Assembly (NCBI RefSeq): GCF_020131355.1
Contig: NZ_JAHLEL010000007.1
Coordinates: 226,817-290,816, forward strand
DNA length: 64,000 bases
Reading direction: 5' to 3'
Source of the DNA: Pseudonocardia sp. ICBG1293
Lineage (GTDB): Bacteria > Actinomycetota > Actinomycetes > Mycobacteriales > Pseudonocardiaceae
The position numbers and the translations under genes are program-made. This document shows positions 1 through 64,000 of the stretch, one piece after another (within the stretch, counting starts at the first letter, position 1; the number at the start of each line of letters is the position of its first letter). The notes under the pieces are model-generated. The model did no database searches. It saw only the letters and a list, made by a program, of their open reading frames with translations, and had not been told where the DNA came from.

Positions 1-222
1 CGGACCTGCCGATCACGGTCCACGGTGGGACGATCGGTGTGCCGGGCAACGACGCCCCGGAGGACCCGGCGGCCGGCCCGGCCACGGGGCTCGGCACCGC
101 CACCCGGCGACGCGGTCACCCTCGGTCACGGGGAGCGCGCGTCGCGCGACGACGGCGGGGCGCCCGCCGCCCGGTGCGGCACACAGGGCACCATTCGATG
201 GAGTACCTGACGGGAGGCGTTC

Positions 223-846
223 GTGTTCGGACTCGCGGACACCGTGGCCGCACTGCTGGCCGCGATCCCTGCTGCCCCCGTCCGGTCGCTCCTCGTGATC
301 GGGGTCGGGGCGTTCCTCGAGGGTCCGATCGTCACCGTCGCCGCCGCCGCGCTCGCCGGGGCCGGGCAGCTGCCCTGGTGGGGGGTGTGGCTGGCCGCGC
401 TGGTCGCCGACGTGGTCGGGGACACCGCGCTCTACGCGCTGGGCCGCAACGGCGACCGTCCGGCCGTCGCCCGGGTGCTGAACCGGCTGGGACTGACCGA
501 GGAGCGCCGCGAGGTGCTGTCCCGCGAGGTCCACACGCACCTGCCACGCATCGTCATCGGGGCCAAGCTCGTCGACATCGGCGCCATCCCCGCCTACCTC
601 GCCGCCGGGCTGTCCAAGGTCGGCTACCGCCGCTTCCTGGCCTGGATCATCCCCACCACGGCGGTGCGCGCCGCGGTACTCGTCGGGATCGGCTACGCGG
701 CCGGGGACCGGCTCGCCACCGACCTGGAGTCGCGGCCCTGGCTGCTGGTCGTCGGCGGGATCGCCGTCGGGCTGTCCCTGGTGCTCGGACGGACCGCGAT
801 CGTGCGGGCCGCCGGCTCGCGGCGACGGGCCCACGCCCGGTCCTGA
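223..846 (+). CDS. DedA/SNARE-associated (VTT) family membrane protein
   Basis: This 207-residue polytopic membrane protein resembles the DedA family, whose members act in lipid carrier flipping and membrane homeostasis. Hydrophobic segments run at about residues 19-48 and 53-74, with more in the last 110 residues. Two family hallmarks are visible: FLEGP near residue 31, which is the first re-entrant region, and a GD...YALGRNG stretch near residue 66. The C terminus is short and basic. The GTG start is chosen because a GGGAGG-like ribosome site lies just upstream. It stands alone and converges on the VWA gene with an 11-base gap. The exact substrate cannot be told from sequence. Confidence 0.8.
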   Translation: MFGLADTVAALLAAIPAAPVRSLLVIGVGAFLEGPIVTVAAAALAGAGQLPWWGVWLAALVADVVGDTALYALGRNGDRPAVARVLNRLGLTEERREVLSREVHTHLPRIVIGAKLVDIGAIPAYLAAGLSKVGYRRFLAWIIPTTAVRAAVLVGIGYAAGDRLATDLESRPWLLVVGGIAVGLSLVLGRTAIVRAAGSRRRAHARS

Positions 847-857
847 CCGGCCGGGGA

Positions 858-1724
858 TCACCCGCCCAGCAGCGACCGCAGCACCGCCGGTGCGTCCGAC
901 GGTCCGGCGACCGGCGCCCACCGCGCGTTGCTGCGCGCGGCCAGCTCCGCCGCCTGCTCGTGGTCGGACTCCGGGGCCAGGATCAGCAGCTCCGGCACCC
1001 GCTGCGCCGCCGGGACCGGGTCCTGGTCGTCGGTGGCCCGGCAGTCCGAGAGCAGCACGACGATCCGCCGCTCCGCGCGCGTCCGTTCCAGCTGCGCGGT
1101 GGCCGCCCTCAACGCACCGGACAGCGCGGTCACCCCGTGGCCGCGCAGACCCAGGACCCGGTCGACGACCGCCGACGGCGGACGGCTGGACCCGATGTCG
1201 CGCAGGACCCGGGTCTCGGCCGCGAACGACAGCACCGCGTGGTCACCGGGTGCCCGGAACGCGCAGGCCGCGGCGGTCAGCGCCGCCGCGGCGAGCCGGT
1301 CCCCGCCCATCGACCCGGACGCGTCCACCACCAGGCACAACGCGAGCGCGGGCCGCGCCCAGGTGCGCGCGGTCAGCTCGTCGAGTCCGACCGGGCGCCG
1401 CGCCGCGCGGGCCTCGGCGACCGCGCCCAGCGAGGCGTCCAGGTCCAGGTCGCCGCCGCGGTCGGCCGGGACCGCCCGCAGCCTGCCGATCCCGCGCCGG
1501 GTGACCCGGCCGGACCGGCCGATCTCCAGCACGACCCGGCCGGCCAGCCTGCGGGCCGCCGCCCGCAGCGCCTCGTCGGTGGCCTTCCCCATGTCGACGA
1601 GCAGGATCAGCGTCTCGTCGGGACGCTGCGCCAGCGCGGCGTCGAACGCGTCGACGTCGAGCACCCCGACCTCGGGCGAGATCTCGGTGAACCCCGGGTG
1701 GCCCGCCAGGGAGCTGCGGGCCAC
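858..1724 (-). CDS. VWA (MIDAS) domain protein paired with MoxR ATPase
   Basis: This is a 288-residue soluble protein. Its C-terminal half is a von Willebrand factor A domain with a complete metal-ion site at D134-x-S136-x-S138 (DASGSMGG), a later threonine in GHGVTALSG and an aspartate in LLSDC. It follows the MoxR ATPase gene, and the MoxR plus VWA pair is the usual layout of chaperone systems that insert cofactors or remodel enzymes (CobS/CobT, ChlI/ChlD, CoxD/CoxE types). By context the client may be the alcohol dehydrogenase encoded first in the operon; this is inference. The start is uncertain: GTG at 1724 is used, but the gap to the upstream stop leaves room for a slightly longer N terminus. 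Confidence 0.75.
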   Translation of the reverse strand: MARSSLAGHPGFTEISPEVGVLDVDAFDAALAQRPDETLILLVDMGKATDEALRAAARRLAGRVVLEIGRSGRVTRRGIGRLRAVPADRGGDLDLDASLGAVAEARAARRPVGLDELTARTWARPALALCLVVDASGSMGGDRLAAAALTAAACAFRAPGDHAVLSFAAETRVLRDIGSSRPPSAVVDRVLGLRGHGVTALSGALRAATAQLERTRAERRIVVLLSDCRATDDQDPVPAAQRVPELLILAPESDHEQAAELAARSNARWAPVAGPSDAPAVLRSLLGG

Positions 1725-1807
1725 CGTGCGGTCCTCCGGGCGCGCACGCGGCCGGGGCGGACGGGACGCACCGTCCGCGGGTCGGGGACCGCCCGCCGGA
1801 GGCGGGC

Positions 1808-2737
1808 TCAGGCTCCCCCCGACGCATCACCGCCGTCCGGGGCGTCGGCGTCCGCACGCGGCTCCTCGCCGAACTCGGCCCGGTACAGCTCGCGGACGAT
1901 GTCCTCCGCGGTGCGCGAGCCGGACTCGGCCGTCCGGATCCGCCCGGACAGCGCGACCAGGGCCGCGTCGAGCCCGGTCCGCCAGTCGGTGGTCTCCCGG
2001 CCGCGGCGGGCGGCCAGCGCCGCGGAGATGCGGACGATGTCGATCGCGCCGCGGACCGAGGAGCCCACGTGCACGTCGGGGTGCTCGCGGGTGCGCCGGA
2101 CCAGGGACACGACCTTCGCCCGCCACTGCGGGTCGACGACCGGGCCGCGCAGCTCCACGACGGCGGTCTCGTCGGACGCGGTCTGGTAGCCCATCGCGAT
2201 CCGGCACACCCGGTCGTAGACGGCGGAGGAGATCCGGGCGGTGCCGACGGCGTCGAACGGGTTCATGGCGGCGACCAGGCGGAAGCCCTCGTCCGCGACG
2301 ATCCGGCCGAACCGGGGGACGTGCAGCTCGCCCTCGCTCATCACGGTGATGAGCACGTTGAGGGTCTCCTCCGGGATCCGGTTGATCTCCTCGACGTAGA
2401 GCAGCGCCCCGGAGCGCAGGGCCTCGGCCAGCGGCCCGTCGACGAAGGTCTCGGCGGTGTAGCCGCGGTCGAGGACCTGGGCCGGGTCGAAGTGGCCGAC
2501 CAGCCGGGCGGGGGTGAGCTCGGCGTTGCCCTCGACGAACACGAAGGGCAGGTCCGCCTCCACCGCGACCGAGCGCAGCAGCGTGGTCTTGCCGGTGCCG
2601 GGCGGCCCCTCCAGCACCACGTGCGCGCCGGCCTCCAGCGCGGCGACCAGCAGCTCGACCTCGTGGCCGCGGCCGACGACGGGGGTCCCCGCGGGACCGG
2701 CCGCAGCCGGTCCCGCGGGGTTCGTGACAGACCCCAT
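1808..2737 (-). CDS. MoxR-family AAA+ ATPase
   Basis: This 309-residue AAA+ ATPase is of the MoxR/CobS kind. Walker A is GPPGTGKT at residues 44-51 and Walker B is LLYVEEIN at 112-119. A sensor-1-like AAMNPFD stretch follows. The tail is acidic and Gly/Ala-rich. MoxR ATPases work with a VWA partner to mature or activate enzymes, and here the VWA gene is directly downstream. Its ATG overlaps the stop codon of the dehydrogenase gene (TGATG), which implies translational coupling and a roughly matched supply of the two proteins. The dehydrogenase or its cofactor loading is a sensible but unproven target. Confidence 0.85.
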   Translation of the reverse strand: MGSVTNPAGPAAAGPAGTPVVGRGHEVELLVAALEAGAHVVLEGPPGTGKTTLLRSVAVEADLPFVFVEGNAELTPARLVGHFDPAQVLDRGYTAETFVDGPLAEALRSGALLYVEEINRIPEETLNVLITVMSEGELHVPRFGRIVADEGFRLVAAMNPFDAVGTARISSAVYDRVCRIAMGYQTASDETAVVELRGPVVDPQWRAKVVSLVRRTREHPDVHVGSSVRGAIDIVRISAALAARRGRETTDWRTGLDAALVALSGRIRTAESGSRTAEDIVRELYRAEFGEEPRADADAPDGGDASGGA

Positions 2738-3849
2738 CAGTGCTCGTGGACGAGGACGCCGCGGACGTTCTTGCCGTTCAGCAGGTCGTCGTAGCCCTCG
2801 TTGACCTGCTCGAGGGTGTAGGTCCGCGTGATGATCTCGTCGAGCTTCAGGTCCCCGCTCTGGTACAGGCCGAGGATCTTCGGGATGTCGACGGTCGGGT
2901 TGCAGTCGCCGAACAGCGAGCCCTTCACCGTCTTCTTGAACAGGGTCATGATCGAGCCCGGCAGCGTGACGTTGGTCGTCGAGAGCTTGTTCAATCCGGT
3001 CAGCACGACGGTGCCGCCCTTGCCGGTGTTCTCGAACGCCCCGGTGACGATCTCCTCGGTCACGATGCCCGCGGTGACGATCGTCTTGTCGGCGCCGTTG
3101 CCGTTGGTCATGGCGCGGGCCAGGTCACCGGCCTCGGCGGCGGTGGCGACGGCGTGCGTGGCGCCGAGCTCCATCGCCTTCTCCCGCTTGTTGGCCAGCG
3201 GGTCGACGGCGATGAGGTTCTTCGCCCCGGCGTAGCGGGCGCCCTGGACGGCGTTGATGCCGATGCCGCCGACGCCGGCGACGATCACCGTCTCCCCCGG
3301 GCGGACGTCGGCGGCGTTGACCGCGGAGCCCCAGCCGGTGGGCACGCCGCAGCCGACGAGCACGGCCTTGTCCAGCGGCAGGTCGTCGTCGACCTTGACG
3401 ACCGAGTTCTGGTGGATGGTGGAGTACTGGGAGAACGTGCCCAGCATGCACATCGCGCCGTACCGGCCCCGCGGGCCGGTGAACGGGAAGCGCTCACCCG
3501 GGAGGTAGCCCTCCAGGATGGTGGCGCCCATGTCGCAGATGGCCTGCTGCCCGGTCGAGCACCAGCGACAGGTGCCGCAGTTCGGGATGAACGAGCAGAC
3601 GACGTGGTCGCCCGGCTGCACCCGGGTGACGCCCGGGCCGACGGCCTCGATGATCCCGGCGCCCTCGTGCCCGAGCACCATCGGCAGGCGGGCCTCGAGG
3701 TCACCGTGCGCGATGTGGACGTCGGAGTGGCACAGCCCGGCGTGGGTGTAGCGGATGAGGACCTCACCCTGCTGCGGACCGTCGAGCTCCAGCTCCTCGA
3801 TCTCGATCGGCTTGCCGGTCTCGTAGACGACGGCGGCCTTGGTCTTCAT
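2737..3849 (-). CDS. Zinc-dependent NDMA-type alcohol dehydrogenase
   Basis: This 370-residue medium-chain dehydrogenase oxidises an alcohol with NAD(H), probably tightly bound. The catalytic zinc ligands are C40, H61 and C167. The structural zinc is held by C91, C94, C97 and C105. The Rossmann motif GVGGIG lies at 192-197. The length and the extended N-terminal half fit the actinobacterial NDMA-dependent dehydrogenases, several of which depend on mycofactocin; no mycofactocin genes are in this window. The ATG has a good AAGGAG site. It is the first gene of an ADH-MoxR-VWA operon lying 100 bases downstream of a Fis-type activator gene on the same strand. The substrate is unknown. Confidence 0.88.
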   Translation of the reverse strand: MKTKAAVVYETGKPIEIEELELDGPQQGEVLIRYTHAGLCHSDVHIAHGDLEARLPMVLGHEGAGIIEAVGPGVTRVQPGDHVVCSFIPNCGTCRWCSTGQQAICDMGATILEGYLPGERFPFTGPRGRYGAMCMLGTFSQYSTIHQNSVVKVDDDLPLDKAVLVGCGVPTGWGSAVNAADVRPGETVIVAGVGGIGINAVQGARYAGAKNLIAVDPLANKREKAMELGATHAVATAAEAGDLARAMTNGNGADKTIVTAGIVTEEIVTGAFENTGKGGTVVLTGLNKLSTTNVTLPGSIMTLFKKTVKGSLFGDCNPTVDIPKILGLYQSGDLKLDEIITRTYTLEQVNEGYDDLLNGKNVRGVLVHEH

Positions 3850-3922
3850 GCGACACGCTCCTTCGCGCGGGCGGGGTGAGGACTGCGGCCCATCCTCTCC
3901 GGCGCACCGGTCGGTGACGTGT

Positions 3923-3934
3923 TCCACATGTGGA
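3923..3934. promoter_or_regulatory. Palindrome upstream of the dehydrogenase operon
   Basis: The 12-bp perfect palindrome TCCACATGTGGA lies about 75-85 bases before the dehydrogenase ATG, just past the 3' end of the activator gene. It is flanked by GTGT on the left and ACAC on the right, giving GTGT-N11-ACAC. Its place and symmetry suit an operator for the adjacent Fis-type activator. No binding data are implied. Confidence 0.4.
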
Positions 3935-3949
3935 CACGTGCGTACCCGG

Positions 3950-5587
3950 TCATGCGTGGTCCAGGCCGAGCGCCCGGATCCGCCGGTACAGCGTGGTGCG
4001 GGAGATCCCCAGGGCCAGCGCCGCCTCCCGCTTGTTGCCCCCGGCGGCGGCCAGTGCATGCCCGATCGCGGCCCGCTCCGCGCGTTCGCGGCCGCCGAGG
4101 CGCGCCGCGCGCGGGCCGCCCACGAGATGGGCGGGCAGGTCGGTCACGTCGATCCGCCGGGTGCCCGGCAGGTTCGCCAGCTCCGACACCACCCCGACCA
4201 GCTCGGTCAGGTTGCCCGGCCAGGCGTAGGACGACAGCGCCGCGGCCGCGGACGGGGTGAGGATGAGCTCGCGGCCGGGCCGCAGCTGCTCGGCGGCCCG
4301 CGCGACCAGCTCCGGGATCTCCGCGCCCCGTTCGCGCAGCGGCGCGGGCTCGACCCGGTGCCGGCACCGGGCCAGGAGCCGGGACGCGGCGGGCGGGAGC
4401 TCCGCGACCGGGCAGGAGGTCAGCACGAGGCGGGTCCGGACGTCGCCGTGCAGCAGCGGGCGCAGTACCGCCCAGAGCTCGTCGGGCAGCACGTGCACCT
4501 CGTCGACCACGACCGCGGGAGCCCCGGCCTCGACGAGCGCGGCGAGCCGCGCCGCCCAGTCCCGGGCCGGGGCGGTGAGCGCCTCCGACGCCGGCAGCAC
4601 GACCGGGTCCTCGACCCCGAGCAGCCGGCGGGCCTCGGTGCTGCGACCCGTCCCCGGCTCCCCCGCGACCAGCACCGGCCAGCCGGTCACCGCCGGGCGC
4701 GGGCGGCGCACCAGGGGCCCGCGGGACGCGGGCCGGACCGGGGCCAGCTGGAACAGGACGCCCTCGGCGGTGTCGGCGACGGTCTCGGCACACACCCGGA
4801 TGCCGGGCCCGTCCGGGATCTGGAGGACCCGGGTCAGCGGCCCGTTCTCGACGACCTCGGTGCGCAGCGCGGCGAGGACGTCCATTCCGCCGGGGCCGAG
4901 CACGGTCACCGCGCTGCGGTTGGTGAGCACCACCTCCGGGCCGAGCACCGCGATCGGGTCCGTCCGCCGCCGGGTGGCCTCCTGGAAGGCGAGGAACAGC
5001 CGCCGGTCGTCGTCGCGGGCCGCCTCCACGATGCGCGCCTCGATGTCGCGCGCGGCCCGTGAGAGCAGCGGCCCGAACAGCGGGTTCGCCCGACCGCCCT
5101 GCACGGTGATGTCGAGGACCCCCTCGGTCCGGCGGCGCAGCGGGTGCCGGATCGGGTGGCCGAAGCAGCTGAGGCGGCGCAGACCGGTGAGGAAGTGCTC
5201 CTCGCCGTGCACCGCGACCCCGGCGCCGGTCGCGGCCGCGGTGCCGATCCCGTTGGTGCCGAGCGCGGACTCGTCCGCCGATGCGCCGACGACCAGCCCG
5301 ATGTCGTCGAACGCGCGGCCCAGCGCGCGGTCCCCGCACCAGATGTCGAGGATCCGGCAGTCCGTGTCGGCCAGCTGCACCGAGAACGGTTCGTCGGCGA
5401 GCTCCTCGGCCAGCGCCCGCAGCACCGGCTCCGCGGCGACCGCCAGCCGTCCGGCCCGGTCGACCTCGGCGATCCCGGCGCCGCCTCCGCGCTCCGGGTC
5501 GACCCCGGCCATCCGCGCGCGGTGCCACGAGGACGCGATGTCCGCCCGTCCCGGCGAGCCGCCGCCGGGCGCCGTGTCGGTCGCCAT
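3950..5587 (-). CDS. GAF/AAA/Fis-type activator without GAFTGA motif
   Basis: This 545-residue regulator resembles AcoR and related activators. It opens with an SSWHRARMAGVDPE signature, has a GAF-like sensory region at about residues 50-190, a degraded AAA+ core and a C-terminal Fis-type helix-turn-helix ending in GISRTTLYRRIRALGL. The core keeps a Walker-A-like GEPGTGRST and a DEVH Walker B, but I see no GAFTGA loop, the element that contacts sigma-54. Actinobacteria generally lack sigma-54, so it probably activates through another sigma factor. The ATG at 5587 follows a GGAGGT site. It lies upstream of the dehydrogenase operon, in the order expected for activators of alcohol or ketone oxidation genes, and diverges from the amidase. 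Confidence 0.8.
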   Translation of the reverse strand: MATDTAPGGGSPGRADIASSWHRARMAGVDPERGGGAGIAEVDRAGRLAVAAEPVLRALAEELADEPFSVQLADTDCRILDIWCGDRALGRAFDDIGLVVGASADESALGTNGIGTAAATGAGVAVHGEEHFLTGLRRLSCFGHPIRHPLRRRTEGVLDITVQGGRANPLFGPLLSRAARDIEARIVEAARDDDRRLFLAFQEATRRRTDPIAVLGPEVVLTNRSAVTVLGPGGMDVLAALRTEVVENGPLTRVLQIPDGPGIRVCAETVADTAEGVLFQLAPVRPASRGPLVRRPRPAVTGWPVLVAGEPGTGRSTEARRLLGVEDPVVLPASEALTAPARDWAARLAALVEAGAPAVVVDEVHVLPDELWAVLRPLLHGDVRTRLVLTSCPVAELPPAASRLLARCRHRVEPAPLRERGAEIPELVARAAEQLRPGRELILTPSAAAALSSYAWPGNLTELVGVVSELANLPGTRRIDVTDLPAHLVGGPRAARLGGRERAERAAIGHALAAAGGNKREAALALGISRTTLYRRIRALGLDHA

Positions 5588-5609
5588 CGACCGCACCTCC
5601 CCGATGATC

Positions 5610-5623
5610 GTGACAGGTGTCAC
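5610..5623. promoter_or_regulatory. 14-bp palindrome between activator and amidase
   Basis: GTGACAGGTGTCAC is a perfect dyad (GTGACA-GG-TGTCAC) in the roughly 100-base divergent gap, 23-36 bases upstream of the activator ATG. That place suits autoregulation or shared control of the amidase. The TGACA/TGTCA half-sites differ from the palindrome near 3923, so one regulator may not use both. Confidence 0.4.
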
Positions 5624-5689
5624 GGACACTACCCCGCGCCCGGGGCGCCCCGGCCGGCGTCGCGGGCCTGCCCGGCATGATCGGACGGC

Positions 5690-7045
5690 ATGAGCCGACG
5701 CGTGCACGCGTTCTGCGACGACGCCCTGGGTGACGACGACGCGGTGTCCCTCGCCGCCCGGCTGCGCCGCCGCGAGGTCTCCGCGGCGCAGCTGCGGGCC
5801 GCCGTCGCCGGCCGGGCAGCCCGGGTCGACCCGCAGCTGCGGGGCCGGGCCCTGGACCGCACCGGGTCACCGGTCACCGGGGACCCCGACGGGCCGTTCG
5901 CCGGGGTGCCGACGCTGGCCAAGGACAACGTCGAGGTCGCCGGGTGGCCTGCGGGACACGGCACCCGGGCGTTCACGCCGTCGCCGTCGCGCGCGCACGC
6001 CGAGGTGACCCGCCAGCTGCTGGCGACCGGGCTCGACCTGGTCGGCACGACCCGGATGCCGGAGTACGGGCTGAACGCCTCCACCGAGTTCGCCGAGGAC
6101 GAGCCGGCCCGCAACCCGTGGGACCCGCGGTACTCCTGCGGCGCGTCCTCGGGCGGCGCGGCCGCGCTCGTCGCCGCCGGGGTGGTGCCGCTCGCCCACG
6201 CCAACGACGGCGGCGGCTCCATCCGCATCCCGGCCGCGGCCTGCGGGCTGGTCGGTCTCAAGCCCTCGCGCGGGCGGCTCGCCCCGAACGCGGCCGGCGC
6301 CCGGATGCCGATCGACCTGGTCGCCGACGGCGTCGTCTCCCGGTCGGTGCGCGACACCGCCGTGTTCCTCGCCGGCGCCGACCGCGCCCGGCGCAACCCC
6401 GCACTGCCGCCGCTGGGCGTGGTCGAGGGACCCGCCCGGCGACGGCTGCGGGTCGGGGTGGTGCTGGAGTCCCCCACCGGTGCCGCGGTCGACGGCGACA
6501 CCCGCGAGGCCGTCACCGCGGTCGCGGAGCTGCTCGCCGGCCAGGGCCACGAGGTGTCCGAGGCCGTCACCGGGGTGGGGACCCGGTTCGTCGAGGACTT
6601 CCTCGACTACTGGGGCCTGCTCGCGTTCTCCGTGGTCACCGGCGGGAGGCTGCTGCACGGTCGCACCTTCGACCCGCGCCGGCTCGACGCGCTCACCCAC
6701 GGTCTGGCCGACCACTACCGGCGTGCCCTGGCCCGCACCCCGGTGTTCCTGCACCGGCTGCGCCGGGTCGCGGCGACCCACGCCGAGCTGTTCACCCGGC
6801 ACGACGTGCTGCTGTCCCCGGTGCTCGCGCACACCCCGCCGGAGATCGGCTGGCTCGCGCCGACGGTGCCGTTCGGACAGCTCGCCGCGCGGCTGCTCGA
6901 CTACGTGGCGTTCACCCCGCTCGCCAACGTCGCCGGGGCGCCCGCGATCGCGCTGCCCGCGGGCGCGACGGCGGGCGGGCTCCCGGTGGGGGTGCACCTG
7001 GAGGGGACGGTCGGCGACGAGCGGACGCTGCTGGAGCTGGCGTAG
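5690..7045 (+). CDS. Amidase-signature hydrolase with premature TAG
   Basis: This enzyme of the amidase-signature family hydrolyses an amide bond. The Ser-cisSer-Lys triad is visible as K78 (TLAKDN), S153 (GASSGG) and S177 (GGGSIRIPAA). The frame stops at a TAG at 7043-7045 after 451 residues. Directly beyond it the same frame reads on with AIEADRPWRRIQD and then a TGA at 7085-7087. That tail matches the usual C-terminal sequence of the family (a ...EADRPWR-type ending), so the TAG probably replaces an aromatic codon such as TAC. The lost piece is only about 14 residues, so the enzyme might still fold. A sequencing error is possible. It is divergent from the activator gene. Confidence 0.85.
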   Translation: MSRRVHAFCDDALGDDDAVSLAARLRRREVSAAQLRAAVAGRAARVDPQLRGRALDRTGSPVTGDPDGPFAGVPTLAKDNVEVAGWPAGHGTRAFTPSPSRAHAEVTRQLLATGLDLVGTTRMPEYGLNASTEFAEDEPARNPWDPRYSCGASSGGAAALVAAGVVPLAHANDGGGSIRIPAAACGLVGLKPSRGRLAPNAAGARMPIDLVADGVVSRSVRDTAVFLAGADRARRNPALPPLGVVEGPARRRLRVGVVLESPTGAAVDGDTREAVTAVAELLAGQGHEVSEAVTGVGTRFVEDFLDYWGLLAFSVVTGGRLLHGRTFDPRRLDALTHGLADHYRRALARTPVFLHRLRRVAATHAELFTRHDVLLSPVLAHTPPEIGWLAPTVPFGQLAARLLDYVAFTPLANVAGAPAIALPAGATAGGLPVGVHLEGTVGDERTLLELA

Positions 7046-7092
7046 GCGATCGAGGCCGACCGCCCCTGGCGGCGCATCCAGGACTGAGCCGC

Positions 7093-9335
<2,243 letters not shown>

Positions 9336-9346
9336 CCCGCGCCTCC

Positions 9347-9388
9347 ATCGACTCGTCGGTGTACAGCGAGCACACCCCACGAGTCGAT
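9347..9388. promoter_or_regulatory. Extended inverted repeat before the amino acid dehydrogenase
   Basis: ATCGACTCGT at 9347-9356 is the exact reverse complement of ACGAGTCGAT at 9379-9388. Inside it, GGTGT and ACACC form a second short pair. The structure lies 12-53 bases upstream of the dehydrogenase ATG and abuts its ribosome site. It could be an operator for a dimeric regulator (Lrp/AsnC or TetR type) or, if transcribed, a leader hairpin controlling access to the ribosome site. Confidence 0.55.
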
Positions 9389-9524
9389 ATCTGCGCAACT
9401 GGCCCACCATCGTCTGGGCCAGGGCGCCAGATCGACCGGACGTCCGCCGGACAGACCTGGTCAGAACGTCCAGGAGACCGCTGTCACTCCCGGGGCCGGT
9501 CGCCCGCGTCCGTAACCTGGACCG

Positions 9525-10139
9525 GTGACGACCAGCGACGCCCCGACGCCCGCGGACCTGCGCGGCAGGCCCCGCCCCCCGGGCCACCCGCGGACCGCGC
9601 CGCTCGACCCGGCCGTCCTGGACCCCGGGCGTGCCGCGCTGCACGCCCGGATCGCGACCGGACCGCGCCGCGCGCAGGCCCGCGTCCCGCTCGTCGACGA
9701 CGCCGACCGCCTTCTCGGGCCGTTCGCGACGATGCTGTTCTCCCCGCGGATCGGCGACGCCGTGCAGCAGGTGGGCGCGGCCCTGCGCACCGACGCCGAC
9801 CTCCCCCCGCGGCTGCGCGAGCTGGCGGTGCTCGCCGTCGCCGTGCACCACGGGTCGGCCTTCGAGTGGTCCGCCCACGAGGGGCTCGCCCGCGACACCG
9901 GACTGTCCGGGGTGCAGCTGCAGGCCCTGCTCGACCGTGGTGTGCCCGGCGGCCTCGACGAGCCCGAGCGGATCGCGCTGGCCACCGTGCGGGCGCTGCT
10001 CACCCGGCACGACCTCGGTGACGGCGCGTACGCCGAGGCGACGCGGGTACTGGGCCGGGACACCCTCGCCGCACTGGTCTGGCTGACCGGGTACTACTCC
10101 ATGCTGGCCACCGCGCTGGCCGTGTTCCGGCCGGAGTGA
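9525..10139 (+). CDS. Carboxymuconolactone decarboxylase (AhpD-fold) family protein
   Basis: This 204-residue helical protein has the CMD/AhpD fold in residues 75-160, around PPRLRELAVLAVAVHHGSA and EWSAHEG. The CxxC pair of the peroxide-reducing AhpD proteins is absent, so it is more likely a decarboxylase or lactonase-like member, or has no redox role. GTG start; no strong ribosome site is visible, and the transcript may begin close to the start. It is divergent from the amino acid dehydrogenase and heads a rightward run of small stress-type genes. Confidence 0.75.
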   Translation: MTTSDAPTPADLRGRPRPPGHPRTAPLDPAVLDPGRAALHARIATGPRRAQARVPLVDDADRLLGPFATMLFSPRIGDAVQQVGAALRTDADLPPRLRELAVLAVAVHHGSAFEWSAHEGLARDTGLSGVQLQALLDRGVPGGLDEPERIALATVRALLTRHDLGDGAYAEATRVLGRDTLAALVWLTGYYSMLATALAVFRPE

Positions 10140-10173
10140 GGCCGGGTACCCGCACGAGGAGGGGAGGTCCGCG

Positions 10174-10614
10174 ATGAGCACCGCACCGAGCACCGCACCG
10201 GACGGGGTGCGCGTGGCCACGGCCATGCACACCTTCCCCAAGACCTGTGGACCGGCGACGACCGTCGCGCAGGCGTGGGCGGCCTTCGAGCGGCCGAAGG
10301 TGCACTCGCTGCTGGTCCTCGACGGGGGGCGGCTGCTCGCCGTGGTCGACCGCGCCGACCTGGCCGGTGCCGGACCGGACGAACCCGCCGCGGCCGTCGG
10401 CACGCTCCACGGACGGGTCGCCCGGGCGGGCGACGACCTGGCCGCCACCTGGGCCACGATGGCCGACGCCGGCCGTCGGCGGGTCGCCGTCGTCGACGAC
10501 GACGGCGGTCTGCTCGGGCTGCTCTGCCTCAAGCGGCACGGCCGCGGGTTCTGCTCCGACGCCGGCATCCAGGCCCGGATCGACGAACGCGCGGCGACCC
10601 GCGACCGTCCGTGA
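10174..10614 (+). CDS. CBS-domain protein
   Basis: This 146-residue soluble protein is built of two CBS modules (about residues 13-65 and 72-125), the fold that binds adenine nucleotides. It has no attached catalytic domain. An excellent GAGGAGGGGAGG-type ribosome site precedes the ATG. Upstream, GTGTT at 10122-10126 and GGGTAC at 10144-10149 with a 17-base spacer loosely resemble the stress sigma-B/F promoter type of actinobacteria, which would fit its neighbours. It is probably an energy or stress sensor; the partner is unknown. Confidence 0.75.
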   Translation: MSTAPSTAPDGVRVATAMHTFPKTCGPATTVAQAWAAFERPKVHSLLVLDGGRLLAVVDRADLAGAGPDEPAAAVGTLHGRVARAGDDLAATWATMADAGRRRVAVVDDDGGLLGLLCLKRHGRGFCSDAGIQARIDERAATRDRP

Positions 10615-10719
10615 GCCCGCCCACCGCGGGGAACACCACCCGGCGCGCCGGACGCTGTACCGGCTGACCACCTCCGACGCCGTCGTCGGCCACCCGCCGT
10701 CGAGAGGACCCCGTCCCCG

Positions 10720-11562
10720 GTGACCCACCCCGATGACACCGTGCTCCTGGACGGCGGCGTCGCGATGCCCCGTCTCGGGTTCGGCGTGTCCGAGTCCCGC
10801 GACGCCCGCGCCGCCGTCTCCGAGGCGCTCGCGCAGGGCTACCGCAGCATCGACACCGCCGCCGTCTACGAGAACGAGGCCGGTGTCGGCGCCGCGCTGG
10901 CCGCGTCCGGCCTGGCCCGCTCGGACGTGTTCGTCACCACCAAGGTCTGGAACGTCGACGGCGACCGCTCCGACGCACTCGACGCCGCGCAGCGGAGCCT
11001 GGACCGGCTCGGCCTCGACCACGTCGACCTGCTCCTCGTCCACTGGCCCAACAGCGACCTCGGGCACTGCCTGTCGACCTGGGAGGCCATGGAGCAGCTG
11101 GTCGCCGACGGCCGCACCCGCGCGGTCGGGGTCTCGAACTTCCGGCCGTCGCACCTGCGCAGGCTGCGCGCGCTCGGCGGTCGGCTCCCCGCGCTCAACC
11201 AGGTCGAGCTGCACCCCCACCACCAGCAGCCGGAGCTGCGCGCGGTGCACGCCGCGCTGGGCATCGTCACCGGCGCATGGAGCCCGCTGGGGCGCGGCGC
11301 CGTGCTCGGCGAGCCGGCGCTGACCCGGATCGCCGACCGGTACGGCGTCACCCCGGCCCAGGTCGTGCTGCGCTGGCACCTGCAGCAGGGCACCGTCGCC
11401 GGCCCGAAGTCCGACGACGCGGGACGCATCGCGGCCAACCGCGACCTGACCGGGTTCACCCTCGACGACGCCGACCTCGCCGCCGTCGCCACGCTGCAGC
11501 GGTCCGGCGGGCGAGGCCGGATCGGGCCGGTCGCCGACCGCGTCGACCGCATCGCCTCCTGA
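10720..11562 (+). CDS. Aldo/keto reductase
   Basis: This 280-residue NADPH-dependent carbonyl reductase is of the 2,5-diketo-gluconate reductase group. The catalytic tetrad is D45, Y50, K75 and H108, and the GVSNF and GPKSDD-like cofactor motifs are present (the latter as VAGPKSDDAGRIAAN). Start GTG at 10720. The upstream region carries GGGAACACC and GACGCTGTACCGG blocks that recur before wrbA. It is likely a detoxifying aldehyde reductase within the stress cluster; the substrate cannot be assigned. Confidence 0.9.
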   Translation: MTHPDDTVLLDGGVAMPRLGFGVSESRDARAAVSEALAQGYRSIDTAAVYENEAGVGAALAASGLARSDVFVTTKVWNVDGDRSDALDAAQRSLDRLGLDHVDLLLVHWPNSDLGHCLSTWEAMEQLVADGRTRAVGVSNFRPSHLRRLRALGGRLPALNQVELHPHHQQPELRAVHAALGIVTGAWSPLGRGAVLGEPALTRIADRYGVTPAQVVLRWHLQQGTVAGPKSDDAGRIAANRDLTGFTLDDADLAAVATLQRSGGRGRIGPVADRVDRIAS

Positions 11563-11635
11563 GTGGCGTGCGTCACGTCCGCGTGAGGAATCGCGGCGCG
11601 CGCCCTCTCACGACCAGTCCATCGAGGAGGTAGTC

Positions 11636-11839
11636 GTGTCGTTCACCGACAAGGTCCGGAACAAGACCGAGAACGCCGTGGGCGTGGCCAAGGAGAAGAC
11701 CGGCGAGGCCACCGGCGACCGCGAGCTGCAGGCCGAGGGCAAGGCCGAGCAGTCGAAGGCCGCGCTGAAGGACGCCGGGGAGAAGCTGAAGGACGCCGTC
11801 GGGAACGTGAAGGACGCGCTGGGCGGCTCGAAGAGCTGA
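11636..11839 (+). CDS. CsbD-family stress protein
   Basis: This 67-residue, lysine- and glutamate-rich hydrophilic protein starts MSFTDKVRNKTEN and follows the CsbD pattern of alternating Lys/Glu helices with repeated KDA blocks. CsbD-like proteins are abundant general-stress proteins of unknown biochemical role. GTG start behind a GAGGAGGT site with ideal spacing, so strong translation is expected. A strong hairpin terminator follows 18 bases after the stop, making it a monocistronic or operon-end gene. Confidence 0.88.
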   Translation: MSFTDKVRNKTENAVGVAKEKTGEATGDRELQAEGKAEQSKAALKDAGEKLKDAVGNVKDALGGSKS

Positions 11840-11857
11840 CCGGGACCCACCGTGACG

Positions 11858-11887
11858 GGGGCGACCGGCAGGCATGCCGGTCGCCCC
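11858..11887 (+). terminator. Hairpin terminator after the csbD-like gene
   Basis: A 13-bp perfect stem (GGGGCGACCGGCA and its complement) with a GGCA loop follows the CsbD stop by 18 bases. There is no T-run, as is common in high-GC actinobacteria. It separates the csbD-like gene from wrbA. Confidence 0.75.
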
Positions 11888-11963
11888 GAGCGGGAACACC
11901 GCCGGTGTACCGAGCCGGGTCCGACGCCGTACCGGGCTCCTCCCCCCACGTCACGGAGGAACC

Positions 11964-12569
11964 ATGAGCACCGTCAAGCTCGCGATCGTCTACTACTCCG
12001 CCACCGGCACCGTCGACGCGATGGCCCACCGGGCCGCCGAGGCGGGCGAGAAGGCGGGCGCCGAGGTGCGCCTGCGCCGCGTCGCCCGCGAGGCGACCAC
12101 CGGCGAGCGCGAGGCCACCGAGGCGCAGTCCGCGCACGCCGAGGCCGCCCCCGAGGTCCCCGCCGCCTCGGCCGAGGACATCGTGTGGGCCGACGCCGTC
12201 CTGTTCGGCTCGCCCACCCGCTACGGCAACATCGCCGGGCAGCTGAAGACCTTCATCGACTCGCTCGGCCCGCAGTGGGGCCAGGGCCTGCTCGCCGACA
12301 AGGTGTACGCGGGCTTCACCGCCAGCCAGACCCTGCACGGCGGCCAGGAGTCGACCCTGCTCGCCCTGTACAACACGATCCACCACTTCGGCGGCATCGT
12401 CGTGGCCCCGGGCTACACCGACCCGACCAAGTTCGTCGACGGCAACCCCTACGGTGCCTCGCACGTGACCGGCGCGGACAACGACGCCCCGCTCGGCGAC
12501 GCCGACAACGCCGCGCTCGACCACCTCGCCACGCGTGTGGTCACGGTCGCCGGGCGGCTCCGGGACTGA
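11964..12569 (+). CDS. wrbA: WrbA-type NAD(P)H:quinone oxidoreductase
   Basis: This 201-residue flavodoxin-fold protein reduces quinones by two electrons using FMN. The FMN phosphate loop is YYSATGTVDAMA near residue 9, followed by GSPTRYGNIAGQLKTFID and the family-typical FTASQTLHGGQESTLLALYNT. ATG start behind CGGAGGAA. It is part of the oxidative-stress group with the aldo/keto reductase, with which it shares upstream sequence blocks. It converges on the flavin reductase gene across 135 bases in which I see no gene. Confidence 0.93.
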   Translation: MSTVKLAIVYYSATGTVDAMAHRAAEAGEKAGAEVRLRRVAREATTGEREATEAQSAHAEAAPEVPAASAEDIVWADAVLFGSPTRYGNIAGQLKTFIDSLGPQWGQGLLADKVYAGFTASQTLHGGQESTLLALYNTIHHFGGIVVAPGYTDPTKFVDGNPYGASHVTGADNDAPLGDADNAALDHLATRVVTVAGRLRD

Positions 12570-12704
12570 GGTCCGGTCACGGCACGACGAGCACCTCGAC
12601 CTCGACGCCGGGCACTCGGTGAGCGGGTCGTCCCGCCGGGTCCGGCGTCCGGTTCGTCGGTGTCGTCGAGCCGGACGTCGCCACGGGCGCGCCGGCGCAG
12701 GACC

Positions 12705-13211
12705 TCACGGCGTGTCCCCTCGGCCCTCGGAGCGGTGCAGGGTCGCGAAGGCGCCCCGGTGGTAGAGCAGCGGCGGGTGGTCGGTCACGTCGAGATCGCG
12801 CACCGCGCCGACGACGATCGTGTGGTCACCGCCGTCGGGCTCATCGTGCAGGTCGCAGTCCAACCAGGCGGCGACCCCGGCCGGACGCGGGCGCCCGTGC
12901 GACGAGGGGGTCCAGTCGAGACCGGCGAACTTGTCGGTGCCGCTGCGCGACATGGCCAGCGCGACCTGCTCCTGTCCGGCGGCGAGCACGGCGACACCGA
13001 ACCCACCGGCGGCGCGGATCCGCGGCCAGGTGCTCGAGCTGCGCGCAGGGGCGAGCAGTACCAGCGACGGGTCCAGCGACAACGAGCTGAACGACCGACA
13101 CGTCAACCCGAGCGGGACCCCGTCCGGGCCGAGCGCGGTCACCACGGTGATGCCGGAGCAGAACGCGCCCAGTACCTCCCGGAATTGCCGCGGATCGATC
13201 ACCGCGCTCAT
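12705..13211 (-). CDS. Flavin reductase family protein
   Basis: This 168-residue protein has the split-barrel flavin reductase fold. The N terminus FREVLGAFCSGITVVTA and the central TCRSFSSLSLDPSLVLL stretch are typical of NAD(P)H:FMN reductases that feed reduced flavin to two-component monooxygenases. Its ATG overlaps the stop of the acyl-CoA ligase gene (ATGA). A natural partner is the LLM monooxygenase-like protein encoded at 16009-17169; this is inference from neighbourhood. Confidence 0.88.
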   Translation of the reverse strand: MSAVIDPRQFREVLGAFCSGITVVTALGPDGVPLGLTCRSFSSLSLDPSLVLLAPARSSSTWPRIRAAGGFGVAVLAAGQEQVALAMSRSGTDKFAGLDWTPSSHGRPRPAGVAAWLDCDLHDEPDGGDHTIVVGAVRDLDVTDHPPLLYHRGAFATLHRSEGRGDTP

Positions 13212-14791
13212 CGGGTCCGCTCCTCGCGCAGGGCGCGGCGCAGGATCTTCCCGGTCGCGGTCTTCGGGATCTCCGGGACGACCTCGACGATCCTCGGATA
13301 CTTGTAGGCCGCCATCCGCTCCCGCGCCCAGGCGATCAGCTCCTGCGGGGTGGGGGCGTCGGTGGTGCCCGGCCGGAACGCGACGACGGCCTTGACCGTC
13401 TCCCCGCGACGCTCGTCGGGGACGCCGACCACCGCCGCGCCGACGACGGCGGGATGGGACAGCAGGACGTCCTCCACGTCCCGCGGCCACACCTTGTAGC
13501 CACTGGCGACGATGACGTCCTTCTTCCGGTCGACGACGTAGAACCAGCCCTCGCCGTCGACGAACCCGACGTCCCCGGTGCGCAACCATCCGTCGGTGAA
13601 CGTCGCGGCGGTCTCCTCGGGACGCTCCCAGTAGCCGGGCACGACCCGGCTCCCCCGCACCAGCAGCTCCCCCACCCCGGACTCGTCGGGGGCGTCGATC
13701 CGGGCGGCGCAGTCCGGGACCGGCCTCCCGACCGACAGCGCACCCGAGCGCGGGTCGACCGGGGCACGTCCGCCCACCGGCACCGCGTGGGTGGGTGAGG
13801 TGGTCTCGGTCATCCCGTAGGCGTTGTGCACGTAGAGCCCGGTCGCGGTCTCGAACTCCGCCACCACCGCCGGCGCGATCGGCGCCCCGCCCGAGGCGAC
13901 CGCGGTGAACGAGGAGAACAGACCCCGCGGATCCGCATCGGACCGGCACAACGCCATCAGCGCGGTGATCGCCGCGACCGTGAACGACGGCCGGGTCGCC
14001 CGCACCACCTCGGCGACCACGGCGGGGTCGAACCGGTGGGCCAGCACCAGCGGCACACCGGACACCAGCGCCGCGGCGATGTGCCCCGACAGCCCCGTGA
14101 CGTGGAACAACGGCGCGATGCCCAGCACCGCGCCGGGGGCGGCGATGCCGTACCAGTCGCGGTAGGCGAGCCCACCGGCCAGCACGTTGGCGTGGGTGTT
14201 GCACGCCCCCTTCGGTGTCCCCGTGGTCCCCGAGGTGTAGGTCAGCACCGCGACGTCGTCGGGCCGCGGCGCGTGTGGCGGCGGCACCTCGCCGTCGTGT
14301 GCGGCGAGCACCGCGGCGAGATCGCGCGTGCCGTCCGGGACCGACCGGACATGGCCGTCCGGCCGCGACGACGGGGCGTCGTCGAAGGGGTCGGTCGTGA
14401 CCACCCCGGTCACCGTCGAGCCCTCCACCGCCGCGGCGCCGTGGATGCGGTGCAGCTCGGCCAGCGCCACCAGTACCCGGGCACCCGAGTCGTCCAGGAT
14501 CAGCCGGACCTCGCGGGCGGTCAGCATCGGGTTCACCGCCACCGCGGTCGCGCCCGCCTTCCACACCGCGAGCAGCGTGACCACGTACTGCGGGTCGTTC
14601 TGCAGGTAGAGCGCGACCCGGTCGCCCGGACGCAGCCCGTCGGCGAGCAGCGCGGCGGCGAACGCGTCGGAGCGGCGGTCCACCTCGGCGGCGGACAGGT
14701 CACGCCCGGGGCAGCGCAGCACCGGGTCGCCGGGGGTGTCGGCCGCCGTCCGGCGGAACGCCTCGAGCACCGACGTGGGGCGTGCGGTCAC
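13208..14791 (-). CDS. Acyl-CoA synthetase (AMP-forming ligase)
   Basis: This 527-residue ANL-superfamily enzyme activates a carboxylic acid with ATP and CoA. The phosphate loop TYTSGTTGTPKG, the YGMTETT motif, GWLRTGDVG and the C-terminal lysine in KTATGKILRR are all present. GTG start at 14791. It overlaps the flavin reductase by ATGA and diverges from a LuxR-type regulator. Together with the LLM and SDR genes downstream of that regulator it forms a plausible route in which an acid is made, activated and passed to beta-oxidation. The chain type is unknown. Confidence 0.92.
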   Translation of the reverse strand: MTARPTSVLEAFRRTAADTPGDPVLRCPGRDLSAAEVDRRSDAFAAALLADGLRPGDRVALYLQNDPQYVVTLLAVWKAGATAVAVNPMLTAREVRLILDDSGARVLVALAELHRIHGAAAVEGSTVTGVVTTDPFDDAPSSRPDGHVRSVPDGTRDLAAVLAAHDGEVPPPHAPRPDDVAVLTYTSGTTGTPKGACNTHANVLAGGLAYRDWYGIAAPGAVLGIAPLFHVTGLSGHIAAALVSGVPLVLAHRFDPAVVAEVVRATRPSFTVAAITALMALCRSDADPRGLFSSFTAVASGGAPIAPAVVAEFETATGLYVHNAYGMTETTSPTHAVPVGGRAPVDPRSGALSVGRPVPDCAARIDAPDESGVGELLVRGSRVVPGYWERPEETAATFTDGWLRTGDVGFVDGEGWFYVVDRKKDVIVASGYKVWPRDVEDVLLSHPAVVGAAVVGVPDERRGETVKAVVAFRPGTTDAPTPQELIAWARERMAAYKYPRIVEVVPEIPKTATGKILRRALREERTR

Positions 14792-14894
14792 ACGGTCCTC
14801 CTGGGTGGATCGGTCTGTTCGGTACGTGGGCCCGCCGGGTCGAGCGGGCTATGATCGGCCCCACACGGAGTGGTGTGCGGGGAGGTGCGACGAG

Positions 14895-15632
14895 ATGCGT
14901 GCCGTGGCGGCGTCGACGTTGTCCGCCGGCCAGCTGGGTCAGGTCTTCGCCGTGCTGGAGCGGGTGGACCGTGCGCACGACGTGGCCGGTTTCGCCGATG
15001 CCACGCTGGAGGCGCTGGGATCGGTCCTCGGCTTCCGCAACACCACGTTCTTCGTCGGCTCCACCTACGGCGGGCTGTTCCGGGACCCGGACCCGCTGCT
15101 CAACGGCCACCAGCGCACGTTGATCCGCGAGTACCGGGACCGCTGGGAACGCCACGACGTGTTCGCCCGCCCGCGGGAGGCCGCCGTCCTGCACCGCACG
15201 CACGCCACAGCGGTCGACGCCAGCGAACCGGTCGGTGCCGCCGACCGGGCCTACGTCGACTGGCTCGCCCACCACGGCCTGGGGAACATGGCCGCTGTGC
15301 GGGTCGGGCCGGGTGGCCGCGAGGCCCTGTTCGGCATCTTCGGCCCGCCCGGGACCGTGGGTCCGCAGGAGCTCGCGGTGCTGCGGCTACTGGGCCGCCA
15401 GCTCGACGCCGTGGCCCGGCACCTGCCGGACCGGGTGCCGTCGGCCGCGACGCCGCTGCCGCCGCGGCTCGCCCAGACCGCGGACCTGGTGCGGCGCGGC
15501 ATGACCAACGCGATGATCGCCCGGACGATGGAGCTGTCCGAGGACACCGTGAAGAAGTACGTCAGCCGGCTGCTGGAGCGGACCGGCGCGCAGAGCAGGA
15601 CCGAGCTGGCCCTGCTGCTGCGCGACGGCTGA
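14895..15632 (+). CDS. LuxR-family transcriptional regulator
   Basis: This 245-residue regulator has an N-terminal sensory domain (about residues 15-170) and a C-terminal LuxR/GerE helix-turn-helix (VRRGMTNAMIARTMELSEDT followed by VKKYVSRLLERTGAQSR). No response-regulator receiver domain is seen, so it probably senses a small molecule. ATG 14895 is chosen for its GGGGAGGT site; an in-frame GTG lies further upstream. It diverges from the acyl-CoA ligase and is the only regulator in the 12.7-18.5 kb island, which makes it the first candidate for the shared motif upstream of the LLM, orphan and SDR genes. Confidence 0.87.
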   Translation: MRAVAASTLSAGQLGQVFAVLERVDRAHDVAGFADATLEALGSVLGFRNTTFFVGSTYGGLFRDPDPLLNGHQRTLIREYRDRWERHDVFARPREAAVLHRTHATAVDASEPVGAADRAYVDWLAHHGLGNMAAVRVGPGGREALFGIFGPPGTVGPQELAVLRLLGRQLDAVARHLPDRVPSAATPLPPRLAQTADLVRRGMTNAMIARTMELSEDTVKKYVSRLLERTGAQSRTELALLLRDG

Positions 15633-15643
15633 CCGCTCCCGTC

Positions 15644-16012
15644 TCAGCCCAGCGCCGCGAACAGCGGGGCGAGCTGCGCGGTGTCGACGTACTCCTCGAT
15701 CCGGGTGACGCGGCCGTCGTCGCCGGTGTGCACGACGAGCACCGCGGGCGCCCGGAACACCCCGCCGTCGGGCAGGGTCCCGCGCAGCGTGTACTGCGCG
15801 ACCGACACCGCTCCCGCGTCGTGGGTCCGGACCTCGGCCATGCCGAAGTCGGGTACGACCCGTCGGATGGCACGGACCGACTCGACGGTGTCCGGCACCG
15901 TCGGCGCCTCCACCCCGTCGAACGAGTGCCAGGTGACGGCGCCGGGGGCGAACAGGCCCTCCCCCGGGTCGAGGGTCGTCAGCGCGTCGACGACGCGGGC
16001 GGCCGCCGTCAC
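15644..16012 (-). CDS. SnoaL/NTF2-like small protein
   Basis: This 122-residue protein has an NTF2-like fold. The pattern VWHS-type residues near the start (VTWHSFDG), then VRAIRRVVPDFGMAEV and a C-terminal VLVVHTGDDGRVTRIEEYVDTAQL is typical of SnoaL-like isomerase, cyclase or hydratase scaffolds. GTG start overlapping the LLM gene stop (GTGA), so it is co-translated with it. It may act on the product of the LLM enzyme; no catalytic residue can be named with confidence. Confidence 0.82.
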   Translation of the reverse strand: MTAAARVVDALTTLDPGEGLFAPGAVTWHSFDGVEAPTVPDTVESVRAIRRVVPDFGMAEVRTHDAGAVSVAQYTLRGTLPDGGVFRAPAVLVVHTGDDGRVTRIEEYVDTAQLAPLFAALG

Positions 16013-17169
16013 CGGGTGCGCTCCTGCTCGTACTTCTCCGTCATGTGGGCGACGGCGTCGAGCTGTGCCTTCGAGTGGCCGTCGCGCACCTCGGACGCGA
16101 GGCGGGCCGCGTCCACCGTCGGCCGGGCCTGGCCCTGGAAGTGCGGGGCGACCTCGCGGGCGAACAGCTCGAAGGAGCGCTTCGTCGCCGTCGGGTCGGC
16201 CCAGTCGTGCCCCATGAGCAGCAGGCTGCCGAAGCCGCCCGCCTGGTCGACGAGGCGCTGCACCTGTGCACGGGCCTGGTCCGGGGTACCGATGACGCCG
16301 ATACCCGCCTCGTTGATGAACTGGATCATCTCCTTGACGTTGTCGCCGGAGACGGCCATCTGCGGGAAGGCCGCGACCTTCTGGAAGTAGCCGAACCAGT
16401 GCTCGATGCCGTACTCGACCTCGCGGTAGGCCTCGTCCTCGGTCTCGGCGAGGTGGAACGGGCTGACCAGCCGCCAGCCGGAGCGGTCGACCTCGGTGCC
16501 GGCTGCGGCGGCCCGCTCCTCCATCACGCTCCAGTGGTGGGCGAGGGCGTCGAAGCCGTCCGCGGACAGCGTCGCGCCGATGCTGAGCAGGCCCAGGCCG
16601 TGCGTCCCGGCGAGGCGGGCGCCGGTCGGCGAGGCGACCGCGGCGACCGCGACGTCGAACAGCGGGTCGGAGTAGGGGGCCAGCTGCAACCGGGCGTCGA
16701 ACAGCGAGTGGGTGGGGGTCTCGGCCGTGACGCTCTCCCCGCGCAGCAGGCGGAGGATGATGTCGAGGTTCGTGCCGAGCAGCTCCCGGGTCTGGGTCGG
16801 GTTCAGCCCGATCATCGCCGAGTCGGTCGGCAGCGAGCCGGGCCCGACGCCGAGCATGGCCCGGCCGCGGGTCATGTGGTCGAGCTGCACCATGCGGTCG
16901 GCCACCCACAGCGGGTTGTGGTACGCGATCGAGGTGACACCGGTGCCCAGCTTGATCTGCCGGGTCCGCTGCGCGGCCGCGGCGATCATCAGCTCCGGGG
17001 ACGCGTAGATCTCGCTGCCCGCGGAGTGGTGCTCGCCGAACCACGCCTCGTCGTAGCCGAGCCGGTCCAGGTGCTCGATCAGCTCGAGATCCTGTTCGAA
17101 CAGCAGGGTCGGGTTGAGACCGGGGGCGTGCACGGGCGCGAGGAAGATGCCGAAATTCAGCCTGGCCAT
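16009..17169 (-). CDS. LLM-class flavin-dependent monooxygenase/oxidoreductase
   Basis: This 386-residue TIM-barrel protein is of the bacterial luciferase/limonene monooxygenase class. It begins MARLNFGIFLAPVHAPG and carries EAWFGEHHSAGSEIYASPELM, the usual substrate and flavin loop. RGRAMLGVGPGSLPTD and the C-terminal DQARAQVQRLVDQAGGFGSL stretch are also typical. It would need FMNH2 (or F420) from a reductase, and one is encoded at 12705-13211. ATG start behind a GAGAGG site. One copy of the shared 19-bp motif faces it 92 bases upstream. The substrate may be a terpenoid or a long-chain compound; unproven. Confidence 0.9.
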   Translation of the reverse strand: MARLNFGIFLAPVHAPGLNPTLLFEQDLELIEHLDRLGYDEAWFGEHHSAGSEIYASPELMIAAAAQRTRQIKLGTGVTSIAYHNPLWVADRMVQLDHMTRGRAMLGVGPGSLPTDSAMIGLNPTQTRELLGTNLDIILRLLRGESVTAETPTHSLFDARLQLAPYSDPLFDVAVAAVASPTGARLAGTHGLGLLSIGATLSADGFDALAHHWSVMEERAAAAGTEVDRSGWRLVSPFHLAETEDEAYREVEYGIEHWFGYFQKVAAFPQMAVSGDNVKEMIQFINEAGIGVIGTPDQARAQVQRLVDQAGGFGSLLLMGHDWADPTATKRSFELFAREVAPHFQGQARPTVDAARLASEVRDGHSKAQLDAVAHMTEKYEQERTR

Positions 17170-17260
17170 CACAGGGACCTCTCGTCGGCGGCGCGCCGTC
17201 GCGCCGCACCTCGGTGACGTCGTCAGGAGCCCACCGTGCTCCGGGCGGCGGTCGCCGTGC

Positions 17261-17304
17261 GAGTGCACAAAAGAGGACGCCGGGACGTCCTCCTCCGTGC
17301 ACTC
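17261..17304. promoter_or_regulatory. Divergent pair of 19-bp shared motifs
   Basis: Two copies of CGTCCTCnTnnGTGCACT face away from each other: one on the minus strand at 17261-17279 facing the LLM gene, one on the plus strand at 17286-17304 facing the 101-residue gene, with 6 bases between. A third copy is at 17649. Fifteen of 19 positions are identical in all three. This is a candidate activator site. Confidence 0.6.
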
Positions 17305-17338
17305 CCCACGCGGGCCGGGGCGGGCTAGCGTCGCGCGC

Positions 17339-17644
17339 ATGTACTTCCGGATAACCCCCGGCGACGTCGAGCTCGTCGACCCGGCCGACGTCCGCGCCTT
17401 CCACGTGGTCGCCCCGGTGGACCTGGGCGAGGACGAGCTCACCGACACCGTGCGCCGCACCGGTCTCGGCGAGGTCGACGACGGGCACGTCCTCGTACGG
17501 GTCGACGCGGTCCGCAGGCTGGCCGCCGGGCGGGTGGGCCCAGGCTGGGAGGACGACCTCGCCGGCATGCTCGGCTACGCCCGGAGCAAGGGCTGGCTCT
17601 CCGACGACGGCCGGACGGTGCGCGCGCACGTCGAGCGCGCCTGA
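17339..17644 (+). CDS. Conserved-looking small orphan protein (101 aa)
   Basis: I do not recognise this protein. It is 101 residues long, acidic in its first half (PGDVELVDPADV, VDLGEDELTDT) and ends with GWEDDLAGMLGYARSKGWLS and a short basic tail. There is no membrane segment or cysteine. The ATG is supported by promoter logic rather than by a ribosome site: a TAGCGT -10-like element sits at 17326-17331, about 7 bases before the ATG, which would give a leaderless mRNA. It shares its upstream motif and spacing with the SDR gene that follows, so all three genes probably form one regulon. The role is unknown. Confidence 0.65.
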   Translation: MYFRITPGDVELVDPADVRAFHVVAPVDLGEDELTDTVRRTGLGEVDDGHVLVRVDAVRRLAAGRVGPGWEDDLAGMLGYARSKGWLSDDGRTVRAHVERA

Positions 17645-17648
17645 GGCA

Positions 17649-17667
17649 CGTCCTCCTTCGTGCACTG
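17649..17667 (+). promoter_or_regulatory. Third copy of the 19-bp shared motif
   Basis: CGTCCTCCTTCGTGCACTG lies 35 bases before the SDR ATG, almost the same distance as the 34 bases between the second copy and the 101-residue gene. Both are followed by CTAGCG ending 8 bases before the ATG (17325-17330 and 17689-17694). Confidence 0.6.
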
Positions 17668-17702
17668 TCCCCCGGCACGCCGGCGGTCCTAGCGGCGGCG
17701 AC

Positions 17703-18476
17703 ATGACGGACTTCTCGGGCACCGTCGCCCTGGTCACCGGGGCGGCATCGGGCATCGGCGCGGCGATCACCGCCCGTCTCCACGCGGCGGGGGCGAGCGT
17801 CCTGCTCGCCGACCTCGACGCCGATCGGCTCGCCGCGGGCCCCTCCGGCGAGCGGCTGCGCACCGCGGTCACCGACGTGACCCGGGCGGGCGACGTCGAG
17901 GCCGCGTGCGCCACCGCCGTCGAGGCGTTCGGCGGGCTGGACCTGGTGTTCAACGTCGCCGGGGCGGCGCGGCTGGGCACCGTGCTCGACGGCGGCGAGG
18001 ACGACTGGCGGTCCACCGTCGACCTCGTCCTCGGCGGCACCTACCTCGGCATCCGGTACGGCGGCCGGGCGATCCGCGAGACCGGCCGCGGCGGCGCGAT
18101 CGTGAACATCTCCTCCTTGAACGCGCACGTCCCGCTCTACGGCGGTAGCTCCTACGCGGCGGCCAAGGCCGGTGTGGAGATGCTGACGAAGAACGCGGCG
18201 CTGGAGCTGGCCCGGCACGGGATCCGGGTCAACGCGGTGCTGCCCGGCCTGGTCCGTACCCCGCTGACCACCGGCTGGTTCGACGGAGGCCCGATCGAAC
18301 GGGACTTCACCGCACGGATCCTGGCGGGCCGCCCGGCCGAACCGGACGAGCTGGCCGGGCCCGCGGTGTTCCTGGCGGGTCCGGACGCGTCGTACGTCAA
18401 CGGGACGAGCCTGGTCGTCGACGGCGGATGGGAGATCACCAACTACCCCGACATCTCGGCGGCCGTCGGGGCGTAG
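17703..18476 (+). CDS. Short-chain dehydrogenase/reductase
   Basis: This 257-residue classical SDR has the cofactor motif TGAASGIG near residue 13, NVAG near 85, the serine in NISSLNAH and the catalytic pair in SYAAAKAGVEM. D39 in LLADLDAD favours NAD(H). The C terminus SYVNGTSLVVDGGWE is typical. It probably oxidises an alcohol or steroid-like group in the same pathway as the LLM enzyme, whose control motif it shares. The start is leaderless-looking: no ribosome site, but a TAGCGG element about 7 bases before the ATG. Confidence 0.92.
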   Translation: MTDFSGTVALVTGAASGIGAAITARLHAAGASVLLADLDADRLAAGPSGERLRTAVTDVTRAGDVEAACATAVEAFGGLDLVFNVAGAARLGTVLDGGEDDWRSTVDLVLGGTYLGIRYGGRAIRETGRGGAIVNISSLNAHVPLYGGSSYAAAKAGVEMLTKNAALELARHGIRVNAVLPGLVRTPLTTGWFDGGPIERDFTARILAGRPAEPDELAGPAVFLAGPDASYVNGTSLVVDGGWEITNYPDISAAVGA

Positions 18477-18499
18477 GCCATGGCGGGCGCGGGCCGTCG

Positions 18500-20275
18500 C
18501 TACCGCTGCGGCAGGGCCACCGAGGACGGGGTGTCCGGCCCGGACAGCACCTCGATCCGGGCACCGTCGGCACCGGGGACGGGGCCGGTGGCCCGGGGGT
18601 CGTGGCCGGTCACCGTGACCTGGACCCGGTGCCCCGCCGGCACCCGGTAGGCGGTCGGGAGCATCGCGAAGTGCAGCCGCACGGCCTCCCCCGGCTCCAC
18701 CGGGGCGGCGTCGGCGGCGTACGCGCGGTGCCACGGGACGCCCTCGGGCAGGGTGTACGCGGGCGGGTGCTCGGCGCGCAGGGAGATCCGCTGCCGGCCC
18801 TCGGTGATCACGGTCGTGCGACCGTCCGGCGCGACCTCCTCGAGGTAGGCGAACACGTCGCCGTCGGCCCGGTCGGTGCGCACCGTCAGGTCGGCGACCG
18901 GGGCGCCGGTCAGCACGGTGTCGCGGTCCAGGACCGGTCCGGTCCAGCTCGTCCCGCTCCCGGGGACGTGGCAGGGCTGGACGGTCGCCCCGGAGCCGGG
19001 ATCGGTGGGGCACTCGGCGCCGGTGTCGACCGTGACGCCCCGGGCGCCGGGGGCGGCGGAGCCGAGGACACCGTCACCGCCGAGGGCGGCGGGCCGTGCG
19101 GCGATCCCGGCGGGCGGCCAGCTCGGCGCGGACTCCCACTCCAGACCCGTCGCGTCGGCGGTGTCCGACGACGGGGTGGCCCAGTGCACCGGTGGCTCGT
19201 CGGCGATGCCGGTGTCGATGCCCTTGAGGTGCTGGTCGAAGAACCGGTGGGCCTCCTCCACCAGCGCGAACCCGGCGTTCTCGCAGTGCTTCCAGGGGCC
19301 GATCAGCAACCGGGACCCGGGCACGTTCAGCAGCGCGGCGACGCCCTGGCCGCGCAGCTCGTCGCGCCACCCGCCGATGACGTAGACCGGTACCCCCGTG
19401 GAGCGGATCTCGTCGGCGTAGGTGCCGACGCTGCCCTCGGACCAGAAGCGCGACTGCGTGGCCGCGGTCCGGCTGTCCCGGTACGGCATGCCGCGCCACA
19501 TGTCGGCGAGCGGTACGGCCTTCTGGTGCTCGATCGCCGCCTCGCGCAGCAGCACCTTGTCCTCGTCACCGTCGATCGGCGCGTTCGCCAGGTCCTGCTC
19601 GACGGTGCGCGACGGGCCGAAGCCCCACTGCGCGGAGATGCCACCGGCCCGCCAGGCGTCGTACTTGTCCCAGGAGAAGCACCCCGCGAGCACCGCCCGC
19701 AGGTGCGGCGGGCGCACGGTCAGGGCGTGCATCGCGGCGTCTCCGGTGTTGGAGCAGCCGTAGACCCCGACGTTGCCGTCCGACCAGGGCTGCGCCGCCA
19801 GCCACTCGGTGATCTCGTAGGCGTCGCCGGCCTCCAGCCGGTCGTTGTAGCCGCGGCGTACCCCGAAGGACTGGCCGTTGCCGCGCCGGGCGACCTGGGC
19901 GACGACGTAGCCGTGCCCGGTGAGCGAGGGCATCGTCTGGATCCCGCCCGTCGCGGGGCCGGCACCGTCCTCCGGCTTGCGCTCGGTGGACAGGCTGTGC
20001 TGCCACAGCACCGGGAACGGCCCCGGCGCCGGTCGGCCGTCCACCGCGGGCCGGTCGAGCCGGACGGCGAGCCGGGTGCCGTCGCGCATCGGCAGCAGGA
20101 AGGACTCGCTGACCTGCTCGGTGAAGCCGGGTTCCGGACGGTACGAGCCGAGCGAGGAGGCCGTGGCGTCCCCGTCCGCCCGCGGGACGACGAGCACCGC
20201 GAGGGCGACGGCGGCCGCCAGGCCGAGGGCGACGAGTGCGGACACGAGCAGGGTGCGGCGGGATCGTCCGGGCAT
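18500..20275 (-). CDS. CocE/NonD-type X-Pro dipeptidyl-peptidase-like hydrolase, exported
   Basis: This 591-residue alpha/beta hydrolase has a signal peptide or anchor (basic MPGRSRRT then a hydrophobic run to residue 30). The nucleophile elbow is GCSNTG, and the aspartate and histidine regions are seen in VIGGWRDE and GPWKHCEN. The C-terminal 200 residues form the jelly-roll domain (LTVRTDRADGDVFAYLEEV). The family cleaves esters or amides such as alpha-amino acid esters, cocaine or X-Pro peptides. Start ATG behind GGAGG. It is the last gene of the large leftward cluster, 64 bases after the MFS gene. It may release the amino-acid-like substrate outside the cell for the importer encoded at the cluster's head. 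Confidence 0.88.
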   Translation of the reverse strand: MPGRSRRTLLVSALVALGLAAAVALAVLVVPRADGDATASSLGSYRPEPGFTEQVSESFLLPMRDGTRLAVRLDRPAVDGRPAPGPFPVLWQHSLSTERKPEDGAGPATGGIQTMPSLTGHGYVVAQVARRGNGQSFGVRRGYNDRLEAGDAYEITEWLAAQPWSDGNVGVYGCSNTGDAAMHALTVRPPHLRAVLAGCFSWDKYDAWRAGGISAQWGFGPSRTVEQDLANAPIDGDEDKVLLREAAIEHQKAVPLADMWRGMPYRDSRTAATQSRFWSEGSVGTYADEIRSTGVPVYVIGGWRDELRGQGVAALLNVPGSRLLIGPWKHCENAGFALVEEAHRFFDQHLKGIDTGIADEPPVHWATPSSDTADATGLEWESAPSWPPAGIAARPAALGGDGVLGSAAPGARGVTVDTGAECPTDPGSGATVQPCHVPGSGTSWTGPVLDRDTVLTGAPVADLTVRTDRADGDVFAYLEEVAPDGRTTVITEGRQRISLRAEHPPAYTLPEGVPWHRAYAADAAPVEPGEAVRLHFAMLPTAYRVPAGHRVQVTVTGHDPRATGPVPGADGARIEVLSGPDTPSSVALPQR

Positions 20276-20339
20276 GGTGGGGCCTCCGTGCAGCGGTCGG
20301 TGGTGCAACGGGTGGTGGGTGCGGCGCACGCGGTGCGGC

Positions 20340-21878
20340 TCAGGGGGCGGGCGCGGCCTCGCCGAGCGGGGTCTCGCGGATCCCGGCCACGGCGACCAGG
20401 GCGAGCACCGCGACCGGCAGGGTCGCCAGCACGGCCAGCTGGAGCCCGTGGGTGTAGGACGCCCGGACGGCGTCGGCCAGCGGCGCGGGGAGGGCGGCGA
20501 CCTCGGCGGGCGTACCGAGCAGCCGGCGGACGCCGTCGTCCCCGGCGGGCAGGCCCGCGGCGGCGAGTGCGCCGGGCAGGTCGCTGCGCAGCCGCGCGGT
20601 CAGCACCGCACCGAACGCGGCGACGCCGACGGCGCCGCCGAGGGTGCGCGCGAACGTGGCCGAGGACCCGGCGACCCCCACGTCACCGGGTCCCACGGCG
20701 TCCTGTGCGGCCAGCACCAGCACCTGTTGGGTCAGACCGGTCCCGGCGCCGAGCAGCGCCATCCCGGCGGCCACCTGCCAGGCGGGGGTCGCCGGGGTCA
20801 GCGGCGCGAGCACGGCCAGCCCCACGACGAGCAGCGCGCAGCCCGCCGTGGGGTAGCGCTTCCAGCGGCCGCTGCGCACGACCAGCCGCCCGACCACGGC
20901 CGAGGCGACGATCATGGTCCCCACCTGGGGCAGCATCAGCAGACCGGCGGTCATGGCGTCGTGGCCGTGGACGACCTGCAGGAACTGGGGCAGGTAGATG
21001 ATCCCGCCGAACATGACCGTGCCGACCAGCAGGCTGGCGGCGCAGGAGATGGTGAAGGTGCGGCTGCCGAACAGCCGCGGCGGCAGGACCGGGTCGGCGG
21101 CACGGCGCTCGCGCAGCACCGCGAGCGCACCGGCCGCCCCGACCGCGAGGCCGAGCACCACGGTCGGCGGGGACATCCACGGCCAGGCCACCCCGCCTGC
21201 CGACAGGAGCAGCACGAGGCCGCCCGCGGCCACGGCCAGCAGGGCCGCCCCCAGGTGGTCCAGCGGCGCGGTCCGGCGGGCCGGGCGGCGGTCCGGGGCG
21301 AGCCGGACGAGCGCGGCGGCGGCGATCGTCACCGGCACGACACCGAGGAAGCACCACCGCCAGCCCGGCCCGCCCGGGCCGACCAGCAACCCGCCGAGCA
21401 GCGGCCCGGCGACCGACGCCGTGCCGAAGGACAGCCCGAACCAGCCGGTGTAGCGACCCCGCTCGCGTGCCGGCACCAGCACCGCGACGAGTGCGTTCGC
21501 GCAGGCCAGGATGCCACCGGAGGCCGCGCCCTGGACGGCGCGACCGGCGATCAGCCACCCCATCGACGGGGCGAGCCCGGCCGCCAGCGACGCGACGACG
21601 AACAGCGCGATCGCCGCCAGCAGCACCGGCCGCGGGCCGCGCCGGTCCGCGAGCTTGCCCCACACCGGCGTCGCCGCGGCCATCGTGAGCAGAGCGGCCG
21701 CGGCGACCCAGGCGGCACGGTCCTGCCCGCCCAGCTCACCGGCGATCGTGGGCAGCGCGATCCCGATGATCGTGTTCGTCAGCGAGCCGGTGAACAGCGC
21801 GACCAGGGCGCCGGCGAGCACCGCGGGGGTGGACGGCCGGGGGACGCCCACGGCGGCGGGGGCCGGCGCCTCAGCCAT
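20340..21878 (-). CDS. MFS drug/metabolite exporter (EmrB/QacA type)
   Basis: This 512-residue transporter is of the drug:H+ antiporter-2 group, with many hydrophobic segments consistent with 14 helices. The motif GKLADRRGPRPVLL lies in the first loop, and the exporter signature around RAVQGAASGG is present. Its ATG overlaps the preceding dehydratase-like gene by 8 bases, so it is co-translated. In this cluster an importer and an exporter are both present. The MFS protein may expel an end product or a toxic intermediate. Annotating it as a drug pump would go beyond the evidence. Confidence 0.9.
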   Translation of the reverse strand: MAEAPAPAAVGVPRPSTPAVLAGALVALFTGSLTNTIIGIALPTIAGELGGQDRAAWVAAAALLTMAAATPVWGKLADRRGPRPVLLAAIALFVVASLAAGLAPSMGWLIAGRAVQGAASGGILACANALVAVLVPARERGRYTGWFGLSFGTASVAGPLLGGLLVGPGGPGWRWCFLGVVPVTIAAAALVRLAPDRRPARRTAPLDHLGAALLAVAAGGLVLLLSAGGVAWPWMSPPTVVLGLAVGAAGALAVLRERRAADPVLPPRLFGSRTFTISCAASLLVGTVMFGGIIYLPQFLQVVHGHDAMTAGLLMLPQVGTMIVASAVVGRLVVRSGRWKRYPTAGCALLVVGLAVLAPLTPATPAWQVAAGMALLGAGTGLTQQVLVLAAQDAVGPGDVGVAGSSATFARTLGGAVGVAAFGAVLTARLRSDLPGALAAAGLPAGDDGVRRLLGTPAEVAALPAPLADAVRASYTHGLQLAVLATLPVAVLALVAVAGIRETPLGEAAPAP

Positions 21879-23142
21879 CGGTCCGGGGCAGCACCTCGTC
21901 CTGCAGCCACCCACCGACCGCCGCGTCGAGGTGACCGGGCCCGGTGCCGCGGTCGTCGACGTTGTCGGCGTGCAGCTCCAGCACCGGGATCCCGGCCGCG
22001 CGCAGTGCCCGGGTGGTCGCCCAGCTGCCCCGGGCGTCGTCGGACACCAGGTGCACGACGCCGTCGACGCCGTGCGCGCGGGCCTCCTTGACGTACCACT
22101 CGGCCGACCAGGGCGGCGTGTAGAGCTGGTCGGAGAACGCCGCGAACCGGGCGGCGAGGGTGCGCAGCGGGTCGTCGCCGTAGCGGACGTAGCCGTCGGC
22201 GGCGATGGCCAGGTACATCGACCACACGAACACCGCGCCGTACCGCTCCTGGATCCGGCGGAACAGGTCCAGGTCGAACCACAGGCCGCGGCCGACCCAC
22301 ATCAGCCGGGCCCGCTCGTGGTCGGCGACGGCCGCGCCGGCGGCGATCCGGTCCGCGACCTCGTCGTGCAGCCTGCGGGCCGCGTCCCGCGCCCACACCG
22401 TGCCGCGGTGCCACTGCGGCACCATCACGGCCGGGATGGAGTCGGTGACCGCGACCGGGCACGGACGCGCCGCGGCGATCAGGTCCCGGGTGCGCCGGTT
22501 CCACTCCTCCTGCTCGTTGGTGAGCGCCAGCACCTCGGCGAAGCGCCGTTCGGGGAACCGACGCCCGGTGGTCTGCTCCAGGAACCGGATCAGTCCCTCC
22601 AGCTCACCGACCATGAGGTCCAGGCGGTCGGTCCCGACCGCCTCCTCCCAGCGGTGCGGCATCAGCTCCCACCAGCGCTCCGGGACGGTGTCGGCGGCCG
22701 CGCTCTCCAGCGGGAAGAAGGTGACGCCGGGCCGCGAGCCCCAGACGTCGAAGATCTTCCGCGAGGCGTCGCCGGTGGTCTCGGCGAGCACGATCGAGGG
22801 CATCGGGAGCCCGCCCCACGGCGCGCTCGCCGGGTCCGGGTCGAAGGCGCTGCCGAGCGCGGTGGAGCTGTACTGCTCGGTGTAGTCGGGGTAGCCGCGC
22901 TCGCGCAGGCGGGCGAGGTGGTCCTGGGTGCGCCGCTTGGCGGAGACGATCGACGCCCACCACTGGTTGACCACGTACGGGATCCCCATCGCACGGAACA
23001 CCTCCTGCGGGGCGTCCGCGTTGACCAGGGCCAGCGGGGCCCCGGGGAGGTGGTCGCGCTGCAGCTCGGCGAACCACCGGCGCTGGTACGCCGTCGCCTC
23101 GGCCGCGCTGGACAGCCGGCCCGTCCGGGCCGGGGCGCTCAC
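21871..23142 (-). CDS. 2-hydroxyacyl-CoA dehydratase-like protein, Fe-S ligands lost
   Basis: This 423-residue protein resembles the HgdB/BcrB (2-hydroxyglutaryl-CoA dehydratase / benzoyl-CoA reductase) family: a start with VFRAMGIPYVV, the block RLMWVGRGLW, then GAVFVWSMYL and a C-terminal DGVVHLVSDDARGSW plus GIPVLELHADNVDDR. True members bind a [4Fe-4S] cluster through conserved cysteines. Here I count a single cysteine (C228), and the usual cysteine positions read TTGDAS (near 123) and SDDARGS. The cluster is therefore probably absent. GTG start, overlapping the previous gene by GTGA. It may be a structural or differently catalytic homologue. Confidence 0.72.
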   Translation of the reverse strand: MSAPARTGRLSSAAEATAYQRRWFAELQRDHLPGAPLALVNADAPQEVFRAMGIPYVVNQWWASIVSAKRRTQDHLARLRERGYPDYTEQYSSTALGSAFDPDPASAPWGGLPMPSIVLAETTGDASRKIFDVWGSRPGVTFFPLESAAADTVPERWWELMPHRWEEAVGTDRLDLMVGELEGLIRFLEQTTGRRFPERRFAEVLALTNEQEEWNRRTRDLIAAARPCPVAVTDSIPAVMVPQWHRGTVWARDAARRLHDEVADRIAAGAAVADHERARLMWVGRGLWFDLDLFRRIQERYGAVFVWSMYLAIAADGYVRYGDDPLRTLAARFAAFSDQLYTPPWSAEWYVKEARAHGVDGVVHLVSDDARGSWATTRALRAAGIPVLELHADNVDDRGTGPGHLDAAVGGWLQDEVLPRTDG

Positions 23143-24248
23143 GCCGCGACCGCCGGGCGGCGCAGGTCGGCGAGGGCCCGGTCGAGACCGTCCGGGTCGA
23201 TCCGGCCGTAGGGCTGGCGCTCCAGCAGCGCCGCGGGCACGCCGGCGGCGGCGCGTTGCGCGGGCCAGTCCCACGGCGGCGCGTCGTCGTGCTCGCGGAC
23301 GTAGCCGAGCAGCCCCTCCGCGGCCCGGGCACGGATCCGGGCGGCGGTGTGCGCGGCCCGCTCCGCGATCGAGGACCGCGGCGCCGACGGACCGTTGGCC
23401 TGGTACCTCTCCGCGAGCGCGAGCTCCAGCCCCGCCGGGTCGCTGGGGACGCCGACGTCGACCGCGACGAGCAGGTCGCCACGGTCGTGGTCCTCACCGA
23501 CGACGAGCAGCCCGGCGGACTCCAGCGTCGCGTAGACCGACGGCTCGTCGTGCGCGGAGCCGGTGACGTGGACGGGGTGCCCGGGCCGCGGGTCGCGCAC
23601 GGGCAGCTCCTCGGCCAGCGCCGTCAGCAGCTCCGCGGCGCGGGCGGGCGGCAGGGCGCAGGCCGCGTCGACGACGCCGAGGAACTCGGTGCCCGTGAGC
23701 CGGCGCGTGGAGCGCAGGTCCCCCAGGCCGCGCAGCAGGCCACGCACCCGGTCGGGCGCCACGACGGCGGCGGCGAGCGCGTCGTCGCCGACCGGGCGTC
23801 CGGAGCGCTCGCCCAGCCAGGTCCGCAGGCCGCGGACCTTGGCCCGGACGTAGCGGGTGGTCGTGCGGTGCGGCAGGTGCAGGACGTCGACCAGGTGCAC
23901 CGGGGGCAACGCGACCGACGGCTCGACCCGGCGCAGCTCGCGGAGCACGTAGAACAGCCGCAGCGAGGCCTCGCAGTCCCGCGAGACGACGAGCACGTCG
24001 AGCGGGCCGTACGCCCCGTCGAGCAGCCGGGTCAGGACCGAGTGGGCGACCGGGTCGAGTCCGCCGCCGAGCAGGCGCCGTCCGGCCGAGGCGTCCTCCA
24101 CCGGCGAGCCGGACAGCCGCAGCGGGCGGTAGCCGGCGGCGGTGAGCAGCTCGACCGGCACGTCGGCACCGACGTGGCCGGCGACCGGCCGGTCGTCACC
24201 CGCCCCGGAGCGGGCGGGGTCCAGCAACGCAGCGAGGGCTGCGGACAT
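23139..24248 (-). CDS. Second 2-hydroxyacyl-CoA dehydratase-like subunit
   Basis: This 369-residue protein is a partner of the downstream dehydratase-like gene, in the two-subunit order normal for the family. Recognisable blocks are GADVPVELLTAAGYRPLRLSG (start), LDVLVVSRDCEASLRLFYVLREL and a C-terminal AAGVPAALLERQPYG. Only two cysteines remain (C92 in SRDCEAS, which may match a true cluster ligand, and C197). The other expected ligand positions read DPVAHS and HDDAPP. No ATPase activator (HgdC type) is in the cluster. The ATG lies 14 bases after the CoA-transferase stop. The family assignment is by eye and should be confirmed by profile search. Confidence 0.65.
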   Translation of the reverse strand: MSAALAALLDPARSGAGDDRPVAGHVGADVPVELLTAAGYRPLRLSGSPVEDASAGRRLLGGGLDPVAHSVLTRLLDGAYGPLDVLVVSRDCEASLRLFYVLRELRRVEPSVALPPVHLVDVLHLPHRTTTRYVRAKVRGLRTWLGERSGRPVGDDALAAAVVAPDRVRGLLRGLGDLRSTRRLTGTEFLGVVDAACALPPARAAELLTALAEELPVRDPRPGHPVHVTGSAHDEPSVYATLESAGLLVVGEDHDRGDLLVAVDVGVPSDPAGLELALAERYQANGPSAPRSSIAERAAHTAARIRARAAEGLLGYVREHDDAPPWDWPAQRAAAGVPAALLERQPYGRIDPDGLDRALADLRRPAVAA

Positions 24249-24262
24249 GGCGATCCTCCGGG

Positions 24263-25513
24263 TCAGATGACGGCGTCGGCGGCGAGTGCGGCGACGTCGT
24301 CGGCGTCGTAGCCGAGCAGCTCGCGGTACACGCGGTCGTTGTGTTGGCCGAGTACCGGCGCGGGGCCGTCGAGCCCGACGTCGGCACCCGAGAACACGAT
24401 GGGCATCCCGGTGGCGGACAGGTCCGCCACCGCGCCGTGCCGCGGGTGGGTGGGCGGGACGACCTCCCGGCGCTCGCGCACCAGCGGGTCCCGGACGGCC
24501 TCCAACGGGTCGCGGACCTCCGCCGCGGGCACACCCTCGGCGGTGAGCCGGGCGATCACCTCGGCCCGGGGCAGGTCCCGGCACCAGGCGGCGATCAGGG
24601 CGTGCAGCTCGTCGGCCCGCTCCACCCGGCGGTCCCGCGTGCGGTAGCGCTCGTCGTCGACGAGGTCCGCGCGCCCCATCGCGCGCAGCACGCCGCGGGC
24701 GAAGGCGTCGGTGGGGGCGCAGAGCGCGACGTGGCCGTCGGCGGCCGGGAGGATGCCGAACGGGGCGAGCCGCGGGACCATCGCGCCGGTGCGCTGCTCC
24801 AGGCCGACGGCGTCGTAGGCGTCGAACGGCTCGCAGGCCACGAGCGAGGTGAGCGCGCCCAGCATGGAGACGTCGACGTGCTGGCCGTGTCCGGTGCGCT
24901 CGGCCTGCAGCAGCGCCGACACCGTCCCGACCACGGCGTACAGCGGGGCGAGCAGGTCCCCGATCGGGAGCCCGAACCGCACCGGGTCGCCGCCGGGCTC
25001 GCCCGCGGTCATCATCACCCCGGACAGCGCCTGGATGATCGCGTCCATCGCCTTGCCCGACCCCGGACCGCCCTGGGCGCCGAACCCGCTGATCGAGGTG
25101 TACACCAGCGCCGGGTTGATCTCGCGGACCGCGGCGTAGTCGATCCCCAGCCTCGAGGTGACCCCCGGGGAGTAGTTCTCGACCAGGACGTCGGCGTGCC
25201 GCACGAGGTCGGTGAACACCGTCTTGGACCGCGGGTCCTTCAGGTTCAGCGTCACGCTGAGCTTGCCGCGGCCGCGCAGCAGCATCGACACCGACATGTC
25301 GTCGTCGTGCAGGCGGGACAGCGCCAGGCCGTCCCGGCCCAGGTAGGGGGCGTTGTTGCGGGAGGTGTCGCCGCCGGTGGCGGGGTTCTCCACCTTGATC
25401 ACGGTCGCGCCCAGCCCGGCCAGGAGCAGGGTGGCGTAGGGGCCGGCGAGCGCGGTGGTCAGGTCGATGACGGTGCGGCCGGCGAGCGGCTGGTCGGTCG
25501 CGTTCTCGGTCAC
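24263..25513 (-). CDS. CaiB/BaiF family CoA-transferase
   Basis: This 416-residue class III CoA-transferase moves CoA between acids. The N terminus TVIDLTTALAGPYATLLLAGLGATVIKVE is typical, and the catalytic aspartate is most likely in GKAMDAIIQALSG. GTG start overlapping the CapA-like gene (GTGA). Placed directly before the two dehydratase-like genes, it recalls the HadA-HadBC order of amino-acid fermenters, where the transferase activates a 2-hydroxy acid for dehydration. That parallel is what makes the cysteine-poor partners so odd here. Confidence 0.9.
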   Translation of the reverse strand: MTENATDQPLAGRTVIDLTTALAGPYATLLLAGLGATVIKVENPATGGDTSRNNAPYLGRDGLALSRLHDDDMSVSMLLRGRGKLSVTLNLKDPRSKTVFTDLVRHADVLVENYSPGVTSRLGIDYAAVREINPALVYTSISGFGAQGGPGSGKAMDAIIQALSGVMMTAGEPGGDPVRFGLPIGDLLAPLYAVVGTVSALLQAERTGHGQHVDVSMLGALTSLVACEPFDAYDAVGLEQRTGAMVPRLAPFGILPAADGHVALCAPTDAFARGVLRAMGRADLVDDERYRTRDRRVERADELHALIAAWCRDLPRAEVIARLTAEGVPAAEVRDPLEAVRDPLVRERREVVPPTHPRHGAVADLSATGMPIVFSGADVGLDGPAPVLGQHNDRVYRELLGYDADDVAALAADAVI

Positions 25514-26660
25514 GCTGTCTCCTCGGACGAGCCCGCCCCGGCGACGAGCCAGTCGTCGCCCCGGCGGACCAGGCGGGCACCCAGCCGGGCGCGGGTGGTG
25601 ATGTCGCGGACGTAGTCGACGACGGGCGAGTCCGGGCCCTGCGGGACGGGGCGGCCCGCGTCGTCGATCCGGCAGGGGACGATCCCCGCCTCGACGAGCC
25701 CGCCGCGGTCGAACCGGCAGGTGGCGACGACGGTGTCGCGGCTCTCGGGGTGGAAGGGGTAGAAGGGCATGTCCGGGTCGGGGGCGAAGCCGTACAGCTC
25801 CGTGCGGCGCCGCGCCCACGCGTCACCCACGCGCTGTCCCCGCCGGACGCCGGGGTCAGCGCGTGGGTGACGGTCACGAAGTTGCCGAGCCCGTGGAAGA
25901 TCGGCTTCCCGCGCCATACCTCGATGCCGCGCAGGATGTGCGCGTGGTGGCCGAACACGGCGTCGGCCCCGGCGTCCACGGCGGCCCTGGCGACCGGCGA
26001 CTCGTACATCGCGACCGCGGCCGGGGTGTGGCCGACGCCCTTGTGCAGCGCGACCAGCACGACGTCGACCTCGGCGCGCAGCCGTGCGACGTCGTCGGTC
26101 ATCTCCTCCAGCGACTCGGGGTCGGCGAAGGTGTAGACGCGCGGCGGCCCGCCGGGGCTGGCGTGGTCGAGCTCGTAGTGGGTGAGCACCCGGACCGGGG
26201 CGCAGCCCGCCTTGCGGGAGGTCGCCCAGGACTCGCGCGGACCCACGCAGTTGTAGGACAGCACCCCGATCCGCAGGCCGCCGCGCTCGACGACGGCGGG
26301 CGCGCGGGCCTCGGCGAGGTCGGCGCCCGCGCCCGCGGTGAGCAGCCCGGCCCGGCGCGCGTGGGCGACGGTGTCGGTCACGCCGACCTCGCCCGCGTCG
26401 AACACGTGGTTGCCGGCCAGGGTGACGACGTCGAACCCGGCGTCGGCCAGCGCGCCGAGCGCGGCCGGGTCGGCCGGCGGCGCCGGCACGTCGGTGGACA
26501 CCTGCGCCGTGGTCGTGGAGTGCGGGACCTCGACGTGGCCGACCGTCAGGTCGGCGGCGCGGAGCAGCGCGGCGGACGGCGCGAGGAAGGACGCCGGGTC
26601 GGGCTCGTCGAGGATCAGGTCCCCGACCGAGGCGACGGTGACCGATGTCGGGGTGCTCAT
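25510..26660 (-). pseudogene. CapA-like metallophosphatase gene with a frameshift
   Basis: This is a CapA/poly-gamma-glutamate-synthesis-type calcineurin-fold phosphatase. Metal-binding motifs are clear: VGDLIL near residue 12, AGNHVFDAGE near 82, LHKGVGH and GHHAHILRG. The N-terminal 270 or so residues read in one frame up to ALTPASGGDSAWV. The C-terminal part (AWARRRTELYGFAPDPDM onward to the stop at 25510) is in another frame. One extra base near 25822-25828 would restore SAWVDAWARRRTELYG and a protein of about 383 residues. It is either a real frameshift or a one-base error in a GC-rich run. It overlaps the ABC ATPase gene (ATGA). Its role in this cluster is unexplained. Confidence 0.8.
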
Positions 26661-27433
26661 GCGGGGACCTCCCGGGTGTGGCGGGACAGGAAGGCGCGCA
26701 GCCGGTCGCTGGACGGGTTGCCGAAGACCTGCGCGGGCGGCCCGGTCTCGACGACGCGGCCGGCCTCCATGAACACGACGCGGTCCGCGACCTGGCGGGC
26801 GAAGGCCATCTCGTGGGTGACCACGACCATCGTCAGGCCGTCGGCGGCCAGCGTCCGCAGGACGCCCAGGACCTCCTCGACCAGCTCCGGGTCGAGCGCG
26901 GAGGTGGGCTCGTCGAACAGCAGGATCCGCGGCCGGGTCGCCAGCGCACGGGCGATCGCCACGCGCTGCTGCTGCCCCCCGGAGAGCTGGCGCGGGTAGT
27001 GGTGCAGCCGGTCGCCCAGGCCGACCCGCTCCAGCAGCGCGACGGCGTCGCGACGGGCCTGGTCGGCGGAGCGGCCGTGCACCCGCCGCGGCACCTCGGT
27101 GACGTTGCGCAGCGCGTCGAAGTGCGGGAACAGGTTGAACTGCTGGAACACCATGCCGATCCGGCGGCGCTGGGCGGCGACGCCCTTCGGGGTGAGCGGA
27201 CGCAGCCCGCCGCGGTGCTCCTCGTGGCCGAGGAGCTCACCGTCGAGGTACATCCCGCCGGCGTCGAGGGACTCGAGCTGGTGGACGCAGCGGACCAGGG
27301 TCGACTTGCCCGACCCCGAGGGGCCGATCACGACGACGACCTCCCCCTCGGTCACGTCGAGGTCGACGCCGTCGAGCGCGGCGTGCGACCCGAACCGCTT
27401 GGTCACACCGTGCAGGTGCAGGACGGGGCTCAC
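26657..27433 (-). CDS. Polar amino acid ABC transporter ATPase (GlnQ type)
   Basis: This 258-residue ABC ATPase has Walker A GPSGSGKST, signature LSGGQQQRVAIARALA, Walker B RILLFDEP and the switch histidine in VVVTHEM. The sequence VFQQFNLFPHFDALRNVT is typical of the glutamine/histidine importer group. An insertion after the Walker A region (LLGHEEHRGGLRPLTPKG) is somewhat longer than usual. GTG start, overlapping the permease gene by GTGA. It works with the permease and binding protein encoded directly upstream. Confidence 0.93.
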   Translation of the reverse strand: MSPVLHLHGVTKRFGSHAALDGVDLDVTEGEVVVVIGPSGSGKSTLVRCVHQLESLDAGGMYLDGELLGHEEHRGGLRPLTPKGVAAQRRRIGMVFQQFNLFPHFDALRNVTEVPRRVHGRSADQARRDAVALLERVGLGDRLHHYPRQLSGGQQQRVAIARALATRPRILLFDEPTSALDPELVEEVLGVLRTLAADGLTMVVVTHEMAFARQVADRVVFMEAGRVVETGPPAQVFGNPSSDRLRAFLSRHTREVPA

Positions 27434-28323
27434 GAGGCACCTCCGGCCGCGGCCGTCCGGACGTGCCCGCGGGCGAACCGGCGCTCCAGCCGTCGTTGCG
27501 CCACCGTGAGCAGCGTGACGACGGCCAGGTACCAGATGCAGGCCACGAGCAGGTTGGGGACGATCTCGTAGGTCTGGTTGTAGATGATCTGCACCGCGTT
27601 GAGCAGGTCGTTCATCGCGATCACCGACACCAGCGCGGTGCCCTTCACGACCGTGATGAACTGGCTCCCCGACGGCGGGATGATGACCCGCATCGCCTGC
27701 GGCAGGACGATCCGGAAGAACGTCTGGGCCGGGGTGAAGCCCATCGCGGCCGCGGCCTCGCGCTGCCCGTGGTCGACACCGAGGATCCCGGCGCGCACGA
27801 TCTCGGCCATGTAGGCGGACTGGACGAGCGAGAGCCCGATCACCGCCGCGGTCAGCGGGGTGATGACGTCGTTGGCGTCCCAGGACACCAGGGTCGGTCC
27901 GAACGGCAGGCCGATCGAGATCCGTGGCACCAGGTAGGCCAGGTTGAACCAGAAGATCAGCTGGACCAGCGGCGGGATGCCCCGGAACACCCCGACGTAG
28001 ACGGTGGCGGCCCAGCGGACCGGCCCCAGGTCCGACAGTTGTGCGGCGGCGAGCAGACCGCCCAGCAACGACCCGATCACCATCGCGGCGACCGCCAGCA
28101 GCAGCGTCGTGACCAGGCCCCGGAGCACCGCGGGGGCGAACAGGTTGGCGGCGACGACGTCCCACTGGAACCGCTCGTTGCCGACCAGGAAGACGGCGAT
28201 CCGGACGACGACCAGGGCCAGCAGCAGCGAGGCGACCCAGCGCCACGGGCGGAACCGGGGGCGGGCGGTCGCGACGTCGTGCGTCCCCGGGCCGGTGGTC
28301 GACGGCGGCGCGGTGACGGTCAC
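27430..28323 (-). CDS. Polar amino acid ABC transporter permease (HisM/GlnP type)
   Basis: This 297-residue inner-membrane permease has a hydrophobic segment near residue 30 and a core of about five more. The coupling motif for the ATPase is seen as EAAAAMGFTPAQTFFRIVLPQAMRVIIPP (split here only by its length). A single permease implies a homodimer. GTG start overlapping the binding-protein gene (GTGA). The importer heads the operon, so the cluster most likely handles an amino acid or a related small polar acid taken up from outside. Confidence 0.92.
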   Translation of the reverse strand: MTVTAPPSTTGPGTHDVATARPRFRPWRWVASLLLALVVVRIAVFLVGNERFQWDVVAANLFAPAVLRGLVTTLLLAVAAMVIGSLLGGLLAAAQLSDLGPVRWAATVYVGVFRGIPPLVQLIFWFNLAYLVPRISIGLPFGPTLVSWDANDVITPLTAAVIGLSLVQSAYMAEIVRAGILGVDHGQREAAAAMGFTPAQTFFRIVLPQAMRVIIPPSGSQFITVVKGTALVSVIAMNDLLNAVQIIYNQTYEIVPNLLVACIWYLAVVTLLTVAQRRLERRFARGHVRTAAAGGAS

Positions 28324-29240
28324 GGCGTGGTCCCCGCGTTCAGCTCCGGCGCCGAGACGGTCACGTCGTCGAGACCCCAGCGGGACATGATTCCGGCGTA
28401 GGTGCCGTCCCGGAACAGCTCCTCGAACGCCCGCTGCAGCACCGGCCCGAGCTCCTCGGACTTCGGGACGAACAGCGCGAGCTTGTCGACGGTGGCGCCC
28501 TGCTCCCCGGTCTGGGTGACGTAGGTGTAGACGCCCTGCTGCTGCGCGGTCACGTCGATCGCGGCCGCCTGGGTCATCCCGGCGGCGTCCGCCCGGCCGG
28601 ACCGGGCGGCGAGCAGGGTGGCGTTGGTGTCGGCCAGCCCGATCGAGGTGACCGCCGGGCGGCCGGTGCGGGTGCAGTACTCGGAGAGCAGCCGCAGCTG
28701 CTCCTCGACGACGCTCGCGGTCGTCACGGCGACCCGCCGGCCGCACAGGTCGTCGGCGGCGCCCACGTCCAGCGGCGAGTCGGCGGGGACGACATAGGAC
28801 GTCCTGGTGGTCATCCAGGTGACCGTGTCGAACTGCCGCTCGCGCTCGGCGGTGACCTTCACGGGTCCGTTGAAGGCGTCGTAGCGGCCGGCCAGCATCC
28901 CCTGCAGCGCGGCCGGGAGGCTGTCGACGACGACGGTCTCGGTCCGGACGCCGAGCACCCGGGCCAGGGCGTCCTGGAAGTCCCGGTCGATCCCGGTGAT
29001 GGTGCCGTCGCCGGCGACCGTGCGGTACGGCGGATGCGAGTCGCCGGCGAACCGGATGACGCCCGCCTCCTTGACCGCGTCGGGCAGTGCCGCGTGCAGC
29101 TCGGCGTTCGCACCGGGCGGCAGCGGGGCGTCCGCGGGGTCCCCGGACCCCCCGGTCCCACAGCCGGCGAGCAGCAGCACCGAGGCGGACAGGACGCCGA
29201 GACCCAGGACACGGGGGCGGCGTGGACGGGTGTGGCGCAT
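28320..29240 (-). CDS. Amino acid ABC transporter substrate-binding lipoprotein
   Basis: This 306-residue family-3 solute-binding protein has a lipoprotein signal: basic MRHTRPRRPRV, a hydrophobic run, and lipobox LLAGC with the cysteine near residue 27. Further on, GDSHPPYRTVAGDGTITGIDRDF is the typical start of the ligand domain. ATG start 29240 with a GGGAG site. It is the first gene of the nine-gene leftward cluster and so lies directly behind its promoter, divergent from the PaaX regulator. Ligand unknown. Confidence 0.9.
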   Translation of the reverse strand: MRHTRPRRPRVLGLGVLSASVLLLAGCGTGGSGDPADAPLPPGANAELHAALPDAVKEAGVIRFAGDSHPPYRTVAGDGTITGIDRDFQDALARVLGVRTETVVVDSLPAALQGMLAGRYDAFNGPVKVTAERERQFDTVTWMTTRTSYVVPADSPLDVGAADDLCGRRVAVTTASVVEEQLRLLSEYCTRTGRPAVTSIGLADTNATLLAARSGRADAAGMTQAAAIDVTAQQQGVYTYVTQTGEQGATVDKLALFVPKSEELGPVLQRAFEELFRDGTYAGIMSRWGLDDVTVSAPELNAGTTP

Positions 29241-29314
29241 GGCGAGGTACTCCCTGCGTTGGGTCGTGCCATGTGGGGCCGGTCGGCGGTTCACGATCAT
29301 TGCCGACGTCGACA

Positions 29315-29372
29315 GCGACGAGCGTCGCATGAGGTGTCGTCTATGACAACACCCGCTTTCCGCTCTGCGGAA
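29315..29372. promoter_or_regulatory. Dyads in the PaaX/importer divergent region
   Basis: Three inverted repeats lie in the 169-base gap: GCGACG-AG-CGTCGC at 29315-29328, TGTC-N6-GACA at 29336-29349, and TTCCGC-TCT-GCGGAA at 29358-29372. Any could be the operator by which the PaaX protein controls the leftward cluster and itself. Confidence 0.4.
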
Positions 29373-29409
29373 GACCGACCGGCGACACGTACGCTCCCCC
29401 GCGGGAGGG

Positions 29410-30405
29410 ATGTCGATGCCGGACGACGGGCGCACGCGGGCGGAGCCACAGCTGCTGCTGACCTCGCTGCTCGGTGACTACTGGTACTGGCGCGACGAGC
29501 ACATCCCGTCGGCCGCGCTGGTCCGGCTGCTCGCCGAGTTCGGGATCGGCCGGGAGAACGCCCGTGCGGCGATGCGCAGGCTCGCCGCCAAGGGGCTGCT
29601 GACGACCTCGCGCGCCGGCCGGACCACGGCCTACGGCATCCCGCCCCGGACCAGCGACGTCATCGTGGACCGGACCCACCGGATGCTGGTCTTCGGCGCG
29701 TCCGCGCCGGACTGGGACGGCCGGTGGACCGTCGTCGCGTTCTCGGTGCCCGAGCAGGAACGCGAGATCCGCACGGCACTGCGCTCCCGGCTGCGGGTGC
29801 TCGGATTCGCCGCCCTGTACGACGGCCTGTGGGTCTCCCCGCACGACCTCGCCGGATCCGCCCACGACCTCGTCGCCGAGCTGGGCATCGGCCGGGCCAC
29901 GGTCCTGCGGGCGACCGAGGTGCCCGGCGGGCCGCACGGCGGCGGGCCCGCGTCGGCGTTCGACGTGGACGGCCTGGCCGCCGAGTACGCGGGGTTCGTC
30001 CGGACCTACGCGCCACTGCGCGACGGTCTCGCCGCGGGCCGGATCGGCCCGGCCGAGGCGCTGCGCATCCGCACCGAGCTGCGGGTGGCGTGGCACACCT
30101 TCCCCGAGCGCGACCCCGACCTCCCCGCGGTGATGCTCCCTGCGGGGTGGGCCCGACCGCAGGCGCAACAGCTGTTCGTCGAGGTCTACGACCGGCTCGG
30201 ACCGCTGGCCGAGCACCGGTTCCGGCAGGTGCTCGCCGAGGTCGACCCGGGTCTCGCCGGGCTGGCCTCGCACCACGACAGTGCCCGCATCGCGCGCCTG
30301 TACTCCGAGCTCGGTGACCGCAGGGCCCGGGGCGACACCCCGTTCGAGCAGGCGGTCCGCGAGCGCAGGCTCGACGAGGTGCGGCGCGGCAGGCCGTCGG
30401 TCTGA
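29410..30405 (+). CDS. PaaX-family transcriptional regulator
   Basis: This 331-residue regulator is of the PaaX type. The N-terminal winged helix is seen in LLTSLLGDYWYWRDEHIPSA and IGRENARAAMRRLAAKGLL. The central domain begins RWTVVAFSVPEQEREIRTALRSRL, and the C-terminal PaaX domain holds AWHTFPERDPDLPAVMLPAGW. PaaX itself represses phenylacetate genes and is released by a CoA thioester. A CoA-type effector fits here because the divergent cluster contains a CoA-transferase. ATG 29410 is given; ATG 29416 is better spaced from the GGGAGGG site and may be the real start. Confidence 0.9.
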   Translation: MSMPDDGRTRAEPQLLLTSLLGDYWYWRDEHIPSAALVRLLAEFGIGRENARAAMRRLAAKGLLTTSRAGRTTAYGIPPRTSDVIVDRTHRMLVFGASAPDWDGRWTVVAFSVPEQEREIRTALRSRLRVLGFAALYDGLWVSPHDLAGSAHDLVAELGIGRATVLRATEVPGGPHGGGPASAFDVDGLAAEYAGFVRTYAPLRDGLAAGRIGPAEALRIRTELRVAWHTFPERDPDLPAVMLPAGWARPQAQQLFVEVYDRLGPLAEHRFRQVLAEVDPGLAGLASHHDSARIARLYSELGDRRARGDTPFEQAVRERRLDEVRRGRPSV

Positions 30406-30412
30406 CGAGGCG

Positions 30413-31159
30413 CTACCCCAGCAGCGCCCGGATCCGCTCCGGGGCCGGCCCGTCCGGCTCGATGACCACGACGGCGTCGTCGAACCCCGCGTCGGCGTAG
30501 CGGTGCAGTGTCTCGCCCAGCCGTCCGAGGTCGGCCCCCGCGGGGACCGGCAGGGCGTAGGCGACCGCGCGCCGTCCGCCGGCGGCCCGGTAACGGCGCA
30601 GGGCCTCGGTCATCTCCTCGGGGGTGGTGCGGTAGCCGGAGGCGAGCCAGCCGTCGAAGCCACGGGCGGCCTTCTCCACGTTCGCACCCCACGACCCCAG
30701 CAGCAGCGGTGGCCGGACGGACGGGGGGTCGGCGAGCCGGGCGTGCTCGTCGCCACCGCGTTCCAGCAGCTCACGGAGCCGCACCGCGTTCTCGTCGAAC
30801 ATCCGGAAACGGGTCCGGTGGTCCCGGTCGAGGGCGGCGTAGTCGTCACGGGTCGAGCCCGGGCTGATGCCGAGGGCGAGCCGGTCCCCGCAGACCGCCT
30901 GCAGCGACAGCATCCGGTGCGCCAGCTCGGCGGGATGGTGCAGCGGGACCTGCACCGTGCCCGTCGCCAGCCCGACGCCCTCGGTGGCCCCGGCCGCGAC
31001 GGCGAGCGCCACGAACGGGTCGGGCACCAACCGGCCGCGGCCGATGATCTCCGGGGCCCACAGGTGTGCGAACCCGGCGCCGGCGAGCCGCCGGGCCCAC
31101 CCGGCGACCGGGTACGGCGGCGCGTCGGACAGGTGCGCGAGCGTCGCGCCGAGGAGCAC
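30413..31159 (-). CDS. LLM-class (F420-type) oxidoreductase, short
   Basis: This 248-residue luciferase-like TIM-barrel protein starts LLGATLAHLSDAPP. It contains FAHLWAPEIIGRGRLVPDPFVALAVAA, then GDRLALGISPGSTRDDYAALDRDH. The length is short for the class. GTG start at 31159, three bases after the acetoacetyl-CoA synthetase stop, so the two are co-transcribed. The protein probably uses F420 or FMN; the substrate is unknown. Co-location with a ketoacid-CoA ligase hints at a role in the breakdown of a ketone or cyclic compound. Confidence 0.82.
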   Translation of the reverse strand: MLLGATLAHLSDAPPYPVAGWARRLAGAGFAHLWAPEIIGRGRLVPDPFVALAVAAGATEGVGLATGTVQVPLHHPAELAHRMLSLQAVCGDRLALGISPGSTRDDYAALDRDHRTRFRMFDENAVRLRELLERGGDEHARLADPPSVRPPLLLGSWGANVEKAARGFDGWLASGYRTTPEEMTEALRRYRAAGGRRAVAYALPVPAGADLGRLGETLHRYADAGFDDAVVVIEPDGPAPERIRALLG

Positions 31160-31161
31160 CG

Positions 31162-33114
31162 CTACCCCCGCCGGTCCGCGGCGAACCGGGCGTACCAGCG
31201 CAGCGCGTCGGGGTCGTCGACCGAGGCGACGTTCGCAGCCTGCTCCAGCGGGCGGCCCGCCATCAGCTTCTTGATCGGGACCTCCAGCCGCTTCCCGCTC
31301 AGGGTGTGCGGCACCGCGGGCGCCTCGACGATCTCGTCGGGGACGTGCCGGGCCGTGAGCCGGCCGCGCAGCGTGGTGACGATCTTCTTCCGGAGCTCGT
31401 CGTCGAGCGGGTGGCCCTCGGCGGGCACGACGAACAGACCCAGCCAGTACTCGTCGCCGGGCAGGTCGACGCCGACGACCAGGGCCTCGGTGACCTCCTC
31501 CATCGCCTCCAGCACGTCGTAGAAGTCGCCGCTGCCCAGCCGGACGCCCTGCCGGTTCAGTGTCGAGTCCGAACGGCCGTGGACGGACACGCTGCCGTCG
31601 CCGTGCACGGTCACCCAGTCCCCGTGCCGCCACACGCCGGGCCAGGTGTCGAAGTAGGAGTCGGAGTAGCGCTCGCCGTCCGGGTCGTTCCACAGGTACA
31701 CCGGCATCGACGGCATCGGCTGGGTGACCACCAGGTCCCCGACCTCGTCGACGACCGGGTTGCCGTCGTCGTCCCAGGCGGCGCAGTCGACCCCGGCCAG
31801 GCGCCCGCCGATGCGGCCCGCCCGCACCGGGGAGTACTCGTTCGCGCCGACGAAGGATCCCGAGATGTCGGTGCCGCCGCTGGTCGAGTCGATCCGCAGG
31901 TCCGGCGAGACGTGCTCGTACAGCCAGTCGTAGCCGCTCGGCGGCAGCGCCGAGCCGGAGACCATGACGTGCCGGACCCGGGACAGGTCGTGCTCGGAGC
32001 GCGGGGACACGCCGGTGCCCGCCGTCGCCGTGACGACCGCCGCCCCCATCAGGACGACGTCGGCGCCGGTACGGGCCGCGATCTCCCAGACCGCACCCGG
32101 CGGGTGCCCGGGGCTGCCCTCGTGGAGCACGATGCTCGCGCCCCGGGTCAGCGCGCCGAGCTGCATGTTCCACAGTGCCCAGCCGGTGGAGGTGTAGGTG
32201 TACATCCGCTCGCCCGCGCGCAGCCCGCAGTACAGGCCGGACCACTTCAGCCCCTCGAGGGTGATCCCGCCGTGGCCGTGCACGAGCCCCTTCGGCAGGC
32301 CGGTGGTGCCGGAGGTGAACAGCACCCACAGCGGGTGCGAGAACGCCACCTGCTCGAACTCCGGCTCCGCGTCGACGGCCAGCAGCTCCTCCCAGGCGAC
32401 GGTGCCCTCGGGAGCGGGCCGGTCGAACACGTACGGCACGTGCACCACGTGTCGCACGGTCGGCAGCTCGGCCCGGAGCCGGGCGACGACGTCGGCACGG
32501 TCGACGACCCTGCCGTTCCAGTGGTAGCCGTCGGCCGCCAGCAGGACGGTCGGTTCGAGCTGCGCGAGCCGGCCGATGGTGCCCTCGGCACCGAAGTCGG
32601 GCGAGCAGCAGGACCAGACGGCACCGACCGCGGCGGCGGCGAGCAGGCCGATCACCGCGTGCTCGGTGTTGGGCAGGTAGGCGCAGACCCGGTCCCCGGG
32701 CTCGACGCCGGCACGGCGCAGCCAGCCCGCGGTGGCCGCGACCGACCGGCGCAGCTGCGACCAGGTGATCTCACGTGCGGGGGTGCCGCCCTCCTGCACG
32801 CACACCAGGGCGGTGTCGTCGTCGGCGCCGTGACGCAGCGCGTGCTCGGCCCAGTTCAGCCGCGCCCCGGTGAACCACCGGGTGTGCGGCATCGGGTCGG
32901 CGGTACGGACCTGCTCGTAGGGCGCGGACAGGGTGACGTCGAAGTACTCGACGACCGAGCGCCAGAACCGGTCGACGTCGTCGACCGACCACACCCACAG
33001 GGCGTCGTGGTCGTCGAACGGGCGCCCCTCCCGCTCGGCCAGCCAGTCCAGGTAGGCGCGCAACGCGGATCGCTCGATGCGCTCCGCCGACGGGCTCCAG
33101 AGGACGTCGGTCAT
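31162..33114 (-). CDS. Acetoacetate-CoA ligase
   Basis: This 650-residue AMP-forming ligase turns acetoacetate into acetoacetyl-CoA. The N-terminal extension (MTDVLWSPSAERIERSAL, then DYxVxxxxxFW-like VWSVDDVDRFWRSVVEYFDV) is specific for this family and acetyl-CoA synthetases. VLFTSGTTGLPKG is the phosphate loop, and STSGGTDISGSF and the YSDSYFDTWPGVWRHGDW core are typical of acetoacetyl-CoA synthetases. ATG start behind CGGAGGAG. It is followed by an LLM gene in an operon. A terminator-like hairpin lies between it and the upstream LLM gene. Confidence 0.9.
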   Translation of the reverse strand: MTDVLWSPSAERIERSALRAYLDWLAEREGRPFDDHDALWVWSVDDVDRFWRSVVEYFDVTLSAPYEQVRTADPMPHTRWFTGARLNWAEHALRHGADDDTALVCVQEGGTPAREITWSQLRRSVAATAGWLRRAGVEPGDRVCAYLPNTEHAVIGLLAAAAVGAVWSCCSPDFGAEGTIGRLAQLEPTVLLAADGYHWNGRVVDRADVVARLRAELPTVRHVVHVPYVFDRPAPEGTVAWEELLAVDAEPEFEQVAFSHPLWVLFTSGTTGLPKGLVHGHGGITLEGLKWSGLYCGLRAGERMYTYTSTGWALWNMQLGALTRGASIVLHEGSPGHPPGAVWEIAARTGADVVLMGAAVVTATAGTGVSPRSEHDLSRVRHVMVSGSALPPSGYDWLYEHVSPDLRIDSTSGGTDISGSFVGANEYSPVRAGRIGGRLAGVDCAAWDDDGNPVVDEVGDLVVTQPMPSMPVYLWNDPDGERYSDSYFDTWPGVWRHGDWVTVHGDGSVSVHGRSDSTLNRQGVRLGSGDFYDVLEAMEEVTEALVVGVDLPGDEYWLGLFVVPAEGHPLDDELRKKIVTTLRGRLTARHVPDEIVEAPAVPHTLSGKRLEVPIKKLMAGRPLEQAANVASVDDPDALRWYARFAADRRG

Positions 33115-33142
33115 CGGTGTCTCCTCCGTGGGGGCGTCCCGC

Positions 33143-33182
33143 GCGTCGGCGGGCCCACCCGGGGAGGTGGACCCGCCGACGC
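33143..33182 (-). terminator. Hairpin terminator downstream of the LLM gene
   Basis: A 17-bp stem with one mismatch (GCGTCGGCGGGCCCACC pairing with GGTGGACCCGCCGACGC) and a 6-base loop lies between the LLM stop at 33252 and the acetoacetate-CoA ligase start. It separates two leftward transcription units. Confidence 0.7.
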
Positions 33183-33251
33183 GGTGCTGCGGTGCGGTGC
33201 CGCGGTCAGCCCGCGGCGCGGGGTCGCCGGGGGGCACCCGGCTCGGAGCGC

Positions 33252-34250
33252 TCAGGAGGCGAGCACCTTCGGCATGATGTCGTTCTTGATCCGCTTGAGG
33301 TCGTCGAGCGTCTTCGACACCGGGACGTCGGCGAACGGCGGCCAGATCAGCGGCATGGTCATGCCGGCCTCCTTGTACGCCTTGAGCCGGTCGGTGAGCT
33401 GCTTCTCGGTGCCGACCAGCAGGTTGGACGCGACGCCATTGACGGTCTGGTCGACCTCCTCGTCGGTGATGACCGTCCAGATCATCGAGCAGATCTCCAG
33501 GTCCTTGGCCCGCTTCGGGCTGCCGATCTCCTCGAACTGCTCATCGATGGCGGTGATCCACCGGGCGAGGCCCTCGGGCGAGTCCTGGATGCCGATCCAG
33601 CCGTCGAGGTCGTACTTGGTGATCCGGCGCGCCGAGCGCAGCGGGTCCTTGAGGCCGCTCATGAAGATCGGCGGGCGCGGGTCCTGCAGCGGCTTGTGCC
33701 CGAAGCCGCAGGCGTCGAAGTCGGCGAACTCGCCGTGGAACTCGTAGTGGTCGGCGCCCTTGTCCCAGATGCCCTGCATGATCTCGATCGACTCGCGCAC
33801 GTGCTTGTGGCGCTTCGGGAAGATGTGCGCGGCGCTCGCGGCGGCGAACTCCTCGGGCATCCAGCCGGACCCGACGCCGACGTTGAGGCGGCCGCCGGAC
33901 AGGTGGTCGATGGTCGCCAGCTCCGCGGCGAGGACGCCGGGCGAGCGGAACGGGGTGTCGATGATGCTCATGCCGATGCGGACCTTGGTGGTCTTCGCGG
34001 CGAGCCACGGGATGAGCGGGTAGCCCTGGAACCACCTGCCGCGCGAGGACACCGGCAGCGCGTTCGGCAGCCCGTCCATCATGCCGAAGGAGTACTGCAG
34101 CTCCTGGCGGTCGGACTTCTCCGGGACGACGATCCGGTCGAGCGTCCACACCGAGTCGAAGTCGAGCTCCTCGGCGAGCGCGGTGAGGTCCTCCAGCTCC
34201 TTGACCGTGACGAGGTCACGGAAGTTCGGAAGGTACAGAGCGAGCTTCAT
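33252..34250 (-). CDS. LLM-class F420-dependent oxidoreductase
   Basis: This 332-residue luciferase-like protein begins MKLALYLPNFRDLVTVKELE. The barrel contains FDSVWTLDRIVVPEKS, TTKVRIGMSIIDTPFRSPGVLAAELATIDHLSGGR (interrupted here only by description) and VGVGSGWMPEEFAAA, all typical of F420-linked actinobacterial members. An AAGGAGG site precedes the ATG. It lies 42 bases after an acyl-CoA ligase gene on the same strand and is probably in one operon with it. The substrate is unknown. Confidence 0.88.
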   Translation of the reverse strand: MKLALYLPNFRDLVTVKELEDLTALAEELDFDSVWTLDRIVVPEKSDRQELQYSFGMMDGLPNALPVSSRGRWFQGYPLIPWLAAKTTKVRIGMSIIDTPFRSPGVLAAELATIDHLSGGRLNVGVGSGWMPEEFAAASAAHIFPKRHKHVRESIEIMQGIWDKGADHYEFHGEFADFDACGFGHKPLQDPRPPIFMSGLKDPLRSARRITKYDLDGWIGIQDSPEGLARWITAIDEQFEEIGSPKRAKDLEICSMIWTVITDEEVDQTVNGVASNLLVGTEKQLTDRLKAYKEAGMTMPLIWPPFADVPVSKTLDDLKRIKNDIMPKVLAS

Positions 34251-34292
34251 GTGATGCTGCCTCCTTGCGGCATGACAGTGTCGCGAACAGCG

Positions 34293-35831
34293 TCACGGAC
34301 GGGAGAGTGTGATGCGGATCTCGTTCTTGAGAACCTTACCCACAGTCGAGCGCGGAAGATCGGTCCAGAGCTCGATCTGCTTGGGGGCCTTCACGGAACC
34401 GATGCGCGCCTTGACGAACGCGACCAGCTCACCGGTGCCGATCTCGACACCGGGCCGGGGCTGGACCACCGCGGTGACCCGTTCGCCCCACTTGTCGTCG
34501 GGCAGCCCGACGACCGCGCAGTCCCGGACGGCGTCGTGCGCCATCAGGGCCTGTTCCACCTCGGCGGAGTAGACGTTGAACCCGCCGGTGATGACCATGT
34601 CCTTGGCCCGGTCGACGATGTACAGGAAGCCGTCGTCGTCGAGCCGGCCGATGTCGCCGGTGTGGTGCCAGCCGTGCGCCGACACCTCCGCGGTCGCCTC
34701 GGGGTTGCGGTGGTAGCCCGCCATGACCAGCGACCCGCGCACGCAGATCTCGCCGCGCTCGCCCCGTGCGACGGGCTGCCCCTGCTGATCCAGGATCGCG
34801 ACGGTGACCAGCGGCGACGGGCGCCCCGCCGAGGACAGCCGCCCGGTGTCGATGCTCCCGTCGGGCCTGCGGTGCTCGGCCGGGGACATCGTCGAGATCA
34901 TCATCGGTGCCTCGGACTGGCCGAACAGCTGGGCCATCGGCCCGATCCGGTCCAGCGCCTCGGTCAGCCGGGCCACCGACATCGGGGCCGCGCCGTACCA
35001 GAAGCACTGCAACGACGACAGGTCCGTCGCGTCGAGCGCCTCGTGGCCGAGCACCATGTAGATCAGCGTCGGCGGCAGGAACGTGTGGGTGACCCGGTGC
35101 GTCTCGATCAGCTGCAGGAACCGGCCGACGTCGGGCTCGGCCATGACCACGACCTCGCCGCCGCGGGCCATGACCGGGAAGCACAGGACCCCCGCGGCGT
35201 GGGTCAGCGGCGCGAGCGCCAGGTAGACCGGCCGCTCGTCGAACGGGTAGCTCATCAGGGTGATCGCCGACATCGTCTCGACGTTGCGGTCGGTCAGCAG
35301 CACACCCTTGGGACGTCCGGTGGTGCCGCCGGTCCCGACCAGCGCGACGACGTCGTCGGGCGGGGCGGCCTCGGCGGGCGGGTCGTCGCGGGCGGCGGCG
35401 AGCCAGGCGTCGAACGCCTGGGCGCGGCCGTCCGGCCCGGCCTCGCCGAGGCGCACGAGGGTGGTCAGCTGCGGCAGGTCCGGCGCGATCTGCGCGACCA
35501 GACCGTCGAAGGAGGGCTGGTAGACCAGGGCGACGCAGTCGAACAGGTCGAGCAGCTCGGCGGTCTCGCCCGCCGCGTTGCGCGGGTTGATCGGGCACCA
35601 CACCGCGCCGGCGCGGGCGATGCCGAACACGCAGGAGAAGGCGGTCGGGTCGTTCGCCGACAGGATGCCGACCTTGTCGCCCGGGGCGACGCCGGAGCGC
35701 CGGAGCGCCCGCGCGACGGAGTGCGAGAGCTCGACGACCTCGCCGTAGGTCAGCGACGTGCCGTCCAGGGTCAGGCAGGGCGCCGCGGGATCGAGGGAGG
35801 CGCCCTTGTCGAGGTAGAAGGTCAGCGACAT
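34293..35831 (-). CDS. AMP-dependent acyl-CoA synthetase
   Basis: This 512-residue ANL ligase has VGTGGTTGRPKG as phosphate loop, FGQSEAPMM as the adenine motif, GWHHTGDIG and the C-terminal catalytic lysine in STVGKVLKNEIR. It activates an organic acid for breakdown. ATG at 35831 behind a GGGGAG site; an alternative GTG/ATG a few codons upstream exists. It leads an operon with the F420-type LLM gene. The second ligase in the window of this type; the two share only family motifs. Confidence 0.9.
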   Translation of the reverse strand: MSLTFYLDKGASLDPAAPCLTLDGTSLTYGEVVELSHSVARALRRSGVAPGDKVGILSANDPTAFSCVFGIARAGAVWCPINPRNAAGETAELLDLFDCVALVYQPSFDGLVAQIAPDLPQLTTLVRLGEAGPDGRAQAFDAWLAAARDDPPAEAAPPDDVVALVGTGGTTGRPKGVLLTDRNVETMSAITLMSYPFDERPVYLALAPLTHAAGVLCFPVMARGGEVVVMAEPDVGRFLQLIETHRVTHTFLPPTLIYMVLGHEALDATDLSSLQCFWYGAAPMSVARLTEALDRIGPMAQLFGQSEAPMMISTMSPAEHRRPDGSIDTGRLSSAGRPSPLVTVAILDQQGQPVARGERGEICVRGSLVMAGYHRNPEATAEVSAHGWHHTGDIGRLDDDGFLYIVDRAKDMVITGGFNVYSAEVEQALMAHDAVRDCAVVGLPDDKWGERVTAVVQPRPGVEIGTGELVAFVKARIGSVKAPKQIELWTDLPRSTVGKVLKNEIRITLSRP

Positions 35832-35978
35832 CGCAGCTCCCCGGACTCGCACCGTTGCGGACAGCGACGACCGTGGCGAAAATCTGGACAGTTGTCAAGA
35901 TTCTGCTGTCCACCGCCGGACCGATCGTGCACGACAGAACGCTCGGGCGACAGGGGCCGTCGCCGTGCGCGCACGACG

Positions 35979-36011
35979 ACGGGCCGGGAGCGTGGTGCGC
36001 TCCCGGCCCGT
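35979..36011 (-). terminator. Hairpin terminator after the YciI-like gene
   Basis: A perfect 14-bp stem (ACGGGCCGGGAGCG and complement) with TGGTG loop lies 32 bases downstream of the YciI-like stop and could also insulate the acyl-CoA ligase promoter. Confidence 0.75.
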
Positions 36012-36042
36012 GCGGGTCGGTGGGGCGGCGGTCGCCGGAGGG

Positions 36043-36351
36043 TCAGCCCTGCCCGGTCAGCGCCCCGGCCAGCGGGCCGAGCGGCGGCGCCCACTCACGG
36101 ATCTCGGCCCGGGCGACGACGCCCGCGGTGCTGAACGGGTCGTTGTCGACGATGCGCTGCACCGCGGCCCGGTCCTCCACCCGGAAGATCAACAGCCCGC
36201 CCGGGTCCTCGCCGGGCGCCCAGGCGCCCGCCGCCAGCATCGTGCCGTCCTCGCCCAGGGGGCGCAGGTAGTCGCGGTGCGCGGGGCGCGTGGCGTCCCG
36301 CAGCTCGGTGTCGTCGGTGTAGGTGTAGATCAGCGCGAAGGTCGTGGCCAC
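36043..36351 (-). CDS. YciI-like protein
   Basis: This 102-residue protein has the YciI fold. It starts ATTFALIYTYTDD and includes RPAHRDYLRPLGEDGTMLAAGAW, where the His in RPAHRDYL is the family's usual active-site-like residue, and ends VVARAEIREW. YciI proteins are small ferredoxin-like-fold proteins, some of which act as dehydrochlorinases or stand-alone helpers in aromatic breakdown. GTG start at 36351. It is monocistronic, followed by a strong hairpin. No specific role can be given. Confidence 0.85.
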   Translation of the reverse strand: MATTFALIYTYTDDTELRDATRPAHRDYLRPLGEDGTMLAAGAWAPGEDPGGLLIFRVEDRAAVQRIVDNDPFSTAGVVARAEIREWAPPLGPLAGALTGQG

Positions 36352-36524
36352 GCCGGGATCCTCGCATGCGCAGGCGTCGGCAGGCCGCTGCGCGCACCGC
36401 CCCCGGCAGGCGCGGATCGTCGTCCCGGGAGCCCTCCCGAAGGAGGTCCATAGCATCGGCAACCGCCTCCACCGCCCATCTCGGGACGGAGGAGACCCGC
36501 ACCCACGAGTGAGAGGACACCGCC

Positions 36525-36797
36525 ATGAGCCGGAATCGATCGACCCTGCGATCGGCGACGCTGGCCGCCGTGTCGATGACCGGGGCCGCCGCACTCTGCC
36601 TCCTCGGCACCGGGGTGGCCCAGGCAGGTGAGCACGTCGAATCGGCCGGGACGTTCCAGAGCAGGGCCGCCTGCGAGTCGGCGATCGCGTCCTTCACCGC
36701 CACACCGGTCGGCGGGAAGTACGTGTGCGTCTCCAACGGCAACCCGGCCTCCAGCGCCGAGCCGACCTACACCGCCTACTACCACTACTGGGACTGA
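36525..36797 (+). CDS. Small secreted protein with two cysteines
   Basis: This 90-residue protein has a clear Sec signal: basic MSRNRSTLRSA, a hydrophobic stretch and a likely cleavage after GVAQA near residue 34. The mature part of about 56 residues has two cysteines (in RAACESA and KYVCVSN), probably one disulphide, and ends in an aromatic YTAYYHYWD tail. ATG with a GAGAGGA site. I do not recognise a family; such short secreted proteins are frequent in actinomycetes and often of unknown role. It stands alone between convergent or divergent genes. Confidence 0.75.
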   Translation: MSRNRSTLRSATLAAVSMTGAAALCLLGTGVAQAGEHVESAGTFQSRAACESAIASFTATPVGGKYVCVSNGNPASSAEPTYTAYYHYWD

Positions 36798-36960
36798 TCA
36801 CGACGCGGTGGGGCCGACCGCCCACTGCCGGGCACGACGCGTCCGACCGGTGGGCGGGTCCGGCTCGGAAGGCCGCCGCGGCGGCCTCGACGACGATCCG
36901 GCCCCTGCTCGCCGGTGCCACCGGACACGCCGACCCCGCGGTCGCCGGAGGCCGTCCCCG

Positions 36961-37422
36961 CTACAGCTCGAGCTTGAAACCGACGTGTGTCGGGGAGAAC
37001 CCGAGCTTCTCGTAGAACCGGTGGGCGTCGGGTCGCTGCGCATCGGAGGTCAGCTGGACCAGGTGAGCGCCGCAGCGGCGGGCCTCGGAGACGGCCCACC
37101 GGAACAGCTCCGTCCCCAGGCCCGTCCCCCGTTCGTCCGCGTGCACCCGGACTCCCTCGATCTGCGCCCGGACCGTCCCGCGGCGGGACAGCCCGGGGAT
37201 GATGGTCAGCTGGAGGGTTCCGATCACGGCGTCGTCGCGGGTGGCCACCACCAGGTGCTGGTTCGGGTCCGGGTCCAGGGCGGCGAACGCCGTCCGGTAG
37301 GGGGCCAGGTCGTCGGGCGACTCCCGGGCCGCCCCCAGTACGTCGTCGGCCAGCATCGCCACGACGGCGGGCAGATCGTCGACGGTCGCCGGTCGGAGGA
37401 CGAGCTCACCGATGGGGATCAC
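36961..37422 (-). CDS. GNAT-family N-acetyltransferase
   Basis: This 153-residue acetyltransferase has the acetyl-CoA-binding motif seen as VHADERGTGLGTELFRWAVSEARRCGA, split here by its length into the Q/R-x-x-G-x-G/A region RGTGLG and its helix. The C terminus LTSDAQRPDAHRFYEKLGF is the usual last strand pair. GTG start at 37422. No neighbours in an operon. The substrate could be an amine, an amino acid or an antibiotic; the sequence alone does not decide. Confidence 0.9.
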   Translation of the reverse strand: MIPIGELVLRPATVDDLPAVVAMLADDVLGAARESPDDLAPYRTAFAALDPDPNQHLVVATRDDAVIGTLQLTIIPGLSRRGTVRAQIEGVRVHADERGTGLGTELFRWAVSEARRCGAHLVQLTSDAQRPDAHRFYEKLGFSPTHVGFKLEL

Positions 37423-37719
37423 CCTGCCCTCGGATCGTTGCGGAACACCGACCGGGTCGGCACGCGGCGCTCGCCGGGCGCCACATCCGGCCCGGAGCGG
37501 CGGGACGGGCACCCCGACGTCGCAGCATACGGAGAGGACCGCACGTCGCTCCCGAGATCCGCCCGGTGACCGGCCGGGAGGATTTCGGACGTGCCGGACC
37601 GTCGAACGGGCGAGAGGCCGGCAGCGGTGCGGGCGGCATTGCTCGTCGCGGGTGTGCCCGGGGGCCACCCGGTGATCGGGAGAAGAGGGCGTCTGCAGTC
37701 CCTCGACACCGTGGGCCCG

Positions 37720-37893
37720 CTACGAGCGTCGCCGGAGTCCCTGGATCGCGAGGAACAGCGCCGAGCCGAGCACGACCAGCCCCCCGACCGCCACCTGCCG
37801 GACCCACCGCGACTCGTAGCCGTACAGGACGTAGGCACCGACCAGCAGGAGAACACCGATGACCGTGAGGGCAACGAGGGTCACCCGGGACAC
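37720..37893 (-). CDS. Small two-helix membrane protein (57 aa)
   Basis: This is a very short hydrophobic protein of 57 residues with two membrane segments (VTLVALTVIGVLLLVGAYVL and VAVGGLVVLGSALFLAI) joined by YGYESRWVRQ, and an RRRS tail. GTG at 37893 is chosen for the GGTGGAG site 8 bases upstream; a longer N terminus from an upstream GTG is possible. I do not recognise it. Codon use and the clean helix-loop-helix pattern support a real gene, but with only moderate confidence. Confidence 0.55.
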   Translation of the reverse strand: MSRVTLVALTVIGVLLLVGAYVLYGYESRWVRQVAVGGLVVLGSALFLAIQGLRRRS

Positions 37894-38429
37894 CGCGGCT
37901 TCTCCACCGACACGCACAGCTGGACCGTACCGCGCCGGGAGGAAAAGGACGTTGCTCGACCGCACCGACCGATGGTCACGCGACAGTGCACGGCGTTCAC
38001 GACGGGACCTCCGCCTACGCTCGACCCGGCCCGCCCGTGGGAGCCTCCCCGCCCGGCGAATGGCGACGAGCACCAGTCGTCGGAACGACTGTCCGACCCC
38101 ACCCGATGGTCGGGCGACCCACCTGTGACGCGGAGGACCGTCGACGTCCGGGCTCTTCATGCCGAATCCGATCGCGCGATTCGCGGACGCAGAACGCCGG
38201 TTCGCGGCACGCCCTCCGGCCATCGACGGTCGGGGCTCCGGCAGCGGTCCCTGCGGTGCCCGAGCTCGATCGTCCGGTTCCGGGCGGGACCAGGCGACCA
38301 CGGGCGTGCGAGGCCGGGCGGAACACGCCCGGAGCGTGCAGGCGGAGCGCCGAGTCTCCGTCACCCCGCAGGCGAGCTGCCGGCCGGGCGGCGTCGGCCG
38401 GAGGCTCGCGAGGTGAGCGTCCACAGTGC
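37894..38429. other. Gene-free stretch of about 540 bases
   Basis: No convincing gene is seen here. Open frames exist on both strands, as expected at this GC content, but they lack ribosome sites, recognisable domains and consistent third-position bias. No RNA structure or repeat was recognised. It could hold the TetR operon's 3' region or decayed sequence. Confidence 0.5.
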
Positions 38430-39071
38430 TCAGTTCTCCCGTTCCGACGACGCTCTCGCCGGGTCCGGCGTGCTGATCAGAGGCCGCAGCGTGTCGGCGA
38501 AGACGGCCGTGACGGCGGCCGCGTCGACCTGCTCCGGGTCGATGGCGTGTTCCAGCAGCAGACCGAGCCGCAGCGACTGGAGAGTCAACGCCACCTGCTC
38601 CGCAGGAACCGTGAACTCGACACCGAGATCGGCACCGGCCTCGGCCAGCACGTCGGTCAGCTCGTCGCGCAGCGCGCGGCGGACCTCGACGTAGACCGCG
38701 CGGACCTCCGGATCGCGCGCGGCCTGCTGGGCGATCTCGACGAGCAGCCTCGTCCACACGTCCTGCTCCACGACGCTGCGCGCGAACACCTCCGCGGCGT
38801 CCTCCAGCGCCCGCTCCGGGCGGCTCCTCGCGCGGAACGTCGTCGCTGCCGCCGAGAACCGGGTGCGCACGTGCCGTTCGATCAGCTCGGCGAGCAGGGC
38901 GTGCTTGCCGGAGAAGTTCGAGTACACGGCACCCTTGGTGAAGCCTGCGACACGGGCGATCTCGTCCAGCCCGGCGGACTCGTACCCGCGGTGGGCGACG
39001 ACCTCCGCCGCCGCGTCCAGCAGTCTCCGACGCACCTCGGCGCGTCGCACCCGGGGAACCGGCTCGGCCAT
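38430..39071 (-). CDS. TetR-family regulator
   Basis: This 213-residue TetR protein has its helix-turn-helix in the first 55 residues (LLDAAAEVVAHRGYESAGLD and IARVAGFTKGAVYSNFSGKHAL), with the rest being the ligand domain. ATG at 39071, only 11 bases after the DUF3159-like stop, so the two genes form one leftward operon. That operon diverges from an amidohydrolase gene across a region with strong dyads at 39684-39730, the obvious operators for this protein. The ligand may be the amidohydrolase substrate. Confidence 0.9.
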   Translation of the reverse strand: MAEPVPRVRRAEVRRRLLDAAAEVVAHRGYESAGLDEIARVAGFTKGAVYSNFSGKHALLAELIERHVRTRFSAAATTFRARSRPERALEDAAEVFARSVVEQDVWTRLLVEIAQQAARDPEVRAVYVEVRRALRDELTDVLAEAGADLGVEFTVPAEQVALTLQSLRLGLLLEHAIDPEQVDAAAVTAVFADTLRPLISTPDPARASSEREN

Positions 39072-39082
39072 GCGGGATCCTC

Positions 39083-39658
39083 CTAACCAGCAGGGACGCG
39101 GGTGAGCAACCGCCAGGACAGCATGCCCAACAGCAGCAGGGCCGGTGGCCCCAGCACGACCTTGGCGGCTCCCAGCGCGACGACCATGTTGGTGGAGTAC
39201 AGCGGCATCGCCACCGCGAGGCGCGCCAGGCCGAATCCGGCCCACAGCAGTGTGACAGTGCGGTGCCTCGACACGTCGTCGGTCACGCCGGCGAACCGCT
39301 CGAGCCGCATCGTGATCGGGCGGTTCACCACCAGGGAGCCCGCGCACACCAGCGCCAGGGCGATGTTGAACAGCAGCCAGTTCAGGAAGTAGTCCCGGCC
39401 CTCTCCGGTCACCGTGACGACGGCCGCCTGCACCAGCACCACCCCGAACGCCGCGACGACGACGGTGGGCCGTTGACGCCGCGTCACGCGGAGGATCGCC
39501 AGCGCCGAGCCGGCGGCGACCGCCGCGATCACTCCCGCCTGCACGCCGGACAGCCCGTTGCCGACGAGGAACGCCACGGTGGGCACCGCGGCGTCCGCCA
39601 GATGCCGCCGCATGTCGTGGGGGCGGACGACCGGGCGTCCGTTCTGACAGGGGGGCAT
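39083..39658 (-). CDS. DUF3159-like membrane protein
   Basis: This membrane protein of about 190 residues has five or six hydrophobic segments: VPTVAFLVGNGLSGVQAGVI, VVVAAFGVVLVQAAVV, FLNWLLFNIALALVCAGSLV, VTLLWAGFGLARLAVAM and LGPPALLLLGMLSWRLL. The pattern and the NRPITMRLERFAG loop resemble DUF3159 proteins, which are of unknown function. The start is unclear: ATG 39658 is used, but ATG 39613 gives a normal-looking N terminus (MRRHLADAAV) and neither has a clear ribosome site. It is co-transcribed with the TetR gene. Confidence 0.7.
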   Translation of the reverse strand: MPPCQNGRPVVRPHDMRRHLADAAVPTVAFLVGNGLSGVQAGVIAAVAAGSALAILRVTRRQRPTVVVAAFGVVLVQAAVVTVTGEGRDYFLNWLLFNIALALVCAGSLVVNRPITMRLERFAGVTDDVSRHRTVTLLWAGFGLARLAVAMPLYSTNMVVALGAAKVVLGPPALLLLGMLSWRLLTRVPAG

Positions 39659-39683
39659 CGGCCATGGCCGCACGATACTCAGT

Positions 39684-39730
39684 GGTACTGGATACGTCGA
39701 GGTACTCGATACTGCTTGGTATCGAGTACC
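39684..39730. promoter_or_regulatory. TetR-type operator cluster
   Basis: GGTACTCGATAC (39701-39712) and GTATCGAGTACC (39719-39730) form a perfect 12-bp inverted repeat with a 6-base spacer. A third related half-site, GGTACTGGATAC, lies at 39684-39695, and GATACT recurs at 39674. The cluster sits between divergent genes and is very probably the operator of the neighbouring TetR protein. Confidence 0.75.
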
Positions 39731-39793
39731 GTCCGATGCGGTGCCCCGGCGTCGGCTGCCCGGGGAACGCGCTTCGCCACAGGAGGACCGGCA

Positions 39794-41464
39794 ATGGATC
39801 GGGAGCAGGACACCGGCGGATCGGGTGCGGACGAGGCTCCGGTCCAGGCTCCGGTCGAGGCCGGGAGGCAGGACAGGCCGTCCTCGCGGCGATCCCTGCT
39901 CAAGCGGGCCGGCACGGGCGTGTTGTTGGTCGGCGCCGGCGCCATCGGCGTGCGGATCGCGGACTCCGTTCTGCGGCCCGCGACACCGCGGCGTGCCGGG
40001 TTCCCGGCTGCCGGCCCGGTTCGCATCGACGACGTGACGGTCGTGGATCCGCTGGACGGCTCCCGAGCCGCGGGGATGTCGATCGTCGTCCGCGACGGAC
40101 GGATCGAGTCGGTGTCACCGACCGGGACGATCCCGGTCGACCAGGGCGTACGGGTGGTCGCCGGGGCGGGGCGGTTCGCGGTGCCGGGGTTCAACAACAT
40201 GCACACTCATGCACTGCAGGCGGAACGTCCCGAGCTGGCGCTGGCGACGATGCTCGCCGAAGGGGTCACGGGCATGCGCCAGATGGAGGGGTCGGCCGAG
40301 CTGTTGCGGTACCGCGCCGAGCAGCGTCTGCCCCTGACGCCGAGGGCGCCCGGTCTGCTGGCCATGCCGGGCGATCTGCTGCTGCCCTTCAACGCGCGGT
40401 CGGTGGAGGGGGTCCGCGAGGAGGTCGCCCGGCAGTGGGACCAGGGGGCGGACTTCATCAAGATGATCATGACGGAGCGGGAGGTGTTCTTCGCGGCCGT
40501 GGCGGCGGCCCACGAGCACGGGCTGCGCATCGCCGGGCACCTCCCACCGTCGGTCACGATCGACGAGGCGTCCCGGGCCGGCTTCGACTGCGTCGAGCAC
40601 CTCGGCACGGGCACCAACCTGTGGATCTCCTGTTCCCGGGACGCGGACGCACTCCGGAAGGAGAAGGACACCGGTCTGCCCGCACCCTCGTGGGTGGCCG
40701 GTCTGCCCTTCGCGGGTGACGTCTTCACGAGGATGAGGAAGGGGGCCCTGACCGGGAACGCGTCCGTCACCAGCGAGGCCGACGTCCGCCTGTTCGCGCG
40801 CGCCCTCGACACGTTCGACCCCGACCGGGCGCGGGACCTGGCCGCGGTCCTCGTCGAGAACGGCACCTGGCAGTGTCCGACCCTGGTCCAGCTCCGCGGG
40901 CGGTACCTCGCCGACGACGCCGTCTACCGGACCGACCCGTGGCTGGAGACCATGTCCGCCGAGGACCGGGGCAGGTTCCTGGCCACGGTCGACGAGTTCG
41001 CGGCCCTCCCCGCCGCCACCAGGGAGACGTTCCGCCGCAACTACGAGCGCACCGTCGAGACGGTGGGCATCTGGCACCGGGCGGGAGTGCCCGTCCTCGC
41101 CGGGACCGACGGTGCGGGCCGCGCTCAGGGGAACTCCCTCCAGCTCGAGTTCCGGGAGCTGGCCAAGGCCGGCCTGTCGCCGCTGGAGGTGCTGCGGTCG
41201 GCGACCACCTCACCGGCACGCCACCTCGGCCGCACCGGCCGGATGGGCCGTATCGCCGGGGGCATGGACGCCGACCTGGTGCTGCTCGACGCGGACCCGC
41301 TCGCGGCGGTGGACAATTTGGCCTCGATCTCGCTCGTCGTGCGCGGCGGACACCCCTTCACCGCGGACGAGCTCGCGGACGGCATCGACGACCTCGCGGG
41401 TCAGGGTCGTGACCGGTCGGCACTCGACATCCCGGCGATGCCCCTCGGTGGCTGCTGCTCCTGA
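39794..41464 (+). CDS. Tat-exported amidohydrolase
   Basis: This 556-residue metal-dependent hydrolase has a twin-arginine signal (SSRRSLLKRAGTGVLLVGAGAIG near residues 36-58, in parts). The metal site motif is seen as FNNMHTHA near residue 133, with later ligands in AGHLPPSV, CVEHLGTG and LAGTDGAG. The C-terminal part, RMGRIAGGMDADLVLLDADPL, is typical for imidazolonepropionase/prolidase-like amidohydrolases. The last residues GGCCS are unusual for the family. ATG follows AGGAGG. It diverges from the DUF3159/TetR operon and is probably controlled by that TetR. The substrate may be an amide or a peptide-like compound outside the cell. Confidence 0.9.
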   Translation: MDREQDTGGSGADEAPVQAPVEAGRQDRPSSRRSLLKRAGTGVLLVGAGAIGVRIADSVLRPATPRRAGFPAAGPVRIDDVTVVDPLDGSRAAGMSIVVRDGRIESVSPTGTIPVDQGVRVVAGAGRFAVPGFNNMHTHALQAERPELALATMLAEGVTGMRQMEGSAELLRYRAEQRLPLTPRAPGLLAMPGDLLLPFNARSVEGVREEVARQWDQGADFIKMIMTEREVFFAAVAAAHEHGLRIAGHLPPSVTIDEASRAGFDCVEHLGTGTNLWISCSRDADALRKEKDTGLPAPSWVAGLPFAGDVFTRMRKGALTGNASVTSEADVRLFARALDTFDPDRARDLAAVLVENGTWQCPTLVQLRGRYLADDAVYRTDPWLETMSAEDRGRFLATVDEFAALPAATRETFRRNYERTVETVGIWHRAGVPVLAGTDGAGRAQGNSLQLEFRELAKAGLSPLEVLRSATTSPARHLGRTGRMGRIAGGMDADLVLLDADPLAAVDNLASISLVVRGGHPFTADELADGIDDLAGQGRDRSALDIPAMPLGGCCS

Positions 41465-41623
41465 CCGCGGCCCGCCCTGCGCCGCCCCGCGTGCCCGCGC
41501 CCTGGCCACCCCCCGACCGGAAGGGCACCCGGGCGACCGAGACGTATCACGGCATCAGGTTCATCCTCGCCCACGCCGTGCCGCGTCGTGGCCGTCGACG
41601 GTCCGGGGACCGCGGACCGGGTG

Positions 41624-41698
41624 TGGAGCCGGAGGTCGGGATCGAACCGACGACCTACCGCTTACAAGGCGGTTGCTCTACCACTGAGCTACACCGGC
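41624..41698 (-). tRNA. tRNA-Thr (anticodon TGT)
   Basis: On the minus strand the sequence folds as a 75-base tRNA including the encoded CCA. The D-stem region TAGCTCAGTGGTAGAGCA, the anticodon arm CCGCCTTGTAAGCGG with anticodon TGT (threonine, ACA) and the T-arm GTCGGTTCGATCCCGAC are all present. The acceptor stem pairs GCCGGTG with CTCCGGC, giving one T-T mismatch at positions 6 and 67. It sits just upstream of a threonine/serine exporter gene. Confidence 0.93.
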
Positions 41699-41850
41699 GA
41701 ACCCGTCCAGCCTAACGCTCCGCCCGGGCCGCAACCCTCCCGGCCGCCGACCGTCGCACGGTGTGAGGTCACCCGACGCCCCGGCGCCGGGCCGTGGCCC
41801 GCCCCTAGCCTGGTGGGCGACGCCAGACCCGCACGACGGATGGAGGGATC

Positions 41851-43323
41851 GTGGCCGAGGAGACGCCGACGGCCGACCGGTTCGCACGGCGACTGCGCGG
41901 CGCGCTGCGGCGTGACGCGAAACGGCTACTCACCCCGGGTCCGTCGACGGTGCCGATGCTCATGCTCGGCCCCCAGGTGCCCGACGACGCTCGCGTGCAG
42001 GAGGTCCTGGACCTCTGCATGCGGATCGGCGAGATCGCACTGTCGTCGGGCGAGTCGGTCGACGAGGTCACGGCGACGATGCTGCGGCTGGCCAACCTGG
42101 CCGGGCTGCCCGCGGTCGACGTGGACATCACGTTCACCTCGATCACGATGTGCTGCCACCGGGGCAACGCCGCCCAGCCGGTCACGACGATGCGCCTGGT
42201 CCGCTACCGCACGCTCGACCTGTCCCGCCTCGCCGAGACCGAGGAGATCATCCGCGAGGTGGAGGCGGGCCGGCTCGACGTGCGGGCGGCGTCGTCGAAG
42301 GTGTCGGAGGTCGTGCGGCACCCGCACCCGTACCCGCGCTGGGTGGCGACGTTCGGCTGGGCCGCGCTGGCCGCGTCGATCGCCCTGCTGCTCGGCGGCG
42401 GCCCGCTCACGGCGACGACGGCGTTCGTCACCACCGCGATCATCGACCGGATCGGCCGGATACTGGCCCGCAGCGGGGTCGCGGCGTTCTTCCAGCAGGT
42501 GGTCGGCGGCTTCCTCGTCACGGCGTCGACGGTCGCGCTGGTGCAGCTGGAGGTGTTCCCGCCGGGCACCCGGGCGTCCTACGTCGTCGCGGCGGGGATC
42601 ACGGTGCTGCTGTCCGGGCTGAGTGTGGTCTCGACCGTGCAGGACGCGCTGACCGGTTACTACCTGACCGCGGCCGCGCGGATGGTGGAGATCTCGCTGC
42701 TGTCGGCGGGACTGCTGACCGGCGTCGTGCTGGGCCTGCAGCTCGGGCTCGCGATGGGGACCCAGATCGAGGTGTCCGGGGACCTGCCGTCGGGACCGGG
42801 CCAGTTCGGGCTCTCGCTGGTCGCCGGTGCCCTGGCGGCGGCGTTCTACGCGCTCGCCGGGTACGCACCGTTGCGGTCGTTGCCGATCGCCGGCGCGGTC
42901 GGCGCGTCGAGCTGGCTGGTCTACGGCCTGCTCACGCAGAACGCCGGGCTCGGCCAGGTACCCGCGACCGGTGCCGCGGCCCTGGTCGTCGGGCTCGCGG
43001 CGGGCCTGCTGCGGCGCGGCACACAGACCCCGCCGATGGTCGTCACCCTCGCCGGGGTCACCCCGCTGCTGCCCGGTCTGGCCGCCTACCGCGGCTTCTA
43101 CCAGCTGGCGATCGAGGGGCCGTCCGAGGGACTGGTGACGATCACGATCGCGCTGGCCGTCGGTCTGGCGCTGGCCGCGGGCGTCGCCCTGGGGCAGTTC
43201 GTGGCCAGCCCGCGCCGCCGTCCCGAGGACCGGCCCGGCGGGGCCGAGAGCTCCCCCACCGGCGCCGCGGCCGTCGGCGCCCCGGTGCCCGACACCACGG
43301 CCGACGGCGCCGATCCGAAGTAG
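41851..43323 (+). CDS. thrE: Threonine/serine exporter (ThrE type)
   Basis: This 490-residue membrane protein is of the ThrE family. The N-terminal cytoplasmic domain (about residues 35-160) holds the hydrolase-like region [21 protein letters not shown], followed by about ten hydrophobic segments, which include the repeated ThrE halves in one chain. The C-terminal tail of about 45 residues is Pro/Ala-rich. GTG start behind TGGAGGG. ThrE exports threonine and serine by proton motive force. Its closeness to tRNA-Thr is probably chance. Downstream, 34 bases away, lies otsA. Confidence 0.92.
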
Positions 43324-43357
43324 GGTCGCCCCAGGGGTCGAGCGTCGAGGAGGACAT

Positions 43358-44776
43358 GTGTCCACAGAGGAACCGGTATCGGCGGCGGATCTGGTGGTGG
43401 TGGCCAACCGGCTCCCCGTGGACCTGGAGCGGCACCCGGACGGCAGCACCAGCTGGCGGCGCAGTCCGGGCGGCCTGGTCACGGCGCTGGAACCGACCCT
43501 GCGGGCCAGGGAGGGCGCCTGGGTCGGCTGGCCCGGCGTCCCGGACGCCGAGGTCGAGCCGTTCGCCGAGGACGGTCTGTCGCTGTTCCCGGTGACGCTG
43601 ACCGCGCAGGAGGTCACCGACTACTACGAGGGCTTCTCCAACGGCACGCTGTGGCCGCTCTACCACGACGTCGTCGCGCCGCCGCAGTTCCACCGGCACT
43701 GGTGGCGCGCCTACACCGCGGTGAACCAGCGTTTCGCCGAGGAGGTCGCGAAGGTCGCCGCGCACGGCGCGACGGTGTGGGTGCAGGACTACCAGCTGCA
43801 GCTCGTGCCGGGACGGCTCCGCGAACTCCGCCCGGACCTGCGGATCGGCTTCTTCCTGCACATCCCCTTCCCCCCGATCGAGCTGTTCCGCCAGCTCCCG
43901 TGGCGGACCCGGATCATGGAGGGGCTGCTCGGCGCCGACCTCGTGGGCTTCCACACCGACGGCGGCGTCCGCAACTTCCACTGGCTCGCCCAGGAGCTCG
44001 CGGGCGCCTCCCCCGCCCGCGACCCCGAGGTGATCCACCACGGCGGTCGCCGCATCCGGCTCGGCGCCTTCCCGATCTCGATCGACTCGCACCGGCTCGA
44101 CGAGCTGGCCCGCACCCCCGAGGTGGAGAAGCGCGCCGCCGAGATCCGCGAGGAGCTCGGGAGCCCGGAGAAGATCGTGCTGGGGGTGGACCGGCTCGAC
44201 TACACCAAGGGCATCGACGTCCGGCTGCGCGCCTTCCACGAGCTCCTGGAGGAGGAGCGGGTGTCCGTGGACGACGCGGTCATGATCCAGCTGGCGACGC
44301 CGTCGCGCGAACGGGTCGAGCACTACCAGCAGATGCGTGCCGACATCGAGCAGGCCGTCGGGCGGATCAACGGCGAGTTCGCGCGCGTCGGGCACCCGGC
44401 GGTGCACTACCTGCACCGCTCGCTGCCGCGCGAGGAGCTGGCCGCGTTCTTCCTCGCCGCCGACGTCATGCTCGTGACCCCGCTGCGCGACGGCATGAAT
44501 CTCGTCGCCAAGGAGTACGTCGCCTGCCGCCCCGACGAGGGCGGCTGTCTGGTGCTGTCGGAGTTCGCCGGTGCCGCGATCGAGCTGACCAGCGCCCTGC
44601 TGGTGAACCCGCACGACACCGACGGGGTCAAGGAGGCGCTGTACGCGGCGCTGACGATGAACGCCGAGGAGGGCCGGAAGCGGATGCGCACGCTGCGCCG
44701 CCAGGTCCTCGACCACGACGTCGACCGCTGGGCCACCGGGTTCCTGGAGGCGCTCGGGATCCGGGTCGGGCAGTGA
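43358..44776 (+). CDS. otsA: Trehalose-6-phosphate synthase
   Basis: This 472-residue GT20 enzyme joins UDP- or GDP-glucose to glucose-6-phosphate. Motifs are [11 protein letters not shown] near residue 10, [34 protein letters not shown] and the C-terminal [18 protein letters not shown] 43358 with GAGGAGG upstream. Its stop overlaps the start of otsB (GTGA), so the two-step trehalose route (osmoprotection, cell-envelope trehalose) is made from one coupled unit. Confidence 0.96.
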
Positions 44777-45537
44777 GCCCCGACGCTGCCGTGGCGGAGC
44801 TCGCCGGGGTGGCGCGGCTGCTCGTCGCGCTCGACTTCGACGGCGTGCTGGCCCCGCTGGTCGACGACCCCTCGGCCTCGCGGCCGCTGCCCGCCGCGGC
44901 CGCCGCCGTCCGGCGGCTCGCCGCGCACGACGCGACGACCGTCGTGATGCTGTCCGGCCGGGGCCGTGACGACCTCGCGAGGGTCTCCGGGTTCACCCCG
45001 CCGGTCGGGCTGGTCGGCAGCCACGGCGCCGAGTACGACGACGAGCTGGCGGCCCTGCTCGGTCGCGGCGGCCTGCTGACCCCCGAGCAGGAGCACCGTC
45101 GCGCCGCGCTGCTCGACGGCCTGCGCGCCCTGGTCGAGCAGACCCCGGGCGCCCGGCTGGAGACCAAGCCCGCCGGCGGCGCGGTGCACGTCCGCGGCAT
45201 GGACCCGGCCGCCGGGGCGGCCCTGCTGGAGCGGGTCGACGCCGAGTGGGCCGGTGACGGTGTCGACGCCGTCGCGGGCAAGGACGTGCTGGACCTGGCC
45301 GTCGTGGAGACCACGAAGGGGTCCGCGGTGGAGGCGCTGCGGGCGGCGCTGCACGCGGACGCGGTGCTGTTCGCCGGCGACGACGTCACCGACGAGACGG
45401 CGTTCCGGGTGCTGGGCGACGGCGACGTCGGCATCAAGGTCGGCGACGGCGACACCGCGGCCCGGTACCGGGTCGCCGACCCGCAGGAGATGGCCGCGGT
45501 CCTGCAGCGTCTCGCCGCGCTGCGCACCGGGGCCTGA
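44773..45537 (+). CDS. otsB: Trehalose-6-phosphate phosphatase
   Basis: This 254-residue HAD-family phosphatase releases trehalose from its 6-phosphate. The nucleophile motif is [11 protein letters not shown] near residue 20, then [22 protein letters not shown] and [14 protein letters not shown] with the magnesium aspartates. GTG start overlapping otsA by GTGA. It converges on the transglycosylase gene with a 15-base gap and no visible terminator. Confidence 0.95.
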
Positions 45538-45552
45538 CCGGGCCGGAGCGGG

Positions 45553-47265
45553 TCAGTCGAGGTCGGCCAGCGCGGCCGGGGGCTCGCGGCACGGGTCGTC
45601 GCCGGCGGGCAGATCGGAGGCGTTCCCACCGATCCCGAGTCCCTCGGTCGCCGCGAGCCCGCCCATCTGGGTGTACCAGCGCGGCGCGCGCTCGCGGGCG
45701 TGCCAGTAGCCCTTCGCGCTGATCCAGCCGCGCTCGCCGGGGTCGGCGACGCCGTTGCCGTTGGTGTCGCCGAGGAACCGCATGCCGCCGCCGGGAGCCC
45801 GCTCGACGTGCAACGGGGACGGCAGCAACCCGATGAGCTGGGCGGACTCGTCCACGCTCAGCGACCGGCTGGACTTGCCGAAGTAGTACCAGGACGCGGC
45901 ACAGACGCCGTAGACACGCGGCGCGAACTGCGCGACGTTGACGTAGATCTCCAGGATCCGGCGCTTGGACATCACCAGCTCCATCGTCTCGGCCGGCGGG
46001 ATCTCCAGCGCCTTGCGCACCGGTTCCAGCGGCGGGTACCGCCCGGCCCACAGGAACAGGTTCTTCGACGTCTGCTGGGTGATGGTCGACCCGGACGGGT
46101 CGTCGGCGCCGTCCATGTAGGCCTGCACGCGCGCCCACTGCATCCCGTAGTCGACGGCGAGCGTCCGCTCCGGGAACTGCTGGTCCTCCTGCCCCATGAC
46201 GACGATCAGGAAGTTGCGCGAGACGTGCTCGGCGTCGGTCCACTGCGCGACCGTCGGTCCGAAGTTCCACAGCCGGAACATCGTGTACGGCGGGTTGACC
46301 AGGGTGAACAGCAGCACCAGGACCAGCGGGACGGCCTGGGCCACCAGCGCCCACCGCAGCAGCCTGCGCAGCCGGGCCCGGGTCGAGGGCGGCGGGGTGC
46401 CCGGCGGCCGCTGCGGCCGGAGCCGGCGCACCCGTTCCCGCAGGGCCGCGATCTGCGGCCCGATCGCGCGGCCCGGAGCCCGCCCGGACTCCGGGCGGGG
46501 CACCGCGCCCGCACCGCGGCGCGGGGGCGGGCCGGTCCGTCGGGCACCGCGTCGTGTGGGCAGGGGGCGCTGGGCGGGGTGGAGCGCCTCCGGAGCGGAC
46601 GCCTCCTCCCGCTGCCGGTCGGCGTGCACGCGGTCGCCGGGCGGGGGTGGGACCGGTTGCGGGGCGGCCGGGGGGAACGGCGAGGCACGGCGGGGCGGGG
46701 CGTCCCGCGGTGTCGGCGGCGCGGGCGGCGCGGACCGTCCGGCGGGCGACGCCGCCGGGCCGGCCGGCGACGCCGCTCCCCGGCCGCCGACGTGCGGTGG
46801 TCCCGCCCGTCCCGGGCCGCGCCCGTCCGACGGCGCGGGCCGGGCACCGCCCGGTCCCACGGGGCGCGCAGCACCCGACCCTGCGGGGCGCGCCGCACCC
46901 GGTCCTCCGGAACGCGCCGCACCCGGTCCCCCGGGACGCGCGGCCCCCGGACCCGCCGGACGGTCCGCTCCCGGGCCCCGGACACGATCCGCACCCGGTC
47001 CCGCGGAACGCGCCGCGCCCGCTCCGCCGGGGCGGTCCGCCTCCGGGCCGGCGGGGGGTGCGGCACCGGCGGGCGCGCGCCGTCCGGTCCCGCCGGCCGG
47101 GGCGGACCGGGCTGCGGCCCCGCCGGACGCGGCGCGGCGGGCCGGTCCGCGGACGGCGGGGAGGCAGGGGGCGCGGCAGCGCGCCCGGGCGGCGGGTTGC
47201 GGCGCGGGCGTCGGGGCGGGCCGGCGTCGTTCAGTGCAGCCTCCCCCTCGCCCCGGTCCGGCCAC
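45553..47265 (-). CDS. GT51 peptidoglycan transglycosylase with long repeat-rich N terminus
   Basis: This 570-residue protein makes glycan strands from lipid II. Residues 1-300 are a cytoplasmic Pro/Ala/Gly/Arg-rich tail containing seven tandem octapeptides of the GPGAxR type at about 87-142. One membrane helix lies at 305-323. The GT51 domain follows with catalytic E360 in MGQEDQQF, SGSTITQQTSKNLFLW at 391-406 and the KRRILEIYVNVAQF helix. There is no transpeptidase domain. Near the C terminus an EF-hand-like loop DTNGNGVADPGE (500-511) is inserted. GTG at 47265 is the longest start; the true start may lie anywhere in the low-complexity region. Confidence 0.88.
   Translation of the reverse strand: MAGPGRGGGCTERRRPAPTPAPQPAARARCRAPCLPAVRGPARRAASGGAAARSAPAGGTGRRAPAGAAPPAGPEADRPGGAGAARSAGPGADRVRGPGADRPAGPGAARPGGPGAARSGGPGAARPAGSGAARPVGPGGARPAPSDGRGPGRAGPPHVGGRGAASPAGPAASPAGRSAPPAPPTPRDAPPRRASPFPPAAPQPVPPPPGDRVHADRQREEASAPEALHPAQRPLPTRRGARRTGPPPRRGAGAVPRPESGRAPGRAIGPQIAALRERVRRLRPQRPPGTPPPSTRARLRRLLRWALVAQAVPLVLVLLFTLVNPPYTMFRLWNFGPTVAQWTDAEHVSRNFLIVVMGQEDQQFPERTLAVDYGMQWARVQAYMDGADDPSGSTITQQTSKNLFLWAGRYPPLEPVRKALEIPPAETMELVMSKRRILEIYVNVAQFAPRVYGVCAASWYYFGKSSRSLSVDESAQLIGLLPSPLHVERAPGGGMRFLGDTNGNGVADPGERGWISAKGYWHARERAPRWYTQMGGLAATEGLGIGGNASDLPAGDDPCREPPAALADLD
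46840..47007 (-). repeat. 24-bp tandem repeat inside the transglycosylase gene
   Basis: Seven in-frame copies of an octapeptide of the pattern xxGPGAxR (for example PAGPGAAR, PGGPGAAR, SGGPGAAR) correspond to a degenerate 24-base tandem repeat. Copy number may vary between strains. Confidence 0.75.
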
Positions 47266-47328
47266 CCGGACGGGCGACCCGGCCCCGACGATACCGACGG
47301 GGTGGGGAGGACCGTGGCCGGTCCGGGG

Positions 47329-48171
47329 TCAGCGCGGCGGGCCGCAGGCCGGGTCGACGGCCTCGAGCACCTCGACCCGGTCCCCGACCGCGATCTCCGC
47401 GCCCGGGTCGTCCGGGATGAGGTTGACGCCGAACCACACCTTGCCCCCGAACCTCCGGTGCCGGGCCAGGGTCGCCATCGGCTCGCGCCCCTTCGCCGCC
47501 GTGTCCGGGTCGACGGTGGTCAGCACGCAGCGGGCGCAGCCCTTGGCCACCCGGAACCCCACGGCGCCGATCCGGATGCGGCGCCAGCCGTCCTCGGCCC
47601 AGGCGGGTGCCCCGTCGACGACGAGGTTCGGCCGGAACCGGCCCATCGGCAGCGGTGCCTCCGCGGCGTTCGGGCCGTCGGCGACCAGCGCGTCCAGGGC
47701 GTCCAGCGATGCGCCGGAGGCGAGCAGCAGCGGGTAGCCGTCGGCGAAGGAGACCCGGTCGTCGGCGCGGGAGAAGTCCGGGTCGGGACGGCGCCTGCCC
47801 GGGTCGTCGAGATGGATCAGCCGCACCGGGGCGCCGAGCAGCTCGGAGAACCAGGCGTCGGCCTCCGGGCCGGCCGGGACGCCCGCGGTGTCCCAGCGGT
47901 GCACCCGCGCCGGCACCGGGGCGCCGATCGGCACCGGCACCGTCAGCGGCGGGAGGCCGGGCCCGGTCAGGCGCAGGCCGTCGGCCGCGGGGGTGGGGTC
48001 GACGAGCACGAGGCGCGGGTGGGTACGCGCGGTGACCGTCGCGCCGTCGTCGCGGACCAGCATCCAGCGCCGGTCCCCGGCGAGACCGGCCCGTTCGACG
48101 ACGGCGCGGGCGACAGCGGTTCCCCGGCAGGATTTCACCGGATACCGGTGCAGCCCGGTCAGGGTCACCAT
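47329..48171 (-). CDS. MOSC-domain protein (mARC-like)
   Basis: This 280-residue protein has the N-terminal MOSC beta-barrel (LTGLHRYPVKSCRG, with AGLAGDRRWMLV) and the C-terminal MOSC domain. The cysteine in VAKGCARCVLTTVDP is the expected molybdenum ligand. Such proteins reduce N-hydroxylated compounds or transfer sulphur. ATG at 48171 overlaps the LacI-type gene by 7 bases. No molybdenum cofactor genes are in the window. Confidence 0.92.
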   Translation of the reverse strand: MVTLTGLHRYPVKSCRGTAVARAVVERAGLAGDRRWMLVRDDGATVTARTHPRLVLVDPTPAADGLRLTGPGLPPLTVPVPIGAPVPARVHRWDTAGVPAGPEADAWFSELLGAPVRLIHLDDPGRRRPDPDFSRADDRVSFADGYPLLLASGASLDALDALVADGPNAAEAPLPMGRFRPNLVVDGAPAWAEDGWRRIRIGAVGFRVAKGCARCVLTTVDPDTAAKGREPMATLARHRRFGGKVWFGVNLIPDDPGAEIAVGDRVEVLEAVDPACGPPR

Positions 48172-49268
48172 CCGGAGAAGAACTCCCCGGACTGGCGCAG
48201 CTCGCGGGTGGTCGCTCCGACGATCAGCTCCGTGGGGAGCGTGACGTACTCGGGTACGTGCCGGTCGCCGCGCTCGAGCAGCAGCCGACCCGCTTCGAGA
48301 CCCTTCTCCCGGAACGGCTGGCGGACGGTGGTCAGCCCGGCGCGCTCGGCCTCGGGCACGCCGTCGAACCCGGCGACGGAGAGGTCCTCGGGCACCCGCA
48401 GCCCGCGGTCGCGGGCCTCGCGCAGCGCTCCGAGGGCGAGGATGTCGGAGGTGCACACCAGGGCGGTGATGCCGGGGTGGGACTCCAGCAGGGAGGCCAC
48501 GCCGTCCGCGCCGGCGTCCAGGGAGTGCTCGAAGCGCTCGATGACCGGGACCCCGGCCCAGTCGACGCCGGCCTCGGTGAACGCCGCCCGCAGCCCGGCG
48601 AGCCGCTCGCGCTGCACGGCGTAGGAGCTGCCCTCCTGACGCGCGATGTCGGCCGGGCCGTCGTGCCGGTGCGACGACAGGCGCATGCAGAGCACGCCGA
48701 CCCGGCGGTGACCGAGCTCGACGAGGTGGCGCCCGAGCGCGAGGGTCCCCGCGCGGTCGTCGACGCCGACCCGGTCGACGCCGGTGATCCCGGTGGGCTG
48801 GTCGCAGACGACCGTCGGCACCGGCCGCTGCAGGACGGCGCGGAAGTGCGGATCGTCCTCGCTGACCGAGTAGACGACGAACCCGTCGACCCCCGCCTGG
48901 AACACCGCGTCGACGTCGGAGTGCTCCGGGCTGACCGGGACCAGCAGCAGCCCGGTCCCCGCCTTCTCGCACGCGAGCGCGAGCCCCTCCAGGAACCCGG
49001 TGGCGCCCGGGTCGCGGAAGGCGTAGCTGAGCGCCTCGGTCAGCAGCAGGCCGACCGCCCCGGCACGGCGGGTGCGCAGCGATCGGGCGACCGGGTCCGG
49101 GCCCGGGTACCCGAGCCGGCGGGCCGCCTCGAGGACGCGCTCACGCAACGGCGCGGACAGCTGGTCGGGCCGGTTGTAGGCGTTCGAGACGGTCGTCCGC
49201 GAGACCCCGAGCTCGGCGGCCAGCGACGCCAGCGTCGCCGGACGCCGCGGATGCTGGGGGCCGGTCAT
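48165..49268 (-). CDS. LacI-family transcriptional regulator
   Basis: This 367-residue repressor starts with a LacI helix-turn-helix (TLASLAAELGVSRTTVSNAYN at about 11-31, hinge ARRLGYPGPDPVARSLRTRR). The periplasmic-binding-protein-like sensor follows (AGAVGLLLTEALSYAF through GFDGVPEAE). The ATG at 49268 is preceded by no strong ribosome site. It is translationally coupled to the MOSC gene downstream. It is divergent from znuA but is an unlikely regulator of it, since a Zur box is present there; a sugar or nucleoside ligand is more usual. Confidence 0.9.
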   Translation of the reverse strand: MTGPQHPRRPATLASLAAELGVSRTTVSNAYNRPDQLSAPLRERVLEAARRLGYPGPDPVARSLRTRRAGAVGLLLTEALSYAFRDPGATGFLEGLALACEKAGTGLLLVPVSPEHSDVDAVFQAGVDGFVVYSVSEDDPHFRAVLQRPVPTVVCDQPTGITGVDRVGVDDRAGTLALGRHLVELGHRRVGVLCMRLSSHRHDGPADIARQEGSSYAVQRERLAGLRAAFTEAGVDWAGVPVIERFEHSLDAGADGVASLLESHPGITALVCTSDILALGALREARDRGLRVPEDLSVAGFDGVPEAERAGLTTVRQPFREKGLEAGRLLLERGDRHVPEYVTLPTELIVGATTRELRQSGEFFSGW

Positions 49269-49379
49269 TCCCCGAACGGTAGCGGCGCGGTCACGCAGGT
49301 GAAAGCCCGCCCCGACCGGCCGCGACGACGTCACACGCCGTGCCGCGGTCGCGCCCCGCGTGCAGCGGTAGAGTGAATC

Positions 49380-49394
49380 TGAGAATGATTTCCA
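49380..49394 (+). promoter_or_regulatory. Zur box upstream of znuA
   Basis: TGAGAATGATTTCCA is a 7-1-7 dyad close to the actinobacterial Zur consensus (TGaaAATGATTTTCA), with five of seven pairs matching. It lies about 40 bases before the znuA start in an AT-richer patch (49378-49402) that stands out from the local base composition. It predicts zinc-dependent repression of znuACB. Confidence 0.75.
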
Positions 49395-49431
49395 ATAAAA
49401 CTATGCTGATGTGTTGATGGGAGTTCCGTCC

Positions 49432-50445
49432 GTGTCCCGATCCCCGCTCCGCCCGGCCGCGCTCGTGGCCGGGCTGGCCACACTCGCCCTGGGCCTGACC
49501 GCCTGCGGCTCCGGCCAGGTCGACGCCCCCACCAGTGCCGACACCCCCCAGGTGGCGATCGTCGCCTCCACCGACGCCTGGGGCGCGGTCGCCCGCGCGG
49601 TCGGCGGCAACTACGCCCGGGTCCAGTCGGTCATCAGCTCCCCCGACGTCGACCCGCACGGCTACGAGCCCACCCCGCAGAACGCGGCCACCGTCGGCGA
49701 GGCGCAGCTGGTGCTCATGAACGGCGGCGGCTACGACGCCTTCATGACCGACCTCGTCGCCGCGTCCGGCAACCAGGCCCCGCTCGTCGACGCCGTCGAG
49801 GTCTCCGGCATCGAGGGCGCCCAGGAGGCCGCCGCGGACGACCACGGCCACGACCACGCCGCCGAGGGCGCCACCGAGCCCGCCGCCGGTGCCGACCACG
49901 AACACGAGCACGGCTCGTTCAACGAGCACGTCTGGTACGACCCGGCCGCCGTCGGCCGGGTCGCCGACCAGCTCGCCGACCAGCTCGGCCGGATCGACCC
50001 GGGTGCCGCGGACTACTTCCGCACCAACGCCGAGACGCTCCGCGGTGGCGTCGCCCAGCTCACGTCGAAGGCCACCGAGATCGGCCGCGCGCACCCGGGA
50101 GCCCGGGTCGCGGTGACCGAGCCGGTGCCCGCCTACCTGCTGGAGGCCGCCGGGATCGCGAACGCGACCCCGCAGGAGTTCTCCTCCGCGGTCGAGGAGG
50201 GCACCGACCCGCCTGCCGCCGTCGTCGCGCAGACGCTGGGGCTGTTCACCGCGCAGCCGCCGGTCGACGCGCTGGTCCTCAACAGCCAGACGACCTCGCC
50301 GACCACCGACCAGGTCCGCGACGCCGCCCAGAAGGCCGGCGTCCCGGTGGTGGAGATGTCGGAGACGCTGCCCGCGGGCACCACCGACTGGGTGCAGTGG
50401 ATGAACGCCAACCTGGACGAGCTGTCCGCGGCGCTGAACCGCTGA
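49432..50445 (+). CDS. znuA: Zinc ABC transporter substrate-binding lipoprotein
   Basis: This 337-residue family-9 solute-binding protein captures zinc outside the cell. It has a lipoprotein signal (MSRSPLRPAALVAGLATLAL then lipobox LTAC). Metal ligands include the histidine in DPHGYEPTP and in NEHVWYDP. Between them lies a His/Asp/Glu-rich loop (DDHGHDHAAE, DHEHEHGS) typical of zinc rather than manganese binders. GTG 49432 is preferred because GGGAG sits 8 bases upstream; GTG 49411 and ATG 49417 are in frame. It is followed by znuC after one base, under a Zur box. An inverted, frameshifted copy lies at the window end. Confidence 0.93.
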   Translation: MSRSPLRPAALVAGLATLALGLTACGSGQVDAPTSADTPQVAIVASTDAWGAVARAVGGNYARVQSVISSPDVDPHGYEPTPQNAATVGEAQLVLMNGGGYDAFMTDLVAASGNQAPLVDAVEVSGIEGAQEAAADDHGHDHAAEGATEPAAGADHEHEHGSFNEHVWYDPAAVGRVADQLADQLGRIDPGAADYFRTNAETLRGGVAQLTSKATEIGRAHPGARVAVTEPVPAYLLEAAGIANATPQEFSSAVEEGTDPPAAVVAQTLGLFTAQPPVDALVLNSQTTSPTTDQVRDAAQKAGVPVVEMSETLPAGTTDWVQWMNANLDELSAALNR

Positions 50446-50446
50446 C

Positions 50447-51283
50447 ATGGGGTCCTCGCAGCAGTCCGCGCTGTCGTTGCGCGGAGCGGGCCTCCGCTTC
50501 GGGGACCGGACCCTGTGGTCGGGCCTCGACCTGGACGTCGCACCCGGCGAGTTCGTCGCCGTGCTCGGTCCGAACGGGTCCGGCAAGACCACGCTGATGC
50601 GCGTCCTGCTCGGGCTGCTCGGGCTGTCCGAGGGGACCGTGACCGTCGGCGGGCACACCCCTCGGCGCGGCAGCCCGGAGATCGGCTACGTCCCGCAGCA
50701 GCAGCCGCTCGACCCGGACCTGCCGCTGCGCGGGCGCGACCTGGTCGGCCTCGGGCTCGACGGACACCGCTTCGGTCTCGGCCTGGGGCGGCGGCGCGAA
50801 CGGCGCGAGCGGGTCGACCGTGCGCTGGCCCAGGTCGGCGGCACCGGCTACGCCGACGCCCCGGTCGGGCGGCTGTCCGGCGGCGAGCAGCAGCGGCTGC
50901 GGGTCGCGCAGGCGCTCGTCGGCGACCCGGCCGTGCTGCTGTGCGACGAGCCGCTGCTCAGCCTGGACCTGTCCCACCAGCGGATCGTGACCCGGCTGAT
51001 CGACGAGCGTCGCCGCGCGGCGGACACCGCCGTGCTGTTCGTGACCCACGAGATCAACCCGGTGCTGCCGCTGGTGGACCGGGTCCTCTACCTCGTCGAC
51101 GGCCGGTTCTCCATCGGCACCACCGACGAGGTCATGACCTCCGCGACGCTCTCGCGGCTCTACCGCACCGACGTCGACGTCCTGCGGGTGCGCGACCGGC
51201 TGGTCGTCGTCGGGGCCGAGGACACCCCGGTCCCCCGGGACGGGCACGACGCGCACGGCGTCGCGGTCGGGGGTGGCGCGTGA
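50447..51283 (+). CDS. znuC: Zinc ABC transporter ATPase
   Basis: This 278-residue ABC ATPase powers zinc uptake. Walker A is LGPNGSGKTT near residue 43, the Q-loop YVPQQQPLD, signature LSGGEQQRLRVAQAL and Walker B VLLCDEP, with FVTHEIN as the switch. ATG one base after the znuA stop, and its own stop overlaps the znuB start (GTGA). It is intact here; the second copy at 62409-63244 has a frameshift near its end. Confidence 0.94.
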   Translation: MGSSQQSALSLRGAGLRFGDRTLWSGLDLDVAPGEFVAVLGPNGSGKTTLMRVLLGLLGLSEGTVTVGGHTPRRGSPEIGYVPQQQPLDPDLPLRGRDLVGLGLDGHRFGLGLGRRRERRERVDRALAQVGGTGYADAPVGRLSGGEQQRLRVAQALVGDPAVLLCDEPLLSLDLSHQRIVTRLIDERRRAADTAVLFVTHEINPVLPLVDRVLYLVDGRFSIGTTDEVMTSATLSRLYRTDVDVLRVRDRLVVVGAEDTPVPRDGHDAHGVAVGGGA

Positions 51284-52137
51284 CCGAGGTCCTGGCCCGG
51301 ATCCTCGACCTGTCCGGCACCGGCGCCCTGCTGGGCTACCCGTTCGTCCGCAACGCGCTGATCGCCTGCGCGGTGCTGGGGCTGGTCGCCGGGCTGCTCG
51401 CCCCGCTGGTCGTGAGCCGTGGGATGGCCTTCGCGGTGCACGGCACCGCCGAGCTGGCCTTCACCGGCGCCGCGGCCGGGCTGCTGCTCGGCGTCGCCGT
51501 CGGGGTGGGGGCGGTGGTGGGCGCCGTCGTCGCCGCGGTGATCTTCGGGGTGCTGGGGCTGCGGCAGCGCGAGCGGGACTCCGCGATCGGCGTGGTGATG
51601 GCGTTCGGGCTCGGCCTGGGTGTGCTGTTCCTCGCCCTCTACGACGGCCGGTCCTCCAACCGGTTCGGCCTGCTCACCGGCTCCATCGTCTCGGTCGACC
51701 AGCAGAACCTCTGGGTGCTGGGGATCGTCGCGGTCGTCGTCCTCGCCACGCTGGCCGTGCTGTACCGGCCGCTGCTGTTCGCCAGCACCGACCCCGACGT
51801 CGCGCTGGCGCGCGGTGTGCCCGTCCGCACGCTGACCCTGGTGTTCGGCGTGCTGATCGGCCTGGTGACGGCGCTGGCCGTGCCGATCGTCGGCGCGATC
51901 CTGGTGCTCTCGGTGCTGATCGTGCCCGGTGCCGCGGCGAACCGGGTCACCGCGAACCCGCTGCTCGCGACGGTCGTCGCGATCGTGATCGCGGAGGTCG
52001 CGCTGGTCGGCGGGACGATCCTGTCGCTGGCGCCGGGGCTGCCGATCTCGGCCTACGTGGCGACCATCGGCTTCGTCGCCTACCTGCTGTGCCGGCTGGT
52101 CGGACGGCTGCGCGGCCGGGGCGCCGTCCGGGCCTGA
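51280..52137 (+). CDS. znuB: Zinc ABC transporter permease
   Basis: This 285-residue family-3 metal permease has about eight hydrophobic segments, with typical patterns SRGMAFAVHGTAELAFTGAA and VGAILVLSVLIVPGAAANR. GTG start overlapping znuC. It completes the Zur-controlled znuACB operon, which ends at a very strong bidirectional hairpin 15 bases after the stop. Intact here; the inverted copy has a net two-base loss. Confidence 0.94.
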   Translation: MTEVLARILDLSGTGALLGYPFVRNALIACAVLGLVAGLLAPLVVSRGMAFAVHGTAELAFTGAAAGLLLGVAVGVGAVVGAVVAAVIFGVLGLRQRERDSAIGVVMAFGLGLGVLFLALYDGRSSNRFGLLTGSIVSVDQQNLWVLGIVAVVVLATLAVLYRPLLFASTDPDVALARGVPVRTLTLVFGVLIGLVTALAVPIVGAILVLSVLIVPGAAANRVTANPLLATVVAIVIAEVALVGGTILSLAPGLPISAYVATIGFVAYLLCRLVGRLRGRGAVRA

Positions 52138-52151
52138 CCTCCCCCGTCGTC

Positions 52152-52202
52152 GCACGAACGGGCCCCTCGTACGAAAGGTTCGTACGAGGGGCCCGTTCGT
52201 GC
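52152..52202. terminator. Bidirectional terminator, 24-bp perfect stem
   Basis: A 51-base palindrome with a perfect 24-bp stem (starting GCACGAACGGGCCCCTCGTA) and an AGG loop separates convergent znuB and rlmB, and can stop transcription from both sides. Its inverted twin is at 61492-61542. Confidence 0.88.
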
Positions 52203-52215
52203 AGGGAGGGGGCGC

Positions 52216-53193
52216 TCAGCGGTCGACGCGACGGCGACGGGCCACCTCGGCCAGCACCACACCGGTGGCGACCGAGGCGTTCAGCGACTCCACCCGGCCG
52301 GCCAGGGGGATCGACACGGTCACGTCGCAGGTCTCGCGGACCAGCCGGGACAGCCCCTTCCCCTCCGAGCCGGTGACGATCACCAGCGGCCCGGTGGCCA
52401 GGTCGAAGTCGTCGAGGGAGACGTCGCCGTCGGCGGCCAACCCCGCGACCATCAGCCCGGCGGAGGCGTACTCCTGCAGGGTGCGGGTCAGGTTCGTGGC
52501 ACGCGCGACCGGGACCCGGGCCGCGGTGCCCGCCGAGGTCCGCCAGGCCACCGCGGTCATGCCCGCGGCGCGCCGCTGCGGCACGACGACGCCGTGCCCG
52601 CCGAAGGCCCCCACCGACCGGACGACCGCACCCAGGTTGCGCGGGTCGGTCACCCCGTCCAGCGCGACGGCCAGCGCCGGGCGCCCGGAGTGCGACGCGG
52701 CCTCGAGCACCTCGTCGGGGTGGGCGTAGGCGTACGGCGGCACCTGCAGCGCGAGGCCCTGGTGCAGCGCCCCGCCGCTGATCCGGTCGAGGTCGTTGCG
52801 CGGCACCTCCAGGATGGAGATGCCCCGCTCCGCGGCCAGCGCGACGGCCTCGGTGACCCGGTCGTCCGCGGACATGCCGGTGGCCACCTGCAGCGCCGTG
52901 GCCGGGACGCCGGCCCGCAGGCACTCGACGACCGGGTTGCGACCGAGCACGGTCTCCGGGGTCTCCCCGTCACCGCGACGGCCCGCCACCGGGCGCCGGC
53001 GCTGCTGCTGCTGGTCCTGGGCGGCACGGCGCGCGGCCGCCCTCGCCTTCGGATGGCCGGGTCGCATCTCGCCGGGCGGGGTCGGACCCTTGCCCTTCAG
53101 CGCGCGCCGGGGCTGACCGCCGGAACCGACGACCATGCCCTTCTTGGTGCCTTCCTTGCGGATCGCACCGCGGCGCTTGGAATTGCCTGCCAT
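52216..53193 (-). CDS. rlmB: 23S rRNA 2'-O-methyltransferase RlmB (TrmH family), copy 1
   Basis: This 325-residue SPOUT methyltransferase modifies G2251-type positions of 23S rRNA. A basic N-terminal extension ([19 protein letters not shown], rich in K/R) is followed by the substrate-binding domain ([16 protein letters not shown]) and the SPOUT domain with [31 protein letters not shown] and [16 protein letters not shown]. The protein is identical to copy 2 at 60501-61478. It lies directly downstream of the cysS fragment, the normal cysS-rlmB order of actinobacteria. Confidence 0.92.
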
Positions 53194-53207
53194 GAGTTCT
53201 TCGAGTC

Positions 53208-53500
53208 CTAAGCGTCTTTGAGAGTCCAGGTGGAGCCGCCGGCGCCGTCCTCGACGGCGATCCCGGCGGCGAGCAGCTCGTCGCGGAGCCGGTCGGCGGT
53301 GGCGAAGTCACGTCCGGCGCGCGCGGCCTGGCGGCGCTCCAGCATGGACTCCACCAGGGTGCCCAGCGCCTGCCGGGCGGCGTCGCCCGACTCCTCCGCC
53401 ACGCCGCCGGCGGCGAGCGGGTCCAGGCCGAGCACCTCGGTCGTCGCGCGGACCGCGGACGCGGCGCGCAGCGCACCCGTCCCCGCCGTCGAGGGGGTGT
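53208..53500 (-). pseudogene. cysS: 3' fragment of cysS
   Basis: This holds only the last roughly 95 codons of cysteinyl-tRNA synthetase ([20 protein letters not shown] to STWTLKDA), identical to the end of the complete gene at 59095-60486. Upstream the frame breaks: relative to the other copy five bases are missing near 53476, and two single bases near 53495-53501. Then homology ends and a transporter gene begins. This fragment cannot make an enzyme. It marks the junction of the inverted duplication. Confidence 0.92.
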
Positions 53501-54916
53501 GCTCAACATCGGTCTGGTCCAGGACGTGGCCACCTGGGACACCGGGCAGGGCCACAACGGACACCGGTTGGTCGCGTTCCAGCCCGCCTACGACACCCTG
53601 ATCCGGCGGGAGCCGGACGGGACCTTCGTCCCGATGCTCGCCGTCGGATGGGGCTACACCGACGGCACGAACACGACGTTCTCGCTGCGGATCGGGAGGG
53701 CGTCACCTTCAGCGACGGGACCCCGGTCGACGCCGCGGCGGTGGCGGCCAACCTGGAGCACTTCCGGACGGCGAACGGCCCGCAGGCGGTCCAGCTGGCC
53801 GACGTCGCCGAGGTCCGCACGCGCGGCACCGACCGGGTCGAGATCGAGCTCGAGCGCCCGAACCCGGCGCTGGAGTTCTACCTGAGCCAGGCCGCCGGGA
53901 TGATGGCCAGCCCGGCCGCGCTGGGCGACCCCGCCCTGGACCGGGTCCCGGTCGGGGCGGGGCCCTACGTGATGGACGCCGCCGCCTCGGTGCCCGGCGA
54001 CCGGTACGTCTTCCGGGCCCGCCCGGACTACTGGGACCCGGCGCTGCAGAGATTCGACCAGGTCGTGCTGAAGGTCCTGACCGACCCGACCGCGCGGATC
54101 AACGCGCTGGTCTCCGGGCAGATCGACGCGACGCAGATCAGCCCGCGCAACATCGCCCAGGCGGAGAACGCAGGCCGCGAGATCGTGAGCTGGGACGCGA
54201 ACTGGGCGGGCCTGCTGCTGTTCGACCGGGACGGTGCGATCGCCCCGGAGCTGGCCGACGTGCGTGTCCGCCGGGCCATCAACCTCGCGTTCGACCGGGA
54301 GGTGACCATCGAGGGGGTGCTGAACGGCTACGGCACGCCGACCAGCCAGGTCTTCGGCGAGGCCAGCACGGCCTTCGACCCGGCGCTGGACGACCACTAC
54401 GGCTACGACCCCGTCCGCGCCCGTGCGCTGCTCGCCGAGGCCGGGTACCCCGACGGCTTCTCGATGACCATGCCGCTGTCGACCGGTCTCAACGAGTTCA
54501 TCCCGTTCATCGTGCAGCCCCTGGCCGACATCGGGATCACGGCCCGGATCGAGTCGGTGCCCGCGCAGTCGTCGCAGGCCGCGATCGGGAGCGGGCGCTA
54601 CCCGGCCAGCTTCTTCGCGATCTTCCAGGGGCCGACCTGGGTGGCGGTGGAGCAGCTGCTCGTCCCGCAGACCCTCTACAACCCGCTGCGTTCCCGGGAC
54701 CCGGCGCTGGACGCGATGCTCGACCGGGTGCGGGCGGGCGGCCCGGACGCCGACGACGTGGCGAGACAGATGGCCCGCCACGTCACCGAGCAGGCCTGGT
54801 TCGCCCCGTGGGCCCGGATCGGCACCACGAACGCCATCGACCCGGAGCGGATCGCGGTCGAGCCGCAGATCGGCCAGGTCATCCCCTCGATCTACAACTA
54901 CCGGCCGGTCGGCTGA
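53500..54916 (+). pseudogene. Oligopeptide-type ABC substrate-binding protein, 5'-truncated and frameshifted
   Basis: This family-5 (DppA/OppA) solute-binding protein gene lacks its signal peptide and first residues because it begins at the duplication junction. The first readable part is [20 protein letters not shown] then [26 protein letters not shown] frameshift lies near 53690-53700: one extra C would give [19 protein letters not shown]. The rest (to NYRPVG) is intact and includes HFRTANGPQAVQLADV and the usual YNPLRSRDPALD end. It precedes matching permease and ATPase genes. A full-length gene probably exists in the true genome. Confidence 0.85.
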
Positions 54917-54947
54917 CCCACGGCCGTCGCACACCAAGGAGGACGCG

Positions 54948-55889
54948 GTGCTGCTGTTCCTGCTCCGCCGGCTGCTGTCGGGCGCGGTCGTTCTCGCCGC
55001 CGTCTGCTGTCTGGCGTTCCTGCTGCTGTTCTTCTCCACCGACGACGTCGCCTCCACCATCCTCGGTGAGCAGGCGACCCCCGACCAGATCGCGGCGAAG
55101 AACGCCGAGCTCGGCCTGGACCGGCCCCTGCTCGAGCGGCTCGCCGAGTGGTGGGCCGGCGCGCTGACCGGTGACTTCGGTGCGTCCTGGTTCAACAACG
55201 AGACCGTGGTCGCCGCGCTCGCGGCCCGGCTGCCGGTCACCCTGGCCGTCGTCGCCGTGGCGATCGTCGCCATCGGGGTCATCGCGACCGCGCTCGGCAC
55301 GACCGCCGCCGTCCGCCGCGGCCGGGCCGACCGGGCCGTGCAGATCGGTGCGGCCATCGGCGACGCACTGCCCAGCTTCCTGATCGGACTGCTGCTGGTC
55401 AGCCTGTTCGTGGTGGCCCTGCCCTGGTTCCCGGCCGTCAGCACGATCGCGCCGGGGTCCGGGATCGGCCCGTGGGTCGCCTCGCTGACCCTGCCGATGA
55501 TCGCGCTGCTGATCAACGGCGTCGCGGCGTCGGCCCAGCAGGTGCGCGGCGCCGTGCTCACCCAGATGTCGCGCGACCACGTCCGCACGCTGTGCAGCCG
55601 CGGCCTGCCCGAACGCGAGATCCTGGTCCGGCACGTCCTGCGCAGCGCGGCTCCGGCCGGGCTCACCGTCCTGAGCCTGCAGTTCATCGGCATGTTGAGC
55701 GCCGTGGTCGTGCTGGAGCAGGTCTTCGCACTGCCCGGGGTCGGGACGCTCGCCGTGTCGGCGACGACCATCGGTGACCTGCCGCTGGTGATGGGGGTGG
55801 TCGCCTACACGACCGTGATCGTCGTCGTGGTCAACCTGCTGGTCGACGTGGCCAACGGCTGGCTCAACCCGAAGGTGCGTGTCGCATGA
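54948..55889 (+). CDS. Oligopeptide-type ABC permease (DppB type)
   Basis: This 313-residue inner-membrane permease has six hydrophobic segments. It starts LLFLLRRLLSGAVVLAAVC and carries the large loop DQIAAKNAELGLDRPLLERL, then the ATPase-coupling region RGLPEREILVRHVLRSAAP. The C-terminal EQVFALPGVGTLAVSATTIGD is family-typical. GTG start with an AAGGAGG site. It overlaps the next gene by GTGA-like coupling (ATGA). Substrates of such systems include peptides, nickel or opines; the sequence does not decide. Confidence 0.92.
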   Translation: MLLFLLRRLLSGAVVLAAVCCLAFLLLFFSTDDVASTILGEQATPDQIAAKNAELGLDRPLLERLAEWWAGALTGDFGASWFNNETVVAALAARLPVTLAVVAVAIVAIGVIATALGTTAAVRRGRADRAVQIGAAIGDALPSFLIGLLLVSLFVVALPWFPAVSTIAPGSGIGPWVASLTLPMIALLINGVAASAQQVRGAVLTQMSRDHVRTLCSRGLPEREILVRHVLRSAAPAGLTVLSLQFIGMLSAVVVLEQVFALPGVGTLAVSATTIGDLPLVMGVVAYTTVIVVVVNLLVDVANGWLNPKVRVA

Positions 55890-57741
55890 CCGAGCACACC
55901 GGATCCACCGTCCCGCCCGTCCCGGCGTCGCCGGCCCCCCGGGGGCGCGGCGGTGAGGTCGCCCGGCGGCTGCTGCGCAACCCGCTCGGCCTCACCGCGT
56001 CGGTCGTACTGGGCCTGATCGTGCTGGGGGCGTTGCTCGCCGGCGTCCTCTCCCCGTTCGACCCCACCTACGCCGACATCCGCAACATCCTGGCGGGCAG
56101 CTCACCGGACCACCCGCTGGGCACCGACAGCGGCGGCCGGGACGTCCTGAGCCGGCTGCTCTGGGGCGGGCGGACGACGCTGCTGGCGGCGCTGCTGTGC
56201 GCCGGCGTCGCCATCGCGGTGGGGGTGCCCGCCGGGCTGCTCGCCGGCTACTTCGCGGGCGGGATCGACGCCGCGGGGACCTGGGTCACCAACATCGTCC
56301 TCGCGCTGCCGTCGATGATCGTCCTGCTCGCGATGCGGGCCGCGCTGGGACCGTCGGTGTGGATCGCCATGGCCGTCTTCGGGGTCATGCTCGCGCCGGG
56401 GTTCTTCCGCCTCGCCCGCACCGCGGTCCGCGGGGTGCGCGCCGAGCTCTACATCGACGCGGCGCGGGTGTCGGGCCTGTCCGACGCCCGCATCCTGCGC
56501 CGGCACGTCCTCTCCGTGGTCCGCGCCCCGCTCATCATCCAGGGCGCCCTGGTCTGCGGGATCGCGATCGCCGTCCAGTCCGGGCTGGAGTTCCTCGGCC
56601 TCGGTGACGCCTCGGTGCCCACCTGGGGCGTGATGCTCAACGAGGGCTTCCGCAGCGTGTACGACGCGCCGATGACCCTGCTGTGGCCGGCGCTGGCGAT
56701 CGCGGTCACCACGAGCGCGCTGGTGCTGCTGGGCAACGCGCTGCGTGACGCGCTCGAGGACCCGGCCCGCGCCGGGTCCGGCGGTGCGGGTGCGGCCGCC
56801 GCGGTCCGGGACGCGGTCGCGCGGCGCCGGTCCGGCTCCGCCGGCGCCGTCCCCGACGGGGGCGGGCACCTGCTGGAGGTCCGCGACCTGCGGATCGCCT
56901 ACCCACAGGGGGACGGGACGACCAGGCAGGTGGTCGACGGGGTGTCGTTCACCCTCGACCGCGGTGAGGTGCTCGGGGTCGTCGGGGAGTCCGGCTCGGG
57001 CAAGTCCCAGACCGCGTTCGCGGTGCTGGTGCTGCTCCCGGGCGACGCCCTGATCACCGGCGGCACGATCCGGATCGACGACGAGCTCACCGTCGGCCCC
57101 GGTGACGTCGCCGTGGACCAGGGCCGGCTCGCCCCGTTGCGCGGCCGGCGGATCGGCTACATCCCGCAGGAACCGATGAGCAACCTCGACCCGGCGTTCA
57201 CCGTCGGGTACCAGCTGACCCGGCCGATGCGGCACCTGCTCGGTGTCCCGCGCGCCGCGGCCACCGCCCGGGCCGAGGAGCTGCTGCGCAGCGTGGGGAT
57301 CACCGACCCGACCCGGATCATGCGGTCCTACCCGCACGAGATCTCCGGCGGCATGGCCCAGCGGGTGCTGATCGCCGGCGCGATCTCCTGCGAGCCGGAC
57401 CTCGTGATCGCCGACGAGCCCACCACCGCGCTCGACGTGACCGTGCAGGCGGAGGTGCTCGACGTCCTGCGCGACCTGCAGCAGCGGCTGGGCCTGGCGG
57501 TCCTGCTGGTCACCCACAACTTCGGCGTCGTCGCCGACCTCTGCGACCGCGTCGTGGTCATGCGCGACGGAACGGTGGTGGAGTCCGGCGACGTCCGCAC
57601 GATCCTGCGCGAACCCACCGACGGGTACACGGCCTCGTTGCTCGAGGCGATGCTCGCCGACAAGCCACCGCGGGCCCGGCCGCTCGCGACTGTGGCGCCG
57701 GACCGGAGCCCGGCGCGGACCGAGAACCAGGGGAGCACCCG

Positions 57742-57745
<4 letters not shown>
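55886..57745 (+). CDS. Fused ABC permease-ATPase (DppC-DppD type)
   Basis: This 619-residue single chain joins two subunits. Residues about 25-285 are the DppC permease ([56 protein letters not shown]). A linker rich in Gly/Ala/Arg (about 285-325) follows. The ATPase starts [16 protein letters not shown], with Walker [20 protein letters not shown], signature [14 protein letters not shown] and Walker [12 protein letters not shown]. The fusion is a known variant in actinobacteria. ATG overlaps the DppB-like stop, and its own stop overlaps the next ATPase gene. Confidence 0.92.
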
Positions 57746-58581
<836 letters not shown>

Positions 58582-58628
58582 GGCGGGCGAGGCCCGGTCG
58601 TGCACCGGTGGGCGTCGGCGGCGGTCCG

Positions 58629-59027
58629 TCACCGGCCCCCCACGGGCGACGGCGGCCCGCTGTGCGCCGCGACCATCCAGCTGTGCCCGAACGGATCGGC
58701 CAGCCGCCCGGCCCGCCCGTAGGGATGGTCGGACACCTCGAAGACGACGGTGCCGCCGCTCCCGACCATCGCCGCGGCGACCGCGTCCGGGTCGTCGACC
58801 TCCAGCGCCAGGATCACCGCGCCGGGTCCGTCCGGGGCCGGGTCGGCGGCGTCGCCGTCCTTGACGGCCCACTCCGCACCCCCGGCCCGCAGCAGGGCGT
58901 GCACGACCGCCCCGGAGCCGTCGGTGTGGCGCTCCACGAGCTGCGCGCCGAACGCGGCCCGGTAGAAGTCGATCGCGGCGTCGGCGTCGGCGACGACCAG
59001 CCGCGGGTACATCCGCTGAACAGCCAT
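58629..59027 (-). CDS. VOC-family (glyoxalase-like) protein
   Basis: This 132-residue protein has the vicinal-oxygen-chelate fold: it starts [20 protein letters not shown] and ends with [16 protein letters not shown], the usual last metal-ligand region. The family includes PhnB-like and glyoxalase-related proteins; a catalytic role is not assured. ATG with an AAGG site. It is divergent from cysS and convergent with the DppF-like gene. Confidence 0.88.
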
Positions 59028-59094
59028 GAAGGACACCTTGCCGCCCCGGCACCGCCCGTGTAGTGGACGAATCGGAGGCCCGTACCCTGGTGAC

Positions 59095-60486
59095 GTGAGC
59101 CTCAGACTTCTCGACTCAGCGACCAGGGAGCAGCGCGCCTTCACGCCGCTGCGGACCGGAGCCGTGTCGATGTACGTCTGTGGGGCGACGGTGCAGGGCC
59201 TCCCGCACATCGGTCACGTCCGCTCGGGCCTGAACTACGACGTGCTGCGCCGCTGGCTGGCCCGGTCCGGCTACGACGTCACGCTGGTGCGCAACGTGAC
59301 CGACATCGACGACAAGATCCTCCGCAAGGCCCAGGCCGCGGGCCGTCCGTGGTGGGAGTGGGCGGCCACCCACGAGCGCGCCTTCACCGCCGCCTACGAC
59401 GCGCTGGGCTGCCTGCCGCCGTCGGTGGAGCCCCGGGCGACCGGGCACATCACGCAGATGGTCGAGCTGATCGAGCGGCTGATCGAGCGCGGCCACGCCT
59501 ACCCCGCCGGCGGCGACGTGTACTTCGCGGTGCGCACGCTGCCCGACTACGGGTCGCTGTCCGGCCAGCGCGTCGACGACGTGCACCAGGGCGAGGGCGA
59601 CGGCGGGCACAAGCGCGACGCGCTGGACTTCACGCTGTGGAAGGCCGCCAAGCCCGGCGAGCCGAGCTGGCCCACCCCCTGGGGGAACGGGCGTCCCGGC
59701 TGGCACCTGGAGTGCTCGGCGATGGCGACCGCCTACCTCGGGCCGGAGTTCGACATCCACGGCGGCGGCATGGACCTGGTCTTCCCGCACCACGAGAACG
59801 AGCGGGCCCAGAGCCACGCCGCGGGCGACGGCTTCGCCCGCTACTGGCTGCACAACGCCTGGGTCACCATGGGCGGGGAGAAGATGTCGAAGTCGCTGGG
59901 GAACACCCTGGCGATCGAGAACCTGCTCGAGCGGGTCCGCCCGGCCGAGCTGCGCTACTACCTGGTCGGTCCGCACTACCGGTCGGCGATCGAGTACTCC
60001 GACGCCGCGCTGGACGAGGCCGTCGCCGCGTACCGGCGGATCGAGTCGTTCGTGCACCGCGTGCGCGAGCGGCACGGCCTGCCCGAGGTCGCCGCCGAGC
60101 TGCCCGGCGCGTTCACCGCCGCCCTCGACGACGATCTCGGCACCCCGCTCGCGCTCGGCACCGTGCACACCCTGGTGCGCGAGGGCAACACCGCCCTCGA
60201 CGGCGGGGACGCCACCGGTGCGCTGCGCGCCGCGTCCGCGGTCCGCGCGACGACCGAGGTGCTCGGCCTGGACCCGCTCGCCGCCGGCGGCGTGGCGGAG
60301 GAGTCGGGCGACGCCGCCCGGCAGGCGCTGGGCACCCTGGTGGAGTCCATGCTGGAGCGCCGCCAGGCCGCGCGCGCCGGACGTGACTTCGCCACCGCCG
60401 ACCGGCTCCGCGACGAGCTGCTCGCCGCCGGGATCGCCGTCGAGGACGGCGCCGGCGGCTCCACCTGGACTCTCAAAGACGCTTAG
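59095..60486 (+). CDS. cysS: Cysteinyl-tRNA synthetase (complete copy)
   Basis: This 463-residue class I synthetase charges tRNA-Cys. It has the zinc and HIGH region [19 protein letters not shown], the block [10 protein letters not shown] with another zinc ligand, [11 protein letters not shown], and [11 protein letters not shown] as the KMSKS loop. The C-terminal helical domain is complete, and it is this last part that recurs at 53208-53500. The GTG at 59095 starts at the family-typical [11 protein letters not shown]; a longer frame upstream is unlikely. It precedes rlmB by 14 bases. Confidence 0.95.
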
Positions 60487-60500
60487 GACTCGAAGAACTC

Positions 60501-61478
60501 ATGGCAGGCAATTCCAAGCGCCGCGGTGCGATCCGCAAGGAAGGCACCAAGAAGGGCATGGTCGTCGGTTCCGGCGGTCAGCCCCGGCGCGCGCTGAAGG
60601 GCAAGGGTCCGACCCCGCCCGGCGAGATGCGACCCGGCCATCCGAAGGCGAGGGCGGCCGCGCGCCGTGCCGCCCAGGACCAGCAGCAGCAGCGCCGGCG
60701 CCCGGTGGCGGGCCGTCGCGGTGACGGGGAGACCCCGGAGACCGTGCTCGGTCGCAACCCGGTCGTCGAGTGCCTGCGGGCCGGCGTCCCGGCCACGGCG
60801 CTGCAGGTGGCCACCGGCATGTCCGCGGACGACCGGGTCACCGAGGCCGTCGCGCTGGCCGCGGAGCGGGGCATCTCCATCCTGGAGGTGCCGCGCAACG
60901 ACCTCGACCGGATCAGCGGCGGGGCGCTGCACCAGGGCCTCGCGCTGCAGGTGCCGCCGTACGCCTACGCCCACCCCGACGAGGTGCTCGAGGCCGCGTC
61001 GCACTCCGGGCGCCCGGCGCTGGCCGTCGCGCTGGACGGGGTGACCGACCCGCGCAACCTGGGTGCGGTCGTCCGGTCGGTGGGGGCCTTCGGCGGGCAC
61101 GGCGTCGTCGTGCCGCAGCGGCGCGCCGCGGGCATGACCGCGGTGGCCTGGCGGACCTCGGCGGGCACCGCGGCCCGGGTCCCGGTCGCGCGTGCCACGA
61201 ACCTGACCCGCACCCTGCAGGAGTACGCCTCCGCCGGGCTGATGGTCGCGGGGTTGGCCGCCGACGGCGACGTCTCCCTCGACGACTTCGACCTGGCCAC
61301 CGGGCCGCTGGTGATCGTCACCGGCTCGGAGGGGAAGGGGCTGTCCCGGCTGGTCCGCGAGACCTGCGACGTGACCGTGTCGATCCCCCTGGCCGGCCGG
61401 GTGGAGTCGCTGAACGCCTCGGTCGCCACCGGTGTGGTGCTGGCCGAGGTGGCCCGTCGCCGTCGCGTCGACCGCTGA
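60501..61478 (+). CDS. rlmB: 23S rRNA 2'-O-methyltransferase RlmB, copy 2
   Basis: This is identical in all 325 residues to copy 1 at 52216-53193, with the same basic N terminus and SPOUT motifs ([29 protein letters not shown]). It follows the complete cysS after 14 bases, which is the natural operon order, so this copy has the authentic upstream neighbour. The lack of any substitution between the copies points to a very recent event or to assembly. Confidence 0.92.
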
Positions 61479-61491
61479 GCGCCCCCTCCCT

Positions 61492-61542
61492 GCACGAACG
61501 GGCCCCTCGTACGAACCTTTCGTACGAGGGGCCCGTTCGTGC
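61492..61542. terminator. Bidirectional terminator, second copy
   Basis: Reverse complement of the palindrome at 52152-52202, with the same perfect 24-bp stem and 3-base loop, here between rlmB copy 2 and the broken znuB copy. Confidence 0.88.
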
Positions 61543-61556
61543 GACGACGGGGGAGG

Positions 61557-62412
61557 TCAGGCCCGGACGGCGCCCCGGCCGCGCAGCCGTCCGACCAGCC
61601 GGCACAGCAGGTAGGCGACGAAGCCGATGGTCGCCACGTAGGCCGAGATCGGCAGCCCCGGCGCCAGCGACAGGATCGTCCCGCCGACCAGCGCGACCTC
61701 CGCGATCACGATCGCGACGACCGTCGCGAGCAGCGGGTTCGCGGTGACCCGGTTCGCCGCGGCACCGGGCACGATCAGCACCGAGAGCACCAGGATCGCG
61801 CCGACGATCGGCACGGCCAGCGCCGTCACCAGGCCGATCAGCACGCCGAACACCAGGGGTCAGCGGGACGGGCACACCGCGCGCCAGCGCGACGTCGGGG
61901 TCGGTGCTGGCGAACAGCAGCGGCCGGTACAGCACGGCCAGCGTGGCGAGGACGACGACCGCGACGATCCCCAGCACCCAGAGGTTCTGCTGGTCGACCG
62001 AGACGATGGAGCCGGTGAGCAGGCCGAACCGGTTGGAGGACCGGCCGTCGTAGAGGGCGAGGAACAGCACACCCAGGCCGAGCCCGAACGCCATCACCAC
62101 GCCGATCGCGGAGTCCCGCTCGCGCTGCCGCAGCCCCAGCACCCCGAAGATCACCGCGGCGACGACGGCGCCCACCACCGCCCCCACCCCGACGGCGACG
62201 CCGAGCAGCAGCCCGGCCGCGGCGCCGGTGAAGGCCAGCTCGGCGGTGCCGTGCACCGCGAAGGCCATCCCACGGCTCACGACCAGCGGGGCGAGCAGCC
62301 CGGCGACCAGCCCCAGCACCGCGCAGGCGATCAGCGCGTTGCGGACGAACGGGTAGCCCAGCAGGGCGCCGGTGCCGGACAGGTCGAGGATCCGGGCCAG
62401 GACCTCGGTCAC
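61557..62412 (-). pseudogene. znuB: znuB copy 2, frameshifted
   Basis: The sequence equals the intact znuB at 51280-52137 except at 61855-61866, where one base is gained and three are lost (net -2). The reading frame breaks after ARGVPV, in the middle of the protein, losing the last three helices. Start and overlap with znuC are kept. If the indel is real, no functional permease is made from this copy. Confidence 0.88.
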
Positions 62413-63244
62413 GCGCCACCCCCGACCGCGACGCCGTGCGCGTCGTGCCCGTCCCGGGGGACCGGGGTGTCCTCGGCCCGACGACGACCAGCCGGTCGCG
62501 CACCCGCAGGACGTCGACGTCGGTGCGGTAGAGCCGCGAGAGCGTCGCGGAGGTCATGACCTCGTCGGTGGTGCCGATGGAGAACCGGCCGTCGACGAGG
62601 TAGAGGACCCGGTCCACCAGCGGCAGCACCGGGTTGATCTCGTGGGTCACGAACAGCACGGCGGTGTCCGCCGCGCGGCGACGCTCGTCGATCAGCCGGG
62701 TCACGATCCGCTGGTGGGACAGGTCCAGGCTGAGCAGCGGCTCGTCGCACAGCAGCACGGCCGGGTCGCCGACGAGCGCCTGCGCGACCCGCAGCCGCTG
62801 CTGCTCGCCGCCGGACAGCCGCCCGACCGGGGCGTCGGCGTAGCCGGTGCCGCCGACCTGGGCCAGCGCACGGTCGACCCGCTCGCGCCGTTCGCGCCGC
62901 CGCCCCAGGCCGAGACCGAAGCGGTGTCCGTCGAGCCCGAGGCCGACCAGGTCGCGCCCGCGCAGCGGCAGGTCCGGGTCGAGCGGCTGCTGCTGCGGGA
63001 CGTAGCCGATCTCCGGGCTGCCGCGCCGAGGGGTGTGCCCGCCGACGGTCACGGTCCCCTCGGACAGCCCGAGCAGCCCGAGCAGGACGCGCATCAGCGT
63101 GGTCTTGCCGGACCCGTTCGGACCGAGCACGGCGACGAACTCGCCGGGTGCGACGTCCAGGTCGAGGCCCGACCACAGGGTCCGGTCCCCGAAGCGGAGG
63201 CCCGCTCCGCGCAACGACAGCGCGGACTGCTGCGAGGACCCCAT
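62409..63244 (-). pseudogene. znuC: znuC copy 2, frameshifted near the end
   Basis: Identical to znuC at 50447-51283 through Walker A, signature and Walker B. One C is missing near 62468 in a run of four, so the last 20 or so residues are read in another frame and the stop shared with znuB is missed. The ATPase core would still be made, fused to a wrong tail that runs into the znuB region. Confidence 0.85.
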
Positions 63245-63245
63245 G

Positions 63246-64000
63246 TCAGCGGTTCAGCGCCGCGGACAGCTCGTCCAGGTTGGCGTTCATCCACTGCACC
63301 CAGTCGGTGGTGCCCGCGGGCAGCGTCTCCGACATCTCCACCACCGGGACGCCGGCCTTCTGGGCGGCGTCGCGGACCTGGTCGGTGGTCGGCGAGGTCG
63401 TCTGGCTGTTGAGGACCAGCGCGTCGACCGGCGGCTGCGCGGTGAACAGCCCAGCGTCTGCGCGACGACGGCGGCAGGCGGGTCGGTGCCCTCCTCGACG
63501 CGGAGGAGAACTCCTGCGGGGTCGCGTTCGCGATCCCGGCGGCCTCCAGCAGGTAGGCGGGCACCGGCTCGGTCACCGCGACCCGGGCTCCCGGGTGCGC
63601 GCGGCCTCTCGGTGGCCTTCGACGTGAGCTGGGCGACGCCACCGCGGAGCGTCTCGGCGTTGGTGCGGAAGTAGTCCGCGGCACCCGGGTCGATCCGGCC
63701 GAGCTGGTCGGCGAGCTGGTCGGCGACCCGGCCGACGGCGGCCGGGTCGTACCAGACGTGCTCGTTGAACGAGCCGTGCTCGTGTTCGTGGTCGGCACCG
63801 GCGGCGGGCTCGGTGGCGCCCTCGGCGGCGTGGTCGTGGCCGTGGTCGTCCGCGGCGGCCTCCTGGGCGCCCTCGATGCCGGAGACCTCGACGGCGTCGA
63901 CGAGCGGGGCCTGGTTGCCGGACGCGGCGACGAGGTCGGTCATGAAGGCGTCGTAGCCGCCGCCGTTCATGAGCACCAGCTGCGCCTCGCCGACGGTGGC
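63246..64000 (-). pseudogene. znuA: znuA copy 2, partial and frameshifted
   Basis: The 5' part lies beyond the window. The visible part matches znuA, including the His-rich loop (DDHGHDHAAE), but carries three indels: one base missing near 63451, one near 63500 and two near 63606. The C-terminal domain cannot be read in one frame. A fragment lacking it would not bind zinc normally. Confidence 0.88.

Follow-up and report, generated by a model that had tools for sequence, protein, structure and literature searches.

The window, a 64,000-nucleotide stretch of Pseudonocardia sp. ICBG1293, carries two adjacent genes (21871..24248) whose products, here called A and B, keep the predicted folds of HadB and BzdN/HadC and have lost five of the six cysteine ligands of the Fe-S clusters. 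They stand in a gene order that recurs among relatives, in a genome with no match to the activator profiles searched. The pair probably carries out a redox-neutral, cluster-free conversion of the CoA thioester that the neighbouring CaiB-type enzyme is predicted to form.

Subunit A (21871..23142, minus strand, 423 aa) is of the HadB/BzdO/MbdO type and is the likely catalytic subunit; subunit B (23139..24248, minus strand, 369 aa) is of the BzdN/HadC type. The GTG start of A overlaps the TGA of B by four bases. On the same strand lie the genes for a CaiB-type (family III) CoA-transferase (24263..25513; PF02515, 351.6 bits; start codon predicted), a CapA-type protein (25560..26660; PF09587, 190.1 bits; 3' end approximate), the ATPase (26657..27424) and permease (27430..28170) of an amino-acid-type ABC importer, both profile matches with approximate starts, and a family 3 solute-binding protein, a predicted lipoprotein (28320..29240; PF00497, 64.5 bits), whose start was placed by eye from a lipobox-like stretch. 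In the NCBIfam profile search the importer scored as ectoine-like, below cut-off. A gene for a PaaX-type regulator (29410..30405, plus strand; start not refined) diverges from the operon; its product exceeded the PaaX, PaaX_M and PaaX_C cut-offs and scored 132.5 bits against TIGR02277, under the cut-off of 264.55. Beyond A, on the minus strand, profile matches identified a DHA2-type MFS transporter (20340..21914; start not refined) and a CocE/NonD-type hydrolase (18500..20329).

The first-pass annotation had placed both proteins in the HGD-D family and called for a profile search and structure prediction; both were carried out and agree with that placement. Against PF06050 (cut-off 28.4), A scored 145.9 bits over profile positions 4-327 of 342 and B 107.9 bits over positions 4-287 of 342, and the genome search turned up no PF06050 match besides these two. 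The predicted folds of A and B matched HadB and BzdN/HadC, respectively, over almost their full length. For comparison, canonical proteins were taken from 28 genomes with weaker PF06050-type matches, giving 27 A-type rows and, past a score filter, 25 B-type rows; these are stop-to-stop frames and may include extra residues. The A alignment held 87 rows, L085 being omitted as its match was too long. The B alignment held 86, of which six below 150 bits are reported separately and the other 80 are termed strong rows. In the tree, the A-B family separates from the canonical proteins (SH-aLRT 100) as a clade extending across many genera.

According to the excerpted text of PMC8473912, 2-hydroxyacyl-CoA dehydratases use three cysteines per subunit to bind a [4Fe-4S] cluster. 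The low cysteine content reported earlier, one in A and two in B, is correct, and the alignments placed the motifs TTGDAS, SDDARGS, DPVAHS and HDDAPP at former ligand positions, as had been proposed. In A these positions read Glu89, Gly124 and, depending on the method, Ala370 (MAFFT) or Asp368 (HMMER), with no cysteine at any of them. Columns A89, A124 and A370 hold cysteine in 27 of 27 canonical rows, whereas none of the 82 actinobacterial rows has it at any of the three; thus, the loss is not due to chance. The same absence was seen in all 120 listed homologues (the best 120 of 1908). Total cysteines number 0-3 in the 82 actinobacterial rows and 0-4 in the listed 120. The possibility that the ligand cysteines were shifted but present was rejected for actinobacterial A, on the same count of 0/82; the sphingomonad A proteins described below do have a rearranged set. 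A single cysteine two residues before the second ligand column was found in 10/82 actinobacterial rows, and one of the 120 best homologues of 1908 has one beside the first.

Other residues of A are strongly conserved. Asp125 and Asp369, which flank the former ligand positions, occur in 81/82 and 82/82 actinobacterial rows, and His245 and Gln60 in all 82. Gln60, found in 86/87 rows of the whole alignment, takes the position of the active-site glutamate of HadB, Glu55; 26 of 27 canonical rows have Glu there. Ten near-invariant tryptophans in A are largely family-specific (17.0 vs 7.7 tryptophans per protein).

At B the claim of complete ligand loss has to be corrected. The former ligand positions are Asp65, Cys92 and Asp321, and Cys92 (in SRDCEAS), overlooked in the first-pass annotation, sits at the second of them, in line with the cysteines of BzdN, HadC and the double-cubane protein; five rather than six ligand positions are therefore lost in the window. 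Canonical B-type rows have cysteine at B65 in 22/25, at B92 in 23/25 and at B321 in 25/25, the remainder being gaps. In the A-B family Asp321 is found in 86/86 rows and Asp65 in 78/80 strong rows, while B92 is Cys in 67 and Ser in 12 of the 80 strong rows. Cys92 is kept in all 120 listed B homologues (the best 120 of 278). In sphingomonad B both Asp65 and Cys92 are lost, and B92 is Asp or Asn. The serine in 12 of the strong rows indicates that a cysteine is not required there, and with the sphingomonad residues it led to rejection of both an essential Cys92 and a universal Asp-Cys-Asp metal site in B.

These aspartates raise the possibility of a mononuclear metal enzyme, in which Asp/Cys/Asp of B or Asp125/Asp369 of A would hold a single Zn, Fe or Mn ion at the site of the former cluster, and this ion would polarise the thioester carbonyl. 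The conservation of Asp321 and Asp65 at former cysteine positions, that of the two aspartates of A and the five invariant cysteines of sphingomonad A would fit such a site. The substitutions at B92 and the sphingomonad losses, however, leave no single ligand set in B, and we regard a metal enzyme as unlikely, though worth keeping in mind.

The absence of an activator gene, noted earlier for the window, was upheld genome-wide, with no PF01869 and no TIGR00241 match. The search was extended to 50 genomes carrying the pair (47 from the 80 loci described below, plus G000, G075 and G258). An activator over cut-off was found in 3 of these 50 as against 27 of the 28 genomes with canonical proteins; three further pair genomes gave weak matches under cut-off. 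The known family is described, in the same excerpted text (PMC8473912), as extremely oxygen-sensitive, with chemistry that runs through ketyl radicals, clusters of low potential and an activation step driven by ATP. Could A-B still be a radical dehydratase or reductase of this kind, with its cluster held by non-cysteine ligands or by a partner and reduced by an unlinked donor? Its fold and PF06050 score, the adjoining CoA-transferase, the frequent Cys92 of B and the activators in three genomes are compatible with this. Nevertheless, it is very improbable given the cysteine-poor actinobacterial A with none at the three ligand columns, the 47 genomes without an activator over cut-off and the Gln at the HadB Glu55 position. 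Since five of six cysteines are gone, the genome gave no activator match and the core genes are kept in both actinobacteria and sphingomonads, a different, cluster-free reaction on CoA-linked compounds is likely.

Conservation of the locus was followed in 80 loci, the best-ranking among 325 confirmed matches, a sample that for this reason leans to close relatives and in which genes were called by ORF heuristics and not from annotation. The order CaiB-B-A was kept in 78/80 of these loci, CapA-CaiB-B-A in 66/80 and importer-CapA-CaiB-B-A in 56/80, with B adjoining A in 79/80; in L084 and L085, A and B share one open frame. Thus the proposed CoA-transferase linkage holds, and the pair with its CaiB gene does recur with the same neighbours in other actinobacteria. 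The CaiB-type protein keeps the Asp, presumably catalytic, common to all five solved CoA-transferases compared. A PaaX-type match was present somewhere in 63/80 loci, the MFS transporter in 18/80 and the CocE/NonD-type hydrolase in 15/80, and a PETase-like hydrolase in 11 actinobacterial loci; both hydrolases are minority neighbours in actinobacteria. CapA is not an obligatory member of the set: it was absent from its expected place in 14/80 loci, and the rhizobial locus L116 yielded no recognisable member beyond CaiB, B and A. The L116 subunit A itself departs at several conserved sites (His245 to Asn, Gln60 to Thr, Asp369 to Gly).

The CapA gene of the window is interrupted by a frame break, and in six relatives it runs as a single frame; the pathway of this strain may therefore be impaired, or the assembly wrong. 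This break and the cysteine loss itself could be read as decay of a lost anaerobic pathway. That explanation was rejected and has next to no probability, as it is contradicted by the strong conservation over 87 A rows, the conserved synteny and the clade spanning many genera.

The core also recurs outside the actinobacteria. Four sphingomonad loci contain CapA, CaiB, A and a shortened, diverged B, and a CocE/NonD-type hydrolase is linked in all four; in the three annotated ones the transporter is TRAP instead of ABC. Sphingomonad A carries a different set of five cysteines, invariant in 120/120 listed proteins (the best 120 of 2233); a metal site may therefore be important in the sphingomonads. 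Asp125, Asp369, His245, Gln60 and the tryptophan-rich set are common to actinobacterial and sphingomonad A and are not shared with the canonical proteins. A hydroxycinnamoyl-CoA hydratase/lyase gene lies near L113 and a tannase/feruloyl-esterase-like gene near L115. Hydroxycinnamate-type esters might be guessed as substrates from these neighbours, and betaines or cyclic amino acids from the tryptophan-rich A and the ectoine-like importer scores.

A non-catalytic role for the pair, as scaffold, chaperone or sensor binding a CoA ester for CaiB or CapA, would account for an A that lacks every cluster ligand while belonging to the subunit type that is catalytic in known enzymes. It would also suit the tight CaiB linkage and the reduced sphingomonad B. 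Across phyla, however, A retains 36-41% identity (CapA is better kept, at 46-48%), and its many near-invariant polar and aromatic residues exceed what is usual for a scaffold; we consider such a role rather improbable.

The likeliest reading of the locus is a catabolic module in which processing by A-B is activator-independent. The importer would take up an ester, an amino acid or a polar organic acid, and CocE- or PETase-like hydrolases, in the loci having them, would cleave ester or amide links. CapA may act on a stereocentre or bond ahead of activation, and CaiB would then form the CoA thioester. Subunit A would bind this thioester in the ancestral substrate pocket, with B as its partner subunit. 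Asp125 and Asp369, both adjacent to a lost ligand position, His245, Gln60 and the tryptophan-rich set are the likely working groups; the neighbourhood of these residues to the ligand columns in the sequence suggests that Asp125, Asp369 and His245 are likely to lie in one pocket. For the reaction itself, an elimination/hydration or a bond-cleaving lyase step would be the first choice. The PaaX-type regulator may sense the CoA ester.

The genera carrying the actinobacterial clade are aerobic soil bacteria. In this large clade the fold and the CoA-transferase partner have been kept, and the cluster ligands and, as a rule, the activator are gone. If A-B act on CoA thioesters, radical chemistry would prove to be replaceable on the same scaffold. 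More tentatively, and with somewhat less than even confidence, a branch of the radical dehydratases and benzoyl-CoA reductases may have been rebuilt as an oxygen-tolerant, activator-free CoA-thioester lyase. The family would then have three metal-site states, three-cysteine canonical, five-cysteine sphingomonad and cluster-free actinobacterial, the last two in one shared catabolic module. As the two branches share a gene core and differ in their metal sites, the question is directly testable. Automated annotation of A-B-type proteins as 2-hydroxyacyl-CoA dehydratase or the like is probably mistaken. Among the literature matches listed, from a search that left most subscription journals outside its scope and does not prove absence, no title concerned this operon or a branch of PF06050 lacking the cysteines.

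Among known systems, the CapA-type epimerase MslH (8gq9) matches the CapA family of the operon in sequence (3.3e-23 with the L073 protein), but CapA is far under the MslH equivalog cut-off (107.6 vs 700), and the operon genes scanned gave no lasso-peptide family beyond this weak match. The double-cubane protein DCCP (6eno) differs in that B has Asp255 at a column that holds an additional cysteine in 22/25 canonical B-type rows, so the ligand set is gone. NF040772 scores were 30.9 (A) and 24.3 (B) against a cut-off of 350, and no partner ATPase was found genome-wide with PF01869 and TIGR00241. The class I benzoyl-CoA reductases BzdNO (8s02) and MbdON (9g87) are, by profile, the top-scoring solved sequences for A and B and have the same subunit types, but unlike them A-B lack an activator and the cluster ligands, and the equivalog scores are low (A 52.0 vs 448.6 for bzdO; B 22.9 vs 453.8 for bzdN). 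HadBC (3o3m), the (R)-2-hydroxyisocaproyl-CoA dehydratase, with HadA, is the parallel drawn in the first-pass annotation, which had likened the gene order to HadA-HadBC. Against the HadB model A scored 44.6 bits (cut-off 750), HadB C84, C117 and C346 (chain numbering) are replaced in A, Gln60 stands for Glu55, and there is no activator. The comparison is only partial, since the conserved operon further includes an importer and a CapA-type protein, and in many loci a PaaX-type regulator lies close by. A-B share with HadBC and HgdAB a family III CoA-transferase in the operon, adjoining the pair in 78 of the 80 best-ranking loci.

A search of the 7.96-Mb genome for PF06050 (HGD-D) matches gave just two, the adjacent proteins A and B, of HadB/BzdO and BzdN/HadC type, respectively. 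Their genes belong to a minus-strand run that starts with a solute-binding protein (28320-29240) and continues through importer permease, importer ATPase, CapA-type (25560-26660), CaiB-type CoA-transferase (24263-25513) and B (23139-24248) genes to A (21871-23142), the last of the core. MFS transporter and CocE/NonD-type hydrolase genes follow on the same strand, and a PaaX-type regulator gene lies divergently upstream. The CapA-type gene is broken into two frames in the window and occupies one frame in six related loci (L003, L004, L005, L006, L011 and L016); the split is either a sequencing error or a true mutation. Genes for an AMP-forming acyl-CoA synthetase and a luciferase-like monooxygenase flank the operon on both sides (13208-17568 and 31162-35852).

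To place the ligand columns, A and B were aligned by profile to solved chains and also with canonical proteins encoded by other genomes in the phylum (27 A-type, 25 B-type). HadB C84, C117 and C346 aligned with A89, A124 and A370 (the third with A368 by HMMER). Cysteine occupies each of these columns in 27/27 canonical A-type proteins and in none of the 82 actinobacterial family rows, nor was it seen among the best 120 of 1908 A homologues. The family has Glu at A89 (67/82), Gly at A124 (80/82) and Ala, Pro or Val at A370 (74/82). Canonical B-type proteins carry cysteine at B65 (22/25), B92 (23/25) and B321 (25/25). Among the 80 strong family rows, B65 is Asp in 78 and B321 is Asp in all (86/86 with weak rows added), while B92 is Cys in 67 and Ser in 12. 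The loss of Fe-S cysteines proposed in the first-pass annotation holds for all three A columns, B65 and B321; Cys92 of B, which it missed, survives as a leftover of the ligand set, yet is not fixed within the family. Shifted ligand cysteines were also checked in actinobacterial A, and a lone cysteine two residues N-terminal of A124 was present in 10 of the 82 rows.

Asp125 (81/82) and Asp369 (82/82) of A adjoin the vanished ligands; canonical proteins have mostly Gly or Asn at the former column and Ser at the latter. The canonical Glu at the HadB Glu55 column is replaced by Gln60 in 86/87 family A rows. Ten near-invariant tryptophans (61, 62, 109, 134, 157, 165, 244, 250, 307, 349) are largely family-specific (W62 in 4/27 and W134 in 3/27 canonical rows), and A proteins average 17.0 Trp versus 7.7 in canonical ones.

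The absence of an activator gene was borne out genome-wide, with no PF01869 or TIGR00241 match. Among 50 pair-bearing genomes, activators scored over the cut-off in 3 (the hosts of loci L010, L019 and L073), and three more gave weak matches below it; of the genomes with canonical proteins, 27 of 28 had an activator over the cut-off.

In the best 80 of 325 loci, B adjoins A in 79 and the order CaiB-B-A is kept in 78, the exceptions being L057 (rearranged genes) and L065 (a 3.7-kb contig). The recurrence with the same neighbours, which the first-pass annotation suggested testing for, extends to CapA-CaiB-B-A in 66/80 and to the complete importer-CapA-CaiB-B-A order in 56/80; a PaaX-type match lies somewhere in 63/80. 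Some loci lacking this importer have polyamine-like, branched-chain-type or oligopeptide-type importer genes nearby. Hydrolases are minority neighbours of the actinobacterial operon (CocE-type in 15/80 loci, PETase-like in 11, another alpha/beta hydrolase in 29). At L084 and at L085, one open frame (768 and 821 codons long) encodes a B-like domain with an A-like one after it, which supports A and B working together. The initial finding is confirmed, applies more widely than first described and needs correction at one residue.

In a quick maximum-likelihood tree with flagged long branches, where placement of L084 and the rhizobial L116 is unsure, the family (47 rows) separated from 27 canonical rows with SH-aLRT 100, and actinobacterial and sphingomonad rows fell on opposite sides of one branch (support 99). 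Among 396 sampled genomes of the phylum, family members occurred in three, including that of the window, and weaker PF06050 matches of canonical type in 28.

A matched eight plasmid records. For seven of these, from Novosphingobium, Croceicoccus and a single Rhizobium, identity was 36-41%; gene order was examined at five of the seven. The annotated sphingomonad loci L113-L115 read CocE, CapA, TRAP permeases, a diverged B (annotated hypothetical and picked out by the B profile), double CoA-transferase, A, DctP, PETase-like hydrolase and CoA-transferase, with a TonB-receptor gene between CocE and CapA in two of the three. The double CoA-transferase (L113 11893-13995 and counterparts) has about 700 residues, with family III matches in at least two stretches; the further CoA-transferase of the same gene run is single-domain. 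The unannotated sphingomonad locus L118 gave corresponding matches, and at L116 the recognised genes were two CaiB copies, B and A only. Sphingomonad and actinobacterial genes are homologous (identity: CapA 46-48%, CocE 34-38%, PETase-like protein 32-37%, CaiB 30-37%). In sphingomonads and rhizobia, the five plasmid records that carry a family member gave no activator match, the search covering plasmids only. A Rhizobium leguminosarum plasmid (L117 11809-17237) carries a canonical-type PF06050 pair together with two genes for activases, and genes for rhodanese-like proteins and a sulfate permease lie close by; such a set is unusual in a host known to be aerobic.

Sphingomonad A (L113 13992-15290, L114 13965-15248, L115 13950-15248) has five cysteines (89, 92, 98, 124, 126; CxxCx5C and CxC), invariant in 120/120 of the best 120 of 2233 sphingomonad-type homologues, and Asn at position 370, the third canonical ligand, in 119 of these. 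This set is unlike the canonical one and, judged from sequence, may form a new metal site. The shared gene core suggests that both branches carry out the same reaction; if so, a cysteine-bound cluster cannot be required for it.

In canonical enzymes, as described in PMC8473912, the thioester carbonyl is bound to the cluster and receives one electron from the ATP-driven activator. Neither a full ligand set (alignments) nor an activator (genome search) was found for A-B; the predicted fold and the linkage of the genes are likewise results of the analysis. CaiB would make a CoA ester and A would bind it; Asp125, Asp369 and His245 of A as acid-base groups, or one metal ion, could then catalyse a redox-neutral reaction, for which elimination/hydration or lyase chemistry is the likeliest. 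Catabolism of a polar acid, which may be ester- or amide-linked, is suggested by the kind of importer, by the PaaX-type regulator and by the hydrolases present at some loci. Because A-B failed the ligand and activator tests, it should be filed neither under the 2-hydroxyacyl-CoA dehydratases nor under the benzoyl-CoA reductases; it is instead a member of the fold superfamily that includes both.
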